Source: Phycisphaerae bacterium
GTDB taxonomy: Bacteria > Planctomycetota > Phycisphaerae > UBA1845
Reading direction: 5' to 3'
NCBI GenBank assembly: GCA_029260115.1
Contig: JAJDDW010000086.1
Span: 1 to 64,000 of the forward strand
Length of the DNA: 64,000 nt
The first letter of the stretch is position 1, and each line of letters opens with the position of its first letter. The notes under the pieces were generated by a model that saw only the letters and a program-made list of their open reading frames with translations, was not told the origin of the DNA and ran no database searches. Shown piece by piece: positions 1 through 64,000 of this stretch. Made by a program: the position numbers and the translations under genes.

Positions 1-13
1 AGAATTAAGACAA

Positions 14-718
14 ATGCGAATCACATTACAGCTTATCAAAGGAGATGTGAGAAATGTGTCGGGTATTGATTGTCTTTTGTTAGGCAAAAGGTGTCCGTTA
101 AAGCAGGTCATTGTGGAAGAAACAGGCGAAGAATTTGTAAGAATATCTCCAAAAGCTGATTCCTGGGCAAAGGCACCATTTGATGTTTTGCAGTCAAACG
201 AATATCAATGGAAGCGTACGATTTTAGTGAATATGCAATCGCGCAACATCCTAACTGAGTCTCAGTACTCAAAAATATCTGATGCGTTACTCTACGCCAT
301 GCGTGCGAAAAGAGGCAACTCAATCGCCATGTTGCCGTTTAGCGCGAGACATCCCGACAATATCGCTCTAGGCACCATTTTATCATTGTGGCACATCGCA
401 TATACAAAAATAACGTTCCGTGTTTGGTTGGATGTTATGATCGATAGTTTTATTTATCCGAAAGGATATTCGCCCAAACGTAAGGGGCTGTATATGCAGG
501 ATACGTGTTTCAAAATAGTCTCAGATGATAACCTCGAGTTATATGGAAAAGTGTTAGAAAACGATTGTAAACGTATGTGGGAATACTTGGCTTTGCATCT
601 TAGAAAATATGACGCAAATCAGCGACAAAAAGGCAAAATTTCCCACAGCTATGAAGTGGAATTCCCTAAAATGAAAAGTGCCGACATTCATTTCGAAGTA
701 GAGAGACTCGAAGTATAG
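14..718 (+). CDS. Hypothetical protein, possibly 5'-truncated
   Basis: I do not recognise this 234-residue soluble protein. No signal peptide or membrane segment is visible. The N-terminus (LIKGDVRNVSGIDCLLLG) and a later stretch (SIAMLPFSARHPDN, near residue 105) weakly recall the first strand and the phosphate-binding region of macro-domain proteins, but the resemblance is too thin to name the family. The reading frame stays open to the window edge upstream of the ATG, and no ribosome binding site precedes that ATG, so the real start may lie outside the window. The gene is visibly more AT-rich than its neighbours, which fits a recently acquired or accessory gene. Confidence 0.6.
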   Translation: MRITLQLIKGDVRNVSGIDCLLLGKRCPLKQVIVEETGEEFVRISPKADSWAKAPFDVLQSNEYQWKRTILVNMQSRNILTESQYSKISDALLYAMRAKRGNSIAMLPFSARHPDNIALGTILSLWHIAYTKITFRVWLDVMIDSFIYPKGYSPKRKGLYMQDTCFKIVSDDNLELYGKVLENDCKRMWEYLALHLRKYDANQRQKGKISHSYEVEFPKMKSADIHFEVERLEV

Positions 719-739
719 CTGCCCGTTAGTTGGCTACAC

Positions 740-2059
740 TCAAGAGACTTTATTCTTGGCAGAATAATAGGCTTTGCGATATTTCTTCGATGTGGGGTTA
801 AGCTTGTACGCTCGCGAGAGCTGTTTAAGTGCTTCACCATGTCGCTCGGCTAGGGAGTACGTTTTTCCTAGAGAATACGCCGCGGGGGCGCTAGCTGGTG
901 TCTTTTTGACTCGTTTCAACCCTATTCGCAAGGCTATTCGTAGGTGTTTCTGAGCGCTTTCCTCGTCGCCTAGCAGACGGTGCGTGCGCGTGAGAGAGCG
1001 ATTTACCGAAGCGCTGCCACGATTTTTATTGTACTTCGCCATGTCGTGGTCTATGGCCTGCTGCACATATTTCATGAAATTTTCGTTGTCGCCTAGCCCT
1101 TGATAGCACTCCGCTAATTGGCGCAAGACGCTCGCGCTTTGCGGATTACTTTCCAGGACCATTTCGTATAACGTGATAGCCGTTTCCCAGGCTTTATAAC
1201 GTGCATAACGTCCAGCAAACTTTTTCACACCATTTTCAATGCGAATATCAATCGCGGTTCCTCTCGAAGAATTGTAAAGCAGCAAGGTTGTGCCCGCGCT
1301 CAAAAACAACGTAAAGGCTACGACCGCGCACTGTAGCTTGAGCAGGCCTCTCATGTGATTTGCTGTTATCGCAGGTATTTTTCCTGACGTGGTATTGTCA
1401 TTTTTTGAGCCGCGTATCATGCAAAGATAATGGACGGCTGTCATGGATAAACCTAGACCAACTAGGATCTCTGCGACTTCGGCTTCATTGAAACGAAAAA
1501 AGCTCAACTCCAATACGGCCGCGGCGACGAAGTATGGCCAAAGATACAAGGGCGGGCATGCTACGCCGAGGCGATTCAGATGCGCGGCGAGTCTAAACTT
1601 TAGGCGCAAGGCTATGGGATAAGCTAGGCCATAACATGCCAAGGCCAATGCTAACGCGTAACTAATCATCATCTTCAGTGTGGTGCCATAAGGACCGGTA
1701 AGAAAGTTATGAAAATTCGTTTCGCCTTGAAGATTATTTGCTTGGAAATAAGTAGGGGAGGAGAAGCCGAATACCCGCTGCCCCCACGAGATTTCTTCCA
1801 TGCCAACATACAAGCAGCTAATGGCTAGTAACGCAAAGAACCAGCGGAATGGTGATTTCATCATGACAAGGCGCACGGACACCGCCATGGCGATCATAAT
1901 GGACCAAAACTGAACCCACTCTCCAAATAAGTCTTCATAGGTTGCCCAAATGAATACGATCGGGAAGTAGCACGCTGCTATGGTATAAAAGCCCGCGATA
2001 GTTGCGAAGAGTAAACTTGGCACCAGGTACGGACGGTTGGACGTTGTTTGGTTGGACAT
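740..2059 (-). CDS. Polytopic membrane protein with C-terminal TPR region
   Basis: This is a 439-residue protein. The first 230 or so residues carry about six or seven hydrophobic segments. A conserved-looking loop near residue 85 reads GMEEISWGQRVFG and is followed by N-Q-G-E-T-N-F-H-N. After a further membrane segment near residue 245, the last 160 residues read as TPR-like helical repeats (AITLYEMVLESNPQSASVLR and similar). The paired Glu, Arg and His residues in the membrane part look catalytic or metal-binding, but spacing does not fit the EExxxR signature of CPBP intramembrane proteases, so I leave the function open. It converges on the preceding gene with a 21-base gap. Confidence 0.75.
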   Translation of the reverse strand: MSNQTTSNRPYLVPSLLFATIAGFYTIAACYFPIVFIWATYEDLFGEWVQFWSIMIAMAVSVRLVMMKSPFRWFFALLAISCLYVGMEEISWGQRVFGFSSPTYFQANNLQGETNFHNFLTGPYGTTLKMMISYALALALACYGLAYPIALRLKFRLAAHLNRLGVACPPLYLWPYFVAAAVLELSFFRFNEAEVAEILVGLGLSMTAVHYLCMIRGSKNDNTTSGKIPAITANHMRGLLKLQCAVVAFTLFLSAGTTLLLYNSSRGTAIDIRIENGVKKFAGRYARYKAWETAITLYEMVLESNPQSASVLRQLAECYQGLGDNENFMKYVQQAIDHDMAKYNKNRGSASVNRSLTRTHRLLGDEESAQKHLRIALRIGLKRVKKTPASAPAAYSLGKTYSLAERHGEALKQLSRAYKLNPTSKKYRKAYYSAKNKVS

Positions 2060-2689
2060 AATCTTGAGAACTCTCTCAAAAGAGCGTGAATGAAACGAAA
2101 AGAGAAGTCCCGGCTACCGAATTTACTGAGTGATACCTACCAGAATTGTATGATATACAAACATCGATTTATGGCTGACAAATTATTGGCACTAGGATCG
2201 ATACATGAAAGCTGTCGTTATTGGTAGTTTGGATATCGGACTTTGCTTGAGTACGTTAGCGTCATAAGACACGGGTAAGCTGGTGCTGACCCATGCCACC
2301 CGATGCTTCGCAGGGCGCTACCTTGTTGTGTCAGGGCACATACCGTAGGACGCAACAGGCGCGCCCGCTACCGACACTTGAGAGCTTATAAATAGATTCG
2401 GGGCACGATTCATTACATGCTCGGTCCGGGAATCTTGGCCTCCCCAAATCGGCAGCAACTGCCCCAGCATGCTGCACATGTCATGCAAGATAAACCGTGC
2501 CAGCGTCTTATGCTCGTTGTGGCTACTCACTACGATTTGTGCGGCGAAAGCCAAGTTTCCGATAACCGGAACGACGCCCATCGGACGCTAGTGTATGATT
2601 GATACGTATTATACTGGCCGAATTGGGGCTATCATCAACGTGCGAGCGCGAATCGCCCCAGTAGAAGTAGGATCACACGTTGGTAACAG
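2060..2689. other. Intergenic, no convincing gene
   Basis: This stretch separates the membrane/TPR gene from the alkaline phosphatase gene. Short open frames exist on both strands (for example 2318-2581 minus), but none has a ribosome binding site or a protein-like sequence. I see no tRNA, repeat array or clear terminator. Confidence 0.5.
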
Positions 2690-4213
2690 CTACTCATTCC
2701 AACCGAGGGCTTCGACCATAATATGGAAGATGACATGCTGTTCAATGACGCCGTGAAATAGATGGGCCAGCGGACCGTCCGCGAACAGCGGAACATCCTC
2801 ACCGCCATGCGACTCTGAATTTGTCTGTACGGCGCTTTCCTGGCGATATGACGCATCGGTTGTATTTACACTAGATAGATCACCGTATGCGGCTGATTGC
2901 CGTGAAACCGGACCGTTCTGATAGCCAAGCGTCGTATATGGCTTGTTTTTTATATCAATGGCTAAGCGATCCTGGTCTTCGTTTTGATGATGTTCCATGA
3001 CTTTACCCAGGATAGGGTTGCCTCGAACTGGATATCCGCCCATCGTGAACACATGGCTATGATCGGCAGTCACGATGATTAGCGTGTCATTGCGATCGGT
3101 CTTTTGTTGTGCCAATGCTACGGCCTTGGATAACTCGATGGTATCAGTCAACGCCCGATAGGCGTTGGTGCCATGATGGGCATGATCGATACGTCCCGCT
3201 TCGACGACCAACACATAGCCTTTCGGGAATCGTTTTAGTAGATCAATCGCCTTGCCAGTCATGTCAGTAAGCGAGGGTTCGCCAGCAGAATCGTTGGCTC
3301 GATCGTGCTCAAAATGCATATGGTCAGGCTCAAACAAACCCAACACATGTCCCGTCTTTGCAATGTCTAAGCTATGGAACTGTTGGGTATTCCACACATA
3401 CGCAGAATCCGGTTTCGCTAACCATTCGCTAACTAGATTTTTTTTGTCGAGCCGCGCGCCGAATACCGTTGGGTATTCTGAGTCTTTCACGAATTGCGGG
3501 AAAAAATGCCGACGTCCGCCACCGAACACAACTTCGATTCCGTTGCCATGCGGAAATTCTATCAACTGCCGGGCGATGTCCGGAAAACCCGCTTGGCGAG
3601 CTTCTTGAGTAAGTTTAGCGTCATCCTCCCAAGCACGCTCTGGCGAATGAGCGTAGCAGGCCGCTGGCGTGGCGTGTGTAATTGCCGTAGTTGAGACAAC
3701 ACCAGTCGCTAGGCCTTTTTGCTCGGCTAACTCAAATATGGTCTGGGCATAATTACCCTTGGCTGTTTCATACTTGCCTCGCTCTACCCGCTGATTGACC
3801 GATAGAACGCCCGCTTTGGTTTTGATACCCGTAACGATCGCGCTCATCGTGCCAGCAGAGTCGGATACCTGCTGGTCCGTGTTATAGGTTTTGATCAACG
3901 CCGTATTTGGAAACGTCTCAAAGCTAAGAACATTTTCCTCACCCTGTTGCCCACGAAGCTGGCCTTCCATAATGCGAGCAGCTGTGACCGTAGAAACGCC
4001 CATGCCATCGCCCAGAAAAAGAATTACGTTCTTAGCCTTGTGAGTGATGGGCGCATCCGCCTTAGCCTGAACCACCGCCGCTCGACCCTGCGCAAACCAA
4101 GCTTCTGGGCTTTTCTCCGCGCGGACTGTCGTGATCCACAAGGGCGAGATGATTAGTATAAAAATTGGTAGCACAAGCTGTAATTTGGTCCATTGATTCA
4201 TAGAATTTGTCAC
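2690..4213 (-). CDS. phoA: Alkaline phosphatase, exported
   Basis: This protein hydrolyses phosphate monoesters outside the cytoplasm and belongs to the metal-dependent alkaline phosphatase family (PhoA type). A signal peptide is visible (hydrophobic LQLVLPIFILIISPLWITT, then A-E). Family motifs in order are NVILFLGDGMG (metal ligand Asp), DSAGTMSA with the nucleophilic Ser, TTAITHATPAA, VEAGRIDHAHHG, TADHSH and a late SHGGEDVPLF metal-ligand motif, so all catalytic parts are present. The length, about 507 residues, is normal. Translation may begin at the GTG at 4213 or the ATG at 4201, and neither has a strong ribosome binding site. The last residues end in LGWNE, with no anchor, so the enzyme is probably periplasmic or released. 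Confidence 0.95.
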   Translation of the reverse strand: MTNSMNQWTKLQLVLPIFILIISPLWITTVRAEKSPEAWFAQGRAAVVQAKADAPITHKAKNVILFLGDGMGVSTVTAARIMEGQLRGQQGEENVLSFETFPNTALIKTYNTDQQVSDSAGTMSAIVTGIKTKAGVLSVNQRVERGKYETAKGNYAQTIFELAEQKGLATGVVSTTAITHATPAACYAHSPERAWEDDAKLTQEARQAGFPDIARQLIEFPHGNGIEVVFGGGRRHFFPQFVKDSEYPTVFGARLDKKNLVSEWLAKPDSAYVWNTQQFHSLDIAKTGHVLGLFEPDHMHFEHDRANDSAGEPSLTDMTGKAIDLLKRFPKGYVLVVEAGRIDHAHHGTNAYRALTDTIELSKAVALAQQKTDRNDTLIIVTADHSHVFTMGGYPVRGNPILGKVMEHHQNEDQDRLAIDIKNKPYTTLGYQNGPVSRQSAAYGDLSSVNTTDASYRQESAVQTNSESHGGEDVPLFADGPLAHLFHGVIEQHVIFHIMVEALGWNE

Positions 4214-4261
4214 TTTGCTTCTACCCCGTTGGCTTAGAACTGTCAGCCATGTGTATTAAGG

Positions 4262-4747
4262 CTAGCCATCCCCTCGCTTCAAGTCTTTTATTGCCTGGAC
4301 GGCCATTCTATCGCATTCTTCGTTTTCAAGATGTCCCGTATGCCCGCGAACGTGCTCATAGCTCATTTCATGTTGCAGCGACAGTTCGTAGAGCGTTTTC
4401 CATAAGTCAACATTGAGCACCGGCGGGCCATTTGGCTTTTTTCCACGTCGCCAATCATTAGCAATCCACCCCTTAACCCACTGGGTCAAACCGTGAATGA
4501 CGTATTGACTATCGCTCACCAGACATACGCGGCGGGGCCTATCCAATTTTATCGCTCGCAGTCCTTCAATCACAGCCATCATTTCCATGCGGTTGTTCGT
4601 CGTATTCGCTTGGCTGCCGGAAAGCTTCTTTTCCGTATCAGATTCGACGTGCCGCAATATCGCCGCCCAGCCGCCCGGGCCTGGATTCCCGCTGCACGCA
4701 CCATCGGTGAAGAGTAAGATTTCCGCAGTTTCGAGGTTATTGGTCAT
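4262..4747 (-). CDS. rnhA: Ribonuclease HI
   Basis: RNase HI degrades the RNA strand of RNA-DNA hybrids in the cytoplasm, removing R-loops and replication primers. The four acidic catalytic residues can be placed at D15 (LLFTDGACSGNPG), E55 (NNRMEMMAV), D79 (LVSDSQYV) and D146 (ENEECDRMA); the conserved His lies in VRGHTGH. The basic handle WVKGWIANDWRRGKKP is present, as in the E. coli enzyme. I place the start at the ATG at 4747 (161 residues), because the open frame extends 18 codons further with a sequence that does not fit the family. An in-frame ATG at 4756 is an alternative. Confidence 0.96.
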   Translation of the reverse strand: MTNNLETAEILLFTDGACSGNPGPGGWAAILRHVESDTEKKLSGSQANTTNNRMEMMAVIEGLRAIKLDRPRRVCLVSDSQYVIHGLTQWVKGWIANDWRRGKKPNGPPVLNVDLWKTLYELSLQHEMSYEHVRGHTGHLENEECDRMAVQAIKDLKRGDG

Positions 4748-5048
4748 AAAATACATCCGTCCCAAACACACGACATAACCGATAGCGATACCAGCGGTCA
4801 AGACAGCCGGGCATAAAGGGATCGTGAAAGTTTGGCGAAAGCCTCCGCATCCTGCACAATAGATTAAGGTTGTCCGGGAAATCGGCTCAAGGGATTGGAA
4901 ATTTTATAGAATTCTACAAGCTGTTTTGTTCACCGTCCTTTCTGCTTGCGAGGAAATGACGGCACCCATGTGCAAGCCGAGAAATAATAACGGGAAGCCC
5001 TAAATCGATTAGGTGCACGGCGTAGCGTCGAAAAAAAAGGAAAAAGAC

Positions 5049-6332
5049 GTGGACGACTTTTCATATAAGCAAGGCACGTTGCACTGCGAATCCGTGGACC
5101 TACAGACCTTGGCCCGCCAATTCGGCACGCCATTATACGTCTACTCCCAACAAACCATCGTCGACCACTATAGCCGAATCGCAGGAGCGTTCGCATCGCT
5201 CGCCCCCAAAATATGCTACTCTGTGAAGAGCTGTTCAAACTTGTCTATTCTAGCCGTACTCAAGGAAGTAGGGGCCTGCTTTGATGTGGTCAGCGGCGGA
5301 GAGTTAGCCCGCGCGCTAGAGGTCGGCGTCGACCCCAAACGGATCGTATTTGCAGGCGTTGGCAAAACTGATCATGAAATCAACGCCGCATTGGAAGCTG
5401 GCATAGGCTGGTTCAATGTCGAATCCGAACAAGAATTAGAAACGTTAGCCAGCCTCGCAGCCAAACGTGATACCATCGCACAAGTAGCCCTGCGCGTGAA
5501 TCCCGATGTCGATCCACAAACGCACCGTCATACCACGACAGGAAAGCGCGAGACCAAATTCGGCGTAGACTTGCAACGAGCCGCCCGCGTCTTTGAAGCG
5601 TTCGCCAAGACACCAGCCATCAACTTAGCCGGCGTTCATGTCCACATCGGTTCGCCGGTCAATCACATAGAGCCATACGTAGAATCAATTAAACGAACGC
5701 TAGATTTGGTCGTCCAGTTAAGACGCCGCGGATTGACCATCTCGGCTATGAACATCGGGGGGGGGTATGGCGCTCATTATTGCGGGGAGGAGGCGCCGAC
5801 AGCCGCTGACTACGCCTCCCACATCGTGCCACTGTTACAGGGTGAAAATTTGGAAGTCATGCTTGAGCCAGGACGCAGCATATCGGCTAATGCCGGCGTG
5901 CTCATTGCGGAAACAATTTTCAAGAAGTCTTCGGGTGAAAAAAAATTCGTCATCGTAGATGCAGCCATGACCGACCTCATTCGCCCCGCGCTGTACGACG
6001 CCTTTCATTTCGTCTGGCCAATCACCCCGGCCAGGGGAATGATACCGCCTCGGCGTAGCCAAGACTTGCAACTAGAAGGCACCGAACTCGTGGACGTCGT
6101 AGGCCCGGTTTGCGAAACCGGCGATTTCCTAGCCAAGGACCGTTGGCTACCACCTATGGCGCGAGGTGATCTGATTTGCATCTATTCCGCAGGGGCCTAT
6201 GGTTTTTCGATGAGTAACCAATACAATTCAAGACCAAGAGCCGCCGAAGTTTTAGTGCACGGAGACAAGTCGAAATTAATCCGGCGCAGAGAGACATACG
6301 AAGACTTGGTAGCCTTGGAGAGGGGCGAATAA
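5049..6332 (+). CDS. lysA: Diaminopimelate decarboxylase
   Basis: This PLP enzyme decarboxylates meso-diaminopimelate to L-lysine, the last step of the pathway. The PLP-binding Lys sits in CYSVKSCSN (about residue 60), the phosphate-binding glycine-rich loop is MNIGGGYG, and the active-site Cys is in GPVCETGDF. I chose the GTG at 5049, because AAGG lies 8 bases upstream and the resulting N-terminus (MDDFSYKQGTLHCESVDL) matches the usual LysA opening. An in-frame GTG at 5013 would add 12 Lys-rich residues without a ribosome binding site. The gene is divergent from rnhA and convergent with the TSUP gene. Length (427 residues) is typical. Confidence 0.96.
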   Translation: MDDFSYKQGTLHCESVDLQTLARQFGTPLYVYSQQTIVDHYSRIAGAFASLAPKICYSVKSCSNLSILAVLKEVGACFDVVSGGELARALEVGVDPKRIVFAGVGKTDHEINAALEAGIGWFNVESEQELETLASLAAKRDTIAQVALRVNPDVDPQTHRHTTTGKRETKFGVDLQRAARVFEAFAKTPAINLAGVHVHIGSPVNHIEPYVESIKRTLDLVVQLRRRGLTISAMNIGGGYGAHYCGEEAPTAADYASHIVPLLQGENLEVMLEPGRSISANAGVLIAETIFKKSSGEKKFVIVDAAMTDLIRPALYDAFHFVWPITPARGMIPPRRSQDLQLEGTELVDVVGPVCETGDFLAKDRWLPPMARGDLICIYSAGAYGFSMSNQYNSRPRAAEVLVHGDKSKLIRRRETYEDLVALERGE

Positions 6333-6390
6333 TATTGCCAAGTTGGTGGCACTTATTCCGTTATCGCATACCGCGCGTACGCCCCTATCG

Positions 6391-7353
6391 TCAAACCGCT
6401 TTAGTTCTTTTGGCTGCAAGGGCAAAAAAGAATACAAGCCCGAAGGCGAAGCTTGCACATGAAAAGTATAGCAGCTGGCCTTGGGGGCGTACGACGAAGC
6501 ATGCGCCGATGAATTGGACGACAATGATGACATACAGAAATCTCACGATGAATTTTCTTCCCTGTTGGCTAACAAACCATGCCCCCAGCGGTGCGCCGAT
6601 GAGCACAACCGGAATGCACGTTAGCCAATAGCTATACGCCTGCGGGCCGAAGTCGCGTAGGATGATTGTGTGGAGGAAAAAACCGATCACACTATTGGAG
6701 GCCATCAACACGACACTGGTTGGTGTGGCTGTTTTTTCAGATAGTCCAAAACGCATTGTGACAACGGAAAAAGTGACGATGTCCAGCCCGCTACCGACAA
6801 TGGCTGACAAACCTCCGCCCAGGAGTCCTGAAATCATCAACAGCACAACATCGCTGGGTCGAAGTCGGGGTAGCCGATCTATCGCCGTGTTGTGATTAAC
6901 TTCGTTAATGTAAAAAAGAACTACCGCAAAGCTTAACCAGACCATGACGAAAAGCATCTTGGTATGTGCGACCGGCACGATAGGCACTAGGAAAAAAGTG
7001 CCAACCACCATCCCGATAGCCCCTGTGATGCCAGCGATCATGAGATATCGCGATTCAGTCGGAATCTTCTGCCGCAACACGAAATAAGCCGCTGCTGTCA
7101 TGCCGACGCTTTGGATGCCCAAGCTGAAATTACGGGCAATGGCAGGGGGGATGTCCAACACGAGGGTCATAACAGGGAACGCCACCGCGCCGCCACCTTC
7201 GGAACTCGCCCCAGCTACGAATGAACCTATAGCCATGACGACTGCCAATAGCCAGTTTTCCGCGAGTATGTGCCATGCCTGGGCGAAGGTCATGTAGACC
7301 AGCCAAGCCAGGTAGATGATGCAAACAGGGCGTGAAAAAAATCGTGAAATCAT
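6391..7353 (-). CDS. TSUP (TauE/SafE) family anion exporter
   Basis: This is a 320-residue integral membrane protein with about eight hydrophobic segments. The first half contains GSFVAGASSEGGGAVAFP and the second half GLLGGGLSAIVGSGLDIV, the paired internal repeats typical of the TauE/SafE/TSUP family, which moves sulfite, sulfonates or related organic anions across the inner membrane. The substrate cannot be read from the sequence. The start ATG at 7353 gives a first membrane segment directly after a short basic N-terminus. The gene is transcribed alone and converges with lysA, 58 bases apart. Confidence 0.88.
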   Translation of the reverse strand: MISRFFSRPVCIIYLAWLVYMTFAQAWHILAENWLLAVVMAIGSFVAGASSEGGGAVAFPVMTLVLDIPPAIARNFSLGIQSVGMTAAAYFVLRQKIPTESRYLMIAGITGAIGMVVGTFFLVPIVPVAHTKMLFVMVWLSFAVVLFYINEVNHNTAIDRLPRLRPSDVVLLMISGLLGGGLSAIVGSGLDIVTFSVVTMRFGLSEKTATPTSVVLMASNSVIGFFLHTIILRDFGPQAYSYWLTCIPVVLIGAPLGAWFVSQQGRKFIVRFLYVIIVVQFIGACFVVRPQGQLLYFSCASFAFGLVFFFALAAKRTKAV

Positions 7354-7424
7354 ACTAGGTACGGTATCGGCACATTAGCTACCAAATGGTTTAGGTTGGT
7401 TTGATAATGGCCGAAGCATTGCTT

Positions 7425-7461
7425 GTCATTCTCGCAGAATTCCCGCTGGCGCGAGAATGAC
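7425..7461. repeat. REP-like palindrome, 11-bp stems
   Basis: Two perfect complementary 11-base arms (GTCATTCTCGC at 7425-7435 and GCGAGAATGAC at 7451-7461) enclose a 15-base loop. It lies in the intergenic gap before the MutS-like gene. The motif resembles dispersed REP-type extragenic palindromes found in many bacteria; no T-tract follows, so it is not an obvious terminator. Confidence 0.55.
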
Positions 7462-7625
7462 GGACGATTCGGCAGCTATAGCCGAAGATGAAGCCACACG
7501 CCTAGACATTCGCATGACAAATTAATACCCGATCGCGCTTTTCTCGCCAACGACCCAAGAGTAAGTTACGCTATTCGCTATGCCTGCGGAAGGGTGATAG
7601 CTATTGGTATTGGCGACTTATAATT

Positions 7626-9611
7626 ATGCTCAACGAAAACGATTCATCTTCAGACGTCACCTTTGACCACCTAGCGTGGCTACATACGTTCCTGTCGCAG
7701 GTCCAGACGGATCGAGCGCAACTTTTGCAGCGGGAGTACCTGTGGGGCTGGGCCAGACGGTTCACGTTTTTCTCTGCGATTTCCGCATGGTATCCGTTTC
7801 GTCAGCATTCCTTGGTGGGAATTGGCATTAGTGCGGCGCTGTTTGTGGTTTTTAGATATTGCGTGTTGGTCCATCGTCATGCCCGCGCGGACCGGGAGCT
7901 TTCTGACCAACTGGTGATTCAAACGCAAGAGTCGCAGCGTCGATGTCGCGGGGAAATCGAACTCATTCGCGACTGGCAGCGACCGGCAGACGATGCAACT
8001 GGCTACGAGCTGTCGCCGGTGCTTGACGATGGTCACACTTGGCATTTAACCGAACAAGAGCTGGGAGATGTCGATGCATTTGCGCAGCCCGTCGGTTTTT
8101 TTGGCCTGTTGAACCGGGCGTCAACCTGCCTTGGTGCTAGGCGACTACGCGACATGCTCGAACATCCCTGCCTCGATTTAGATCGTATCCAAGGTAGACA
8201 ACAGGCCATCTCCTGGCTGGAGAAAAACTCCGCCATGCGCTTACGGGTGATGGCCGCATGCGCGATACTGCGTGGGCACAATCGTAGCTTGACTATATTG
8301 GTCCGCGCCATAGCCGAGGCGAAGCCGCTTCCACGACAAGCAACTGTCACTGGTTTAAGGCTTTGGTCGATTGTTTCTTTAGCCGTAGCCATCTTGTCCA
8401 TGATTCAGGTAAGCCTAGGTCATATGGCTTGGTTTTACGGTATGATCGCATTAGCCTTGGTGAACGGCGTGTTATATTTACCGATGCGGGCCATGCTATG
8501 CAAACGTCTCGACGACTTTAAGGAAGTCGCCTTAGCCGCTAACGGTTTGTTGCGGGTCGTTGGCCAAGGGTGTACGGACCTACCAGATCAAACCATTTTA
8601 CAAGACATCAAACACGCCCTGAGCGACGTACAGGGTAAGGCCGTGTTACCTGCGTTTTGTAACCGAATTCGCTGGTCGGAGAGCGGTGGCATTTTTCATG
8701 AGATATGCAACTTTGTATTCTTCTACGATCTACACGTCGCCTCATCTATATTGAATTGCGTGGTGCCCAACCAGCAGCGGCTGCTTACGGCGATTGCGGC
8801 CATGGCAGATCTTGAATCTTTGGCCTCTTTATCCAGCTTTGCTTTTGAATCGCGGGCTACCGGCGACACCTGTTACCCTACGATCACCGACGAGCCTTCG
8901 CTTTCTATTGTCGAAGGCCGGCATCCGCTCATTCCATCTTCAGAAGGCGTCGCCAATTCGATAGAACTAGATTGCGATAACCGCGTGTGGGTCATTACCG
9001 GGTCGAACATGGCCGGGAAAAGTACGCTGCTGCGCATGTGCGGGATGCACACAGTGTTAGCCCAGCTCGGAACAGTGGCCTTAGCTGAGCGCATGTCGCT
9101 TTCGCCGGTTTGTTTGATGTCCGATATGCGGGTCAGTGATAATCTTGCGGATCATGAAAGTTATTTCCTAGCTGAGGTTCGTCAAATTCGTCGAATGGTT
9201 AAGCCTGAAGTGGACGACTACATGTTGTTGGGGTTGATCGATGAGCCGTATCGCGGTACAAATTCCTCCGAACAAATCGCGGCGTCGTTAGCTGTGGTGG
9301 AACATTTTATTGAGTCAGGCCACTTTTTCCTGGTGGCAACCCACGAGCAGCAATTAACCGACTTAGCTAGCAACAATGCCGAGTCGAGTAACTTCCATTT
9401 CCAGGAAAATCTCGGGGCCAATGGTATGGTGTTTGACTATCGCTTACATGCAGGTCCAGCTACCACGCGAAACGCACTACTTGTCTTGGAACGTGAGGGA
9501 TATCCGCAAACTTTGTTAGACAGAGCCAGGGCTTGGATCGCGGAAAATGCTGAGGAAATAGTGTCTGCTGCTGACGAAGAATCAAAGCCGCACATCCCGG
9601 CCCAACCGTAA
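7626..9611 (+). CDS. Membrane-tethered MutS-like ATPase
   Basis: The C-terminal 220 residues form a MutS-family ABC ATPase: Walker A GSNMAGKSTLLR (about residue 458), a signature-like VSDNLADHESYF region, a Walker B LGLIDEPYRGTNS (about residue 538) and a final switch His in FLVATHEQQ. The mismatch-recognition domain of true MutS is absent. The N-terminal part instead has a pair of hydrophobic segments (residues 45-80) and a second pair near residues 245-285, so the protein is probably membrane-attached. Proteins of this build are widespread and usually annotated as MutS domain V proteins without known role. The Walker B has Pro-Tyr where most family members have Ile-Phe (DEIFRGTN). It converges on the next gene with a 2-base gap. 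Confidence 0.85.
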   Translation: MLNENDSSSDVTFDHLAWLHTFLSQVQTDRAQLLQREYLWGWARRFTFFSAISAWYPFRQHSLVGIGISAALFVVFRYCVLVHRHARADRELSDQLVIQTQESQRRCRGEIELIRDWQRPADDATGYELSPVLDDGHTWHLTEQELGDVDAFAQPVGFFGLLNRASTCLGARRLRDMLEHPCLDLDRIQGRQQAISWLEKNSAMRLRVMAACAILRGHNRSLTILVRAIAEAKPLPRQATVTGLRLWSIVSLAVAILSMIQVSLGHMAWFYGMIALALVNGVLYLPMRAMLCKRLDDFKEVALAANGLLRVVGQGCTDLPDQTILQDIKHALSDVQGKAVLPAFCNRIRWSESGGIFHEICNFVFFYDLHVASSILNCVVPNQQRLLTAIAAMADLESLASLSSFAFESRATGDTCYPTITDEPSLSIVEGRHPLIPSSEGVANSIELDCDNRVWVITGSNMAGKSTLLRMCGMHTVLAQLGTVALAERMSLSPVCLMSDMRVSDNLADHESYFLAEVRQIRRMVKPEVDDYMLLGLIDEPYRGTNSSEQIAASLAVVEHFIESGHFFLVATHEQQLTDLASNNAESSNFHFQENLGANGMVFDYRLHAGPATTRNALLVLEREGYPQTLLDRARAWIAENAEEIVSAADEESKPHIPAQP

Positions 9612-9613
9612 GA

Positions 9614-10054
9614 TTATTTTCCTTCAGCTGGCGGTGCTGGCGTTCGTGGCGGTGCATCTGTTGGTTCGCTTGTATGTCGAAAGCCGGTAATTTGTGGCCA
9701 TTCGCCGGGCTTTTCGGTTGAGCGAACAGCGAACACTTCGACGCGCGAAATCTCATCAAACGGCAACGTCACTACAAAGGTGCCGACTTTGTATTGTTCT
9801 TCAACCGGCTCGCATTCGAATACCAGATGCGACTTATTCGCCAAGTCGATAAATTCCTTTACTTCGTAACTAAAGCCATCACGCAGATAGAGCAGCGTCC
9901 GCAGGGCGAGGTCTTCACGAAACGCTTTAACCTTTTTATTGCTATCCCACTGGTCTGGCTTAACATCGGGAAATCGCTTGGCAATGCACCGATCGGTAGC
10001 GTGTGTGCATTGTTGATTATAGGGAGCGCCGTAAAACCAGTCGTAATTGAACAT
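9614..10054 (-). CDS. Hypothetical protein with Pro-rich tail
   Basis: I do not recognise this protein of 146 residues. It begins MFNYDWFYGAPYNQQC and ends in a disordered, proline-rich tail (TPAPPAEGK). It has no signal peptide or membrane segment. I chose the ATG at 10054, because GAGAGG lies 5 bases upstream; the longer frame, to 10078, adds eight residues without such a site. Two Cys near residues 17 and 25 and a cluster of aromatic residues at the start are the only distinctive marks. Confidence 0.65.
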   Translation of the reverse strand: MFNYDWFYGAPYNQQCTHATDRCIAKRFPDVKPDQWDSNKKVKAFREDLALRTLLYLRDGFSYEVKEFIDLANKSHLVFECEPVEEQYKVGTFVVTLPFDEISRVEVFAVRSTEKPGEWPQITGFRHTSEPTDAPPRTPAPPAEGK

Positions 10055-10297
10055 GTTCGCCTCTCTAGTGGTAGCCATTCGATCGCGGGCGGGCCGGAGG
10101 ATCGCTTAGCTTAAGTTGCGCAGGTCATCCGAAACGGCCAACGGTAGCTGTTGAACATGGTAGCGTCAAATGGGCGCATGCCCGATTCCCTGCATTTGGG
10201 GCGGGTGACCAAATCAGCCACCTGCTGATATTGTCTTGCACCCACGTCAACGACGTCGTTTGTTGTGCGACATTCTTACTGAGCTACTATAACGTCT

Positions 10298-11260
10298 ATG
10301 GACGCACTTACGAGGTCACAACTTATCAAACGCCTCGCCACCCAAGCCGGTTTCGAGCGGTGTGGGATCGCGCCAGCTGCGCCTATCGCCCGGGCAAATT
10401 ATCTGGAAAACTGGCTAGCCGCTGGCCGGGCGGGCACGATGGACTACATGTCGCGCTATACCGAGATGCGCATCAATCCCGCAGAAATTCTCGAAGGAGC
10501 GCAGAGCGTGATTGTTGTCTCGCTATCGTATAACCAAACTTCGCCAACAATGCCGCCCAATGATTCGAATCCGTCACCGCAAGGCCGTATCGCTAAGTAT
10601 GCCTGGGGCGATGATTACCATGACGTGCTCAAGAAAAAGCTTTTCGCGATAGCCGACGAGCTACGCGCGACGTTGGAGGAATCTTTCGAGACGAAAGTGT
10701 GCGTCGATACCGCGCCGCTGATAGAGCGTGAATTAGCCGCGGCTGCGGGGATTGGATGGATCGGAAAAAATACCCTGGTGCTCAATCAAGCGCAGGGAAG
10801 TTTTTTCTTCTTGGGTGCCATAGTCACGACGCTCGAACTTGCGCCCGACGAACCTGTTTCAGACCATTGTGGCTCATGCACCGCCTGCCTGGACGCCTGT
10901 CCAACCGACGCTTTTCCTGCGGCCTATGAAATGGACGCCTCGCGGTGTATTAGCTATTTAACGATCGAACATCGCAGCGATATATCAGAAGAGCTAGCTA
11001 AGCAGATGGGCGATTGGCTCTTTGGCTGTGATGTATGTCAGGATGTTTGTCCATTCAATCGCAACGTCCCTGTTACCAAGGAACCTCGTTTCCAGCCGCG
11101 CCCGCTAGCGCCATCTGTTGATGTGGGCGAGGTGCTCGAATGGTCCGTGGAAGACTACCGAAAACATTTACGCGGTTCCGCAATCAAACGTGCAAAGCTC
11201 GACATGTTGCAACGGAATGCAACCATTGTGCGAGAGAATGCACAAAATTATAGAGATTGA
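10298..11260 (+). CDS. queG: Epoxyqueuosine reductase
   Basis: QueG reduces epoxyqueuosine to queuosine in tRNA, the final step of Q biosynthesis, using cobalamin and two [4Fe-4S] clusters. The two ferredoxin-like motifs are visible: CGSCTACLDACPTDAF (about residue 190) and CDVCQDVCPFNR (about residue 245). The N-terminal cobalamin-binding part carries FERCGIAPAAP and the conserved segment IGWIGKNTLVLN. Length is 320 residues, slightly short of some homologues that add a HEAT-repeat tail. The queuosine precursor transporter gene lies only one gene away on the opposite strand, which fits a queuosine locus. Confidence 0.95.
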   Translation: MDALTRSQLIKRLATQAGFERCGIAPAAPIARANYLENWLAAGRAGTMDYMSRYTEMRINPAEILEGAQSVIVVSLSYNQTSPTMPPNDSNPSPQGRIAKYAWGDDYHDVLKKKLFAIADELRATLEESFETKVCVDTAPLIERELAAAAGIGWIGKNTLVLNQAQGSFFFLGAIVTTLELAPDEPVSDHCGSCTACLDACPTDAFPAAYEMDASRCISYLTIEHRSDISEELAKQMGDWLFGCDVCQDVCPFNRNVPVTKEPRFQPRPLAPSVDVGEVLEWSVEDYRKHLRGSAIKRAKLDMLQRNATIVRENAQNYRD

Positions 11261-11386
11261 CGGTAGGGCATGGTCGTTCTTCCGCTTACCAGCAAAAAGT
11301 TGACTGGCCTAAACTATAGACTCAACCTCCCACACGCATGACTTACATGCTTGAAGGCTTGAGGTATTCTAATTAATATCGTCGTT

Positions 11387-11842
11387 ATGAATAAAGTATC
11401 AGGTGCATCAAAAAAGTTCTTCAGAGCTGGGGTTTCGGTGTGCGCAGCTGCAATCGTACATGTTCTTCATCTTTGCTACTGTCAAGTAGTACATCCAGAG
11501 GGTGTCACTGATGATAGATTGATCTATTGGCTTGGCGTCTCTATTGTAGCTCTTTTAACAACAACAATGCTTTGGCTTGGTTACTCTAACACTAAGGGGA
11601 AAAGTATAGCCGGTTCAATTGGCTTAGTGGCATATTTAGTTGCTAGCTGGGTGGTAATTCTTCCTATAATGTTCTTTTCGGAGGGTGAAAATAATCCATA
11701 CGATATATATTTAGTTCAGGCGTTAGTGGTATGTTCGTTGTTGACTGCTTTCTGCTTTTTATGCACTGCTTACATCGCAATGGAGAAGGAGAAAAGTTCA
11801 AGGAAGAAAAAGAGTCAGGGTGATTTTGTAGATACGAATTAG
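11387..11842 (+). CDS. Hypothetical four-helix membrane protein
   Basis: I do not recognise this 151-residue protein. It has about four hydrophobic segments (around residues 14-32, 46-65, 75-97 and 108-130), a His/Cys-rich first helix (IVHVLHLCYC) and a Lys/Ser-rich cytoplasmic tail (KEKSSRKKK). It is more AT-rich than its neighbours. No clear ribosome binding site precedes the ATG. A large palindrome follows the stop codon immediately. Confidence 0.6.
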   Translation: MNKVSGASKKFFRAGVSVCAAAIVHVLHLCYCQVVHPEGVTDDRLIYWLGVSIVALLTTTMLWLGYSNTKGKSIAGSIGLVAYLVASWVVILPIMFFSEGENNPYDIYLVQALVVCSLLTAFCFLCTAYIAMEKEKSSRKKKSQGDFVDTN

Positions 11843-11843
11843 T

Positions 11844-11925
11844 GACGTAGGTCATGCTATTGCATGACGAAAACGCTGCGAGGTGAATTACCGCCGCTTT
11901 GTCATGCAATAGCATGACCTACGTC
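11844..11925. terminator. Large palindrome between convergent genes
   Basis: Two perfectly complementary 25-base arms lie at 11844-11868 and 11901-11925, separated by 32 bases. Each arm is itself a small hairpin (GTCATGC, four bases, GCATGAC), so the DNA can form one long stem or two short ones. It starts two bases after the stop of the small membrane protein gene and touches the stop of the opposing transporter gene, so it probably acts as a bidirectional terminator. Its structure also fits a mobile REP- or MITE-like unit. Confidence 0.65.
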
Positions 11926-12752
11926 TACACCATTTCAGTGTCGCTTTCATGTTCGCGTGTAGGATCAATTCGCAGATACGTCTTCAAAAAATGCACACCA
12001 ATATAAAAAGGAATCGTGTCGAGTGCGGCTATCACCAGCTTAAACAGATAATTGCTGCCAATCAGTATCAAAATCGCAGCCAGCGTTTTACTACCACTAG
12101 AGAAATCAGCCCAAAACGTGATGAAGATGACAGCCGTCGCGTCCACCAACTGCGAAATCATAGTAGAACCATTGTTTCGCAGCCAAAGGTGTTTGCCTTT
12201 GGTGATTCGTTTCCAAAAATGATAAAGCGACACATCGCAAAACTGAGCAGCGGCATAGGCGACCATCGAAGCAAGGACAGCCCCGCGACTGCAACGATAG
12301 ATAATATCGAATAGATCAATGTCGATAGCCTCCCCGCCAAAAGGCATAATCATGGGAATAGCCAAGTGAATAGTCTGCCACGGCGGAGGCCCCCACGAGC
12401 CTTCCGGCAACCAGCCCGGGCGGACGGTTTCACTAATTCCCGGCAAAGCTTGCCCCAGCCAAAGGAATGCCAGCACGAAAATGTTGAGAGATAAGCCTAG
12501 CCAAACGACGAAATTCGCCCGACGTCTTCCATAAAATTCGCTGATAAAATCTGTACACAGAAAGGTCAACGGATAGGGGAGTACGCCGACGGCTAGTGCG
12601 AGCGGGCCGATGTGTATGAAGCGTGTGATGCCCAGAATATTGAGCATGGTCATCGCACCGAGAAAGACCCCAGCTAAAACCAAAAACACCCGCTCCCGGC
12701 GTTCGTGTAGCCAGCTCGTTTCGTGCATGTAATCCAAACGTTTCATAGCCAT
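11925..12752 (-). CDS. yhhQ: Queuosine precursor transporter (QPTR/VUT family)
   Basis: YhhQ-type proteins import queuosine precursors (preQ0/preQ1) across the inner membrane. This 275-residue protein shows the family build: several hydrophobic helices, the stretch LPYPLTFLCTDFISEFYGRR near residue 60, and late motifs AQFCDVSLYHFWKRIT, GSTMISQLVDATAVIF and LFKLVIAALDTIPFY. A loop of about 50 residues between the third and fourth helices (rich in Pro, Trp and Gly) is longer than usual. The nearby queG on the other strand supports the role. Scavenging plus the final reduction step in one place suggests the cell relies at least partly on imported precursor. Confidence 0.92.
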   Translation of the reverse strand: MAMKRLDYMHETSWLHERRERVFLVLAGVFLGAMTMLNILGITRFIHIGPLALAVGVLPYPLTFLCTDFISEFYGRRRANFVVWLGLSLNIFVLAFLWLGQALPGISETVRPGWLPEGSWGPPPWQTIHLAIPMIMPFGGEAIDIDLFDIIYRCSRGAVLASMVAYAAAQFCDVSLYHFWKRITKGKHLWLRNNGSTMISQLVDATAVIFITFWADFSSGSKTLAAILILIGSNYLFKLVIAALDTIPFYIGVHFLKTYLRIDPTREHESDTEMV

Positions 12753-13402
12753 GACGGGTGAAGCTATCGCTATAGGGGAGAGGGGTCAACTGGCTATGTG
12801 ACGTAGCCTGGTGACGAAAAGGAGTGTCAATGTAACGGCATTATATTAAAGAACGATTAAGCTACGATTAAAGTTTGGCCTCTTTGGGTTTCGAAAGATG
12901 ATGTCATCGCCCCGGCCGGTATGTCCTGACATCAACACACTTCTGCTAATGTAGCACGCCACACGACTCCTCGGACACGCTTGGAAAGTACAGCTTTGAT
13001 TGCATAGGCTGTTTGCGAAATATAGTGACATATGCTCAGTACATACCCTTGCGGAGAACGACTGACGCATTTGATTGTGACATATATTAACAATGTGTGT
13101 TACACTGTCTAATTGCTGTAACGTCCGATATAGTTTAGACTTACGGCCATTCGTCACATCCGAGCGTCGAAACATACAATATATTGATGTTTATCGTTGA
13201 CGACACCCCATGGGTAGGGTATTATCACGTTTGCTGCTGCTGGCAGAAGTGGGCGCGCGATAGTACGGCAACTAGGCAACACATGCACTGGAATCGTACC
13301 GTCATGCACGCTAGGCCGGAGCTTCTCGGTTGTTGCGGTGTTAGTTTCAGGACATAAAAAACAAATTGGCGGCGCAACGCTGCTGTGATGAAAGGCAACT
13401 CC
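12753..13402. other. Intergenic region upstream of nrdJ
   Basis: This 650-base region lies between the diverging yhhQ and nrdJ genes and holds several AT-rich tracts likely to contain both promoters. I looked for a cobalamin riboswitch, plausible before a B12-dependent reductase, but found no B12 box (GCCACTG type). The one regulatory candidate is listed separately. Confidence 0.5.
13174..13189. promoter_or_regulatory. Candidate NrdR box upstream of nrdJ
   Basis: The core CAATATATTG at 13177-13186 is a perfect palindrome and fits the conserved centre of the NrdR-box consensus (ACACWATATATWGTGT) at every core position; the flanks match less well. NrdR represses ribonucleotide reductase genes. 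A partial half site (ATATAGTTT near 13128) lies about five helical turns upstream. The box is about 215 bases before the start codon, rather far, so this is tentative. Confidence 0.4.
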
Positions 13403-15997
13403 ATGTCGGATGTTTTGGTTAAAGAGACAACTCAGGCCACCGGGCAGGTTCAACCATCATCAACTACCTTCTCCGCTAATGGGGAGCGGGTGCTGCGGGC
13501 ACGCTATCTCAAGAAAAACGAGCAAGGGGAGGTTATTGAATCGCCTCGAGATTTGCTGCGTCGGGTAGCCAAAGCCATTGCTGATGTCGAGATTCTATAC
13601 GACAAAAATCCTGACAACCGATGCGAATGGGAGGACCGCTTTTACTCGTTGATGGCCAGCCGACGTTTCATGCCCAACAGCCCGACGTTGATGAATGCTG
13701 GTCGAGAGATGGGCATGCTTAGCGCGTGCTTTGTATTGCCAGTGGGTGATAGCATCAATGAGATATTCGATTCCATCAAATACACCGCGCTGATCCAAAA
13801 AGCTGGTGGCGGAACGGGGTTTGCTTTTGACGAACTGCGTCCAACTGGCGATTACATCAGCAGTTCCGGCGGCACGACGAGTGGGCCTATCTCTTTTTGG
13901 CGAGCCTTTAGTGAGGCTACCAATGCGATACAACAAGGTGCGTTTCGTCGCGGCGCTAACATGGGCATGATGAACATCCATCACCCGGACATCCTTAAGT
14001 TTCTCCACGCCAAAGAGGACCTAACAGAATTCACGAATTACAACATCTCGGTCAAAATTAATGACGACTGGATGGACGATTTTCTAGCTGAGCCTACTTC
14101 GCCGCATGTGGTATCTAATCCACGCACCCAAAAGACATATGTCATCCCTAAGGACATCGACTTAGCGACCTATCAAATACGCGACCTTGTTGAGTTTCCC
14201 AAGGGCGGCACGCCGCCAGCCGGGGATTATTATCTGCGTAAAAACATCTGGGATACCATCGTCACTAATGCGCATCGAACGGGTGAGCCAGGCATTGCGT
14301 TTATTGATCGCATTAACGATGCGAACCCCACGCCAAAGCTAGGGCGTATGGAAGCGACGAATCCTTGTGGTGAGCAGCCATTGCTTCCCTTTGAAGCGTG
14401 CAACTTGGGTAGTATCAACTTGGCGATGTTTGTTAATGATGATGCGGCGGGAAGTCCGGTTGTTGATTGGGACGGCTTGAAAGAAACGATTCACGAATCC
14501 ACGCGATATCTGGACAACGTGATTGATGCCAATCGATACCCATTGCCGCAGATCGACCATATATGCAAGAATAACCGCAAGATTGGCCTGGGCATTATGG
14601 GCTTCGCCGACGCACTGTTTAAGCTAGGCGTCGCGTACAATAGTGACGAAGGTGTGGAGTGGGGCGAGCGGTTCATGGCCTTTGTGGACGACGAGTCTCA
14701 CAACTATGGCGAAAAGCTCGCGGGCGAGCGGGGCAACTTCCCTAACTGGGAAGGAAGTATCTGGGATACGCAACATCATCGCCCCATGCGAAACGCCACT
14801 TGCACAACCGTCGCGCCGACGGGAACAATCAGCATTATCGCTGGCTGTTCCGGTGGTGTAGAACCAATGTACAGCCTTGCGTTTTTCCGAAACGTCCTGC
14901 GTGGCCAGGATGAAGGCAAGACGCCCATGGTTGAAACGAATCCAATTTTCGAGTCATTGGCTCGGAAAAGGAATATATTGAGCGAGGGATTGATGGAGCG
15001 AATAGCCACGGACGGCACCCTCGCCCTTATTGAGGACATGCCAGAAGACGTCCGCCGGGTATTTGTCTGTGCCCATGACATCGCCCCGGAATGGCACATG
15101 CGCATGCAGGCGGCCTTCCAGAAACATTGTGATTCCTCTATTTCCAAGACGATTAACTTCCCAGAAGAAGCAGCTGTCGAGGATGTGGAGACTATCTATA
15201 AATTAGCGTACAAGTTGGACTGCAAGGGCGTTACTGTCTACCGCAACGGTTGCCGCGAACATCAGCCCATGGCCCTTAAAAATAGTGGCAAGAAATCCGT
15301 TGGTGAATCGCCCGCCGTCGCTGAAGCTGAGGTGCCGAAATTCACTCCGTTAAAGCCTGCGACGTTGCCTGAGATTACCAGTGCGATCCGTGTGCGTCAG
15401 TTAACACCATTTGGCAATATGCATATTAACATTACGGTCGATCCGCGCACCGAGCGTGAGGTGGAGGTTTTCGCTCAGCTTGGTAAGGGGGGCGATTTAG
15501 CAAATAGCGATTTGGAAGCCATTTGTCGCATGGTCAGTCTGTGGCTGCGTTCTGGCGGCGATCTGAAAAACGTTATCCGCCAATTACATGGTATTGGCTC
15601 CTCGCTGCAGATGCACACGAAAGATGGCAAGATCATGAGCCTTGGCGATGGTTTGGCTCGGGCATTGAGACGATATTTGCGGGTTAAGACGGATGTCGGG
15701 CTTCGAGCATTACTTTTGGGGGAGTTGACCCCCGGCGGAGCAGATAAAGCCCCTGGACGTGCTGGTAATGGGCATGCTAATGGAAAAGGAAACGGCACGG
15801 CCACCGAGCTGCCTGGCGTAGCAGATGCCGATAGAATGTCTGCGGTTTCCGAGCCTAAAATATCTTCTCGGATGGAGACCGGCAGTTTTCAGTGGCAGCA
15901 GAGCCAATACAAGGTAATTTGCCCAGAGTGCCAATGTCAGCTACGCTTTAATGAGGGATGCGTGACTTGTGACTCCTGTGGTTTCTCAAAATGCTAA
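13403..15997 (+). CDS. nrdJ: Adenosylcobalamin-dependent ribonucleotide reductase (class II)
   Basis: This enzyme makes deoxyribonucleotides with a radical generated from coenzyme B12, independent of oxygen. Family motifs appear in order: RFMPNSPTLMNAG, LSACFVLP with the redox Cys, GGGTGFAFDELRP, NPCGEQPLLPFEACNLGSIN with the active-site Cys and Glu, and the phosphate-binding CTTVAPTGTISIIAGCSGG. The C-terminus ends in a four-Cys zinc-ribbon-like tail (CPECQCQLRF and CDSCGFSKC), which carries the external reducing thiols. The start at 13403 has AAAGG seven bases upstream; the in-frame ATG at 13388 lacks a site. Length is 864 residues. No class I or III reductase is in the window. Confidence 0.96.
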   Translation: MSDVLVKETTQATGQVQPSSTTFSANGERVLRARYLKKNEQGEVIESPRDLLRRVAKAIADVEILYDKNPDNRCEWEDRFYSLMASRRFMPNSPTLMNAGREMGMLSACFVLPVGDSINEIFDSIKYTALIQKAGGGTGFAFDELRPTGDYISSSGGTTSGPISFWRAFSEATNAIQQGAFRRGANMGMMNIHHPDILKFLHAKEDLTEFTNYNISVKINDDWMDDFLAEPTSPHVVSNPRTQKTYVIPKDIDLATYQIRDLVEFPKGGTPPAGDYYLRKNIWDTIVTNAHRTGEPGIAFIDRINDANPTPKLGRMEATNPCGEQPLLPFEACNLGSINLAMFVNDDAAGSPVVDWDGLKETIHESTRYLDNVIDANRYPLPQIDHICKNNRKIGLGIMGFADALFKLGVAYNSDEGVEWGERFMAFVDDESHNYGEKLAGERGNFPNWEGSIWDTQHHRPMRNATCTTVAPTGTISIIAGCSGGVEPMYSLAFFRNVLRGQDEGKTPMVETNPIFESLARKRNILSEGLMERIATDGTLALIEDMPEDVRRVFVCAHDIAPEWHMRMQAAFQKHCDSSISKTINFPEEAAVEDVETIYKLAYKLDCKGVTVYRNGCREHQPMALKNSGKKSVGESPAVAEAEVPKFTPLKPATLPEITSAIRVRQLTPFGNMHINITVDPRTEREVEVFAQLGKGGDLANSDLEAICRMVSLWLRSGGDLKNVIRQLHGIGSSLQMHTKDGKIMSLGDGLARALRRYLRVKTDVGLRALLLGELTPGGADKAPGRAGNGHANGKGNGTATELPGVADADRMSAVSEPKISSRMETGSFQWQQSQYKVICPECQCQLRFNEGCVTCDSCGFSKC

Positions 15998-16236
15998 AAA
16001 ATTAAGTAGGACCGAAAAAAAGGGTGCTGACAGGTGAATATGAAAGTGTTACAATAATTTTCGCTAAGTAACACAAGCATAGTGCTAGATGATGCCGATA
16101 GCGATATCTGACGGAAAACGACGTTTTCTTGATAGAACTGAGTGGTCTTGAGGACGTACAATATATATAGGACGGAGGAGGCAGCGATTTTCGCTGCATT
16201 ATTATAACTTGAAGTACCTGGCTTCTTTCCCCTCCG
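15998..16236. other. Long 3' region of nrdJ with small hairpins
   Basis: Between the nrdJ stop and the strong terminator lie about 240 bases without a gene. Two hairpins are visible: GTGTTAC/GTAACAC (16046-16074) and GCAGCG/CGCTGC (about 16183-16198), and an AT-rich TATATATA tract near 16161. It is either a long nrdJ 3' untranslated region or a separate small transcript ending at the terminator. Confidence 0.35.
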
Positions 16237-16279
16237 GAAAGCACCGTTTCGCCTTCGGGCGAGCGGTGCTTTCTTTTTA
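16237..16279 (+). terminator. Strong rho-independent terminator
   Basis: A long GC-rich hairpin (GAAAGCACCG...GCC, TTCG tetraloop, GGC...CGGTGCTTTC) with one small bulge is followed by TTTTTAT. It separates nrdJ from the rpsP cluster. Confidence 0.9.
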
Positions 16280-16455
16280 TATAGACATAAGTTTGCACGC
16301 CAGCCTCTTTGTTTTTGCAACATTAGAACTAGATGTTTCTTCAGGTACTTGTCATGGATTTACATGCAGGTATACTTGCTAAGCTCTGGCTTTGGCCAGA
16401 TGTTTCATGAGCGTTTATCAGTCTGGCGCTTAGGTGCTAGATTCAGGAGTCAATA

Positions 16456-16719
16456 GTGGTACGTATACGTTTGAAGCGAATCGGTCGAAGGCATCACCCC
16501 GTTTACAGGTTGGCAGCCGTCGATTCTCGAAGCGCACGCGATAGTAAAGTGATTGAAGAGTTGGGTCTTTATGATCCGATCAACGCGATCGAAGATCAGC
16601 GAGTCACGCTAAAGCGCGAGCGTATTGAGTATTGGCTAAGTGTTGGTGCCCAACCTTCTGATACGGTGCGCAACCTGTTGACTAAGCACGGTGTTGGAGC
16701 GCAAGCCGCTACCGCGTAG
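16456..16719 (+). CDS. rpsP: 30S ribosomal protein S16
   Basis: S16 is a small-subunit ribosomal protein. The sequence starts MVRIRLKRIGRRHHPVYRLA and contains the family segment IEELGLYDP and a C-terminal YWLSVGAQPSDTV. The start is a GTG at 16456 preceded by AGGAG at a six-base distance. It opens the translation cluster; trmD follows after 20 bases, where many bacteria have rimM in between. Confidence 0.97.
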   Translation: MVRIRLKRIGRRHHPVYRLAAVDSRSARDSKVIEELGLYDPINAIEDQRVTLKRERIEYWLSVGAQPSDTVRNLLTKHGVGAQAATA

Positions 16720-16739
16720 TTGCTTGTCGTCAGTGACAC

Positions 16740-17435
16740 ATGCGCATCGATGTACTCACGCTTTTTCCTGAAGCGATTCAGCCGTTTTTTGCGGTAAGTA
16801 TTGCTGGCCGAGCGATTGAGGCTGGCTTGGTTTCGATGTCGTATGTGAACTTTCGCGACTTCGCAACGGATAAGCATCGTAGCGTGGATGATCGCCCGTT
16901 TGGTGGCGGTCCTGGTATGGTGTTGATGTGCGGTCCGGTATTCGATGCCCTGGCTCATGTCGAGCGACAAGACCCCGGCACGAAAGCGACGAAAATTATG
17001 TTGACGCCTCAAGGTGAGCCGTTGACGCAGTCGCTACTGTCGGAGTTATCGTCGCATCCTTGGTTGATCGTATTATGCGGTCATTACGAGGGCTTCGATG
17101 AGCGAATTCGGCAGGGGGCTGGTGTGAGAGAGATTTCGATCGGCGATTACGTCGTATCGGGCGGTGAAGCCGCAGCGGTGGTTTTGCTTGACGGTGTGAT
17201 TCGGCTCTTGCCGGGCGCGTTGGGCGATGAGCATGCGACGGTTGAGGAGTCGTTCGCTAGCGGACTGCTTGAATATCCGCAATATACGCGTCCGCGTGAG
17301 TATAACGGGGTGGGTGTTCCAGAAGTTTTGCTTTCTGGTAATCATGCCGAGATTGCGGCGTGGCGTTTGGCGCAGATGCGTGAGAGGACAGCGAAGCATC
17401 GTCCTGATTTAATGTTGGGCGATGATAGGCGATAG
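16740..17435 (+). CDS. trmD: tRNA (guanine37-N1)-methyltransferase
   Basis: TrmD methylates G37 of tRNAs that read CNN codons, preventing frameshifts. The trefoil-knot SPOUT motifs are present: RPFGGGPGMV, the S-adenosylmethionine-binding LCGHYEGFDERI, and IGDYVVSGGEAAA. The conserved Asp-containing region EYPQYTRPREYNG and the His-rich helix segment HAEIAAWR follow. Length (231 residues) is typical of the shorter family members. It sits between rpsP and rplS in the standard operon order. Confidence 0.97.
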   Translation: MRIDVLTLFPEAIQPFFAVSIAGRAIEAGLVSMSYVNFRDFATDKHRSVDDRPFGGGPGMVLMCGPVFDALAHVERQDPGTKATKIMLTPQGEPLTQSLLSELSSHPWLIVLCGHYEGFDERIRQGAGVREISIGDYVVSGGEAAAVVLLDGVIRLLPGALGDEHATVEESFASGLLEYPQYTRPREYNGVGVPEVLLSGNHAEIAAWRLAQMRERTAKHRPDLMLGDDRR

Positions 17436-17533
17436 TTGGCTGCTGAGCTTACTAGATTATATTTACAGCGTGCTTAAGCGGTGGTCGTAGCCGATGCATC
17501 AAAGCACAATTAGATGAGCGGGAGTTTGTTATC

Positions 17534-17929
17534 ATGGGTTCACCACTACTTGATCTCGTAGAAAAAGCTTATTTGAAGCCGAAACAACCGACGTACCACA
17601 TTGGTGATACGGTTGATGTTCGTTGCCGAATTGTTGAGGGTAGCAAAGAACGCATCCAAATATTTACGGGTGTGGTGATTGCTGAAGGTGGCAAGGGTGT
17701 TAGTGCGTGTATCACCGTGCGTAGAATTGTTGGCAACGAAGGTGTTGAGCGTAAGTTCCCGCTCCATTCTCCCAACGTGATAGACATTGACATTAAACGT
17801 CGCGGCAAGGTCCGTCGTGCCAAATTGTACTTCCTGCGTGATAGAATCGGAAAGGCCCGTAAGCTTCGTGAACTTCGGGTTCAACACAAGAAAACTGCTA
17901 AGCCTGCATTGGCTGCGGCGGGCGCGTAG
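17534..17929 (+). CDS. rplS: 50S ribosomal protein L19
   Basis: L19 sits at the 30S-50S interface. The family core is visible: PTYHIGDTVDVRCRIVEGSKERIQ in pieces, FTGVVIAEGG, RRIVGNEGVERKFPLHSPNV and RGKVRRAKLYFLRDRIGKA. The start ATG at 17534 has GGGAG nine bases upstream. A basic, Ala-rich tail of about 15 residues extends the usual length. Its 3' end overlaps the start region of yraN. Confidence 0.97.
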   Translation: MGSPLLDLVEKAYLKPKQPTYHIGDTVDVRCRIVEGSKERIQIFTGVVIAEGGKGVSACITVRRIVGNEGVERKFPLHSPNVIDIDIKRRGKVRRAKLYFLRDRIGKARKLRELRVQHKKTAKPALAAAGA

Positions 17930-18281
17930 ACGGCATCTTCGCTTTGGCACCGCTGGCGAGCGCAAAGCTGCCGCGTATTTACGTCAGCTCGGTCACCGCG
18001 TCTTAGCGCGGAACTATACCTGTCCATACGGCGAGATAGACTTGGTCACCTTTAACGATGGTCAGTATGTCTTCGTCGAAGTTAAAACACGCACCAGCGA
18101 CACTCACCAAGACCCCATCGAAGCTGTGGGTCCAGCTAAGCAACATCGTTTGCGACGGGCAGCCCGCCATTATCTTAGTCATGCCAGCGCGTCCGATCAC
18201 GCCAGTCGTTTTGACGTGGTGACTGTCATTTGGCCCACGCATGGCAAACCCAGTTTTGAACATATCGAAAATGCGTTTTAA
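17868..18281 (+). CDS. yraN: YraN family (UPF0102) endonuclease-like protein
   Basis: The conserved core reads LRFGTAGERKAAAYLRQLG, RNYTCPYGEIDLV and YVFVEVKTR, the UPF0102 signature, with the acidic and Lys residues of a restriction-endonuclease-like fold (GEIDL, EVK). The cellular role is poorly known, often linked to Holliday-junction or DNA processing. No ATG precedes the core in frame; the best candidate is GTG at 17868, inside rplS (62-base overlap). A CTG nearer the core cannot be excluded. Position after rplS and before tatD fits a translation/repair cluster. Confidence 0.82.
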   Translation: MNFGFNTRKLLSLHWLRRARRRHLRFGTAGERKAAAYLRQLGHRVLARNYTCPYGEIDLVTFNDGQYVFVEVKTRTSDTHQDPIEAVGPAKQHRLRRAARHYLSHASASDHASRFDVVTVIWPTHGKPSFEHIENAF

Positions 18282-18332
18282 GGGCCACTTGTTGTTTAGT
18301 TGTATTAGGGAATTCGATAGAGAGATTGTGAC

Positions 18333-19106
18333 ATGGGCTTAATCGATTCGCACGCACACCTGACGCATTCTGAGTTACATGACAGCATCGATGATGTGGT
18401 AGCGCGCTTCTTCCAGGCCGGGGTCGATCGCGTGATTACGATCGGGACGGATGTGGCTGATGCGCGTAAGGCGATCGATCTTGTTCCAAGATATCCAGAC
18501 ACTATTTATGTCGCGGCGGGTTTTCACCCTCACGAAGCGATGAAGGTTGACGAAGATGGCATAGCTGAGATGGTCGAGATTTGGTCGCAGCCATGCGTGG
18601 TTGCCTGCGGCGAGATGGGCCTAGATTATCATTATGATTTCGCTGATCGGGATGTGCAGCGATCTGTTTTTTCAAAGCAATTGACACTAGCGATTAAGAC
18701 TGAGCTTCCATTGGTGATTCATAGCAGAGAGGCTATCGCGGACAGCGTGGGGATGTTGCTCGATCATGGCTATGCGGAAAGAAGGGTCGTGTATCATTGC
18801 TTCACTGGGACGATGGATGAGGCTGATTTGATAGCCAGTCATGGTTGGCGGATTTCGTTTACCGGCGTGGTGACATTTAAGAATTCCGCGTGGCTGCAAG
18901 AGATAGGCAAGGCGTATCCGGCTGATCAGTTGATGGTCGAGACGGACTCCCCGTATTTGTCGCCCGTACCTGTGCGGAGCAAGCGTCCTTGTGAGCCGGC
19001 CTACGTGGCTCATACGGCTCGGTTCTTGGCTGAGCTACGCGGCGTGGATTTTAATGAATTTGTCGATCAGACCGCAGAGAATACCACCGAGTTTTTTGGC
19101 CTGTGA
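18333..19106 (+). CDS. tatD: TatD family metal-dependent deoxyribonuclease
   Basis: This TIM-barrel metallohydrolase has the family motifs: N-terminal LIDSHAHLT metal ligands, GFHPHEA, GEMGLDYHYD with the bridging Glu, LPLVIHSREA, VYHCFTG and VETDSPYLSPVP near the end. TatD proteins act as 3'-5' exonucleases or D-aminoacyl-tRNA hydrolase-like enzymes. Length (257 residues) is usual. It lies 51 bases after yraN and is the last gene of the cluster. Confidence 0.95.
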   Translation: MGLIDSHAHLTHSELHDSIDDVVARFFQAGVDRVITIGTDVADARKAIDLVPRYPDTIYVAAGFHPHEAMKVDEDGIAEMVEIWSQPCVVACGEMGLDYHYDFADRDVQRSVFSKQLTLAIKTELPLVIHSREAIADSVGMLLDHGYAERRVVYHCFTGTMDEADLIASHGWRISFTGVVTFKNSAWLQEIGKAYPADQLMVETDSPYLSPVPVRSKRPCEPAYVAHTARFLAELRGVDFNEFVDQTAENTTEFFGL

Positions 19107-19332
19107 TGAATTAGGTCCAGAGGTGATACCCCGTAGGCTAGGATGCGGTATTCGTGCAGTTGGGCGAGGACTCTTGGCCCGCTACCATGTGGCGAACTTG
19201 TGTGGGGCTGCTAGAAACACGCTGGAAAAGTTTAGTACAAAAACTCCGGTTGTCTGTTGGCTGACAGTTGCTAGAATATGGCCGTTGATGTGAGGTCGTC
19301 GGCTTAATGGAGCAGGTCGGCCTTATCATTAA

Positions 19333-19406
19333 GCACCGCTAGCTCAATTGGATAGAGCATCGGTTTACGGAACCGAAGGTTGCAGGTTCGAGTCCCGCGC
19401 GGTGTA
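19333..19406 (+). tRNA. tRNA-Arg (anticodon ACG)
   Basis: A full cloverleaf can be drawn: acceptor GCACCGC with GCGGTGT, D arm GCTC/GAGC, anticodon stem TCGGT/ACCGA with loop TTACGGA (anticodon ACG, read as ICG after deamination by TadA), and T arm GCAGG/CCCGC with loop TTCGAGT. The first acceptor pair is G-U, and there is one A-C mismatch in the T stem. No CCA is encoded. It lies just downstream of tatD. Confidence 0.93.
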
Positions 19407-19680
19407 GTCTTGTTTGTGTTCGAATCTCGTCGCACATCGTCGCTTTTATCCTTGTTTTTAGTGTTTTAAGACGTGCCTTCAACGTGTCGCTATTCGCTAC
19501 GTCGTCGCAGGTTGCTGTACCACTATGCACTGTTACACGTTCTAACTGTCGGTATTTGGGGCGGTAGCAATTTAAAGTGTTTGCTGTGACGTTCTCCTCA
19601 TATCATGGTCCACTCAAAATAAGAAATTTCTGGTAAACTTTGGCCGTTAGCCCCGGCCGAAGCTCGGGGGGAGCATGCTG

Positions 19681-19959
19681 ATGAAGAAATCCAGATTCAT
19701 AGAGGAGCCGATCGCTTTGGCGTTTAAGCAGACAGAGTTGGGGGCAGCGATCCATGAGATTACCCGCAAGCTTTGGATCAACGAGCAGACCCTTTACCGT
19801 TGGAAGAAGTAGTATGCTTGCTTAGGCATGGCGGAACTCCGCAGGTTAAACCATCTTGAAGAAGCGAACCGAAAGCTCAAGCAGTGTGATATCCCGAGTG
19901 CGGAATTAGCGGAACATATGCCCATCTGTTCGGACTGCCGAATGACAGCCGTACCGTAG
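19681..19959 (+). pseudogene. Remnant of an IS3-family orfA transposase
   Basis: The frame from ATG at 19681 reads MKKSRFIEEPIALAFKQTEL, then EITRKLWINEQTLYRWKK, a stop, YACLGMAELRRLNHLEEANR and KLKQ, clearly the helix-turn-helix plus coiled-coil OrfA of an IS3-family element. An in-frame TAG replaces a Lys codon at 19810-19812, and the sequence leaves the family after KLKQ. No orfB is recognisable downstream. The preceding hairpin (CCCCGG...CGGGG) and GGGGGAG site may be the element's left-end leader. Confidence 0.85.
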
Positions 19960-20170
19960 TGAGGGATCGACGCCCCAATTCTCTGGATGTCTGCATAGTA
20001 ATGGCTGAGCGGTTTGCCCTTGTAATGTAGATCTGTGCACCTTGGTTGAAGCGAAATCGCAAACTTCACCGTATCGAGGACTATGATCTTGTGTCCTCGA
20101 TCAATCGCTGCGCGCTATAGACGCGCTACGCCGTATGATTTAGGGGTTTAGATAAATTAGCGATTTTCAT
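19960..20170. other. Decayed sequence after the IS3 remnant
   Basis: This 210-base stretch has stops in all frames apart from short chance ORFs. It is probably the decayed remainder of the insertion sequence or its junction, but I could not align it with an OrfB. Confidence 0.35.
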
Positions 20171-20635
20171 TCAGGTACATTGTCTTGTTGAAGTTCGGTT
20201 TTTCGGCGCGCCACACAAGTACTTGCTGTCCGGATCGATCACGACCCCGTGAAGCGCTTTCCTTCCCAGCAACATTCGACAGAGCATCTTGTCCCGTCCT
20301 ACCAAGCTTAGCTCAATACGCCGACGAACGGAACCAATCCGGATAGTGGTGGCGACCACGTATCTTTCCTGGACGATCCCGGAACTTGGCCTAACGCGGC
20401 TTAAACGTACTAGGTCTGCGGTGATTGGAATATGCTTAAAAGGCTTGTGGTGACTGACGACGAGATGAAATCGCACACGTCCGCCACTAAGTTTCACCAC
20501 GTCTTCCACATGGATGGCGCTGGTACGGGCACCTGTGTCAACCTTCGCCTCAATGCCATCAATATCCCACTCGGGGAATGCGACCATCTCGCGCCATCCG
20601 ATGAGATGCGGTTTCTTTGGGGGAGTCTTAGCCAT
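20171..20635 (-). CDS. Retropepsin-like aspartic protease (RimB/ATP-dependent zinc protease family)
   Basis: The segment IGWREMVAFPEWDIDGIEAKVDTGARTSAIHV, seen here in parts around residues 12-43, carries the DTGA motif of the retropepsin-like family formerly annotated as ATP-dependent zinc protease (PF05618). Family members such as RimB are linked to RimK-type ribosomal protein tail modification; no rimK is seen here. The second conserved block ends in LCRMLLGRKALHG. I start at the ATG at 20635 (MAKTPPKKPHLIGWRE, 154 residues); the frame extends to 20689 with a sequence not expected in the family. It stands alone, downstream of the mechanosensitive channel gene on the same strand. Confidence 0.87.
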   Translation of the reverse strand: MAKTPPKKPHLIGWREMVAFPEWDIDGIEAKVDTGARTSAIHVEDVVKLSGGRVRFHLVVSHHKPFKHIPITADLVRLSRVRPSSGIVQERYVVATTIRIGSVRRRIELSLVGRDKMLCRMLLGRKALHGVVIDPDSKYLCGAPKNRTSTRQCT

Positions 20636-20818
20636 GTTACATTCTATCCTCGACCCAACTTCCAGCGAACGCGCTACGCGTCGGCTCAAGCCCTGTCTCG
20701 TCCGTTCTGCCGCGTATTACAAGATCGACGGAATTGGATCGGATTCCGGACCTATTGTAGATCACGAATAAGGTTGTCATTTAGTATACCATACGAAAAA
20801 GATCTAGTCTTCATCTTG

Positions 20819-23800
20819 CTATGGCGTATCCTTGGCCGAGTTAGATGCGCGCTCGATGACGGGTAAGGCATCCCTAATCGACCGGACGTGAATGTCGCGC
20901 TGTGGGAAGGCAATCTCGATGCCCGCTTTCTTAAAGGCGTCGTCGATCGCGTCATGCAGGCTGTCTCGTGCGCCCATGAAATCATCGATATCTTTGACGA
21001 ACGCACGGAGTTCGAGATTCAGCGAGCTGTCGCCAAATTCAAGGAACAATGCTTTCGGCGTAGGTTTATTCAAGACGAGTGGTTCGTTGGCAGCTACTTG
21101 TAGTAAGATTTTCTTGGCAAGACGAGTGTTGGAGCCATAGGCTACTCCAACGCTTACAATCAAGCGGATAATCGGATCTGAGAGTGACCAGTTGATAATC
21201 CGTCCGGTGACGAACTCCTTGTTCGGAATTACAATCTCCTTGCGGTTCCAGTCGGTCACGGTCGTAGCGCGCATCTGAATTCGTGAGACCGTCCCCTCGA
21301 CGTCACCTATCGTAACTGTATCACCCATGCGAATAGGGCGTTCGAACAGCAGAATTAGGCCGGACACGAAATTAGCGAAAATCTCCTGTAGGCCGAAACC
21401 AAGCCCGACCGTGATCGCTGCGGCTAGCCACTGGATACTTGACCAACTCACGCCAATCACCTGGAAGGCGAGAACCAATCCAATAACAGTCACCATGTAG
21501 CGAATAACTGTTGTAATCGCGTATCGCTCGCCCGGTCGAAGTGGAAGCCGAAGCAATAACATGATCTCAAGCAAACCCGGCAGGTTCTTCGTCGCGATAT
21601 ACGTCACAAGCAAAATGACCAACATCGCCCCGACATCAGCAAGCGAGATCGCCATGAGAACTTCGTGAGGTTGCACCACGATCGTCCCGTCGGGCGCCGT
21701 CGTCGTTTCGGAAACCGTCACGGTTGTCGTCCAGAGCGGGACGCGTTGTAGAATGCCCAGCGCGGGGACAACATCTATCCAAACAAACCACAGCCCGACG
21801 AACACCATGATGGTCGTGGCGGCACGTAGCAGTCTTCTCGATTGTATATCGATCGTGGATAGCTCGATGTGCTCGTCCACGGGCGACGCACTCTTGACGC
21901 CAGTGCCTTCTGCATCCTTGGCGGACTCTGATTCACGTTGACGCTCGTGTGCGCGCTCCATGGCCACGCGACGACGGGACAGAAGAAGCCAGCGCTGTAC
22001 GAATGCGTAGAATACGAATGCGAGGACTACAAGATATAGCGAAATGCCCAGTCTGCTGGTGAGACGGATGGCCGTGTAAAAGTAACCTGTGATGGACAAG
22101 CCCGCCAGCACCAATGGCGACAACACCGCCGCCGTCATCCAGATGGGCTGGAGGCGCGCCAACCATCCGCCTCGATTGCGCGAAAGAAGCTCCCGGAACA
22201 CGCCGCGACGCGGATGCAACACACGATACACAATGTACGCGAGCATGAGTTGACTTAGTACGAATACCAATCGCCCCAAGGAGCTTTCCCAGGCCTCGTC
22301 GCCAACCGACTCGAAGACGATGACGACGAACAGCGCTGGCATGCCGAAGACGACCAGTGAGAGAAGGTGTCGGCGAAACCTTGTCGGACCGTTACCTGAC
22401 CATCCTAAATGCGCATCGGCCATGCCACCCGTCCGGCATAGCTGACGAATTAGCTCCAAGACAAAAAACGCCAAACCTACTGCTTGGAATCCCGCCCCCA
22501 CACTCTGCGAAAAATTGGCCTCCTGGAGTGGAGAAGAAAGCCTCCTACCGATGTACCAGATCAATAAGGGCCAAGGAATCGCTATGAGAATGGTCAGCAC
22601 AGCGGCTACGATTGTTGGGGTCACATCAATGCACGTGCCGCGCGCTGCCGATGTACCCAGCAAGTTGATTTGTCGGATGAACCGCCGCCTTAACACGACC
22701 AACGTGCCGAACGCTGCTAGAACGATCGCACTTGCAAGGGAATACCAAACCGCACCGCTTACCAATACGCGGGTAGCATTTCTCCAGTTGGTCGGTGAAA
22801 CGAGCCATTTTGCGGCTTCCACCGAATTGACGGCATCCATGGTAGCCGGCAACGCGGTGCTGCGCATCCACAATACGTGTTCGTCGATATACTCTGTGAA
22901 ATGGTCGATGCGTGTGACTAGACGCCGTTCATCGTTGTCAAGATCGACGAGTTTGCGAAAGTAAGAGTCATAGTCATTCACAAGGGCGTCAACGAGGGTC
23001 CGTCTGGCTTCCAGCAGTTCCCGGATTGCACCCTCGATGTCCCGCCGTTGTTGATCGTTGGCTACGTTTTCAACGGCGGAGACCGACGCTGTCACGAGCG
23101 TCTCAAGGTCAGCGAGTTCGCGGCGGAAATCGTCAAGTTCGATCAACTTGACTTGAACATCAGATATCTCTGCCTGTCGTATGGAAATCTCTCGTTGGTG
23201 CCGTCTCGCGTCGGGACACGCATCCCTGTGCCGCCGAAGAAGTAACCCCATCGCGTTTGTCAGTCCTGCTGCGCGAACTTTGGCCGTAACACTGTCGTAA
23301 TCAGAAGCCAACCGTTCTAAGAGGCGGGCGACTTCTTCAGAATCATGATTGGCCTTCTCGATCCGGTCCGCAATACGATCATCACTTCTTCGCGTCGCCC
23401 ATCGGGCATTCTCCTCCGCAAGCCTACCGACAACGGGATGCTGGCGGGCCGCGTCCCGGCGAGCCCGTTCGGCAGCAACCGCCGCTGATTCTGCTTCGGA
23501 CCGCCTGCGATCCGCCACAAGCGATTGCCATGCTTGCAGCGCCGACTCGGCTTGTGATACGCGCCGTGCAGTAAGATCCCGACGGACCGTCAACAATTCT
23601 CCACGCGCGTCGTAACTTGCTATCTCGTTGCTTAACGCATCAATTTCTGCCTGCTGTGCCCGCTTCCGCGCTGTGCGAGCCAGCTGCTTCGCGGCCCACA
23701 GATCTGGTTGCGCGTCCGCAGGCTGTGTGCCCGCGAGATCGTTGATGATTTGGTCGAGCAACTTCTTAGATGACACCGTCGCGTCCAGGATTTCCGTACG

Positions 23801-24322
23801 ACGGTCAGTTCGACGTCTTCGCTCGGCGTCGAGGGCAATGGCTTCCTCCTTGGCCGCCTTGAGTTCGGCTTCCGCCAGCGCTTGGAGTTGTTCCACTTGA
23901 GTCAGCGAAGCATCCGGCGGCGCCAGAATCGGTAGTCCGGGCGGTTCAGAAAGTTCCCGCCGAATACGCTCAAGGCGGGCCGGGGCGTCGCGCTTCTCTG
24001 TCTCGAACTGGACCGCCTTTGCGGTCCACTGCTCGGCAACTTTTTGGCTCTCGAGTGCTTCATTGAGTTTTTCCAGGATTGCGGCCTTCGCGGCATCATC
24101 CAAATCTGTCCGTTCAGTTACCTTCCCCTGCATCGCCACGATGGCATCTACAGAGGATTGGGCAGGCGGATTCTCTGGGATAGCGTCCTGCGGATAGGCC
24201 TGATTCTCTCCAAGAGTGACCAGAACGAGCGCGCCCGCAACGCCTAAGAGCAACCGCGCGATTCTCTTCGATAGACTAAATTGACTATTGGACAACGATG
24301 TTTGCTCTTCCCGGAGTTCCAT
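20819..24322 (-). CDS. Large mechanosensitive channel, MscK/MscM type
   Basis: This protein of about 1167 residues matches the build of the large MscS relatives. It has a signal-like first helix (IARLLLGVAGALVLVTLG), a periplasmic coiled-coil region of roughly 450 residues rich in Glu, Arg and Ala, then about ten membrane segments, and a C-terminal MscS domain. The pore helix and beta domain are recognisable as ITVGLGFGLQEIFANFVSG, LFERPIRMGDTVTIGDVEG and TDWNRKEIVIPNKEFV. It releases solutes under osmotic down-shock. I use the ATG at 24322, with GGAG seven bases upstream; the frame opens at 24397. A 47-codon ORF with a perfect ribosome binding site precedes it on the same strand. Confidence 0.92.
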   Translation of the reverse strand: MELREEQTSLSNSQFSLSKRIARLLLGVAGALVLVTLGENQAYPQDAIPENPPAQSSVDAIVAMQGKVTERTDLDDAAKAAILEKLNEALESQKVAEQWTAKAVQFETEKRDAPARLERIRRELSEPPGLPILAPPDASLTQVEQLQALAEAELKAAKEEAIALDAERRRRTDRRTEILDATVSSKKLLDQIINDLAGTQPADAQPDLWAAKQLARTARKRAQQAEIDALSNEIASYDARGELLTVRRDLTARRVSQAESALQAWQSLVADRRRSEAESAAVAAERARRDAARQHPVVGRLAEENARWATRRSDDRIADRIEKANHDSEEVARLLERLASDYDSVTAKVRAAGLTNAMGLLLRRHRDACPDARRHQREISIRQAEISDVQVKLIELDDFRRELADLETLVTASVSAVENVANDQQRRDIEGAIRELLEARRTLVDALVNDYDSYFRKLVDLDNDERRLVTRIDHFTEYIDEHVLWMRSTALPATMDAVNSVEAAKWLVSPTNWRNATRVLVSGAVWYSLASAIVLAAFGTLVVLRRRFIRQINLLGTSAARGTCIDVTPTIVAAVLTILIAIPWPLLIWYIGRRLSSPLQEANFSQSVGAGFQAVGLAFFVLELIRQLCRTGGMADAHLGWSGNGPTRFRRHLLSLVVFGMPALFVVIVFESVGDEAWESSLGRLVFVLSQLMLAYIVYRVLHPRRGVFRELLSRNRGGWLARLQPIWMTAAVLSPLVLAGLSITGYFYTAIRLTSRLGISLYLVVLAFVFYAFVQRWLLLSRRRVAMERAHERQRESESAKDAEGTGVKSASPVDEHIELSTIDIQSRRLLRAATTIMVFVGLWFVWIDVVPALGILQRVPLWTTTVTVSETTTAPDGTIVVQPHEVLMAISLADVGAMLVILLVTYIATKNLPGLLEIMLLLRLPLRPGERYAITTVIRYMVTVIGLVLAFQVIGVSWSSIQWLAAAITVGLGFGLQEIFANFVSGLILLFERPIRMGDTVTIGDVEGTVSRIQMRATTVTDWNRKEIVIPNKEFVTGRIINWSLSDPIIRLIVSVGVAYGSNTRLAKKILLQVAANEPLVLNKPTPKALFLEFGDSSLNLELRAFVKDIDDFMGARDSLHDAIDDAFKKAGIEIAFPQRDIHVRSIRDALPVIERASNSAKDTP

Positions 24323-24464
24323 GGATGAACTCCAACGAGTTTTCAAGGCGGACCACGGTCTCACCTGTGTACACGATAGCGGTATTCGGTATGTCATTAT
24401 CGCGCAATTCGGTTCAAACGCTAGGCTGAGAAGTTATATTATATTAGGTATGCGGGAAACCGTA

Positions 24465-24608
24465 TCAGACTTTCCGATCGCGCGGTTCGAATCCTGAGAA
24501 TGGATGTAAGTCAATCCGCTGATGGAAAAAAGAAAACACCATGATAAATACATCTAAGAGTCTACTAAAACATTCACCGGTTCGATTCTTATGTTTCATT
24601 TTATCCAT
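24465..24608 (-). CDS. Small ORF with a perfect Shine-Dalgarno, 47 residues
   Basis: The ATG at 24608 is preceded by AAGGAGGTGACT, an anti-16S match as good as any in the window, at ideal spacing. The peptide begins MDKMKHKNRTGECFSRLL and has one hydrophobic stretch (LLDVFIMVFSFF), then a polar tail (RIDLHPFSGFEPRDRKV). I know no family for it. It lies about 140 bases upstream of the mechanosensitive channel gene in the same direction, so it may be a small membrane protein or a leader peptide. The longer open frame to 24746 has no support for its first 46 codons. Confidence 0.55.
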   Translation of the reverse strand: MDKMKHKNRTGECFSRLLDVFIMVFSFFHQRIDLHPFSGFEPRDRKV

Positions 24609-24829
24609 AGTCACCTCCTTGGTATCGGCGGTTGACCTACGGACAGCCTCAGGACAGCGACGGTTTCTTACCACTATGGGCAGATAGCCCAAAATCGGGT
24701 CCGGACGTGCCAAATTCGACATGCGTGGATTTAGTGGTAGACACAACTATAATTTTATGCAGACTCTTACATGTGTATACATGATTTACCCTTGATTAAT
24801 TAATAGCCTTTGAAGGTTGTTTCAATCTG

Positions 24830-26209
24830 ATGCCTTCACTGCCATCGAGACACTTACCAGTACGTTTTCCAGCCGTTCTCAGCGATCTGGTGTTCGGCGC
24901 CATCGAGGCGGCGACTTGCAATTCGTTCTACATTCAGATTGTCATCGAATTCAATGGGCAGCTTGACATGGAATTGTTGAAGCAGGCCATGGGTCGTTCG
25001 CTCCAGATCGAACCCCGTTTTGCATGCCGGTTTCGGTCGGGTTTTTTCGGGGCGCATTGGTCTACAGTGGAGGACTATTACACGAACCCTCCTCTTTACG
25101 TTATCCATTCGGATAAGGAGGCCAACACCTTGCATCAGGTATTGGCCGCCGAATTGGATCCTGTAACCGACGGATGCCTCTGTGTCTATCTGATTCGTGC
25201 AACCTCCGACACGATCTGTATTAAGCTGGATCACAAGATGGGTGATGGGCAGGCCGCGAAACAGTACGCTTACTTGCTAGCGCAAGCCTACGATGACCTC
25301 ACACGGGGTGTCGCGATTAACGTCAAACCAATTCCGCAGGATCGGAGTCTTGCGCAATTGCTCCGGCATCGAACGCGTGAAGAACGTCGTACGCTCAAAG
25401 AACAGCTCGTAACGAAGAGCGTTCGCCCAATAGAAACGCATTGTTGGAGATTCCCGCGCACGACGAGTTCTGACGCTGTGACTGCATCTTCTGGTTTTGT
25501 CATTCGCAAGCTTTCTACTGAGGCGTATGCAGCAGTATTTCGTTATGCATGCACGCAGCGTGCGACTGTCAATCAGGTTTTCGTAGCGGCATTGATGCGC
25601 GCCGCTATCAAGATGATTCCACATGCGCATGGGCTGACCCCCTCGCTCACACAATCAGTAGACCTGCGTCGCTATGTACCATCAAGCGAATTACATCCTC
25701 CCTGCAATCTCTCAGGCCTAATGGTTCTGCTTACGGATGATGAAGCGATTGGCTCGCTAGACTCTGCCGTGGCCTATGTGCGCGATCAGATGATGACTGC
25801 GCGCAACCAAGCGATGGGTATTCCACCGATCCTTTTCCGAATACAAGCGAACGTACTGTTGCGATCGATGATACGGGTCGTACCTTTCTGGTTAATGAAA
25901 GCCATCATGCGCCGACGGATTCGCAAGGATGAGGTAAAGGCTGCCGGAGGGCTTGATCGTTTGACATTTACTGACATGGGAACGCTGGACTCCATGAAAT
26001 TGTCAAAGTTTGGAACCATCCCGAAAGATGCGTATATAATGTCCGGCGCTGGCCGATTTCCGAGACTGCATCTGTGTTGCGTGACTACCTATTCCGGAAC
26101 TGCTCAGTTTAGTATCGGATTTTCTCCCAGCCTAATCGACCGTGACGGTCTGGATGGTATGTTAGACGCGATGATGAAAGATCTTTCATTTGAGGCGACA
26201 CCGGCATAA
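24830..26209 (+). CDS. Condensation-type acyltransferase
   Basis: This 459-residue protein has the two-domain fold signature of CoA/ACP-dependent acyltransferases (condensation domain, wax ester synthase, PapA5 and alcohol acetyltransferase relatives). The key motif is IKLDHKMGDGQAAKQY near residue 133, a variant of HHxxxDG in which Asp replaces the first His and the second catalytic His is kept. A late FTDMGTLDSMKLSKFG (residues 385-400) corresponds to the DFGWG-like region. It is the first gene of a plus-strand trio with an ACP (22 bases downstream) and a ketosynthase III-like enzyme, so a likely role is transfer of an ACP-bound acyl chain to a hydroxyl or amine. The acceptor is unknown. 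Confidence 0.75.
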   Translation: MPSLPSRHLPVRFPAVLSDLVFGAIEAATCNSFYIQIVIEFNGQLDMELLKQAMGRSLQIEPRFACRFRSGFFGAHWSTVEDYYTNPPLYVIHSDKEANTLHQVLAAELDPVTDGCLCVYLIRATSDTICIKLDHKMGDGQAAKQYAYLLAQAYDDLTRGVAINVKPIPQDRSLAQLLRHRTREERRTLKEQLVTKSVRPIETHCWRFPRTTSSDAVTASSGFVIRKLSTEAYAAVFRYACTQRATVNQVFVAALMRAAIKMIPHAHGLTPSLTQSVDLRRYVPSSELHPPCNLSGLMVLLTDDEAIGSLDSAVAYVRDQMMTARNQAMGIPPILFRIQANVLLRSMIRVVPFWLMKAIMRRRIRKDEVKAAGGLDRLTFTDMGTLDSMKLSKFGTIPKDAYIMSGAGRFPRLHLCCVTTYSGTAQFSIGFSPSLIDRDGLDGMLDAMMKDLSFEATPA

Positions 26210-26231
26210 GATAGGCGTTAGGAATAATCGC

Positions 26232-26471
26232 ATGACACTCGAAGAACAAGTAGTTGAGAAAATTACGCAAGTGCTACAACTTGCGCCCGGTGTGTTGGGC
26301 CTCGAAACAAAATCGGATGAAATTGAAGCATGGGATTCTATGGGGGCGATGGAGATTCTCTTTCTCCTTCAGAGCGAGTTCGGCATCGAATTGGCGCCCA
26401 ATCAGATGGAGCAATTGAATTCGATTCCGAGCATTCTGGCATTAATTCGCAAGCATAGGGAGCTATCGTGA
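26232..26471 (+). CDS. Acyl carrier protein (plus-strand trio)
   Basis: The 79-residue protein has the ACP helix pattern and the phosphopantetheine site AWDSMGAMEIL, where Ser is modified (DSMG instead of the common DSLD). AGGA lies eight bases before the chosen ATG at 26232; the frame extends upstream into the preceding gene. It overlaps the next gene by four bases (GTGA), so the two are translationally coupled. Its partner is probably the KAS III-like enzyme and the acyltransferase of the same trio. Confidence 0.88.
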   Translation: MTLEEQVVEKITQVLQLAPGVLGLETKSDEIEAWDSMGAMEILFLLQSEFGIELAPNQMEQLNSIPSILALIRKHRELS

Positions 26472-27472
26472 GTGTTTTTCTTCGTGGTATTACGGTTCAT
26501 TTGCCAGAACGAATTGTCACCAACGAAGACCTCGTAGCTAACAATCCCGATTGGAACGCCGACTCCATTTACAAGAAAATCGGAATCCGTGCGCGTAGGG
26601 TCGCAGCGAAGGACGAAACCGCTGGCGACCTCGGACACCAGGCTGCGGAAAAGCTCTTACAGGAAACGTCGTTTCCACGTAGCGCGATCGATGTGTTGCT
26701 TTTTTGTACGGAATCGCCGGATTTTTTATTGCCGAGCACATCCTGCGTCCTGCAGGATCGATTGGGGCTATCCACAAATTGTGGCGCATTCGATTATAAT
26801 TTGGGATGCTCCGGCTTTACATATGGACTTTGGCTAGCGAGATCCTTGATTCTTTCTGGCGATGCACACAACGTTTTGTTGATATTGGCGGATACTTATT
26901 CGAAATATTGTGATGCACACGATCTGACCACTGTTACCATCTTTGGCGACGCTGGCGCGGCAGCGCTGATCACTGCGGGTGAGGACGAAGCGCTGGCATG
27001 CATTGGTCCTTCTATTGTTGGTACGGACGGGCGCGGCGCATCTAATCTCATCGTTCGCTGTGGGGGAGCGCGTCATCCGATTTTGAGTGGAGACGCGAGA
27101 CCACTTGTGTTCATGAACGGGCCTGAGATTTTCTCTTTTACGCTCACTTCGGTCCGGAATGGGATTGCCGCCTTGTTGAAGCGTATTCATTGTGAGTGGG
27201 AAGAGATTGATTGGTATCTGCTTCATCAGGCGAATCGCTTCATGCTAGAGCGCATCCGAACTGTTCTTAAAGTATCGCCGGAGAAGGTTCCCATCGTGAT
27301 GGAGGATGTCGGCAATACCGTATGTGCAACCATTCCACATCTGATTCAAACTCAAATGGAGGCTAACAAATTCAGGGTAGGGGACACATGTGTATTAGCC
27401 GGGTTTGGCGTCGGTTACTCATGGGCGATGACCTCCCTTACTTGGTGTGCCCCGTCAAAAGACGCTTCCTGA
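26468..27472 (+). CDS. Ketoacyl-ACP synthase III-like enzyme
   Basis: The thiolase-fold enzyme has the KAS III catalytic triad: C114 in NLGCSGF, H253 in LLHQANRFM and N283 in VGNTVCATIP. FabH-type enzymes condense an acyl-CoA or acyl-ACP with malonyl-ACP; dedicated paralogues start or finish secondary products. The start is a GTG overlapping the ACP stop. The gene ends 96 bases before the opposing end of the minus-strand block. Placement beside an acyltransferase and an ACP points to secondary lipid or polyketide synthesis, not the housekeeping fab operon. Confidence 0.9.
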   Translation: MSVFLRGITVHLPERIVTNEDLVANNPDWNADSIYKKIGIRARRVAAKDETAGDLGHQAAEKLLQETSFPRSAIDVLLFCTESPDFLLPSTSCVLQDRLGLSTNCGAFDYNLGCSGFTYGLWLARSLILSGDAHNVLLILADTYSKYCDAHDLTTVTIFGDAGAAALITAGEDEALACIGPSIVGTDGRGASNLIVRCGGARHPILSGDARPLVFMNGPEIFSFTLTSVRNGIAALLKRIHCEWEEIDWYLLHQANRFMLERIRTVLKVSPEKVPIVMEDVGNTVCATIPHLIQTQMEANKFRVGDTCVLAGFGVGYSWAMTSLTWCAPSKDAS

Positions 27473-27499
27473 CGTGACTGATCCCAGGTTGAAAATAAA

Positions 27500-27540
27500 G
27501 AAAAAATTCCGCGCGGCATACGTTGTATACCGCGCGAAAT
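27500..27540 (-). terminator. Terminator at the end of the minus-strand block
   Basis: Read on the minus strand, a hairpin with arms TTCGCGCGGTATAC and a near-complement (one bulge, one wobble) and a short loop is followed by a run of six T. It lies 29 bases after the stop of the giant lipoprotein gene. On the plus strand it lacks a T tract, so it mainly serves the minus block. Confidence 0.85.
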
Positions 27541-27568
27541 CTGTTGATACACATATATTTAGTGCACT

Positions 27569-30500
27569 CTATTTAGAGCCATCCAAACTTGTTCCCCGTT
27601 GATTTTCCATCGAGAAAGACATGCCGCGCGGAGCCACAGGTGGCAGTGCCAGGTTACCTGTGATACCGATATAGTCTTGCAACGTCGAATCGCCGTCGTT
27701 TTCGATAACAATGATCTGAGCGCCACTCTCGTATTCGACTAATCCGCCAAATTCCAGTCCGGTGGTTTCGAGTTCCGGTGTTCCAGTTTCGAGTTTGTTG
27801 CATACCTCCATCAGTACGTCATCACCTTCTGCGAACATGCCGACGCGATTCACTAAGTCATCCTGATCATTGTCACTTTCCCCAGCAGCGGCGCTGGAAC
27901 TTCCATTGCAAAACACACCACGGCTAAGATTTGGCACGAAGGAAAGATCCTTGAATTGCAATCGCGTCCGTGTTTTTGCGCCAACCATTCGGGTGCCCAT
28001 CTCCATCGTAGCCCCGACATTTACGTTAAGGCATGCTTCCCAAAGCGAGCATTCGGTTCCGGGGCCTCCACCGCCGGCAAAACATGGGATGGTGTCCTCA
28101 AGTGGTCCTTGGAATCCGTCGACGCCGTTACGGTCAGCAATGATGGCCAGCGAAATCTGTGGGTAACGCAGTACAACCTGTACGCCCGCCATACTAGGAT
28201 TATTGTCCAACTTAAGGACGGGTGGAACGTCGATACGTGCGTGGAAGATGAGCTTGGTCGACGTGAAAAGATTCCGACTCTTTACATCCTCGCATCGATC
28301 GCGCTTGATAATTGGGAAGAAAACGTTTGTCAGGAACATGTTGCAATCGCCACCTTTTAGACCAACGCAAAACGGGGTATTGCACATCGAAAGATTCGGT
28401 AAAAAGTCCCCCAGCGATTTAGTCGCCACTTCAAAATCAGTCTTAAGCTTGCCCGCACGCATCATGCTCGCGAACAGCTGATTGAATACGTCGTCCGAGA
28501 CCGCGACAAGCACATCTCCGACCGGCCCGCTCGTGCTCTGGTTCGGACCCAGTGGCAATGAAGCAAGCAGCAATGGTGCCGATGTGTTCGGTGGACCAGG
28601 AATGGGCCGATTTGATTCCGAATCGACAGTATTGGCTGTAAACGTGGCAGCGACAGCCGCAGTGAGTCCGTCTGCGTTGATTTCGACTTCATTTAAATCG
28701 AAGTCTAATTTGAGATCAAAATCGTCGAGGTCATCGCGATCGAATCGGAAACGCCGCGCTTCGGCCATGTCTGCTTTAAAATCCTTGAACTTGCTACCGA
28801 TATCCCCGGCGAACTGACCGGGGTTTGATCGCGCAGGAAGATCGAAATTGCCACCACCGAACAGATCGACAAAGAACGCAAAGACTTTGAAGATCACACC
28901 GCCAATGCAACCCACATCCGAATCGTTGACTAGGTTTAGTGCGTCAGGTCCTGGATCACCATCGTTATCGACCAAGTTCCCCTTATGGAAGGTGGTCGTG
29001 ATTGGCGTTTTGTTAAGTATGTTGTCTTCGGTGATCTCAAAATCCACACCAACACCGCGCATCTTGAAATCGGCTTTGACATCAATTTTAACTTTCACCA
29101 GGCAGATACCTAGCGCGGATTTTCGGCAGCTTCCTTTGGTAGTGGTACGTAAATCCACGTCCGGCATACCGAGGCGAATCGTCAGCTTGTTGGTCACGGA
29201 ATCGATCGTGCATTGCCTTGCCCCGAAGTTCACATTGGCCGTCGTGATTTTGAATATGACATTTTTGGGATCGCACAACGGACCTGGCAGTGGAAGCTTG
29301 AATGGACCGAAGGTTGATCCTTCGAGCTTTGTTTTGACACTCGCTGCAAGTTTTTCGCCAACCCGATCACAGACCTCACCATAAAATTTGTTGAGACCAT
29401 CTGTTTTAAGCACTAAGGTAAACGCACGTTGTACTTCGGCAGTGACGACCTCTTGGGCAGCAGCAGTGATCGCACCTTCTACGGCTGCTCGCGCACGAGC
29501 GGCGTTAGCAGCTTCCACGTCGTTAGGCACGGCAAGAATTGGACCCACGCCGAAGAAGCGATTTGTGAATGCGGAGTTCTTATCAGTATCCACCGCTTGT
29601 ACGATGAGTCGGTTGGTGCCTGGTTCAAAGAAAATGCCTTCTGGCCCTGTCATGGACATCGCCCCTGAGACGTTTGACACGGGAACTTGCACACTAAATG
29701 GGAATTTCACAGATGTCGCCGAGTTGACACCATCTCCCTGCGAAATGATCTGCCCTATGCTCGTGTCCACGTCGAGACCATTAATCAGCAGCGCCTCTAT
29801 TTCTCGTCCGTGGCAGACTTCACCGACGACAGTGACAGAAGCAGGTACGCCATTAGAGACCGTAGTCACGATCTCCTGATCCAATGGGGATGTGACGTCT
29901 ACGCCGAAGACCATCGAAACGCCTGAGCTTGTTAGATCGTCGATATAACAATCGCCGGGGTCGCTGCCACCCTTTTTGCTCGTCAATTGAATCTTATTTG
30001 GGTGGCCTGAGTCGCTATTCGCTAACGTTGTCGCGTTAGACGATCGACCATTTGAGCGTTTTTTACCTGTCGTCACTCGTACTACTTCGTCCAAATCATC
30101 TGATTGGTACGAATGGGTCGATTCAATCCCGACGACACGGAGGCTTCCGAACACGTGTCCTACGGTCAGCGCTTCGTCGCTGTATGTCTGAAAATGAATT
30201 TTTTCAACAGAGTTGCCCATACTGTCAAACATCGAGATGTAAATGACGCGAGGCAACCGATCGCCACCCTTTCTTGCTGTGACAATATCCACGACATCGC
30301 GTAGTTGGATGTTGGCGGGTAGCCCCGTGTCGTAAAGAATCCGTCCTTGTTTGTCTTGGACAACAATACGAACTGGCTGCGCCCCGACGATATCACTTTT
30401 GCAACTGCTTTTCAATTCGCACTGTGTGTTTGCCGAATTGTCACAACCGCCGCCGTCATAGCGCATGCTCAGCATATGAATTTTTTTACCACTTTTCGGC

Positions 30501-32986
30501 AATGGTTGGCCATTCATGGTAACTACGTGCCCACCACACCCTAAACCTGATATGCCCATAGTGACGGAATTCGAAGATGTGACATCGTGCGGGGCCATAT
30601 CGATTTGGAGGTCAGATATATCCGCGGCAACGCCGTTGATCGTAACTGTTCCTTGGAAAGGTCCGCCGGGAAGATCGCGCAAGGGATTAACACCCAACGC
30701 GGGAAGAATGTCGACGCCATCCACGAGTATTTGCAACGTGTATGGGTTTACATTCGGTGCCGCCGCTTCGACAAATGTGAAATCGGCTTCGTCAAGCGAA
30801 ACGATAGTATCGTTAGGTTTAGTTACTTGCAAATAAGGTATAGGAGAACAGTAAGCAATGGCTTGGTTCACCTCACCTTTCACGGACACGCGGACAATTG
30901 GAGCCGGGGCCATGACATCGTATACGGTTCGAGGAAAATGTTTGTTTCCAGTAGTAAGAATATCAACGCCATTAATACCATCAGCGTCACCAAGACCTGT
31001 GTATCGCAGTGTAATCTCCGTTACGCCTGAGCGGCAGCTTTCACCTGGGCGCGGGGTATTTACAGAGCCAAGGCTTACGACCTCGAAACTACCGAACATC
31101 GTTCCCGGGTCGATGTTTTCGGCACAATTAAGTATCAAATGAGTTGTTTCTACGAGTAGTTGTTCGGGAAGTTTTTTAACGTGGAGGAAAATGTTCGCAT
31201 CCAACTTCGACTTCCCAGGTTGAGGCACTAGCGTAAAAATATCATCGATGTTTAGATTCTCAACAGTCGCGAGCGTTGTGTTTGGCCCCGGGAATACGTC
31301 CGACTCGACGGTGATAGGCGCACCGAGGCGGGTATCCATATTGAGGATGTCTCCGTTGCTGAGAGGAATCACGTTCGCTATCGCACCCAACTCGTCGAAC
31401 ATCATTAGCTCTGCGGTGACTAAATCGGTCGGTTCAGTGAAGCGGGTTTCGATGATCAGTTTGTGCTTGGTTTCGCAGTCGTCATCACTCTCTCCGCCGC
31501 AACCTGGAGGTATCCCTTCATCATCGTCTGGGCCACCTAGTCCGAGCGCACGAGCGCTAATCAGCGAACAAGTAATTGAAGGTCCAACTAGGGAACAGCT
31601 TGGATCATCGGCATCGACCAAACCGTCACAATCGTTATCCACCATATCGTCACATGATCTGACATCTTGACGTTCAGGACTTCCCGATTGTGGGACAGCA
31701 TTACAGACCAATGAAATTTTATCCGGAGCGCATATCTTTACGCCGGTAGATTCGCACGCTCCCACGCCGCTTATGCAAGGATCACCAAGCTCAGCGAACC
31801 CGTTGTCGATAACACCGTCGCCGTCGTTATCCAATCCGTCACACAGTTCCTGCTGCTGACAATCGGGGTCGTCCAAGTCCACCAATTGGTCACAGTCATT
31901 GTCAAGGCCGTCGGAGCAGACCAACGCGCCGGGCCCGCCCTCGGTTGTGGGTGGGAAGAGAATGGCGTTGCAGATTGAATGCAAACCGTCTGGGGCACAT
32001 ACGAACACGCCGTCATTAGCGCACACGCCGAAACCCTCAGAACAGCCCATGCCAAGGTCCGTGAAGTCTTCGTCCGCTTCGCCGTTGTTGTTGTTATCAA
32101 AGCCGTCGCATAGTTCAGGCGTCTGGCAAGCGACTTCTTCATGATCGACCAAGCCATTGCAGTCGTTATCGTCTAGGTCGAAGCAGGTGGGATCCGTCGG
32201 ATCTCCAGGTGCTTCCACGTCGGGCGTGCCAGGGACGGCATCGCAGATTGCGGCAGATCCGTCTGCCATGCAAATTACTGTACCGGTCGCGGCGCAAATG
32301 CCCAATCCAGAGACACATGGTTGGCCAACGGCAAGATCAATGATTTCGGGTGTATCTGGATTGTCCGGGTCTGGGTCTGGACCCGGAACCGTGAAACCTT
32401 CGTCCGCTGTGCCGTCGCAGTTGTCGTCGATGTTGTTGCATGATTCGCTAGCTCCAGGATTGATAAGTGCATCGCTGTCATCACAATCCGTGGCACTCCC
32501 GTTGGTGCAATCTGCACTACCGGGATTTCCATAGCCGTCTCCATCGCTGTCGGTACAAGTGCCGAGCACAGCGGTACTGGAGCCCAAATGCGGCAGGTCT
32601 ACTGGTGTCACAGAAACGGGTTGTTCCACAACATTGCCGTCGGCCACTACAGAAATCTCGGGGTTGTTCGAGTTTTCAGGTTCTACGAAACCATCGCCCT
32701 CATTTTCAATGATGATATCATTGGTGGTCGTGGCGGAATTCAACGCGACTGGGCTTGCCGAAGTTTGGGAAGCCGACTCCACTATCGCCGCGTCGCGAAG
32801 TGCCGCGTCGCTGACAAGAATTTCCGAAGGCGGCGGCACTGCGGTCTTGGAGGCAGTCTCGCTAGGTTGAATGGAACAACTAGCTGTGCAGCATATGACT
32901 ACTAGTCCACAGATAGTCGCTAGGCAAACATCGAGGGGGCTAACAAATCCGATTCGAGCGAACCTTTGTCTTAATCCACGTTTCAT
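27569..32986 (-). CDS. Giant lipoprotein with MopE-type motifs
   Basis: This is a protein of about 1805 residues. The N-terminus MKRGLRQRFARIGFVSPLDV, a hydrophobic stretch and TASC form a lipoprotein signal peptide. Residues about 130-480 hold four or more MopE-type Cys/Asp repeats (CNNIDDNCDGTADEGF, CSDGLDNDCDQLVD, SCDDMVDNDCDGLVD), likely metal-binding. Beta-rich, Ig-like regions follow. The C-terminal third contains alternating amphipathic strands and VSDDVFNQLFASMMRAGKL (about residue 1490), which resembles the lSDxxfNxxlyxlxxaG motif of BPI/TULIP lipid-binding proteins. I start at the ATG at 32986, six bases after AAGGAG; the ATG at 33082 (four-base overlap with the previous stop) would put 32 residues before the signal peptide. 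It is the last gene of the block. Confidence 0.8.
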   Translation of the reverse strand: MKRGLRQRFARIGFVSPLDVCLATICGLVVICCTASCSIQPSETASKTAVPPPSEILVSDAALRDAAIVESASQTSASPVALNSATTTNDIIIENEGDGFVEPENSNNPEISVVADGNVVEQPVSVTPVDLPHLGSSTAVLGTCTDSDGDGYGNPGSADCTNGSATDCDDSDALINPGASESCNNIDDNCDGTADEGFTVPGPDPDPDNPDTPEIIDLAVGQPCVSGLGICAATGTVICMADGSAAICDAVPGTPDVEAPGDPTDPTCFDLDDNDCNGLVDHEEVACQTPELCDGFDNNNNGEADEDFTDLGMGCSEGFGVCANDGVFVCAPDGLHSICNAILFPPTTEGGPGALVCSDGLDNDCDQLVDLDDPDCQQQELCDGLDNDGDGVIDNGFAELGDPCISGVGACESTGVKICAPDKISLVCNAVPQSGSPERQDVRSCDDMVDNDCDGLVDADDPSCSLVGPSITCSLISARALGLGGPDDDEGIPPGCGGESDDDCETKHKLIIETRFTEPTDLVTAELMMFDELGAIANVIPLSNGDILNMDTRLGAPITVESDVFPGPNTTLATVENLNIDDIFTLVPQPGKSKLDANIFLHVKKLPEQLLVETTHLILNCAENIDPGTMFGSFEVVSLGSVNTPRPGESCRSGVTEITLRYTGLGDADGINGVDILTTGNKHFPRTVYDVMAPAPIVRVSVKGEVNQAIAYCSPIPYLQVTKPNDTIVSLDEADFTFVEAAAPNVNPYTLQILVDGVDILPALGVNPLRDLPGGPFQGTVTINGVAADISDLQIDMAPHDVTSSNSVTMGISGLGCGGHVVTMNGQPLPKSGKKIHMLSMRYDGGGCDNSANTQCELKSSCKSDIVGAQPVRIVVQDKQGRILYDTGLPANIQLRDVVDIVTARKGGDRLPRVIYISMFDSMGNSVEKIHFQTYSDEALTVGHVFGSLRVVGIESTHSYQSDDLDEVVRVTTGKKRSNGRSSNATTLANSDSGHPNKIQLTSKKGGSDPGDCYIDDLTSSGVSMVFGVDVTSPLDQEIVTTVSNGVPASVTVVGEVCHGREIEALLINGLDVDTSIGQIISQGDGVNSATSVKFPFSVQVPVSNVSGAMSMTGPEGIFFEPGTNRLIVQAVDTDKNSAFTNRFFGVGPILAVPNDVEAANAARARAAVEGAITAAAQEVVTAEVQRAFTLVLKTDGLNKFYGEVCDRVGEKLAASVKTKLEGSTFGPFKLPLPGPLCDPKNVIFKITTANVNFGARQCTIDSVTNKLTIRLGMPDVDLRTTTKGSCRKSALGICLVKVKIDVKADFKMRGVGVDFEITEDNILNKTPITTTFHKGNLVDNDGDPGPDALNLVNDSDVGCIGGVIFKVFAFFVDLFGGGNFDLPARSNPGQFAGDIGSKFKDFKADMAEARRFRFDRDDLDDFDLKLDFDLNEVEINADGLTAAVAATFTANTVDSESNRPIPGPPNTSAPLLLASLPLGPNQSTSGPVGDVLVAVSDDVFNQLFASMMRAGKLKTDFEVATKSLGDFLPNLSMCNTPFCVGLKGGDCNMFLTNVFFPIIKRDRCEDVKSRNLFTSTKLIFHARIDVPPVLKLDNNPSMAGVQVVLRYPQISLAIIADRNGVDGFQGPLEDTIPCFAGGGGPGTECSLWEACLNVNVGATMEMGTRMVGAKTRTRLQFKDLSFVPNLSRGVFCNGSSSAAAGESDNDQDDLVNRVGMFAEGDDVLMEVCNKLETGTPELETTGLEFGGLVEYESGAQIIVIENDGDSTLQDYIGITGNLALPPVAPRGMSFSMENQRGTSLDGSK

Positions 32987-33078
32987 CATTCTCTCCTTAT
33001 TATTCATAGCCACATGCTCAATACCGTTGAGACCGTAAGTTCTACGGGCCATGCGGCGTCCGTGTACAAAATTCATTC

Positions 33079-34233
33079 TCATGGCGTACCACCGCTACAC
33101 GCAGCCTCCGCCGCGCAAGCTCTTGGTGTGCCATCCATAGTGCGTTCGTATATTGTAAACCTAGTGCGAGAATCGATACTCGTATTCATGCTCGATTCGA
33201 ATATCTTCGAATTTAGGTCGCTGTTTACTTCATCTAATTCAAACGCGCATGCCAACAGAACGTCGAGGACCGTCCAATAGCCGCGATAATCCAAATCGTC
33301 GGGCAAACGTTGGCTATCCGCAAATTCGTCGAGAAAACTGGTTCCGTCAAACTGGCCTACTTGCGAAACCTCACCGACCAGCGCCGTAAATTTGCTGGAG
33401 CGGGCAAGGGGCGAAAAGTGGTCCGCAAGCAGCGCAGGAGTCACATTGGGGTCCGATTGCATGAGGATGCGCACTATGTTTTTTTCTGGATGCTGGCTGG
33501 CTTCATCCATGAACGCGATTGACCCGTCACATTCGACCACGCAATCGCGATCACCATCTGCTACAATGATGGGTGTATCTTCAGGAATGCCGGAAGTATC
33601 TGCAAAATCCAGTCGCTCGGTGCTACCAGGTTCAACCAGCATCAATAAAGCAGGTGTGGGAAGACCTAGTGTACTAGACTGAGTTGCGATATTGACTGCG
33701 AGGTAGGCACCGAGCGAGTGGCCAACCCAGCCGACGCGATCTGTCCGCACGTCAATAAATGCGTCGTCCATAATCTCTCGCCATGCCGTTTGAACGCCTT
33801 GAACAGCACCTGCAGATATCTCTTCTATGGGGGTTAAGATGTTGTCTTGATACCGTGGAAAAACAACCACGTTTCCCTTACGAACAAGATGTTCGATCCA
33901 CGCACCATAAGGCTCTGGTGCGTATCCACCCCATCCATGCATGAAAAAGACTACTGTAGCGCCCGCGCTGGGCGGCGTATCTGGATAAAATACCCAGACT
34001 TCTTCGCTCCCCGCGCCATACCGTTTGGCCGCGACAGTGTCATGCGTATAGTCCTGACCGCCCGGCCCTGAGAGAGGCTGCGTGATGACGCTTGGCGACA
34101 CTGCGCTGAAACAACTAGTGACCAGCATGATCGGTAATAAGGCTAATATCGACAGCCCCCTGAGCAATAGCGTGTACCGCGACGCTTGGCTTCTAGGAGA
34201 GTGACGCGAGACTGCTATAACGAGATGTTTCAT
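33079..34233 (-). CDS. Alpha/beta hydrolase lipoprotein
   Basis: This 384-residue protein has a long N-terminal signal peptide ending in a lipobox (LVTSC, about residue 41). The alpha/beta hydrolase core shows an oxyanion region VVFFMHGWGG and the nucleophile elbow VGWVGHSLGAY; a catalytic Asp is plausible in IIVADGDRDC, and His in LLADHFSPL. The family resembles dienelactone hydrolase/chlorophyllase-type esterases, but the substrate is unknown. The start ATG overlaps the stop of the preceding gene by four bases. As an exported esterase in a lipid-synthesis transcription unit, it may process the product at the cell surface (inference). Confidence 0.85.
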   Translation of the reverse strand: MKHLVIAVSRHSPRSQASRYTLLLRGLSILALLPIMLVTSCFSAVSPSVITQPLSGPGGQDYTHDTVAAKRYGAGSEEVWVFYPDTPPSAGATVVFFMHGWGGYAPEPYGAWIEHLVRKGNVVVFPRYQDNILTPIEEISAGAVQGVQTAWREIMDDAFIDVRTDRVGWVGHSLGAYLAVNIATQSSTLGLPTPALLMLVEPGSTERLDFADTSGIPEDTPIIVADGDRDCVVECDGSIAFMDEASQHPEKNIVRILMQSDPNVTPALLADHFSPLARSSKFTALVGEVSQVGQFDGTSFLDEFADSQRLPDDLDYRGYWTVLDVLLACAFELDEVNSDLNSKIFESSMNTSIDSRTRFTIYERTMDGTPRACAAEAACSGGTP

Positions 34234-36278
34234 TTTCCGCCTCCTGGTCGTTGGGATGAGTTCTGGAACAATACCAAACCGCCGATGATCATGAGTAGGG
34301 CGTTAACTCCTCCTATGGCTCCGCATACCGGTCGGGGAGTCATGACGTCCCGATCCGTAAAATCGTTAGCAGGCGCGTCTACCACGATTGTTGAACATGC
34401 ATCGCCAACGCCGTTTCTATCTGAATCGCGCTGTGAAAAATTAGCAGTGAAAATACAATTGTCCTGATGGTCTGGAACGCCGTCGTTGTCGTCATCGAAA
34501 TCGCAGCTATCGATCGTGCCATCCGCGTCATTATCATGCGTGGTGGCAAACATTTGTGTCTCCGATAGTTTTATATCGTCGGCTATGCAATCGTTATTAT
34601 TATCGTTGTCGCAAACATCACCCAGACCGTCACCATCACCGTCGCTTTGTGATAGATTCCAATCGAGTGGGCAGTTGTCGTTGGCGTCGAGAATAGAATC
34701 ATTATCAAAGTCCGAGTCTGGCGATTGAAGGACAAACAATTTGAATCCGAAATATGGGTTGGCTGTTCCGGCGAATAGTCCGTATGCCGTGGAGAGATAT
34801 GATCGGATACCATAGTTGAATCGATCGCCGAATCCGGTGCGGGTAATGTTCTCCCATTGGATTCCGTTAGTCGTCGACCAAAGATCAAAACCACCTTGTA
34901 CACGTGCTATGGTTCCGGCGACGGCATCCAAGTTCAGTTCTCGCAAATACGTTCCGAATGCGCCGCCAACCTCGACCGCCAAGAGGTCTCGAAGCACTTC
35001 TAAGCCTGCAAAGTCTTCCAAGTCGATGTAATCCGCAAAAAGCGCCATGTCGAAATTGGACATGAACAACACATCATTGTGAACCACCATACGCCAGATA
35101 TATCCAGACCATGGATTATCACATCCAGGCCCCATGCCGCTGATGGGCGTTTTTGCGCCATCTGGTGTATTTCGCGCTTCCCCGCAAACAATGTCCCATG
35201 AGCCATCGCCACGCACGCGTAGCAGTTCTGGTGCTGCGGGCTTAAGATCGGGAAAAAATTGTAAGGCGACAAAATTCAAGCCGGTTCCGACATAAAGGTG
35301 GTTCTTATAGGCACGCAGACTGACCACGTTTTGATTTTTTGCCCCCCGAAAAGCGCCGTCCACCAGCACGGGATCGAAACGGTAGGGTGGCAAACCATCG
35401 GCTTGCGTGCGTAAAAGCTGGAAGCCTTCTGAAATCGTGGCTGTCCCCAAGTACAAATATCCTTGAAACACTTCAAGCTCGAACGCCGAGATGTTGACGG
35501 GGTCGCCGAAATTAGGTTCGTTGACTATTCGAAATTCACCAGATGCTGGATCGATCGACTCCAGCAGTACGGTTTCCTGGCCGAAAGCGCCTAAGGCAAT
35601 CACGTACATTCGATTCTTGTACATAGTGAGCGAGCGATAAGACGCATATGTTTCTGCGCCAGGAATCTTCCCGGGTAGTTCTTCGAAATTTTTTCCGTCC
35701 GTCGTGCGCAGCAATCTTGGGCCACGCCCGGGGATTTCTGAAGTTACAAATGTGGCGACATAGAGCGCTTCAGTGCCGTCCGTCTCTTTTATCGTGAGCA
35801 TGGATCGATATCCTGGATCGATGGCTACACTGACTTCAACTCCTGAAGATGTCAACGCAGGGAGAGTCGGCGAGGTGTACACGAGGTCAATCTGATTCGT
35901 CCTCGGATCAAAAGCATAGATACGTCCACGAAGATCGGTGTCGATCAATCGCTCTTCGCATACGACTGGGATATCGGTGCTAGCATCGACAAGCGAGGTG
36001 CCGCTGAGTGACCGTTGGATACAGCCGAAATTGTGGTTGGTGCCAATATATATTTTGCCTCGGAATTCTGCCATCGACCAAGCATAGCTATTAGCGCGGT
36101 CTCCGAATCCCTGAGGACCGATCTGCCTGGCAACCTGAGCAAACGTTGTGGTGTTGGTCAATAAAATCAATGCGGTTGCATGTAAGACGATGACTAAAGT
36201 GCGTCCACTACTCCTATGGGACTTGCGTGAGTTGACAGAGCCTGCTGCATTTTTTGCATTTTGTAATTGGTCGTTCAT
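34230..36278 (-). CDS. Exported beta-propeller protein with TSP3 repeats and Cys-Gly tail
   Basis: This protein of 682 residues has a signal peptide (TLVIVLHATALILLTNTTTFAQ). Residues 50-500 read as repeated kelch-like strands with small motifs such as YKNRMYVIALG, FQGYLYLGTA and YKNHLYVGTG, suggesting a beta propeller. Residues about 515-640 are thrombospondin type 3 calcium motifs (DSDFDNDSILDANDNCP, DGDGDGLGDVCD, DDDNDGVPDHQDNC). The tail is MTPRPVCGAIGG, a hydrophobic helix and a basic end, much like two other proteins in this window. It overlaps the preceding and following genes by four bases each. Confidence 0.82.
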   Translation of the reverse strand: MNDQLQNAKNAAGSVNSRKSHRSSGRTLVIVLHATALILLTNTTTFAQVARQIGPQGFGDRANSYAWSMAEFRGKIYIGTNHNFGCIQRSLSGTSLVDASTDIPVVCEERLIDTDLRGRIYAFDPRTNQIDLVYTSPTLPALTSSGVEVSVAIDPGYRSMLTIKETDGTEALYVATFVTSEIPGRGPRLLRTTDGKNFEELPGKIPGAETYASYRSLTMYKNRMYVIALGAFGQETVLLESIDPASGEFRIVNEPNFGDPVNISAFELEVFQGYLYLGTATISEGFQLLRTQADGLPPYRFDPVLVDGAFRGAKNQNVVSLRAYKNHLYVGTGLNFVALQFFPDLKPAAPELLRVRGDGSWDIVCGEARNTPDGAKTPISGMGPGCDNPWSGYIWRMVVHNDVLFMSNFDMALFADYIDLEDFAGLEVLRDLLAVEVGGAFGTYLRELNLDAVAGTIARVQGGFDLWSTTNGIQWENITRTGFGDRFNYGIRSYLSTAYGLFAGTANPYFGFKLFVLQSPDSDFDNDSILDANDNCPLDWNLSQSDGDGDGLGDVCDNDNNNDCIADDIKLSETQMFATTHDNDADGTIDSCDFDDDNDGVPDHQDNCIFTANFSQRDSDRNGVGDACSTIVVDAPANDFTDRDVMTPRPVCGAIGGVNALLMIIGGLVLFQNSSQRPGGGK

Positions 36279-37162
36279 TGGTCAATCCTTACTTGCGATT
36301 TATTTTTTGCGGTTCGGCCTGCGAGGACGAATTCTGACGGATTGTTCATGAAAGGGATAGCGCAGGATACAAATTCATCTAACGAATCCATGACTGAAAA
36401 ATGGCCCGTTCCTTCGAGAATACGATGGAGACAACAAAGCATGACTTTCTCAAGATGGGGTGCTATATTGCGAAACATGCTGGTGGCTCCATATACAGCC
36501 AGAATCGGAACCGTAATCTCTGTCAGGCTTTGTTCAGTTAGACCGGCCACTTTGCGAAAGTCGTCGGCTATAGTTGTTTGCGCAATCAAGCGACGCAGCC
36601 GATCTTTGCCCCGACGGGACATACGCCCGCTTTGTGCAAATAGCGTGGGTACTTCGAGACCTTTCTCAAACATCTCTCGTGCATCGCCTTCGTCAACGGC
36701 ATCGAACCATGCGCGATCCATGCCATATTTTTCGAGATCATCTTTCCAAGTTGTCCATCCATGCCAATTGTCAATATCGCGCATGGTGCGTAGGCAAGCT
36801 AACCCAGTATCCGCGACTAGCACGGACGCTGTTCGTTCGGGGTGTGCCAGTGCAAATTGCAAGGCTACTGAACCGCCGAAACTGTGTCCGATCAAATGGG
36901 TACGTTCGATCTGTAATACATCTAATAACGCTAGAAGATCCTTGGCGTTATCCAAAGACGTGTATCCAGTGGCAGGTGCGTCGCTGAGACCGTGCCCACG
37001 CAAGTCGAATGCGGTGACCCGGAAATCGGATACGAGACGGGGCATGAGGTGCATAACCCATACCGCCATGGACGAAGTGACGCCATGAATGAGTACGACA
37101 TCAGACCCCTTGCCTTGGGTCAGATAGTGTAGTGAGAGGTTTCCGATGTTCGCCTTACGCAT
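36275..37162 (-). CDS. Cytosolic alpha/beta hydrolase
   Basis: The protein has the alpha/beta hydrolase pattern with oxyanion strand DVVLIHGVTSS, FDLRGHGLSD, the nucleophile in LIGHSFGGSVAL (Ser about residue 104), Asp in the late VPILAVYG region and His in LEGTGHFSVMDS. No signal peptide is seen. I use the ATG at 37162, with GGA seven bases upstream; a TTG at 37174 is possible. It follows the AP-superfamily gene after 12 bases and overlaps the next gene by four (ATGA). A thioesterase-like release or editing role for the megasynthase is a reasonable guess, not shown by the sequence. Confidence 0.87.
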   Translation of the reverse strand: MRKANIGNLSLHYLTQGKGSDVVLIHGVTSSMAVWVMHLMPRLVSDFRVTAFDLRGHGLSDAPATGYTSLDNAKDLLALLDVLQIERTHLIGHSFGGSVALQFALAHPERTASVLVADTGLACLRTMRDIDNWHGWTTWKDDLEKYGMDRAWFDAVDEGDAREMFEKGLEVPTLFAQSGRMSRRGKDRLRRLIAQTTIADDFRKVAGLTEQSLTEITVPILAVYGATSMFRNIAPHLEKVMLCCLHRILEGTGHFSVMDSLDEFVSCAIPFMNNPSEFVLAGRTAKNKSQVRIDQ

Positions 37163-37174
37163 GTGTTTGTCCAA

Positions 37175-38800
37175 TCATTCGATATAACCCAATGATTTAA
37201 GTCGCATCAGAATCTGTGACTCATCTTCCGTCGAATTAGAGTCGTCCCCTTCTTCGTCGTTCTGTCTCTTCCAATGGTCCGGTGGCACAGACCTGGCACC
37301 AATTACGCATGGCATTTTTGCGAGATGTTCCGTGCGAAATGCTGATCGACAAGAAGAACCCTCCAAGTCGCAGGGGATCTCCACGCCTATCATGCCCAGG
37401 ACTGTCGGCGCTATATCTACCATTTCCAAAGGCTCTAGCTTGGCACCTTTGCGCACGCCCGGCCCGTGGATCACGAATACACCGTTGGGGTGATGGCTCC
37501 CTACGGGGACGGGGCGTCGCATCAATATCTGGCTGCCGCGAAGCACTGAGAAAAAACCGCAATCAGCCAGTTCGACTGTAAGGTCGGGCGATTTTTCAAA
37601 AGCCGGGCCTTCGAAAATCTCCTCGCGCTTCCATACCCGTGAAATGAGTGCCTCACCTGTTTCCGGATCACGGCAATTCGTCATCAGGTCGTCGATGATC
37701 GCATCGCGAAGTCGATGATAATCCGCAGGATCGACCCCATGTGCTGCCCCACGCTTACCAAGAACCGGGATATATATTCCGTTGCTACTCGCCGTGATGG
37801 CGTACGCTTGAGATTGTGTAAGATCGACATGCGAGAGGTGATAGGGTCTCGCTTCGCCCAGCAGTTGCGATTCGGGCGGTTCCAATTTCGCCACCGAAGT
37901 CCAGTGAAGATAGCCGTGCGCCTCCAACCACGTGTTGATATAAAGCACATTCCGTGTCGCGGTGAAACCGTGGTCGGATACGATGAGTACGTGGCCATCC
38001 TCTCCGACAAGGTCGAGCGTCTCGGCCAAGTATTCATCGATTCGGGAGAAATATGCCCAGCAATGATCGCGGGTTTTCAGAAACTCTTTTGAAGGGTTGT
38101 CTGGCTCAAGGGACGGATCCAGAAAATGCCATACAAGGTGTTGTAATTTGTCTACGCCATCAAAGACAATGGCATGGAGATCGCAATGATCATGTTGGAT
38201 TTGGTGGCGAAGGATGGAAAACCACTGCTGCTCGCGCTGAATATGAAGGTCAATCCAAGGCGCATAGTCGGCTAATTCAAGACCTTCTACTGCTTTTCGC
38301 TCCTCGTTAAAATCCATGGCCAACTTTTTGAGATCAAAGCCCTCGATCGAATTCTTGAGCTTGTCAAGTAGCCCTGAGGGGTGAGTCGATCGTTTAATCC
38401 ATCGCCAAGGAACCCAACCAGGAACAACATAACCATCAATGGGTGGCGCCGGATGGTGCGCGACGAAGTTTAAGCATCCCGCGCGCTTGCCAGCGCGAGA
38501 AACCATTGACCAGATGGTCTCGCAGCAAACCTGTTTTGCATCTACCCATCGAACGAATTGAGACTCATCAGACTCGAATTGCACAAAGTTGTGAATGCCA
38601 TGCGCACCGGGTGATCGACCGGTGACCATCGTCGTCCAAGCGGGAGGCGTCAGTGGCGGAATAGTAGATCGCAACGTGGCTCGGGCGCCATGGTCGAGGA
38701 CTTTGCCAAGGGTCGGCATCAAGCCACGCTGGATGAGATCGTCTAGGATATCGTAAGTAGCGCCATCCAATCCGAATAGCACCACAGGTCCGGCAGTCAT
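37175..38800 (-). CDS. Alkaline phosphatase superfamily hydrolase (nucleotide pyrophosphatase-like)
   Basis: This 541-residue protein lacks a signal peptide and belongs to the type I phosphodiesterase/nucleotide pyrophosphatase branch. Motifs are VLFGLDGATYD (metal-ligand Asp), IPPLTPPAWTTMVTG with the nucleophilic Thr, FDGVDKLQH (Asp and His ligands), LIVSDHGFTATRN and a late VGSHHPNGVFVIHGPG. I start at the ATG at 38800, which overlaps the ACP stop by four bases (ATGA); three more codons are possible. Placement directly after an ACP gene in a megasynthase operon suggests it acts on a phosphate ester of the product or on an ACP-linked intermediate. Relatives often sit in polyketide or glycan clusters. 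Confidence 0.87.
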   Translation of the reverse strand: MTAGPVVLFGLDGATYDILDDLIQRGLMPTLGKVLDHGARATLRSTIPPLTPPAWTTMVTGRSPGAHGIHNFVQFESDESQFVRWVDAKQVCCETIWSMVSRAGKRAGCLNFVAHHPAPPIDGYVVPGWVPWRWIKRSTHPSGLLDKLKNSIEGFDLKKLAMDFNEERKAVEGLELADYAPWIDLHIQREQQWFSILRHQIQHDHCDLHAIVFDGVDKLQHLVWHFLDPSLEPDNPSKEFLKTRDHCWAYFSRIDEYLAETLDLVGEDGHVLIVSDHGFTATRNVLYINTWLEAHGYLHWTSVAKLEPPESQLLGEARPYHLSHVDLTQSQAYAITASSNGIYIPVLGKRGAAHGVDPADYHRLRDAIIDDLMTNCRDPETGEALISRVWKREEIFEGPAFEKSPDLTVELADCGFFSVLRGSQILMRRPVPVGSHHPNGVFVIHGPGVRKGAKLEPLEMVDIAPTVLGMIGVEIPCDLEGSSCRSAFRTEHLAKMPCVIGARSVPPDHWKRQNDEEGDDSNSTEDESQILMRLKSLGYIE

Positions 38801-39096
38801 GGCTTGCACTCCTGAGATTTATTAAGGTGGATGACGAGAAAATCCAGGAGATCACCAATTGAGATGTCTTCTGCGTTCCGCTGTCCGGCTTCAGTCAAGA
38901 ACTTAACATATGGAAGCGATTGCTTAAAAGTATCTTCTATAGCTGACCCTAGTGCAACGGCGTCGATCGACTCGAATTCCAAGTCTTTGAATATACCGGT
39001 AGACTCGTCGATTATCTCTGGATATTCCCAGTCTTGTTGAAGTTCTTTGAGAACCTGCATGAGCTGAATTTGGATATCGTTGCGACTAAGGGGCAT
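38797..39096 (-). CDS. Stand-alone acyl carrier protein (megasynthase operon)
   Basis: This 99-residue protein has the ACP helix pattern, with the phosphopantetheine Ser in LEFESIDAVALG (Glu before Ser, where Asp is usual). Its acidic helices and C-terminal FLVIHLN fit. The start ATG at 39096 overlaps the stop of the second synthase gene by 11 bases, and its stop overlaps the next gene by four, so it is tightly coupled to both. It is longer than a housekeeping AcpP by about 20 residues, with an insertion around SLPYVKFLTEAGQRN. It may accept the finished chain from the synthase and present it to the hydrolases. Confidence 0.85.
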   Translation of the reverse strand: MPLSRNDIQIQLMQVLKELQQDWEYPEIIDESTGIFKDLEFESIDAVALGSAIEDTFKQSLPYVKFLTEAGQRNAEDISIGDLLDFLVIHLNKSQECKP

Positions 39097-42000
39097 GAGT
39101 AATTTTTTCCTCCAGCGCGATGCTGTATATGTAACCATTTGTTGACCAAGTCGCGGCGTTTACCATAACCGACTTATTCACTTGCGCTGCTTGCTCGTTG
39201 GATCTTTTGATCTGAACTTGAAAACGCGAAGCCTCATCGACGTTATCAAGACGAACGGCATTTAATTCGCCGAGGAGTGCGAGGCCTATCGCTTTGCCGG
39301 CAGCCTCCTTGGCACTAAAAGCCCGGGTGACCCGCTCCTGTTGGTCGCACCCGTGCATTTGCGAGATGATCCTTTGTTCGGTCTCGTTGAATGCTATAGC
39401 GTCAAAACCCGATGGTCGATCTTTGATGAGTTCTAGGTCGACGCCGATTGCCTGACCACTCGCCGCGCCAATCGCTAGCCCTTTCTTGTGGCTAATGGAA
39501 ATGTGTACAGGTGTGTCCAATTGTGAAGCCCAAGAGCCGATAGCGCTCGGCCTTCCTTGTTTATCGTGGACAATGCACACATCCGCAGGAAAAACCTTCC
39601 AACCTATCTGATTTTGGATATATGCCCGAACGGCATCTTTAACCGCTGTGCGTGCACATAGCCACTCTTCACGACGTGATGCGCTCTCGATGGACCAAAA
39701 CTCATCAAGCTCAACTTGGCTACAAATCAGATGTGCCCAAAGCACTTGCCAGAACTTATTCTCCAGCTCGCCCTTCCATTCCATTTGATACACGACCCCA
39801 TCGAAATCTGGGATTGGACTCGAAGGCTGTACTTTCCTACTCGCAAAGAATTCTTTGGGAAAACGCCAGAAGTTATAGTGAGTACGCGGCCAATAGAATC
39901 GCCTATCTTGCCAGCCGTCGATGCGCATCCAAACTTCGCCTGATGGCGTGGTGACCTCCATGTCCGCTTGAATTTGGCGATACGATACATCCTTAACTTT
40001 TAATGCCGTACGGAGGCACACTTCCGGCTTGGGATGTGGACCGTACAAGCAGATAGACTCGATGGCGACTGGAAAGACAACAAACCCTTCGTTGAGAAAT
40101 TCGACCGGCCAATATCCTACTAGCTGTCCGATTGAATCGAGTAGAAAGGGATCCAGAATGAATCCGGAATCCGTGGTAGCGGCTTTGTTGCATGCCGCTG
40201 GTGAACATCGTACCGTCGCGATCAAACCGTTCTGTCCGATTTCGTCTAGCGACGTTACGCGCTGAAAGGTATGTCCGTGGAACATGTGCTTTTGCGCGTA
40301 CATTTGCTTCGCCGTCATCTTTGGCTGTACGGCGTCACTTAGCGAGATTGCCGTCGGCTTCGGTGCTGCCGCCCAATCTTTTCCCAATATCATCTGTGCG
40401 TGGGCTACGGTTTGAATTTGAATTTCTGAGTCAGCTTGGTTTTGTTCAATACGAAGAATTTTCGTGTGAACCACGTTGCTCGATTCCGTTGTTGTTTCAG
40501 CTTCGATGAGTACTGATACTTCTGGCCGTTTACCGGATAGTTCAAGCCATGAATCGGCCCGAAGGTGTTTGATTTCGACGATTCGTAGATTTGGGTTCAA
40601 TAGGCTCGCTGCTTCGGCCATCAACTCTACGCTAACGGTCAACGGCACGACGTGTAGATGAGAACGATGGGGATCGTCCGCAGAAACGTCTACGTCAAAG
40701 GCGTGGTCCACGAGGTATGCATCGTTTTCGAGAGAAATATTTTGACGAATGACGATACGTTTACCTGCGACGAACTCAACCAGCTCACCATGCAGCATGG
40801 GAAGACGATCAAGGTTTGGTACCGGCTTTTCCTCGGTTACCAGCGGTGCTTCCGTAGACAACTGCACTGCCAAAATTTCACTCTGCGTATCGACGATTTG
40901 TTCCATGAGGCGCATATGATCCGTGACGGCTTGGAATCGGGAATCGGCCGCAACCGGTGCCTGTTTGGCCCGTTCAGCATCTTTCGCTAGCGATGGACTT
41001 ACATTTCTCGCGAATGGCTCGGACTCTTTCGGCAGGCTTGAGGCGTTGGGTTTAACTTCTGCGTGTTTGGGAGGCAACGCAAAATCCTGACCTATATGTA
41101 ATCGTGGATAGCATATGGAGACGGACATCGCCCCGGGACGATCCATCTCGTTGCGGATTGAATCCTCTTCAGCATCAAAAGAAAGCTGCTTGGGTTGCCG
41201 CCGTTCGTAGAGATAGGACAGGTCCATCCCGACCCCGATGGCTGCGAGGGCTGCCAACGCGTGGTGAAGCGCCGTAACCCCCGTGCGTCGAGATTGATCG
41301 ACAGCTACCGCAAGGTGTGGGCGTCCGCGTAGTGTGTCCGAAATAAAACCGATCAGGTTTCCCTTCGGCCCAATTTCTAGAAATGATCGCACGCCATCGT
41401 CATAAAGCGATTGGATCGTCTCAGTGAAACGCAGTGGTTGGACGAATGTATTCGCAAGAATGTCGAGAATATCGGCGGTATTCGAGGGATAATGCGCTGC
41501 CGTCGTGCTGTTGTAGACCGGTACGGTAGGCGATCGAAAAGTGAGTGACGAAAAATAGGTATTCAGTGGTTCGCGCATGCACGTGAACGCCGGCGTGTGG
41601 TACCCTCGATCGTATGGCAAGCGTTCAGTCAAGATACCGGCTGTTCGCATGAGGTCTTGAAACTTTTCTGCATGGTCTGGTTCAGTGACGACAACGATTT
41701 GATGGGGGCAGTTATCGTTTGCTATGTCAGCATTGAGAGCATGATCCATTAGCAGGGTTTCCACGCGTTGCCGACTTGCGCCTACTGCAAACATGACGAC
41801 ACGGCGCATGTTCCCATGGCTCGATACCCCGCGATAAGCGGCCTCTAGTCGTGGCATGCTCTCAATAAAATCGGAGAGTGAAACCATACCTGATGCGACC
41901 AATCCGATCCAATCACCGCCGCTGTGTCCGGCTATGACATCGGGCGTTATCCCTAGTTTTTGAATTAGTTGATATAATGCTAGGTCCGCCGTCATCACGG

Positions 42001-44047
42001 TTTCGGTCGCTCGCTCGATGCTCCACAAGGCTTTCTCAGCAGATTCTTGTTCCGCCTCACTACGACCTGTCGCGGGGAAGACCACGGATGACATCGGTGC
42101 GCGTCCAGTTTCGTGGACCGCATGGTCAGCCATTTCGAAACATTCACGTACGATAGGAAAATGGATACATAGATCCCTGAGCATATTGAGATATTGGCTG
42201 CCTTCGCCTGGGAAAACAAACGCAAGTTTTCCGCCGCAGACTTCCGCATCCTCAGAGTAATAGATGCCTGATCGATCTTTGATGTTCGTACATTGACCAC
42301 CACCAAGACGCTCCAGTGCCCGGGCTACTTTGGACGACAAATCCTCAAGCGTGAGTGCGACAATCCCTAACCTATAGGCCTTATCCGATAGTCTGGCATG
42401 TAGCGAGTACGCGATGTCTTTTAATTCGACACCGTGAAGATTATTAAGATATACACCAAGCGCTTTGAGCACGCCCACCATGTCCTGTCGTGAATCCGCT
42501 TCCAATATGCATACTTCCGAGTCCCATCGATGAATGTAGGATATTCGATCTGATTGGCTTGTGGTTGTGGGCGTAGTTTGCAGTGCGATCGGACCTATAG
42601 CCATCGGGGCTTCTTCTAGTACAACATGGGCATTGACGCCGCCAAAACCAAACGCGCTCACGCCCGCGCGGCGCGGTACAGCTGCAGTTTGACGGAACCA
42701 CGGGCGTTTCTCTGTGCTCATGTAAAATCTACTGGATGAATTTGAAACAGCTTCAACCGGCTGTTCGCAGTGTAGCGTCGGAGGCAACACACGGTGGTAT
42801 ATTGCAAGGGCGGTCTTAATTAAAGATGCAATACCAGCGGCGGGCATCGTGTGGCCGATCATTGATTTGACGCTGCCCAACGCACAATCCCTCAGCTCGC
42901 CTAGCTCTCGGTGTCCGAGGACGCGGTGTAGTGCGTCAATTTCGGCGGCATCGCCGACCGGAGTGCCGGTACCGTGACCTTCAATCAAACTGATTGTTCG
43001 GGGATCCACATGGCTCATCTCATAGGCTCGGCGCAGTGCAAGTTCCTCCCCCTCAATGCGTGGCGCGGTGATGCTCGTCGCGCGACCATCGCTACTTGTC
43101 CCCACGCCGCGAATGATGGCGTATATGCGATCACCATGTCGTTGGGCGTCTTCCAGTCTTTTAAGGACCATGATCCCGCACCCCTCGCCTGCTAGTGTGC
43201 CGTCACTACGCTCATCAAACGGGCGAATGGTGGAGCTTCTGGATAACGCACCCATTCTTGCAAATACTTGTAAGAAGGGAAAATCGGAGAATATATGCAC
43301 ACCACCTGTGAGTGCGATATCGTATTGGTGAGAAAGAAGTCCGCGCATGGCATTTTCTGTGGCGATCAGGGAAGAAGCACAGGCTGCGTCTACGGTGTAC
43401 GTCGCTTCCATGAAATCCAACCGATTCGCTACCCGCCCTGTTGTAATATTAGGAATTAATCCAGGTGCGGTGTCTGGTGCGAAGGGTGGCAGCTCACGTC
43501 GGAGTTCGTCTTTGATCGATTGGAGTTGGTCTGCGGTATATTCAGGATGAAGCTTTTTCAGGATACCCAACGTTTGTTCAGTGATAACACCGCGCATCAG
43601 AAGCGACGTCGCGCCAGCACCCAGGTAGCTACCGCGACCGAGGATGAGCGACCCACGTTTGTTACCGATATCCCGCATGTCGAAGCCGGCATCGGCGATC
43701 GCCTCATACGCCGTGCGCAACACGAGAAATTGATCCGGTTCTGCGCCAGGGATGGCGCTGGGCATCGCGCCGTAGCGTACTGGCTCGAATGCAAATGAAG
43801 TACCGAGAAATCCGCCGCGCTTACAATACACCCGATCATCGAGATGGGGATCGTCACTGAAGAATACATCTGGATCCCATCGCTGCGGATCCACGTTATG
43901 TACACAGTCTTTTCCATCGACGATATTCTGCCAGTATTCTTGTACGTTTCTAGCTTGCGGGAAGGTGCAAGCCATTCCCACAATAGCAATTGAATTTGCA
44001 TCTGGTTGAGATGCGTCATTGTTGGAATGTATGTGTACGCCACTCAC
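39086..44047 (-). CDS. Polyketide/PUFA-type synthase: KS-AT-DH-PPTase
   Basis: This protein of about 1653 residues has four recognisable domains. The ketosynthase (residues 20-490) shows Cys in DAACASSL, His in EGHGTGTPVGD and His in GHTMPAAG. The acyltransferase (about 600-900) shows FVFPGEGSQ and GHSGGDW. A dehydratase-like double hotdog (about 1080-1400) shows YLVDHAFD and MFHGHTFQRV. The last 170 residues are a Sfp-type phosphopantetheinyl transferase, with IGVDLELI and FSAKEAAGKAIG. No ACP or KR is present, so it must work with the larger partner. Translation starts at a GTG (44047) overlapping the partner's stop (GTGA). A built-in PPTase lets the system activate its own carrier domains. 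The layout recalls PfaC plus PfaE of PUFA synthases. Confidence 0.92.
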   Translation of the reverse strand: MSGVHIHSNNDASQPDANSIAIVGMACTFPQARNVQEYWQNIVDGKDCVHNVDPQRWDPDVFFSDDPHLDDRVYCKRGGFLGTSFAFEPVRYGAMPSAIPGAEPDQFLVLRTAYEAIADAGFDMRDIGNKRGSLILGRGSYLGAGATSLLMRGVITEQTLGILKKLHPEYTADQLQSIKDELRRELPPFAPDTAPGLIPNITTGRVANRLDFMEATYTVDAACASSLIATENAMRGLLSHQYDIALTGGVHIFSDFPFLQVFARMGALSRSSTIRPFDERSDGTLAGEGCGIMVLKRLEDAQRHGDRIYAIIRGVGTSSDGRATSITAPRIEGEELALRRAYEMSHVDPRTISLIEGHGTGTPVGDAAEIDALHRVLGHRELGELRDCALGSVKSMIGHTMPAAGIASLIKTALAIYHRVLPPTLHCEQPVEAVSNSSSRFYMSTEKRPWFRQTAAVPRRAGVSAFGFGGVNAHVVLEEAPMAIGPIALQTTPTTTSQSDRISYIHRWDSEVCILEADSRQDMVGVLKALGVYLNNLHGVELKDIAYSLHARLSDKAYRLGIVALTLEDLSSKVARALERLGGGQCTNIKDRSGIYYSEDAEVCGGKLAFVFPGEGSQYLNMLRDLCIHFPIVRECFEMADHAVHETGRAPMSSVVFPATGRSEAEQESAEKALWSIERATETVMTADLALYQLIQKLGITPDVIAGHSGGDWIGLVASGMVSLSDFIESMPRLEAAYRGVSSHGNMRRVVMFAVGASRQRVETLLMDHALNADIANDNCPHQIVVVTEPDHAEKFQDLMRTAGILTERLPYDRGYHTPAFTCMREPLNTYFSSLTFRSPTVPVYNSTTAAHYPSNTADILDILANTFVQPLRFTETIQSLYDDGVRSFLEIGPKGNLIGFISDTLRGRPHLAVAVDQSRRTGVTALHHALAALAAIGVGMDLSYLYERRQPKQLSFDAEEDSIRNEMDRPGAMSVSICYPRLHIGQDFALPPKHAEVKPNASSLPKESEPFARNVSPSLAKDAERAKQAPVAADSRFQAVTDHMRLMEQIVDTQSEILAVQLSTEAPLVTEEKPVPNLDRLPMLHGELVEFVAGKRIVIRQNISLENDAYLVDHAFDVDVSADDPHRSHLHVVPLTVSVELMAEAASLLNPNLRIVEIKHLRADSWLELSGKRPEVSVLIEAETTTESSNVVHTKILRIEQNQADSEIQIQTVAHAQMILGKDWAAAPKPTAISLSDAVQPKMTAKQMYAQKHMFHGHTFQRVTSLDEIGQNGLIATVRCSPAACNKAATTDSGFILDPFLLDSIGQLVGYWPVEFLNEGFVVFPVAIESICLYGPHPKPEVCLRTALKVKDVSYRQIQADMEVTTPSGEVWMRIDGWQDRRFYWPRTHYNFWRFPKEFFASRKVQPSSPIPDFDGVVYQMEWKGELENKFWQVLWAHLICSQVELDEFWSIESASRREEWLCARTAVKDAVRAYIQNQIGWKVFPADVCIVHDKQGRPSAIGSWASQLDTPVHISISHKKGLAIGAASGQAIGVDLELIKDRPSGFDAIAFNETEQRIISQMHGCDQQERVTRAFSAKEAAGKAIGLALLGELNAVRLDNVDEASRFQVQIKRSNEQAAQVNKSVMVNAATWSTNGYIYSIALEEKITHAP

Positions 44048-47000
44048 GCCGATTCCGCCTGCGTCAAATTTTTCTGCCGACCTAGCCGATTTAGCGCCTT
44101 GCTGCACGTAGCCATCATTCCTTCGAGCTTGGCGACGCACGCCATCTGATCATTGAAGAAACTAAGGTCACAGGCCAGCGTCGGACTTCCCTCTTTATAC
44201 TTGATGCGAACTTCGCATCGCACGTGATCCTGGGGCATTTTTTGGAGTCGGCGATAGGCATGCAGATGAGAGGGAAGCGGCGTCACGCCAAGCACTTCCT
44301 TTGCCCAAAGGATAATTAATTGTAAACCACTGTCGATGACAACCGGATCCACCAACCATGATCCCGTACTCGCATTGGCCAACAACTGAGAGGGTCGGGA
44401 ACATCGCAATATGCCGGAAATGCCGTTTTCGCCGACCGCAATAACTTGTTCAACACCGGATAGCATGGGGCCATGAAACAGCCAATCCCGCTTGGCTTGA
44501 TCTAGCGAAAGGTGCAATTCACGTGCAGACTTCAGTTCTTCCGGCGCGGAGGGGAGAGGCATAGCCTCATAGTTTAGTCGGGCTTGGGCAGTATAGCGAA
44601 GTTGTCTTTCGTCGTCGCAGCGTAACCCAATAGAAAACGTGCGGTCATTAGTGTCGTTTCCTTGGGCCTCCGAATAAACGTGGAGTAGGCAACTATCCTG
44701 TTTTAGCTTGATGCCGCGCAGAATTTTTAGATTTTCGATGGTCAGGTATTGAAAATTAGGCGCTTGAACCGACACCGTATCCGCAAATAGCTCAAGTACC
44801 ATAGCCATGGGCATGACACGCACACCATCCATGACATGATCGTCGAGATATACATCTTGCCGGGCGTCGAGCGTACGCTCGATCTCGATGGAATCGGCGT
44901 CTAAGCTCACAAGGCGGGTCAACCCCGTTTGCAGAAGCGGACCCGCCACTGTTGCGTCAATGCGGGAGGAAGACAAATTGTTGTCCGTCATATGTTGCAT
45001 AGAGTCGGGCGTGGATAATAGTGACCCCAGAATGATTTCGCCATCCACGCACGAGTCGCACTGTAATTCCTCGATGAATGCCTTACAGCCACTGTCCGTG
45101 GAAATCATCTGGATGCCGGCTGATGCGAATTGATTGGCGAGAGCATCTGAGACCATCCCCTCGCCCGAACCCCAAGGGCCCCAATTCAACGCCGCGATGC
45201 GCCCAGGCCAACGTTGATTGAGTGTGCTGGCAAGCTTATTGAGCACTTCGTTGGCCCCAGCATAGTCCGCTTGGCCCTGATTTCCGAATCGCGCCGCAAC
45301 GGATGAGAACAAGAAAAAGAATTTTAGCTCTTGAGGTCGAAGATGATTAACCAGTGAGAATGCTACCCGCACTTTGGCATCGAACACCCGTAAAAAGGAC
45401 GCTTCGTCTTTATCTTCAACAATCTTATCCTCAATGATCCCAGCCGCGTGAATCACACCGTCAATCCGGCCCAATCTTGAATAGACGTCGACGATTAATC
45501 CATGCAGCGCGTCGTCGTTCGTAGCGTCTACACTGTGATACTCCGCCGTACCTCCGTTCGCGCGTATTGAATCTATAGTTTGACGAATTTCACGCTCAGC
45601 TATCAGAGTGCGATATGCTTTTTCCACCTCGCGCACAGAGGCTCGGTCTGAATCGTTCTTAAGTTGCTCACGGATCGCTGTTTTGAGGCGCTTAATATTA
45701 GTCAGCCCCACAGTCGATGGTGATTCAGCAGTTGAAGGAGATGCAGACCTTCCGACGAGCACGAATGTTCCGCTACGCTCGCGCGAAAGCCGTTCGAGGA
45801 TTTTAGCGGTAATGCCCCTTGCGCCCCCGATAACTAAGATGACGTCGTTATTAGCGTGTTCATGCTCGGTAGCGCTGGTGGGCAGTGCTTCTGGAACGAG
45901 GTCGAGCTCCATGCGCCGACCCCCGATATAAGCGATTTCTAGTTTCGAATCACAAGAAATGAATTCCTTCGCGATCAACGCGCCGACGGCACTTTGATCC
46001 TGCGATTCGTCTACGTCTACAACACGAACATCCACGTTGGGCCATTCCCGGGCTACGGACTTGGCCATCCCGCAAATCGCGGCGTGCGGAAGTCGCAACG
46101 TGTTTTCGTCTTTATAACACGCAATGCCGAACGCAGCGCCTATTCGCGTAACGATACAAATGCGTGCATCAGTTACTTCAGTTGTAACGCGCCGGAACGC
46201 TTTCAGCGTCCGTAAAAATCGAAGGCTAGATGCCGCGCAGGCATCATAGGTTATTGAATCAAGACACTGATCAGCATGGCTCGTGGGTGTTAGGTAGATA
46301 AGGTGTCTAATCCGATTCAACTCGTTGGCATGGGCTTGTAAGTCGAAATCAGGGCCTATGGCCGCCTGCCGAATTATGCATATGCCTGGCGAAGAATCCA
46401 AAAGTAGGTTGTCTTGTTCTGCAAGAATAATTGGGGTCGCCCCAAAAGCGATCAACTCTCGCGCGACGTTAATTGATAAGCCCGAACCATCGTCAATAAT
46501 TAAAATGGATCCTTCAATCTTCGCCATCGGTGCGGAGGACAACTCAGTCTCACGTGGTCTTATTACTAGCCTGGGTACAGGTTGCGCTTGGTTCAATGCG
46601 CGATCGTCATTGCCATGTAAATCTTCGATTCGCGTGGGATGGGACTCTGGAGCCTTGGCTGATGTGACCGCTCGATTTTCTTGTTTTAGAGCGTTCATCC
46701 ATTCTCGTAGGGTCCGTCGCTGCGTGAGCGCCTCCATGTCGAGACCCAAGGCGTCAATTTGTTCAGGGTGCAACTCCCGCAAGGCACCGACGATCTCTAC
46801 ACGTTTGATCGAATCGATACCTAGGTCAGCCTCCAAATCTAGGTCCAATTCTAGCATGTCTGACGGGTAGCCCGTGCGATCCGCGACGATCTGTATTAGT
46901 TGATCGAACAATTCGTCACCGTCATTGGATGCGTGGGAATCACTGGTTGTGGATGCGGTATGAAATTCTTCGAGGTGCTCGGAACCAGATACAGGGGTCT

Positions 47001-50000
47001 TAGTCGATGTACTCGACCCATTACTTTGATGTAAAGCGCTCATCCATTCACGCAGCGTTCGACGCTGCGTGAGCGATTCCATATCGAGACCCAAGGCATC
47101 GATTTGTTCAGGGTGCAACTCTCGTAAGGCCCCGACAATTTCCACACGTTTGATCGAATCAATACCCAGGTCAGCTTCCAAATCCAGGTCCAATTCTAGC
47201 ATGTCCGACGGATAGCCCGTACGATCCGCGACGATCTGAATCAGTTGATCGAACAATTCGGTATCGCTATCGGATGATGTTGAAGTTTCAGCGATGGACG
47301 TCTCAACCGTATCACGTTGTACGAATACGATTTCACTTTTTAGTTCGCTTATCGTAGAGGAATCTAGGTGTGGTGAGGTCGATACACCATTGTGGCCTAA
47401 TGCACTTGGTGGAGGTTGGCCATTATCGTTTGACTCTGAATAAGGATGGTTCGACGCAACTGTGGCTTCACTCACTGATTCTGCCTCACCTGTAGTGTCC
47501 GATGGCGCTTGCGCTATGCCTGTGAGATAGCGGAGCATCACTTCTCGCTGCGTATCTACGATTTTGGACATTAATTTATGGTGAGCTGCGATGAGCGCAT
47601 CGTGTTGCGCAGCGGACTTCAGCGGTTGAGGAGTCGGTCCCGTGTCCAAGTTAGATTTACGATTCGATTGACGAGAATTCTGGTTTGCTCCTGAAAGTGT
47701 TCCGTCGGTGATGATTTTTCTGCTCTTTTCCGCAATTCGCAAATTATTCTGCGATTCGTCCGTTGTGATGCGTTTATTGATCGACGTTGCAGGGGGCTCG
47801 GTGTTGGATACATTGTTGCGCGCAACGCTTGTTGGCGCGTCATGCATTACACTGGCTGGCTTTGATTCTTGATGCGCGGGCACCGAGCGATCCGCACCGA
47901 CTATCCAAGTTGTTCGCGACGGTTGACGTCGGGGCAGCGCTGCGAGCAATTCGTCGAAACTCAGCCACTGCTTGACCCGTCCTTGAAAAAGTAGGGAAAA
48001 AGTGATATTCACGCCTTGAGTCACGATGCGACAGAGGAAGTCGCATAGTTGCTCTAAGCCGTGGCGACCCGCACGGTCCAATGCGAACGCGCAGTGTGGT
48101 CGGTCGGCGAAAATCTTGCCTAATAATCCAGTGAGCACACCTGAAGGACCAACCTCGACAAAAAGTCGTGCACCCGCGTCGTACATTCGCTGAACCTCGT
48201 CAACGAACTGCACCGGCGCGACGATTTGTTCTGTTAGCGTGTCCTGAAGTGTGCTTGGGTTTGACGAATGTTCACGCGCGGTCGTGTTTGAGTATACGGG
48301 GAACTGTAGCGGTTTCCAAGCTACGTCGCTTAGCACTTTGCGGAAGGGTTCTTGTGCCGAGGCGACAAGGCCCGAATGAAACGCGCATGAAACGCGCAAA
48401 CGTTGCGATGAAAAGTTAAGCCCATTCAGCAATTCGCTGGCTAGCTGAAGGGATTCATTTTTCCCGGAAACGACAACCTGTTTGGGGGCGTTAATGTTTG
48501 CGATCCAAAGATCGGGAATTGACCCAATAGCGGTTTGTACATTCTCAATGCTCGCAGCCACGGCAAGCATGCTGCCTTCGTTATCGCATCCGGCCTTTGC
48601 GATAAGGCGACCTCGCGCTTCTGACACCTGCATCAACTCTTCGAACGACATCGCTCCCGCGGCGCACAATGCGGCGTATTCTCCATAGCTATGACCGCAG
48701 GCCATGGACGCGTCGATGCCCAGTTCTCGAAGCAATTCCGTTAGGGCTATCTCCACTACGCCGAGGGCTGGTTGTGCCACACGCGTGTCCTTCAGTGCAT
48801 TTTCCTTCAGGGACAGATGTTCGGGCGTGATAGCGGGCGTAGGAAAAATTATCCGAGAAAGAGGCAGGCCGAGTCGATCTGATAGCAAGCGGTCGGCCCG
48901 TTCGAAAAAACTGCGCACTTTGGGAAACGCTTGTGCAAGATCACGAAGCATACCTAATCGCTGCGATCCCTGTCCGGGATAGACAAAAGCGATCGATTGA
49001 GGCCCCCATGTCGATTCGCTTGAGAAATAGATGCCCCGATTTTCCTTAGATAACGTGTTGCCGGTTGTCAGCCCATCCAGCGATTCTCGAATTTTCTTTT
49101 TTAGTTCAGAAACGGAACTGGCGGTGAATGATAGACGATGCGATCCAGGACGATCTCCGAATTCCCGACAAACGGTAGCCGCAATTTCTCGCAGTGGAAA
49201 GTCTGCAGGATCTGTGAGCGCTTCTAGAAGCTTGTGCAGTGGTGTTTGTAATGCTTCGGCGTTTTTGCCGCAGAGGACGAAAAGTTCACATGGCCAAACG
49301 TCTAGCCCTTGGGCAGAACGACCGCCGCGCGTGTTGTCGTCGGTTTCCTCCATGACGATGTGGAAATTAGTGCCACCAAAACCGAAAGCACTGACCCCCG
49401 CGCGCCGTGGTTTTCCATGCACGTCTGCGAACCATGGACGTGATTCTTTGCTGACAAAAAATGGATTGCCGTCCTGTACGAGTGCGGGGTTAAGCTTTTC
49501 GACCCCCAGGGTAGGTGGAAGCGTCTTGTGATAAAGTGCAAGGGCCGTTTTCATCAGCCCGGCAGCGCCCGCTGTACATTTGGTGTGTCCGATCATGCTT
49601 TTGACGGAACCCAACGCACACGACTCCTTGCTAGCACCATGACGTAGAAATACCTTGCTCAAAGATTCGATCTCACTACGGTCGCCGGCCGCGGTTCCGG
49701 TGCCATGCGCTTCAATAAGCCCGACGGTTGTGGTAGAAAACTGTGCCTTATCATAGGCACGCTCTAGTGCACGCATCTGCCCCTCAGGTCGTGGTGCAGT
49801 CAGCCCCTTGTCTCGTCCGTCACTAGATGCCCCCGCACCTTTGATTACGGCATAGACGCGATCTCCATCACGGCGCGCGTCAGCGAGTCGTTTTAGAATG
49901 AGAATCGCAATCCCTTCCGAGATGACAATGCCATCGCCCGATGCGTCAAACGGTCGGCAGCGTCCGGATGGGGACAGTGCCTGCGTCTTACTGAAACACA

Positions 50001-52746
50001 GGTATGTAAACGGGTTAAGCATGGTGTCTGCGCCGCCGGTGATGACTAAGTCGCTCGCACCCGATTGAAGTTCATCCAGCGAGAGCTTTATGGCGGCGAG
50101 CGATGAAGCGCATGCGGCGTCTACTGTGTAATTGGCACCGCCGGTGTCGAAACGGTTTGCAGCTCGCCCTGCTATGACGTTAAGCAAAAGACCGGCGAAC
50201 GAATCTTCCGTCCATTCTGGCAATTCGTCACCCAAGGCGCGGATCAATTGCGCCTGCTGCGCCTTTGGGATATCGGTCCGCTCTAAATACATAGGTAACA
50301 TGGATCGAAAGCTATAACCGATCCCAACATTGGCAATGCCACCACCCGCGCCGAGAATGATTGAGGTCCGCTCATGGTTTTCGCTTGGAGTATTGTGGCC
50401 AGCATCATCCAGCGCCTTTCCCACACAATCCAGGACGAGCAACTGCATCGGTTCGATCGACGACAGCGTGTTTGGCGGCATGCCGTATTTCATAGGATCG
50501 AATAAAATTGAATCGATAAAACCACCCCAGCGTGAGTAGACCTTGTCGCGTTGATGCCGATTTTTATCGAAATATAAATTTACATCCCAACGGTCGGGGG
50601 GGATTTCTTGGATGGCGTCGAATCCGCTGACGATATTGCGCCAATAGGTCGAGAGGTCAGATGCGCCAGGAAGCTGGCAAGACATACCCACAATAGCTAC
50701 GTCATAAGGTTGCTGCGCGGGCACCTCGCGAGGGGATTGAATGTGTACATCTTTTAGCCGCGAACTCTCACGGGATATTTGCTCGTGCAACTCGCGCATG
50801 CTGCAGGTACCAGTACGCAGACTGGCTAATTGGCCGATCATGTACATCCCTTGTGATCGCTGCTGTGCATCGGGGACCGATTCCACGTGTTCGCCGGACA
50901 CATCACGCTGAATGCCCTTGGAAGCGATGCGTAGCCTTCCCAAATTGAGCGTCTCTAATTCCTGGTTGAGTTCGTCAGGCGATACGCCACGCGCTAATAG
51001 TGATCGTCGTTGATTTTCGAAGAATGCGGCGAAAGACGTCTTGGCACATCGTGAGGCGTGTCCGACACCCGTTTTCAATAGCACCGTTTCTGAACAGGCT
51101 ACCGCTTCGTCTTGAAAGCCTTGTTGAATGGCACCACTTTCCACGGCTTCATGCGTGAATAGATACGCGGTTCCCAGTAGAACGCCTATGCGCACGCCGC
51201 GTTCAACGAGCTGTGCACCAAGTGCTGCAACGATTGAAGCGGATGTTTCATCATGAATCCCACCCGCGAACAAAATGTGGTACGACACGCCGCTTGCGCC
51301 AGTTTGGTCGAGATGTTCGAGTAGCACATTGATCATAGTTTCCCAAAGAATGAAACTAGACCTTGGCCCGACATGTCCCCCGCATTCGCGTCCCTCGAAG
51401 ATGAAGTGCGTGGCATTCTCAGATAAAAACATTTTTAGCAGACCGGGTGATGGGACGTGTAGATACGTCGTGATACCTTCCTGCTCCAAAGTGCGCGATT
51501 GAGCAGGTTGTCCGCCAGCGATGATCGCAAATCGCGGTTTGCACTCCCGCACAGCGAACAACTGTTCCTCTCGCAGCGCCTTGGGTACGAACCCCAGTAT
51601 GCCAACGCCCCATGGGCGGTCGCCTAATGCATCCCGTGTATTTCGAAGCAACTTTGTTACATCCGGTCCGCGTAATAATGCGAGGGCGAGAAAAGGCAAT
51701 GCGCCAGCTTCGGCTACGGCGTTAGCGAAGGCCGGAGTGTCACTCACACGTGTCATCGGTCCCTGTACGATCGGATACTGCGTACCATGAGCTTGGGCGA
51801 GTGGCGATTGTTCACTCATGGCACGTTGCTGCGAAGCTAACGTTCGCCCTGTCAATGCGGATTGCTGTATCGCCTTACAGATGTCACCGACAGTTTTGAA
51901 TTTTTTGTTTAGTGGTGCGGCAAAACATGCGTCTTGTCCAACCGCGATAATTCTTTTATCCGACGATCGTTCTCTGATTGCCGAGTGAAGTTGATGCAAC
52001 GTGAGGTCACGATTTTCGCCTAGTTCCCAAGCCTCTAACCTGGATAGCCATGTATCATTCGGATGTTGTCGAAGCCGCCATCTGCCAAGATTCTCCAACT
52101 CGAACACGCGTGTCTCGCTACCATCCATACGCATGACGAAATCACGGATGTCTCGAGGTAATACTGATTCGGCGGTGAGCGCAAGTTGCCAATCTATGAG
52201 CACACCTGTAGCACCCGCTACGAAACATGCCGCCGCAGAATGCAGCCCAATACCCCCACGAACCCATACCGGACACGTGGCTCGCTGCAGGGCCGCTTGC
52301 AAAAGGATGAACGATGTCTCTTCACCCACATGGCCACCGGATTCGTTTCCCCTAACTACAACCGCGTCAGGGTGTAATGCAAGACGCTCATCGAGTGCCA
52401 AAATAGATGTGCATTCCACTATTACATGCAAACCAAAGCCGCGTAGCCGATCTATAGTTTCGGCCAAGTGAGACATTGCAGGATAGCACAACACAACCGA
52501 TTTGACTTTGCCTTGCGCCGCCGCATCACCGAGTGCTCGCATGACGGAATCTGATAGTTCCCCAAGCGTGATGGTGTCAACGCCATCGTGATGAATAAGA
52601 TTTTGAATAATAGTAGTGACTGCGTCGGGTGCGTGGTACTCGAGTGCTAGCCCTCCGGCATGCCCGTTGCGCATAGCTGCGTAGGCAATCGAGGGTGAGA
52701 CAAATCCAGGCGGATTTAAAGCTAGTACTTGAAGCCCAAACGACAT
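44044..52746 (-). CDS. Polyketide/PUFA-type synthase: ER-ER-KS-AT-ACP-ACP-KR-DH
   Basis: This 2900-residue megasynthase opens with two tandem nitropropane-dioxygenase-like FMN barrels (about residues 1-240 and 310-620, each with a GGHVG motif), the PfaD-type enoyl reductase. A ketosynthase follows (from about 681; DAACASSL, EAHGTGTAAGD, GHTKCTAGAAG), then an acyltransferase (from about 1250; FVYPGQGSQ, GHSYGEYAAL). After a Ser/Thr-rich linker come two nearly identical ACPs (1830 and 1945; LGIDSIKRVEIV), a ketoreductase (about 2300; VIGGARGIT, FLFSSVAARFGNQGQADYAG) and a dehydratase (about 2633; YLDDHVMDG). It starts at the ATG at 52746 with AAAGG eight bases upstream. In known PUFA synthases the ER is a separate protein; here it is fused N-terminally. 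Product unknown. Confidence 0.93.
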   Translation of the reverse strand: MSFGLQVLALNPPGFVSPSIAYAAMRNGHAGGLALEYHAPDAVTTIIQNLIHHDGVDTITLGELSDSVMRALGDAAAQGKVKSVVLCYPAMSHLAETIDRLRGFGLHVIVECTSILALDERLALHPDAVVVRGNESGGHVGEETSFILLQAALQRATCPVWVRGGIGLHSAAACFVAGATGVLIDWQLALTAESVLPRDIRDFVMRMDGSETRVFELENLGRWRLRQHPNDTWLSRLEAWELGENRDLTLHQLHSAIRERSSDKRIIAVGQDACFAAPLNKKFKTVGDICKAIQQSALTGRTLASQQRAMSEQSPLAQAHGTQYPIVQGPMTRVSDTPAFANAVAEAGALPFLALALLRGPDVTKLLRNTRDALGDRPWGVGILGFVPKALREEQLFAVRECKPRFAIIAGGQPAQSRTLEQEGITTYLHVPSPGLLKMFLSENATHFIFEGRECGGHVGPRSSFILWETMINVLLEHLDQTGASGVSYHILFAGGIHDETSASIVAALGAQLVERGVRIGVLLGTAYLFTHEAVESGAIQQGFQDEAVACSETVLLKTGVGHASRCAKTSFAAFFENQRRSLLARGVSPDELNQELETLNLGRLRIASKGIQRDVSGEHVESVPDAQQRSQGMYMIGQLASLRTGTCSMRELHEQISRESSRLKDVHIQSPREVPAQQPYDVAIVGMSCQLPGASDLSTYWRNIVSGFDAIQEIPPDRWDVNLYFDKNRHQRDKVYSRWGGFIDSILFDPMKYGMPPNTLSSIEPMQLLVLDCVGKALDDAGHNTPSENHERTSIILGAGGGIANVGIGYSFRSMLPMYLERTDIPKAQQAQLIRALGDELPEWTEDSFAGLLLNVIAGRAANRFDTGGANYTVDAACASSLAAIKLSLDELQSGASDLVITGGADTMLNPFTYLCFSKTQALSPSGRCRPFDASGDGIVISEGIAILILKRLADARRDGDRVYAVIKGAGASSDGRDKGLTAPRPEGQMRALERAYDKAQFSTTTVGLIEAHGTGTAAGDRSEIESLSKVFLRHGASKESCALGSVKSMIGHTKCTAGAAGLMKTALALYHKTLPPTLGVEKLNPALVQDGNPFFVSKESRPWFADVHGKPRRAGVSAFGFGGTNFHIVMEETDDNTRGGRSAQGLDVWPCELFVLCGKNAEALQTPLHKLLEALTDPADFPLREIAATVCREFGDRPGSHRLSFTASSVSELKKKIRESLDGLTTGNTLSKENRGIYFSSESTWGPQSIAFVYPGQGSQRLGMLRDLAQAFPKVRSFFERADRLLSDRLGLPLSRIIFPTPAITPEHLSLKENALKDTRVAQPALGVVEIALTELLRELGIDASMACGHSYGEYAALCAAGAMSFEELMQVSEARGRLIAKAGCDNEGSMLAVAASIENVQTAIGSIPDLWIANINAPKQVVVSGKNESLQLASELLNGLNFSSQRLRVSCAFHSGLVASAQEPFRKVLSDVAWKPLQFPVYSNTTAREHSSNPSTLQDTLTEQIVAPVQFVDEVQRMYDAGARLFVEVGPSGVLTGLLGKIFADRPHCAFALDRAGRHGLEQLCDFLCRIVTQGVNITFSLLFQGRVKQWLSFDELLAALPRRQPSRTTWIVGADRSVPAHQESKPASVMHDAPTSVARNNVSNTEPPATSINKRITTDESQNNLRIAEKSRKIITDGTLSGANQNSRQSNRKSNLDTGPTPQPLKSAAQHDALIAAHHKLMSKIVDTQREVMLRYLTGIAQAPSDTTGEAESVSEATVASNHPYSESNDNGQPPPSALGHNGVSTSPHLDSSTISELKSEIVFVQRDTVETSIAETSTSSDSDTELFDQLIQIVADRTGYPSDMLELDLDLEADLGIDSIKRVEIVGALRELHPEQIDALGLDMESLTQRRTLREWMSALHQSNGSSTSTKTPVSGSEHLEEFHTASTTSDSHASNDGDELFDQLIQIVADRTGYPSDMLELDLDLEADLGIDSIKRVEIVGALRELHPEQIDALGLDMEALTQRRTLREWMNALKQENRAVTSAKAPESHPTRIEDLHGNDDRALNQAQPVPRLVIRPRETELSSAPMAKIEGSILIIDDGSGLSINVARELIAFGATPIILAEQDNLLLDSSPGICIIRQAAIGPDFDLQAHANELNRIRHLIYLTPTSHADQCLDSITYDACAASSLRFLRTLKAFRRVTTEVTDARICIVTRIGAAFGIACYKDENTLRLPHAAICGMAKSVAREWPNVDVRVVDVDESQDQSAVGALIAKEFISCDSKLEIAYIGGRRMELDLVPEALPTSATEHEHANNDVILVIGGARGITAKILERLSRERSGTFVLVGRSASPSTAESPSTVGLTNIKRLKTAIREQLKNDSDRASVREVEKAYRTLIAEREIRQTIDSIRANGGTAEYHSVDATNDDALHGLIVDVYSRLGRIDGVIHAAGIIEDKIVEDKDEASFLRVFDAKVRVAFSLVNHLRPQELKFFFLFSSVAARFGNQGQADYAGANEVLNKLASTLNQRWPGRIAALNWGPWGSGEGMVSDALANQFASAGIQMISTDSGCKAFIEELQCDSCVDGEIILGSLLSTPDSMQHMTDNNLSSSRIDATVAGPLLQTGLTRLVSLDADSIEIERTLDARQDVYLDDHVMDGVRVMPMAMVLELFADTVSVQAPNFQYLTIENLKILRGIKLKQDSCLLHVYSEAQGNDTNDRTFSIGLRCDDERQLRYTAQARLNYEAMPLPSAPEELKSARELHLSLDQAKRDWLFHGPMLSGVEQVIAVGENGISGILRCSRPSQLLANASTGSWLVDPVVIDSGLQLIILWAKEVLGVTPLPSHLHAYRRLQKMPQDHVRCEVRIKYKEGSPTLACDLSFFNDQMACVAKLEGMMATCSKALNRLGRQKNLTQAESA
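46691..46914 (-). repeat. ACP module repeat, downstream copy
   Basis: This is the second of two ACP-coding repeats inside the large synthase gene (unit length 345 bases, 115 codons). Compared with the other copy over 224 bases I count about 26 substitutions, nearly all silent; the peptides differ at two positions. Confidence 0.85.
47036..47259 (-). repeat. ACP module repeat, upstream copy
   Basis: This is the first of the two ACP-coding repeats. The phosphopantetheine Ser is in LGIDSIKR. The linker between the copies (about 40 codons) is Ser/Thr-rich. Confidence 0.85.
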
Positions 52747-52888
52747 ATAGAAAACCTTTCCCTTCCTCAACGCTTTCGAACGGTTCCGCCTCCGCTGCGG
52801 TCATTTTCTGACTGAGAGCGGAGAAGGAAGATAGAACAGTCAAACCCATAGGCTGCTAACGAATCGTAGTGCTACTTGTAGCTTGCCA

Positions 52889-55204
52889 TCAATCCGCGGT
52901 AGGCATGCGCACTACAGCAGGATTCACCCCGAATCGTCTACGAAACACAAACAACGGAGACACACAGAACAGCCAACCGATGATGCCGACAGCGCCGCAC
53001 GGCGCGCTGCCTGGAAGCGTACGCTGCGCGATGGGGTCCGGTTCAAACACCGCCCGGACCGTCATGTCTTGGTTCATGACGATCATTACGGCGAGGTTGT
53101 CGCCGTCGGCATCTATCTCCCAACCCACAAATCGTGAGCCGATGCCCGGCGTGGCCACTAGCAGCACCTCTTTCCCTGGTTCGAACGAACCTTGTGACGG
53201 TGTGACAATTCCGTCGTTGACAACCACAGTCGTCAATTTTAGTAAATTGGAATCCCCAACTGCCATACCCGCTTCCGGCTCACCTTCCGACGGCCGGCCC
53301 GAATTCACGAACTTGGCTTCAAGCTGGTTAGTTTCCTCTAGGACGAGCTGAATAATAGGCTCCTTCGAGTCCACAGCACCATGCCAACTATCAAACCTAT
53401 TCCCTGCACCAGGAATGGCAGTAAATGTTACTTGTTCGCCGAGTGCGAAATTAGCCATATCGGGATCCGAAGAAACTTCTCCGTTTCCGATGATGGTGAG
53501 ATCAAATTGAACTTCAATACCGAATCGTGCGGCTATCGTACGATCACGGTCCATCATTAGAGAAAGTGGGTTAGTTTGGCTATGTCCTGCAGGAACGTTG
53601 CCTGTCCATCCAAGGAACACTGCCCCGTCATCCGCTTGGGCAGCAACAGACACTACAGTTCTATTGACATACCTCGAAACCAGTTCATTCTCGACAAACG
53701 ATCCAGTCGGCGAAGGAACTAATGTGCCCGTTCCATTCCCAGTTACGCCTATGTTTAGTGTACGTAATAAGGGACGAAAAACTGGGCTAATCGTCCTTGA
53801 TCGTGACATATCTACCACGATCGGGTTCTCTGTAGGCAACTGTATCAAATCAGTCAGCGAGCCAAGGTCGCCCAGGTCCGGAAGCTGGTCTAGAAACAGG
53901 GGCGCATCTGATAACCATCCATCCAGTTGATAACCTGATAAAGGATGAGCCGTAAGCGTCACTATTTGTCCTAGCGGATAGATCTTACGAATTGACGATC
54001 CAGGAACTATTCCTGTTTGGATGGGCGACGTGGTTACGGTTCCGCCCTCTAAACCGCTTGATATGGAGAGCACAGGATCCAGTATCAACTGGACAACTTG
54101 TGTCCCGATGGGAACCGGTACCAGGTTGGACATATTGAAAAATGTGACCGTGGCTACATGCGCGCCTGCGCTAAGTTGGTTGGCTGCGACGTTGGGACGA
54201 AGTTGTAATATTTGACTGTCATGTCCATCAACGTCACCTGCAGGAGCGAGCGCTCCTGCTTGATGCGAGAGGGAAATCCAATCCGAGTCGCTGGTCGCAC
54301 TCCAAAACACCTGGCCGTCGCTATCATTCTCAACCTTGATGCTGTGAGAACCAAAATTGTTGAGAAACCCGGCAGCATGGTGCAGCGTGATGTCTTGGTC
54401 CGGTGTGAGTCTAGGTGACCCACTACCGTGCGGTCGCACGATCATTGTGATGGGAATTTGCGTTGTACCTGCGCCGTTAGTTGTGTTCTCGACGAACACA
54501 TTCGCAGTGTATGTACCTGGTGAAAGCCCAAACGGGTCGACCTGAACCTCGAATGAGTCCGATCCACCACTGGGTACCGTGCCCTGCGTTTTGTTGAGGG
54601 TAAACCAAGACTTGGATAGCCAAGTTAGCCGATAGTTTAGATCGACATTCCCGATAGAAGCCAGGCTCACAGTGGCGGAAGCCGGTTGGGCTACGAATGA
54701 TTCGAACGCGCTGAACTGGACGAATGCCGGAGTGATCTCAAATCGTGCGGGAGCGATAGTCAGCTCAACATCGCGCGTCGTGTTGCCCGAGCCATCGCCA
54801 AGGTTTACGAACGAAACCGTGCCCAAGTATTGACCAGATGCCATATGTCTGGCAACAAGTCCATCGATTTTGGCGTTGACCGCTCGCGTATCGAATCGCA
54901 GATGGTGGATGATCGTCGCACCCGGCGTTGTGAACAGCCAGGGTTGGTTCAGGTTGACTGTAAAGTCCAGTCCGATAGTATCGCTATCTGCAACTGTCCA
55001 CTCCGTTTCTGTCTCTGCTACAATGGGGCCTCCTTCGAATCCGGAAAAACGAACCGGCGTAGCGCCCGACGGTGAAACCGAAAGTGTTTGTCCCTTCGAG
55101 ATCGACGTATTCGATAATAATATTAACAACGATAGACAAACGAACGATCTGGACGCACTATATTGTCTACGGCCATCGTAGCACGTTGTTGCATAAGATA
55201 ACAT
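52889..55204 (-). CDS. Exported protein with InlB-type beta repeats and Cys-Gly tail
   Basis: The 771-residue protein has a signal peptide (SFVCLSLLILLSNTSISKGQ). Residues about 40-375 are BACON/ASPM-like beta sandwiches that repeat phrases such as GQYLGTVSFVNLGDG, GTYTANVFVENTTNG and GAHVATVTFFN. Residues about 380-740 hold four divergent InlB B-repeat-like units, each with a turn, a hydrophobic strand and a closing Trp (GYQLDGWLSD, VFLGWTGN, NRFDSWHG, SRFVGWEID). The tail is PGSAPCGAVGII, a hydrophobic helix and RRRFG, like two other proteins here. Start ATG at 55204 follows GAGGGGGG. It is probably surface-exposed and adhesive. It lies 142 bases upstream of the megasynthase. Confidence 0.8.
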   Translation of the reverse strand: MLSYATTCYDGRRQYSASRSFVCLSLLILLSNTSISKGQTLSVSPSGATPVRFSGFEGGPIVAETETEWTVADSDTIGLDFTVNLNQPWLFTTPGATIIHHLRFDTRAVNAKIDGLVARHMASGQYLGTVSFVNLGDGSGNTTRDVELTIAPARFEITPAFVQFSAFESFVAQPASATVSLASIGNVDLNYRLTWLSKSWFTLNKTQGTVPSGGSDSFEVQVDPFGLSPGTYTANVFVENTTNGAGTTQIPITMIVRPHGSGSPRLTPDQDITLHHAAGFLNNFGSHSIKVENDSDGQVFWSATSDSDWISLSHQAGALAPAGDVDGHDSQILQLRPNVAANQLSAGAHVATVTFFNMSNLVPVPIGTQVVQLILDPVLSISSGLEGGTVTTSPIQTGIVPGSSIRKIYPLGQIVTLTAHPLSGYQLDGWLSDAPLFLDQLPDLGDLGSLTDLIQLPTENPIVVDMSRSRTISPVFRPLLRTLNIGVTGNGTGTLVPSPTGSFVENELVSRYVNRTVVSVAAQADDGAVFLGWTGNVPAGHSQTNPLSLMMDRDRTIAARFGIEVQFDLTIIGNGEVSSDPDMANFALGEQVTFTAIPGAGNRFDSWHGAVDSKEPIIQLVLEETNQLEAKFVNSGRPSEGEPEAGMAVGDSNLLKLTTVVVNDGIVTPSQGSFEPGKEVLLVATPGIGSRFVGWEIDADGDNLAVMIVMNQDMTVRAVFEPDPIAQRTLPGSAPCGAVGIIGWLFCVSPLFVFRRRFGVNPAVVRMPTAD

Positions 55205-55382
55205 GATTCCCCCCTCATCCTTAGTGTCTTAATACGATCTACATATACATTGCAATTTCGATTGGCGACGCACCGTCCATGGGACTAAATTCTTACGTAC
55301 ACCGTTAGTCTTGAACAATCTATCTAACTTACGTTTCACCGAGTAGCTCGCTGTAGCTAAAAAGGCCCGAAACAAGCTCGCG

Positions 55383-56597
55383 TTATCTCTTAGTATAGGG
55401 ATTCCCATTTCTTAAAAAACGCATAAAAAATAGGCCACTCACGGACATACATAGGGAGGCTACCATCCCGATGCCACAGGGCACGCCCTGTATCGTTGGT
55501 GCCCGCCGGACGATTACCGTTTTAGTTCCCAGCAAGAAGATCTCACCATCGGACGTCAGTTGGGTATAGCTAGCCACGACGGTCAACGATGAGTCTGCAT
55601 CGACGTCACTCACGGTGAGGACGCCCTGATCGATCGTCGCAAAGGTAGAGGGTGCGACGCTCCAATCGGCCGCCGTAGTGACATCGCTTTCAGTCTCATC
55701 CGCGAAACGAGCGACTGCAGTAAATGTGTCTGTTGATCCTGCAGCCAATTCCGCAGGGCCAAGTAACGTAACCTCTTCTAACGCATTGCCGACGTTGGTG
55801 TCGGTTCCTCCGTCGTTGTCCAAAACGGATATACGAAAGAAATCAAAGTCCGCTTCATTTTCAATATCACATTCCATACCACAACCTTCAGGATCGCCAT
55901 TGGCACCACCAACGCCTACGAAAACTGAGTCGGGCAGCGTATTGGTCACGGTCCCCAGATCCGTGAAAACCTGGCCATCGCTGCTGAATGCGCCCACGAA
56001 CTGGTCACCCTTTCGAAGGAGGCGAAGATAAATCTGCTTCGCATCACCGGAACTACTTTCTCTAATCGGAGAAATGGGTGGCTGAAGGTCTTCGATGCCA
56101 TTCTCAATACTCAGAAGTACAATGCCTCGAAACTCGGTATCCGCCGTCTCGGCAAAGGCGAAGACCAACGCGACCGCGCTTAGGTTATCGAGATAAACGA
56201 GTAACCCTGCAAATTGCCGCCCGTTTCGCGGATCGAACTCGATTCTCGTATCGAGTACGAAGTCCCCAGAAAATTCGCGTATGAGTAAGTTCTCTGCTGA
56301 AGCTGCTTCGCCAAGTGTGCCGCGCGCTGTTGTGATATGGAAAAAACCAGGTCGATCGGTCAAAGAATATCGTTCAGGTACCTCTTGTACAAACTGCCAC
56401 CCCTGCGTCAGTTGGTCAGAATCGAATTCATCTTCGAATACCGGCTGCAGGGCACCAATGGCTGACGAGTACAGCGTCAGTGTAAACAGCAGGAATGCAT
56501 GTAACGACATACGGTGGAATAATCCGGTGGCAAATCGGCTATCGGATGCTGATGGCCATCTTTCCGTTCGCTGACGATTACGGTTATCTACTTGCAT
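55383..56597 (-). CDS. Exported concanavalin-like protein with Cys-Gly tail
   Basis: The protein of about 404 residues has a signal peptide near residue 30-50 (MSLHAFLLFTLTLYSSAIGA). The next 200 residues form a jelly-roll (concanavalin A-like, as in beta-xylosidase C-terminal/DUF1349 domains), with FEDEFDSDQLTQGWQF and FVLDTRIEFDPRNGRQFAGL. A Big-type immunoglobulin-like domain follows (residues about 280-375). The end is QGVPCGIGMVA, a hydrophobic helix and R-F-L-R-N-G. It is a paralogue of the next gene upstream (DDFNSLELDSGWTF there). Translation start is uncertain: ATG at 56597 keeps a long pre-signal stretch; ATG at 56510 would place the signal peptide first but lacks a ribosome binding site. 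Confidence 0.75.
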   Translation of the reverse strand: MQVDNRNRQRTERWPSASDSRFATGLFHRMSLHAFLLFTLTLYSSAIGALQPVFEDEFDSDQLTQGWQFVQEVPERYSLTDRPGFFHITTARGTLGEAASAENLLIREFSGDFVLDTRIEFDPRNGRQFAGLLVYLDNLSAVALVFAFAETADTEFRGIVLLSIENGIEDLQPPISPIRESSSGDAKQIYLRLLRKGDQFVGAFSSDGQVFTDLGTVTNTLPDSVFVGVGGANGDPEGCGMECDIENEADFDFFRISVLDNDGGTDTNVGNALEEVTLLGPAELAAGSTDTFTAVARFADETESDVTTAADWSVAPSTFATIDQGVLTVSDVDADSSLTVVASYTQLTSDGEIFLLGTKTVIVRRAPTIQGVPCGIGMVASLCMSVSGLFFMRFLRNGNPYTKR

Positions 56598-56613
56598 AGC
56601 ATACAATTCCAAA

Positions 56614-57333
56614 TCATGAAGGTCCGCTGTCAGTCACCGACTGTACGACTGTACGAATCTCGAAAAAATCAAAGTCCGCAATCGTTGGCTGATCGCATTG
56701 CTGCATGCACGTTTCGCGAATCAAGTTAGCCATACCAACGCGCACAGAATCTGAAAGCGTAGTCTCAAAATTGGCAATACGAAGAAAGTTTTCACCATCA
56801 CGACTATAGGAAACGGTGAAACGTTCTTCGCTTCGTTCGAGTTGCAAGAATACATCGGAAACATTTACGCGCTCAAATTTAGCTAACGGAATCGAGCCTC
56901 CGGGAAGCTCTGCCGCTGCGGCAATCCCGCGAAAAGTTCCGGTGATTAACGCGGCCTCGATCAGCCCGATAGATACTTTTCTATCGTCGTCCCCGGTTAC
57001 GATTAATCCTGCAACCTGTCGATCGGTTCCTGGAGCAAAGGTGACGTGCGTTGATACGATGAAGTTACCGGCCAATTTGCGCGAGAGAAAACTGATAGCA
57101 CCTTCCTCACCCGAGGATAATAGCATCTCCGGGGCCAAACGGATCAAACCAGAATCTGCTACGAGTTCCACCAACGAAGAATCATCACCTTCGAAGGTCC
57201 AGCCGGAGTCTAGTTCCAGCGAATTAAAGTCATCCCTGAACAACACCTCGCCAATGGGACGGGGCTGGATAGGCTCCACGCATCCCACCACCAGGAGGAG
57301 AAGCACGACAAATAGGTGTTGTGAACGTCGCAT
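56614..57333 (-). CDS. Lipoprotein with concanavalin-like domain
   Basis: The 239-residue protein begins MRRSQHLFVVLLLLVVGC, a lipoprotein signal peptide. The rest is one jelly-roll domain like that of the neighbouring downstream gene: VLFRDDFNSLELDSGWTFEG, FIVSTHVTFAPGTDRQVAGL, a YSRDGENFLRIA strand and a closing IADFDFFEI. I chose the ATG at 57333, with GGGA eight bases upstream; the frame extends to 57411. The paired gene lies 16 bases downstream of its stop. The two proteins differ mainly in anchoring: this one by lipid, the other by a C-terminal hydrophobic tail. Confidence 0.75.
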   Translation of the reverse strand: MRRSQHLFVVLLLLVVGCVEPIQPRPIGEVLFRDDFNSLELDSGWTFEGDDSSLVELVADSGLIRLAPEMLLSSGEEGAISFLSRKLAGNFIVSTHVTFAPGTDRQVAGLIVTGDDDRKVSIGLIEAALITGTFRGIAAAAELPGGSIPLAKFERVNVSDVFLQLERSEERFTVSYSRDGENFLRIANFETTLSDSVRVGMANLIRETCMQQCDQPTIADFDFFEIRTVVQSVTDSGPS

Positions 57334-57811
57334 CAAAAAAGTCCCGTGGTAGTGCATAGCGGTACGCATACTCACATCTATAGTGGCATTTCCAAGCCCA
57401 TTATCGGACATTCTCGCGATTTTATTTGTTGTGACGCAGTAGGTTGATTCTGTTGCCAGTTGCCTCTAAAAGCAAGTAACCAATCTACTCTTCGCAAGCT
57501 GCCCCGCAAACCAAGCATTGCTGCTATTCATACGCTCACATCCTGCTAGGCCCAGGCGGGATGATAACGATAATGGCAATGAAAAGCAAGTCGAATTGTG
57601 GGATTGGAGCCTTTTTTATAGTTGTTGAATGATCTAGAGCAGAGAGCCATAGGGCTGTAATGAGTGCAGTTCGACCCTGTTGAATAAGTACCCGATGATA
57701 AGTGAGAAAACAGCAATCGATAGGCACGTAGCGTCGTTTGATGTTTGTTATTATTACGAAACAGATTCCACGGAGGGCGTCTATTCTACTAAATGTCATC
57801 CAAAGCAGGCA

Positions 57812-58009
57812 GAGTCTAATTAAGTGGGGCGGTTCGATTTCTCTATCTGTTGGCGCGTTTCTATGCAGTGATAGATACATTCTGGCTTCGTGATAATTAT
57901 CAAAACACGACGGCTGGATTCGCTTGAGATGTTTCTCATTGACGACGATGACGTGATCGAGGCACTCTCGCCGTATTGATTCGAATATACTTTCGGCATA
58001 AGGGATACA
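57812..58009 (-). pseudogene. Remnant of an integrase-core (rve) transposase
   Basis: Reading leftward, the frame gives PYAESIFESIRRECLDHVIV, then VNEKHLKRIQPSCFDNYHEA and RMYLSLHRNAPTDREIEPP, the C-terminal end of an rve-type transposase (family form: AERLIGSIRRECLDHVIVLN, LSL, then PPE). Only the last 60 or so residues remain; the rest of the gene is gone. A related remnant lies near 62.2 kb. Confidence 0.8.
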
Positions 58010-58462
58010 TTATACCCCCAACAATGCGAGTTCCGACTGACTGCGCGGGACGCCCCAAAACTCCCCAACTAGAGTTCTCTAACGACGCGCGTCCAATCTG
58101 CTTTCAAATCTCAACTTCGATTCACGATGGTAAAATCAGTTTGCGCGCGTATCAACGATTGGAAAAGTACATCAATTAGTTGAAAATCACTCATTTCCTG
58201 GTCCATTCACGCATGATTTCGCCAAAGCCGGCGTAATCTAACAGGAGATTCCGTCAATTCATAAGTCCTTTGTTGATAAGGAGTACGGAATAGACGGGAT
58301 GGACAATGGCCGTGTTGCCTGTAATGCCTCATCTGACCAGCAGTTATGAGTGGCGACAATCACATGTAATCGCGATCTGAATTAATCTCTTCTATTGTTC
58401 ATTATCCGTTTTCGTATAATCTACAAGGTTGGAAGTAAGCCACTCAAACAGGAGAGGGAGTC
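58010..58462. other. Intergenic with probable promoter for the PEP-CTERM gene
   Basis: No gene is visible. A TATAAT hexamer at 58415-58420, 42 bases before the start codon, is a probable -10 element; I see no good -35. An AGGAGAGGG ribosome binding site follows at 58450. The left part (57412-57811) is also gene-free apart from an open frame extending from the transposase remnant. Confidence 0.5.
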
Positions 58463-59179
58463 ATGAAGATCTACTCTGGTAATTATGTTTTCCGGACTAT
58501 AGGTGTCGGGATAGCTTTTGTACTTGTCCTTTCAGTGAATGGAGAAGCGGGCATCGTGTCGACATCTGGAGCGATACAACTAATTACGCCACCAAATGAC
58601 GTTCGTGTGGACCAACTTGAGTCAAATGTCACGTTGTTTGTATTCTCGGAATCGTCGAACGTGGTACTACCGGTGGATATTAAAGCAGAGATTACTGAAC
58701 CAGGGTTTTACAATCGAGCGGCCAATCTGAATCATGGGATGATTCCAATGGGCACAATAGTTAACAGCTACCTGGTACATGGAGACAATGTGGATGGTAC
58801 ACTATTTGCCCCTCATTTAGTGGGAAGTCTGGTATTTGACGAACCAGTTTTAGGCATTCTTATTGGAAATGTATTTACAGTCATACCTAATCCTTCCCTT
58901 GATGATTCAGATGCTATTCTTGGTACACCTACTACCATATACGGATCCGGAGAACGAGGCCGAGGACTTTTTTTTCCAGAAGATAGTGTAACTCTCAGTG
59001 CCGACCGTTTGACTGTCGAAGTAGATTTTCGAACTGCATTTTATTACGATCAAATTCGGATAGTTACAGTTCCAGAGCCATCCTCAATCGTCATGTTGGT
59101 TTTAAGTAGCGGCCTCGTTTTCCTGTTTCGAAAAGTTGACGTCAACCGAATAAGACTAGTCTTGGCGAGCCTGACGTGA
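58463..59179 (+). CDS. PEP-CTERM sorting-domain protein
   Basis: This 238-residue protein has a signal peptide (MKIYSGNYVFRTIGVGIAFV and on to SVNGEAG) and a C-terminal PEP-CTERM sorting tail: VPEPSSIVMLVLSSGLVFLF followed by R-K. Such tails are cleaved and processed by exosortase; no exosortase is in the window. The body is a single beta-rich domain without a family I know. AGGAGAGGG precedes the ATG. The next gene follows within about 70 bases, so the two may be cotranscribed. Confidence 0.85.
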   Translation: MKIYSGNYVFRTIGVGIAFVLVLSVNGEAGIVSTSGAIQLITPPNDVRVDQLESNVTLFVFSESSNVVLPVDIKAEITEPGFYNRAANLNHGMIPMGTIVNSYLVHGDNVDGTLFAPHLVGSLVFDEPVLGILIGNVFTVIPNPSLDDSDAILGTPTTIYGSGERGRGLFFPEDSVTLSADRLTVEVDFRTAFYYDQIRIVTVPEPSSIVMLVLSSGLVFLFRKVDVNRIRLVLASLT

Positions 59180-59251
59180 ATGGAGTGGACGAGCGTTAGA
59201 ATCGTTGATCAACGCACTAACTTTCGGCATTTGAGGGGAGGGAGTACGCGT

Positions 59252-62179
59252 ATGTCATGGAATTCATCCAGTATCCGGCTGGTAGCGGCTGTTCTTTGCT
59301 TGGTGGTCTATGTTCCTGATACGTCTGGCGATGAGTCCTTCGTTAATTGGGAGCACCCACAGGTGCATCCAGTGGATTTAACTCCCAATCGGGCTAAGCT
59401 GCTAGTGGTGAACACTGCTGACGCCCGGTTGGAAATCTTCGACGTGTCTTCCGGACGGCCCTTGGCGATCGGCTCAGTTCCAGTCGGACTCGATCCGGTG
59501 ACGGTTCGGGCGCGATCAAACACAGAGGCCTGGGTCGTGAACCATGTATCGGATTCCGTGAGCGTAGTAGATATTACTGCCATGCACGTGATCGAGACGA
59601 TTCAAACGGGGGACGAACCGACGGATGTAGTGTTCGCGGGCAGTCCCGTTCGCGCGTTTGTTTGCTGTTCGCAGATAAACCTCGTGCAAGTCTTTGACCC
59701 TACTATCGCCAACACGCCAATCGCCTCCGTCACGATCGACGCTGAAGATCCCAGGTCATTGGCTGTCAGCCCAGACGGGCGGGTAGTATACGCAGCAGTA
59801 TTCGAATCAGGCAATGCCTCTATGACTCTCCCTAATACCGGCTTTACCGGGAACTTTCAGGGGCTGAATACGGTCAACGATTTAGATGGGCCGCACGGCG
59901 GGCTGAATCCCCCGCCTAATGACGGCGATCATTTCACGCCTTCTATAAACCCCGAACTTCCACTACCACCCAAGGTTGCTTTGATAGCCAAGAAAAATGC
60001 CGAAAGCCTCTGGATGGATGACAACGGCGGGGATTGGACGGACTTCATCAGTGGACCACTCGCCGATCGCTCTTCACGACCCGTGGGATGGGACTTGCCC
60101 GACCACGACGTGGCGATGATTGATGCGCAGACGCTTGGCGTAACTTATGCCACCGGCCTCATGAATCTTTGTATGGCGTTAGCGGTGAATCCCTTGACTG
60201 GCATTGTCACTGTGGTCGGAACAGATGCGACGAACGAGATACGATTCGAGCCTGTTGTTAAGGGTACGTTCATACGTGTCAACGCGAGCTTTTTCAACCC
60301 TGCGGTGTCGGGCCAAAAGCGCATAGTCGACTTGAATCCCCATTTGACTTACGACACAGGGACGATTCCACAAACTGAGCGTAATAAGTCTATCGGCGAC
60401 CCACGAGGCATTGTTTGGAATGGCAGCGGAACCAAGGCATTTGTAACTGGAATGGGCTCCAATAATGTGGTAGTCATCGACCACGTCGGCGATCGCGTTG
60501 GGATCATCGAGGTCGGTCAAGGGCCGACGGGTGTGGCAATCGACGAGGGAAGACAGCGCCTGTACGTACTTAATCGGTTGGGAGCCTCGATATCGACCAT
60601 CGATACCAAGTCGGAAACTGAGCTGGAAAAGGTCGCTTTTTTCGATCCCACGCCAGCAGTGATAAAAGTCGGCCGACCCCACCTTTATGACACACACCGA
60701 ACGTCTGGACTCGGCCACATCGCATGCGCATCGTGCCACGCCGATGCTCGTACCGACCGTCTAGCCTGGGACCTGGGAAATCCATCTGGATCGATGAAGG
60801 AATTCAATCAGAATTGTTCCTCGGTCCTCAATCCCTGCATCGACTGGCACCCCATGAAGGGGCCTCTGTTGACGCAAACGCTTCAAGACGTCATTGGCAA
60901 AGAGCCATTCCATTGGCGTGGTGATAAGGAGGGAATCGAGCAGTTCAACGGCGCGTTTGCTAGTTTGCATGGGGACGACACTCTTTTGACGACCGATCAG
61001 ATGCAGGAGTTCAAGGATTTCCTCGCGACCATTACATTCCCGCCGAATCCCTATCGCAACTACGACAACACGCTTCCCACGGACCTCCCGCTGTCTAACC
61101 AATTCACGCCGGGGCGCTTCGGACCCCAAGGACTTCCCTTGCCCAATGGTGATGCTGCCCGCGGCCTGAGATTGTTTCGGCGAGGCGGCTTACAGCTAGG
61201 CCGGCATTGCGTTACATGCCACACGCTCCCTACCGGGATGGGCACGAACTATGATTTGGATGGGTTGCTATTCAAGCCTCTTCCGCAGGGAGCAGACGGC
61301 AGCTTCCATCACGCGACGCGTCTGCGGCCAGGAAACGTCAACATCAAGATACCGCAGCTTCGAAACCTCTACGACCGCGTAGGCATGGAGGCCACGCAGC
61401 TAACAAGCCGAGCGGGCTTTGGCTTTCTGCACGATGGCCAAGCGGACTCGATTGCGCGACTCCTCACTGCTCCAGGGTTTTCGTTTTCGAACATCCAACA
61501 GTTAGCTGATGTGATAGCCTTCCTCATGGCTTTTTCCGGTTCTGATATACCGGTTGGCTCGCCCCTTACCCCGCGAGAGTTGCCTGGTCCGTCAAGCAAG
61601 GACACACACGCAGCCGTGGGTATCCAGGTGACGTTGAATCAGAGCAACCGAAATGATTCCGCTACATTTTCATGGCTTGTGGATTTGATGGCGTTAGCAG
61701 ACACGGAATACGTCGGTCTTATCGCAAAAGGGGGCGCTCATGGTCAACAGCGGGGCTACGTTTACGAGGGCAACGGGTTATTCCAATCCGACCGCTTAGC
61801 AGAACATCGGAACATTGATGATCTACGGCTGTCTGCCGGCAATGGAACAGAAATCACTTTCACGATCGTTCCAGCTGGCACGGCAACGCGTATCGCCATT
61901 GACCGCGACGAAGACGGGCATTTCGATCGGGATGAAATAGATGCGTGCAGCAGCACAACCGATGCAACCAGCGTCCCCGGCAACATTGTGATCACCGGTG
62001 ACATCGACGGCAATGGTCGCATCGATGCCGCAGATACTGGCAAATTCGTTCGCTGTGTTAGCGGTCCAGCAAGCTCAGCCGACGATCGCTGCCGCTGCTC
62101 GTTCGACTTTGATCTCGACGGCTCCGTCAGCTTGGACGACTTCGCTGTCATGCAAAAATCCTACGCACCTTCTAAATAA
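59252..62179 (+). CDS. Beta-propeller/di-heme cytochrome c peroxidase-like protein with dockerin-like end
   Basis: This exported protein of 975 residues has a signal peptide (SIRLVAAVLCLVVYVPDTSG). Residues about 35-490 are a YVTN-type propeller (KLLVVNTADARLEIFDV, VAIDEGRQRLYVLNRLG). Two heme c attachment motifs follow, CASCH (about 493) and CVTCH (about 652), in a MauG/cytochrome c peroxidase-like arrangement. The C-terminus has a dockerin-like EF-hand pair (GDIDGNGRIDAADTGKFVRC and FDLDGSVSLDDFAVM). The ATG at 59252 lies after GGGGAGGGAG; the frame opens at 59180. It may carry electrons in the periplasm; substrate unknown. Confidence 0.88.
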   Translation: MSWNSSSIRLVAAVLCLVVYVPDTSGDESFVNWEHPQVHPVDLTPNRAKLLVVNTADARLEIFDVSSGRPLAIGSVPVGLDPVTVRARSNTEAWVVNHVSDSVSVVDITAMHVIETIQTGDEPTDVVFAGSPVRAFVCCSQINLVQVFDPTIANTPIASVTIDAEDPRSLAVSPDGRVVYAAVFESGNASMTLPNTGFTGNFQGLNTVNDLDGPHGGLNPPPNDGDHFTPSINPELPLPPKVALIAKKNAESLWMDDNGGDWTDFISGPLADRSSRPVGWDLPDHDVAMIDAQTLGVTYATGLMNLCMALAVNPLTGIVTVVGTDATNEIRFEPVVKGTFIRVNASFFNPAVSGQKRIVDLNPHLTYDTGTIPQTERNKSIGDPRGIVWNGSGTKAFVTGMGSNNVVVIDHVGDRVGIIEVGQGPTGVAIDEGRQRLYVLNRLGASISTIDTKSETELEKVAFFDPTPAVIKVGRPHLYDTHRTSGLGHIACASCHADARTDRLAWDLGNPSGSMKEFNQNCSSVLNPCIDWHPMKGPLLTQTLQDVIGKEPFHWRGDKEGIEQFNGAFASLHGDDTLLTTDQMQEFKDFLATITFPPNPYRNYDNTLPTDLPLSNQFTPGRFGPQGLPLPNGDAARGLRLFRRGGLQLGRHCVTCHTLPTGMGTNYDLDGLLFKPLPQGADGSFHHATRLRPGNVNIKIPQLRNLYDRVGMEATQLTSRAGFGFLHDGQADSIARLLTAPGFSFSNIQQLADVIAFLMAFSGSDIPVGSPLTPRELPGPSSKDTHAAVGIQVTLNQSNRNDSATFSWLVDLMALADTEYVGLIAKGGAHGQQRGYVYEGNGLFQSDRLAEHRNIDDLRLSAGNGTEITFTIVPAGTATRIAIDRDEDGHFDRDEIDACSSTTDATSVPGNIVITGDIDGNGRIDAADTGKFVRCVSGPASSADDRCRCSFDFDLDGSVSLDDFAVMQKSYAPSK

Positions 62180-62189
62180 AGATGCGTTC

Positions 62190-62305
62190 TTGCATCGTGA
62201 TAATCATCAAAATGCGAACAGAGAATGCATCGCATGTGTTTTTCAAACAACACAATGACGCAATCAAGGCACTCTCACCGAACGGATCCGAGTATTCTTT
62301 CAGGC
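62190..62305 (-). pseudogene. Second integrase-core transposase remnant
   Basis: Reading leftward: ERILGSVR, stop, ECLDCVIVLFEKHMRCILCS and HFDDYHDARTHLYL, the same C-terminal segment as the remnant near 57.9 kb, with one in-frame stop. The orientation matches that remnant, so the two form degenerate direct repeats around the 58.0-62.2 kb block. Confidence 0.78.
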
Positions 62306-62309
62306 CCTG

Positions 62310-62540
62310 TTGAATAACGGACACGCTTCCGACAGTTTGAAAACACACGCACCATCAGCAAACGGATCGAACTGATTAGCGGCCTTTGTCGCGGTTCGTA
62401 TCTTTCATATTGATCTTACGGATGGCCCCATCGTGGCAACCACGCTTAGCCACTTCTTGTGCAACATGTTTTGTGCAATAGCCATTGTCGGCATAGACAG
62501 CGCCACTGCGCGGGCATACATGGGGCAAGCCTTTAGCTCC
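62310..62540 (-). pseudogene. Remnant of an IS5-type DDE transposase
   Basis: Reading leftward: SGAVYADNGYCTKHVAQEVA, then KRGCHDGAIRKINMKDTNRD, then, after a frameshift, LISSIRLLMVRVFSNCRKRV, close to the conserved YADKGY...RK..MK...RD and IR..YERVFS...KRVRY core of IS5-family transposases. Only the C-terminal half is recognisable; frameshifted and dead. Confidence 0.75.
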
Positions 62541-62639
62541 GGAGCCTATGGCCCAAGATCTACCGACGTTATCGAGGTCGCAAATGGGAAAAGTCGGGTT
62601 CATGGTCTAATCCTCCCATGTTAATTCGTCGGTTGTAAC

Positions 62640-63118
62640 ACCTTGCAAAGTAATCACTTACGATCGGTTGGGTCGTTGGACATTACGAGGCCTCGCCCCA
62701 GGTAAAAAACATTTTCAATTTTTTTTCAGATTTCTATAGGAAAAACATGTCCCCATGTCGCGGTCCTTTTCAGGAGGGGGTCTTGTGAGTCCAGGGAGAT
62801 TTTGACATGAAATTAAAGAATGATCAACTTGCAAGTGTCCGCGAAAGTCTTGCTTCATACAAAAATGGATGTGGTTGCCGTAAGTCTGGTGCACAACGGC
62901 ACGTAACCGCCGATGGACGCCATGGGCGCCAATCATGCCAACCGGATAGTCAAATTCTTCTACAACCGAAATTTAACAAAATGGCCTTGCCGTTTGACAT
63001 GGACATTTTCTCTTTGCAAGTATTCACCGAAATAGTTCGCTCGTTTTCTCGAGCGAATTCTGCCATTGGATCAAGCCCCCACCAGCGGCGGGTTTGCAGC
63101 GTTTGGAGAGCAGCCAAT
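62640..63118 (+). promoter_or_regulatory. Leader region with small ORF upstream of the edge gene
   Basis: AGGAGGGGG at 62771 is followed by a 6-codon GTG reading frame (62785-62805), whose TGA ends one base before an ATG at 62807 that itself has AGGGAG eight bases upstream. From 62807 the frame runs 104 codons without a stop and in frame into the exported protein at 63119. It is either a long N-terminal extension or a chance open frame. Confidence 0.45.
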
Positions 63119-64000
63119 ATGAAATTCGATACGAATAGACTATGGAAAACTATATGCCTAATTACCATCGCGATGTTGGGGCACACGTCGGCTGCGCGAG
63201 CGGACGTAGGACCGCCTGTCGGCATCAGCTTGATCAGCAAAGATGTGGTGGCCAGCACCGGACTGGTATACGAGGGCGAAATTGAGATTCGTGTTCATAG
63301 ATCTGGCGAACTGAGCGATATCCAGATTGCGGGCGACGGTTGGGTCATCAAGACATCCACGATGCCCACCCAGGCCCAACAGGTCCAAAAGGGTAACATG
63401 CGCGTCAAGTTCCAGGCGACTCCGACTGATCCCGATAGTCCCCTGGCGCTGAGCCTTCGATACAATGGTCGAATGGTGAAGCGTGTCTTTGAAGTTGGTC
63501 CGGCGCATGCAGACCTCAAATTACAGCAACGACCTCTCCTTCAAATTCCCAATACCAGTGGGCTTCGCCCGGGGCAAACGGTTCCAGTCGAAGTGCCCCA
63601 GGAATCGGTTCTCAAATCTTCTGGCGGCGCTGTACCGATTCAGGTGGTCGGGCGCGTCGTCTACGATCGCATCGGAATGGATCGGTCGAATCCTCTGGAC
63701 GGCGATACGAACGATCCGGAAGACATCGTCCCAGCCACGGTAGGCGCCGACACTATGCGCGTTCAACTTCTGGACAAAGACCCATTTGGATTTGAAATCA
63801 TCTGGACAGGAACCACAGATGAGAATGGGTATTTCGACTCGGGTACGGTTTGGTGGGACGATTGCGATATTTCCGGTTGCGATGACCCGGACTACGTTCT
63901 ACGCGTTGCGGCATTCTCGCCCGATGCAGTGTTGGTCCAAGACAGTGATGATGAAACTTACGATTACTTCCAACCGGAAAGGTTGAACTCTAGCGAAACG
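63119..64000 (+). CDS. Exported protein, 3' end outside the window
   Basis: The ATG at 63119 begins MKFDTNRLWKTICLITIAML, a good signal peptide ending near ARA, and the frame stays open to the window end (294 residues seen). The mature part has short beta strands, an Asp-rich stretch (SNPLDGDTNDPED, residues about 190-205) and DDCDISGCDDPDYVLRVA near 265, perhaps calcium-binding. No family is recognised. The preferred start has GGAG ten bases upstream; the in-frame ATG at 62807 would add 104 residues that look unlike an exported protein. It is a partial gene. Confidence 0.7.
   Translation, partial: MKFDTNRLWKTICLITIAMLGHTSAARADVGPPVGISLISKDVVASTGLVYEGEIEIRVHRSGELSDIQIAGDGWVIKTSTMPTQAQQVQKGNMRVKFQATPTDPDSPLALSLRYNGRMVKRVFEVGPAHADLKLQQRPLLQIPNTSGLRPGQTVPVEVPQESVLKSSGGAVPIQVVGRVVYDRIGMDRSNPLDGDTNDPEDIVPATVGADTMRVQLLDKDPFGFEIIWTGTTDENGYFDSGTVWWDDCDISGCDDPDYVLRVAAFSPDAVLVQDSDDETYDYFQPERLNSSET

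Follow-up and report, generated by a model that had tools for sequence, protein, structure and literature searches.

The window, that is, the whole 64,000-nucleotide stretch analysed, carries on its reverse strand two adjoining genes for large multidomain proteins, which the original prediction described as a two-polypeptide PUFA-like synthase with the enoyl reductase (ER) fused to the front. The chain 1 gene starts with an ATG at 52746, with a ribosome site upstream, and stops at 44046-44044. The chain 2 gene has a GTG start at 44047, in an exact GTGA overlap with the chain 1 stop, in agreement with the coupling proposed for the pair. Pfam matches recovered the predicted domain order of both chains, including a ketosynthase (KS) and an acyltransferase (AT) on each: NMO (FabK-like ER) in two stretches, KS, AT, PP-binding twice, KR and a PKS-type dehydratase (DH) in chain 1, and KS, AT, PS-DH and ACPS (PPTase) in chain 2, where the DH is present and KR and ER are absent. 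As had been proposed, chain 2 thus has its own PPTase. TIGR02813, the NCBIfam PfaA subfamily, was the top family for both chains, with 1210 bits against a cut-off of 1010 for chain 1. Horizontal gain was considered from base composition and set aside: the G+C content of the genes (0.51-0.53) equals that of the window (0.51) and, therefore, gives no signal of such a gain. The chains and their domains are located as follows.

44044..52746, (-), chain 1, ER1-ER2-KS1-AT1-ACP1-ACP2-KR-DH1, 2900 aa
51817..52746, (-), ER1, degenerate FabK-like TIM barrel, GGH kept in the window copy
50767..51807, (-), ER2, FabK-like TIM barrel, ECGGHVG motif
49501..50703, (-), KS1, Cys-His-His intact (Pfam, motifs, tree)
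48127..48987, (-), AT1, malonyl-binding Gln/Arg pair present (Pfam, alignment)
47062..47262, (-), acyl carrier domain ACP1 (LGIDSIK), boundaries approximate
46702..46905, (-), ACP2, near-identical to ACP1 (Pfam)
45169..45840, (-), KR (Pfam)
44101..44913, (-), DH1, PKS-type double hotdog, HxxxGxxxxP and DxxxQ intact
39086..44047, (-), chain 2, KS2-AT2-DH2-PPTase
42764..43996, (-), KS2, Cys-His-His intact (Pfam, motifs, tree)
41324..42220, (-), AT2, Ser-His dyad kept, malonyl Gln/Arg pair lost (Pfam, alignment)
39803..40783, (-), DH2, PKS-type, His and Asp retained, HxxxGxxxxP without its Gly
39209..39760, (-), PPTase, GVDLE and FSAKEAAGK motifs intact

The near-identity of ACP1 and ACP2 (47262-46702) suggests a recent duplication or homogenisation.

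Ketosynthase phylogeny and distribution

KS1 and KS2 both carry the motifs DAACASSL, HGTGT and GSVKSMIGH. Given its intact Cys-His-His, KS2 is not a CLF, and no CLF (second KS-like domain) was detected in chain 1 or chain 2, which confirms an absence already remarked upon in the original prediction. In a tree of 87 KS domains, a quick tree with some long branches whose deep order should not be over-read, the KS1 domains of front-ER chains (29 rows; support 99, starred) and the KS2 domains of their partner chains (24 rows; 98, starred) each formed a clade, and the PfaA KS domains (13 rows; 99, starred) formed a third that neighbours both. Type P rows (Beijerinckia/Methylosinus) fall inside the KS1 clade. 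These three clades, together with the long-branch enediyne KS, lie apart from the KS of modular PKSs and of PfaC, so that in this quick tree both KS domains of the window are placed outside the modular clade, in the Pfa/secondary-lipid branch to which they had been assigned.

Sequence matches of KS2-AT2 in the PDB were mostly to modular PKSs, as would be expected of an ordinary modular type I PKS that is only Pfa-like in look, but this probably reflects the scarcity of Pfa KS domains in that database. With both KS set apart from modular KS at starred support, TIGR02813 as the best family for each chain, and tandem ACPs and front FabK-type ERs, which are not modular features, such a PKS is extremely improbable.

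The distances among KS1 and among KS2 domains were strongly correlated over 21 loci (Mantel r 0.85, p 0.0001), at least as strongly as those of two domains of the same chain, ER2 and KS1 (r 0.73), indicating that the two chains have been inherited together. Front-ER homologues were found at 34 loci in a single genome scan, with record labels covering Chloroflexota, Acidobacteriota, Planctomycetota, Actinomycetota, Pseudomonadota, Verrucomicrobiota, Poribacteria, Cyanobacteriota and others. Counting also plasmid-borne copies, the class seems to be common in many phyla. On one plasmid (B. indica pBIND02), the Beijerinckia front-ER synthase adjoins type III PKS genes. Closer to the window, eight other genomes of its family and order had a match of about 50% identity over ER-ER or the following KS-AT, and two genomes of its own genus had no match to either region. 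By 16S, the host showed about 76% identity to each of Planctomycetota, Actinomycetota and Poribacteria. The second chain occurs in several forms among the loci: KS-AT-(ACP)-DH-PPTase, KS-AT alone, AT-DH-PPTase and DH-PPTase. Among anammox planctomycetes, front-ER synthases are present in Brocadia and Loosdrechtia (L047, L062), and in Loosdrechtia two phosphodiesterase homologues lie near the synthase. Homologues are also carried by the cultured Smaragdicoccus niigatensis and Actinomadura hibisca, which makes the question of the product accessible to bench work.

Catalytic signatures of the two chains

An ER fold was expected within the first 620 residues of chain 1, and the structure model of residues 1-669 indeed contains two TIM barrels (pLDDT 84, pTM 0.89). 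The closest solved fold to this modelled region was FabK (5gvh; TM 0.84 by target, E 6.7e-17), with PfaD far lower in the same search (E about 4e-8). Profile comparison pointed the same way: ER1 and ER2 matched FabK at 45 and 72 bits, respectively, and neither matched PfaD, while a control PfaD scored 656 bits to TIGR02814 (PfaD family) and 16 bits to FabK. Fold and profile, therefore, rule out a fused PfaD at the front of chain 1, and the expectation of a PfaD-type reductase gives way to a FabK-like pair. The catalytic-motif His was present in 47 of 47 ER2 rows and in only 1 of 42 ER1 rows, that of the window, being lost in the other 41. TIM-barrel ERs need to dimerise (PMC13311796), so the ER1-ER2 tandem is best read as an intrachain dimer in which ER2 would be the working half. 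Going by its retained catalytic His, the ER1 of the window may be active here.

The two AT domains differ at the malonyl-binding residues. In counts that take in comparison Pfa and modular ATs, the Gln was found in 74 of 74 AT1 rows and 0 of 30 AT2 rows, and the Arg in 73 of 74 and 0 of 30, respectively. AT1 is accordingly a putative malonyl loader. Bacterial PfaB, which lacks the Gln/Arg pair, transfers long acyl chains rather than malonyl (PMC12895367), and the likeness of AT2 to it in this respect makes malonyl loading by the AT2 of the window unlikely. AT2 keeps a GHSxG motif, whereas bacterial PfaB has GYSxG, and its substrate may, therefore, differ from that of PfaB.

Neither chain contains a FabA-type DH/isomerase in Pfam searches, which detected two in each of two control PfaC proteins. 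The term PUFA-like, taken as a hint of the product, consequently finds no counterpart in the dehydratases: a PUFA would be an unlikely product and a saturated long acyl chain the likeliest one, with unsaturation by DH1, DH2 or another enzyme still possible. DH2 is the sole DH found in the Beijerinckia Type P pair, which argues that the DH2-type form is functional.

These signatures bear on the possibility that the locus encodes a true, rearranged PUFA synthase, with chain 1 corresponding to PfaD and PfaA and chain 2 to PfaB, the DH of PfaC and PfaE. Chain 1 does exceed the PfaA subfamily cut-off, the PfaA KS clade neighbours KS1 and KS2, and AT2 resembles PfaB in having no Gln/Arg pair. However, a PUFA synthase without a FabA-type DH/isomerase or a CLF, and with a FabK-like front ER in place of PfaD, appears quite unlikely.

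The discrete acyl carrier protein and neighbouring genes

The extent originally given to the system, 39086-52746, holds for the two synthase genes. Its end at 39086 does not, as a discrete ACP gene and further overlapping genes continue to 27569.

38797..39096, (-), discrete acyl carrier protein (GIFKDLEFESIDAVAL), 99 aa, own ribosome site
37175..38800, (-), AlkP-superfamily type I phosphodiesterase, ATGA overlap with the ACP gene, conserved neighbour
36275..37174, (-), alpha/beta hydrolase, conserved neighbour
34230..36278, (-), secreted protein, 682 aa, TSP3 repeats, VCGAIGG-TM tail at the C terminus
33079..34233, (-), alpha/beta hydrolase-like protein, 4-base overlap
27569..33082, (-), 1837-aa MopE/DUF7467 protein, last gene of the overlapping string
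52889..55204, (-), secreted BACON/InlB-repeat protein, 771 aa, PCGAVG-TM-RRR tail at the C terminus
55383..56612, (-), GH43_C2/DUF1349 protein, 409 aa, PCGIG-TM-R tail at the C terminus, conserved neighbour
56614..57411, (-), 265-aa GH43_C2/DUF1349 protein, conserved neighbour

Chain 1 and chain 2 are followed by the genes for the ACP, the phosphodiesterase, the first hydrolase, the 682-aa TSP3 protein, the second hydrolase and the 1837-aa protein, and the junctions along this series, with overlaps of 4-11 bases or no gap, make a single operon likely. The start of the discrete ACP gene lies within the end of the chain 2 gene, in an 11-base overlap. By profile, a discrete ACP was detected at 17 loci, every one of them with AT2; in 12 of these it immediately follows chain 2, and in the other five it lies at another place in the cluster. 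In these five, L052, L054, L055, L056 and L070 (Competibacteraceae and related), the discrete ACP is upstream of chain 1 on the opposite strand, and the loci share further genes and a short KS-AT second chain. The profile search found no discrete ACP at two Type P loci, both of which lack AT2; as the two are related, the joint absence may represent one event. AT2 loci without a discrete ACP say little, since they end within or soon after chain 2; at L050, none was found in the 0.3 kb beyond chain 2 or the 5.5 kb before chain 1. The in-chain ACP of chain 2 has been lost in the window and is kept in its nearest relatives. The simplest reading is that AT2 would hand its acyl chain over to the discrete ACP.

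A different division of labour is conceivable, in which the acyl chain is made by chain 1 and then lengthened through KS2 by one or a few units, left unreduced or reduced only in part, so that a beta-keto, hydroxy or enoyl head would replace the head group made by a type III PKS. In favour of this, KS2 has a complete active site and diverged from KS1 before the family spread, chain 2 contains a DH but neither KR nor ER, and type III PKS genes occur in those Type P clusters where KS2-AT2 is missing. On the other hand, AT2 is an unlikely malonyl loader, which would leave AT1 as the source of extender units; the chain 2 of the window no longer has the in-chain ACP retained in its near relatives; and some relatives without KS2 retain AT2-DH2-PPTase. 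We regard this two-step lipid-polyketide synthase as a doubtful alternative that still merits consideration. A phenolic lipid was rejected as the product of the window: no type III PKS was detected in the cluster, and the profile search of the window's genome (94% complete) yielded as its sole hit a FabH-like protein.

Several neighbours recur beside the synthase in related genera, namely BACON-type and GH43_C2 proteins upstream, and the phosphodiesterase, hydrolase and TSP3 protein downstream. The 771-aa BACON/InlB-repeat protein is directly upstream of chain 1 in five relatives, homologues of the 682-aa TSP3 protein (whose structure model is of low confidence, pLDDT 57) adjoin the synthase in relatives, and homologues of the 1837-aa protein lie near it in L040 and L041. 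The alpha/beta hydrolase at 36275..37174 might have a thioesterase-like role. The three secreted flanking proteins (682, 771 and 409 aa) share a C-terminal tail consisting of a Cys-Gly motif (CGxxG-like), a TM stretch and mostly basic residues. No NCBIfam model matched this tail, which resembles MYXO-CTERM (PMC11980579). It is not private to the synthase cluster: the C termini of at least six more proteins encoded elsewhere in the genome carry it, which indicates a general tag in the genome of the window. The invariant Cys of MYXO-CTERM is considered a lipidation site whose enzyme is unknown. An envelope role for the lipid is plausible.

Two other features of the window were recorded. A PapA5-like acyltransferase and a FabH-like ketoacyl synthase III, at 24830-27472 (+), are convergent with the synthase operon; the pair was not seen conserved beside the synthase in relatives, and it might use acyl chains from the synthase. 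A 999-aa beta-propeller protein at 59180-62176 (+) matched the hydrazine synthase beta subunit profile at 74 bits, far below the cut-off, probably through a shared propeller fold only.

Proposed synthase and its relation to known systems

We propose, with a probability of roughly 0.6, that the gene pair encodes an iterative type I secondary-lipid synthase of the front-ER class, kin of ArsA/ArsD (Type P) and of the fused pfaDA/pfaBC-PPTase systems, in which chain 1 elongates and chain 2 finishes. Chain 1 holds a complete elongation set, that is, KS1, a malonyl-type AT1, two ACPs, KR, DH1 and ER2 with the degenerate ER1. AT1 would load malonyl units, and KS1, KR, DH and ER would cycle on ACP1 and ACP2 to build a saturated long acyl chain, with the two TIM barrels paired in one chain and reduction falling to ER2. 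The PPTase would activate all carriers. KS2 would act late, although it could instead work in every cycle, and AT2 would transfer the long acyl chain onto the discrete ACP. The final lipid might then be made from it by the operon hydrolases and phosphodiesterase or by an unlinked enzyme. No known product was found for the KS2-bearing members compared, nor outside the phenolic-lipid branch. As a much more speculative extension, and a very unlikely one, KS2-AT2 and the discrete ACP might be an interchangeable finishing module, whose place is taken by type III PKS genes in producers of phenolic lipids, with the acyl chain in the window's lineage dedicated to surface proteins, where the synthase could supply the lipid for the Cys of the MYXO-CTERM-like tails. 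Three points lend themselves to bench testing: the FabK-type front reductase with its mostly dead twin, an AT2 that is not a malonyl loader, and the discrete ACP as a recurrent third part.

We did not find the FabK affinity, the degenerate ER1, the AT2 signature or the discrete ACP stated in the related literature, though they may have been published. The layout itself is not new. The original prediction held the ER to be separate in all known Pfa systems, but fused pfaDA with pfaBC-PPTase has been described in Aquimarina (TRL1), Flavobacterium (N502540) and Renibacterium, while Ottowia has a pfaDA fusion that lacks KS-CLF (PMC13291983). The Type P pair has likewise been published. The product of the Renibacterium fused cluster is uncharacterised, and the cluster was placed in Type M by Shulse and Allen (PMC13291983; PMC3098273). 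Compared by published description only, these fused systems and the window share an ER on the PfaA part and a PPTase ending the PfaBC part; unlike them, the window has no linked NRPS. It also shows the arrangement that characterises the broad Pfa-like secondary-lipid class of Shulse and Allen, a PfaA-type KS with AT, ACP and KR on one chain.

Relative to PfaA-PfaE (Types A and B), the window shares the PfaA-type KS-AT-ACPn-KR core and a second AT without the Gln/Arg pair, and differs in having no KS-CLF didomain, no FabA-type DH/isomerase, and a FabK-like ER pair instead of PfaD. The heterocyst glycolipid synthase (Type F, Hgl) is likewise Pfa-related and makes an envelope lipid, and Type F has no DH/I domains (PMC3098273); it differs, by published description only, in its KS-CLF-AT and separate parts.

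In Type P (Azotobacter, Beijerinckia), the long acyl chains go, in Azotobacter, to type III PKSs (PMC3098273; PMC4824345; PMC6274091), ArsA making C23-C25 chains that are passed to ArsB/ArsC (PMC4824345). The comparison was made with Beijerinckia, where the first chain is ER-ER-KS-AT-ACP-ACP-KR, which is also the order in the window, its KS1 nests in the same clade as that of the window, and the second chain is DH-PPTase, two domains that chain 2 of the window also carries. In Type P, type III PKS genes separate the two chains, and KS2-AT2, DH1 and the discrete ACP are lacking, whereas the window shows the reverse. The fused two-chain layout is, therefore, that of a known and widespread class, of which the window is a further member.
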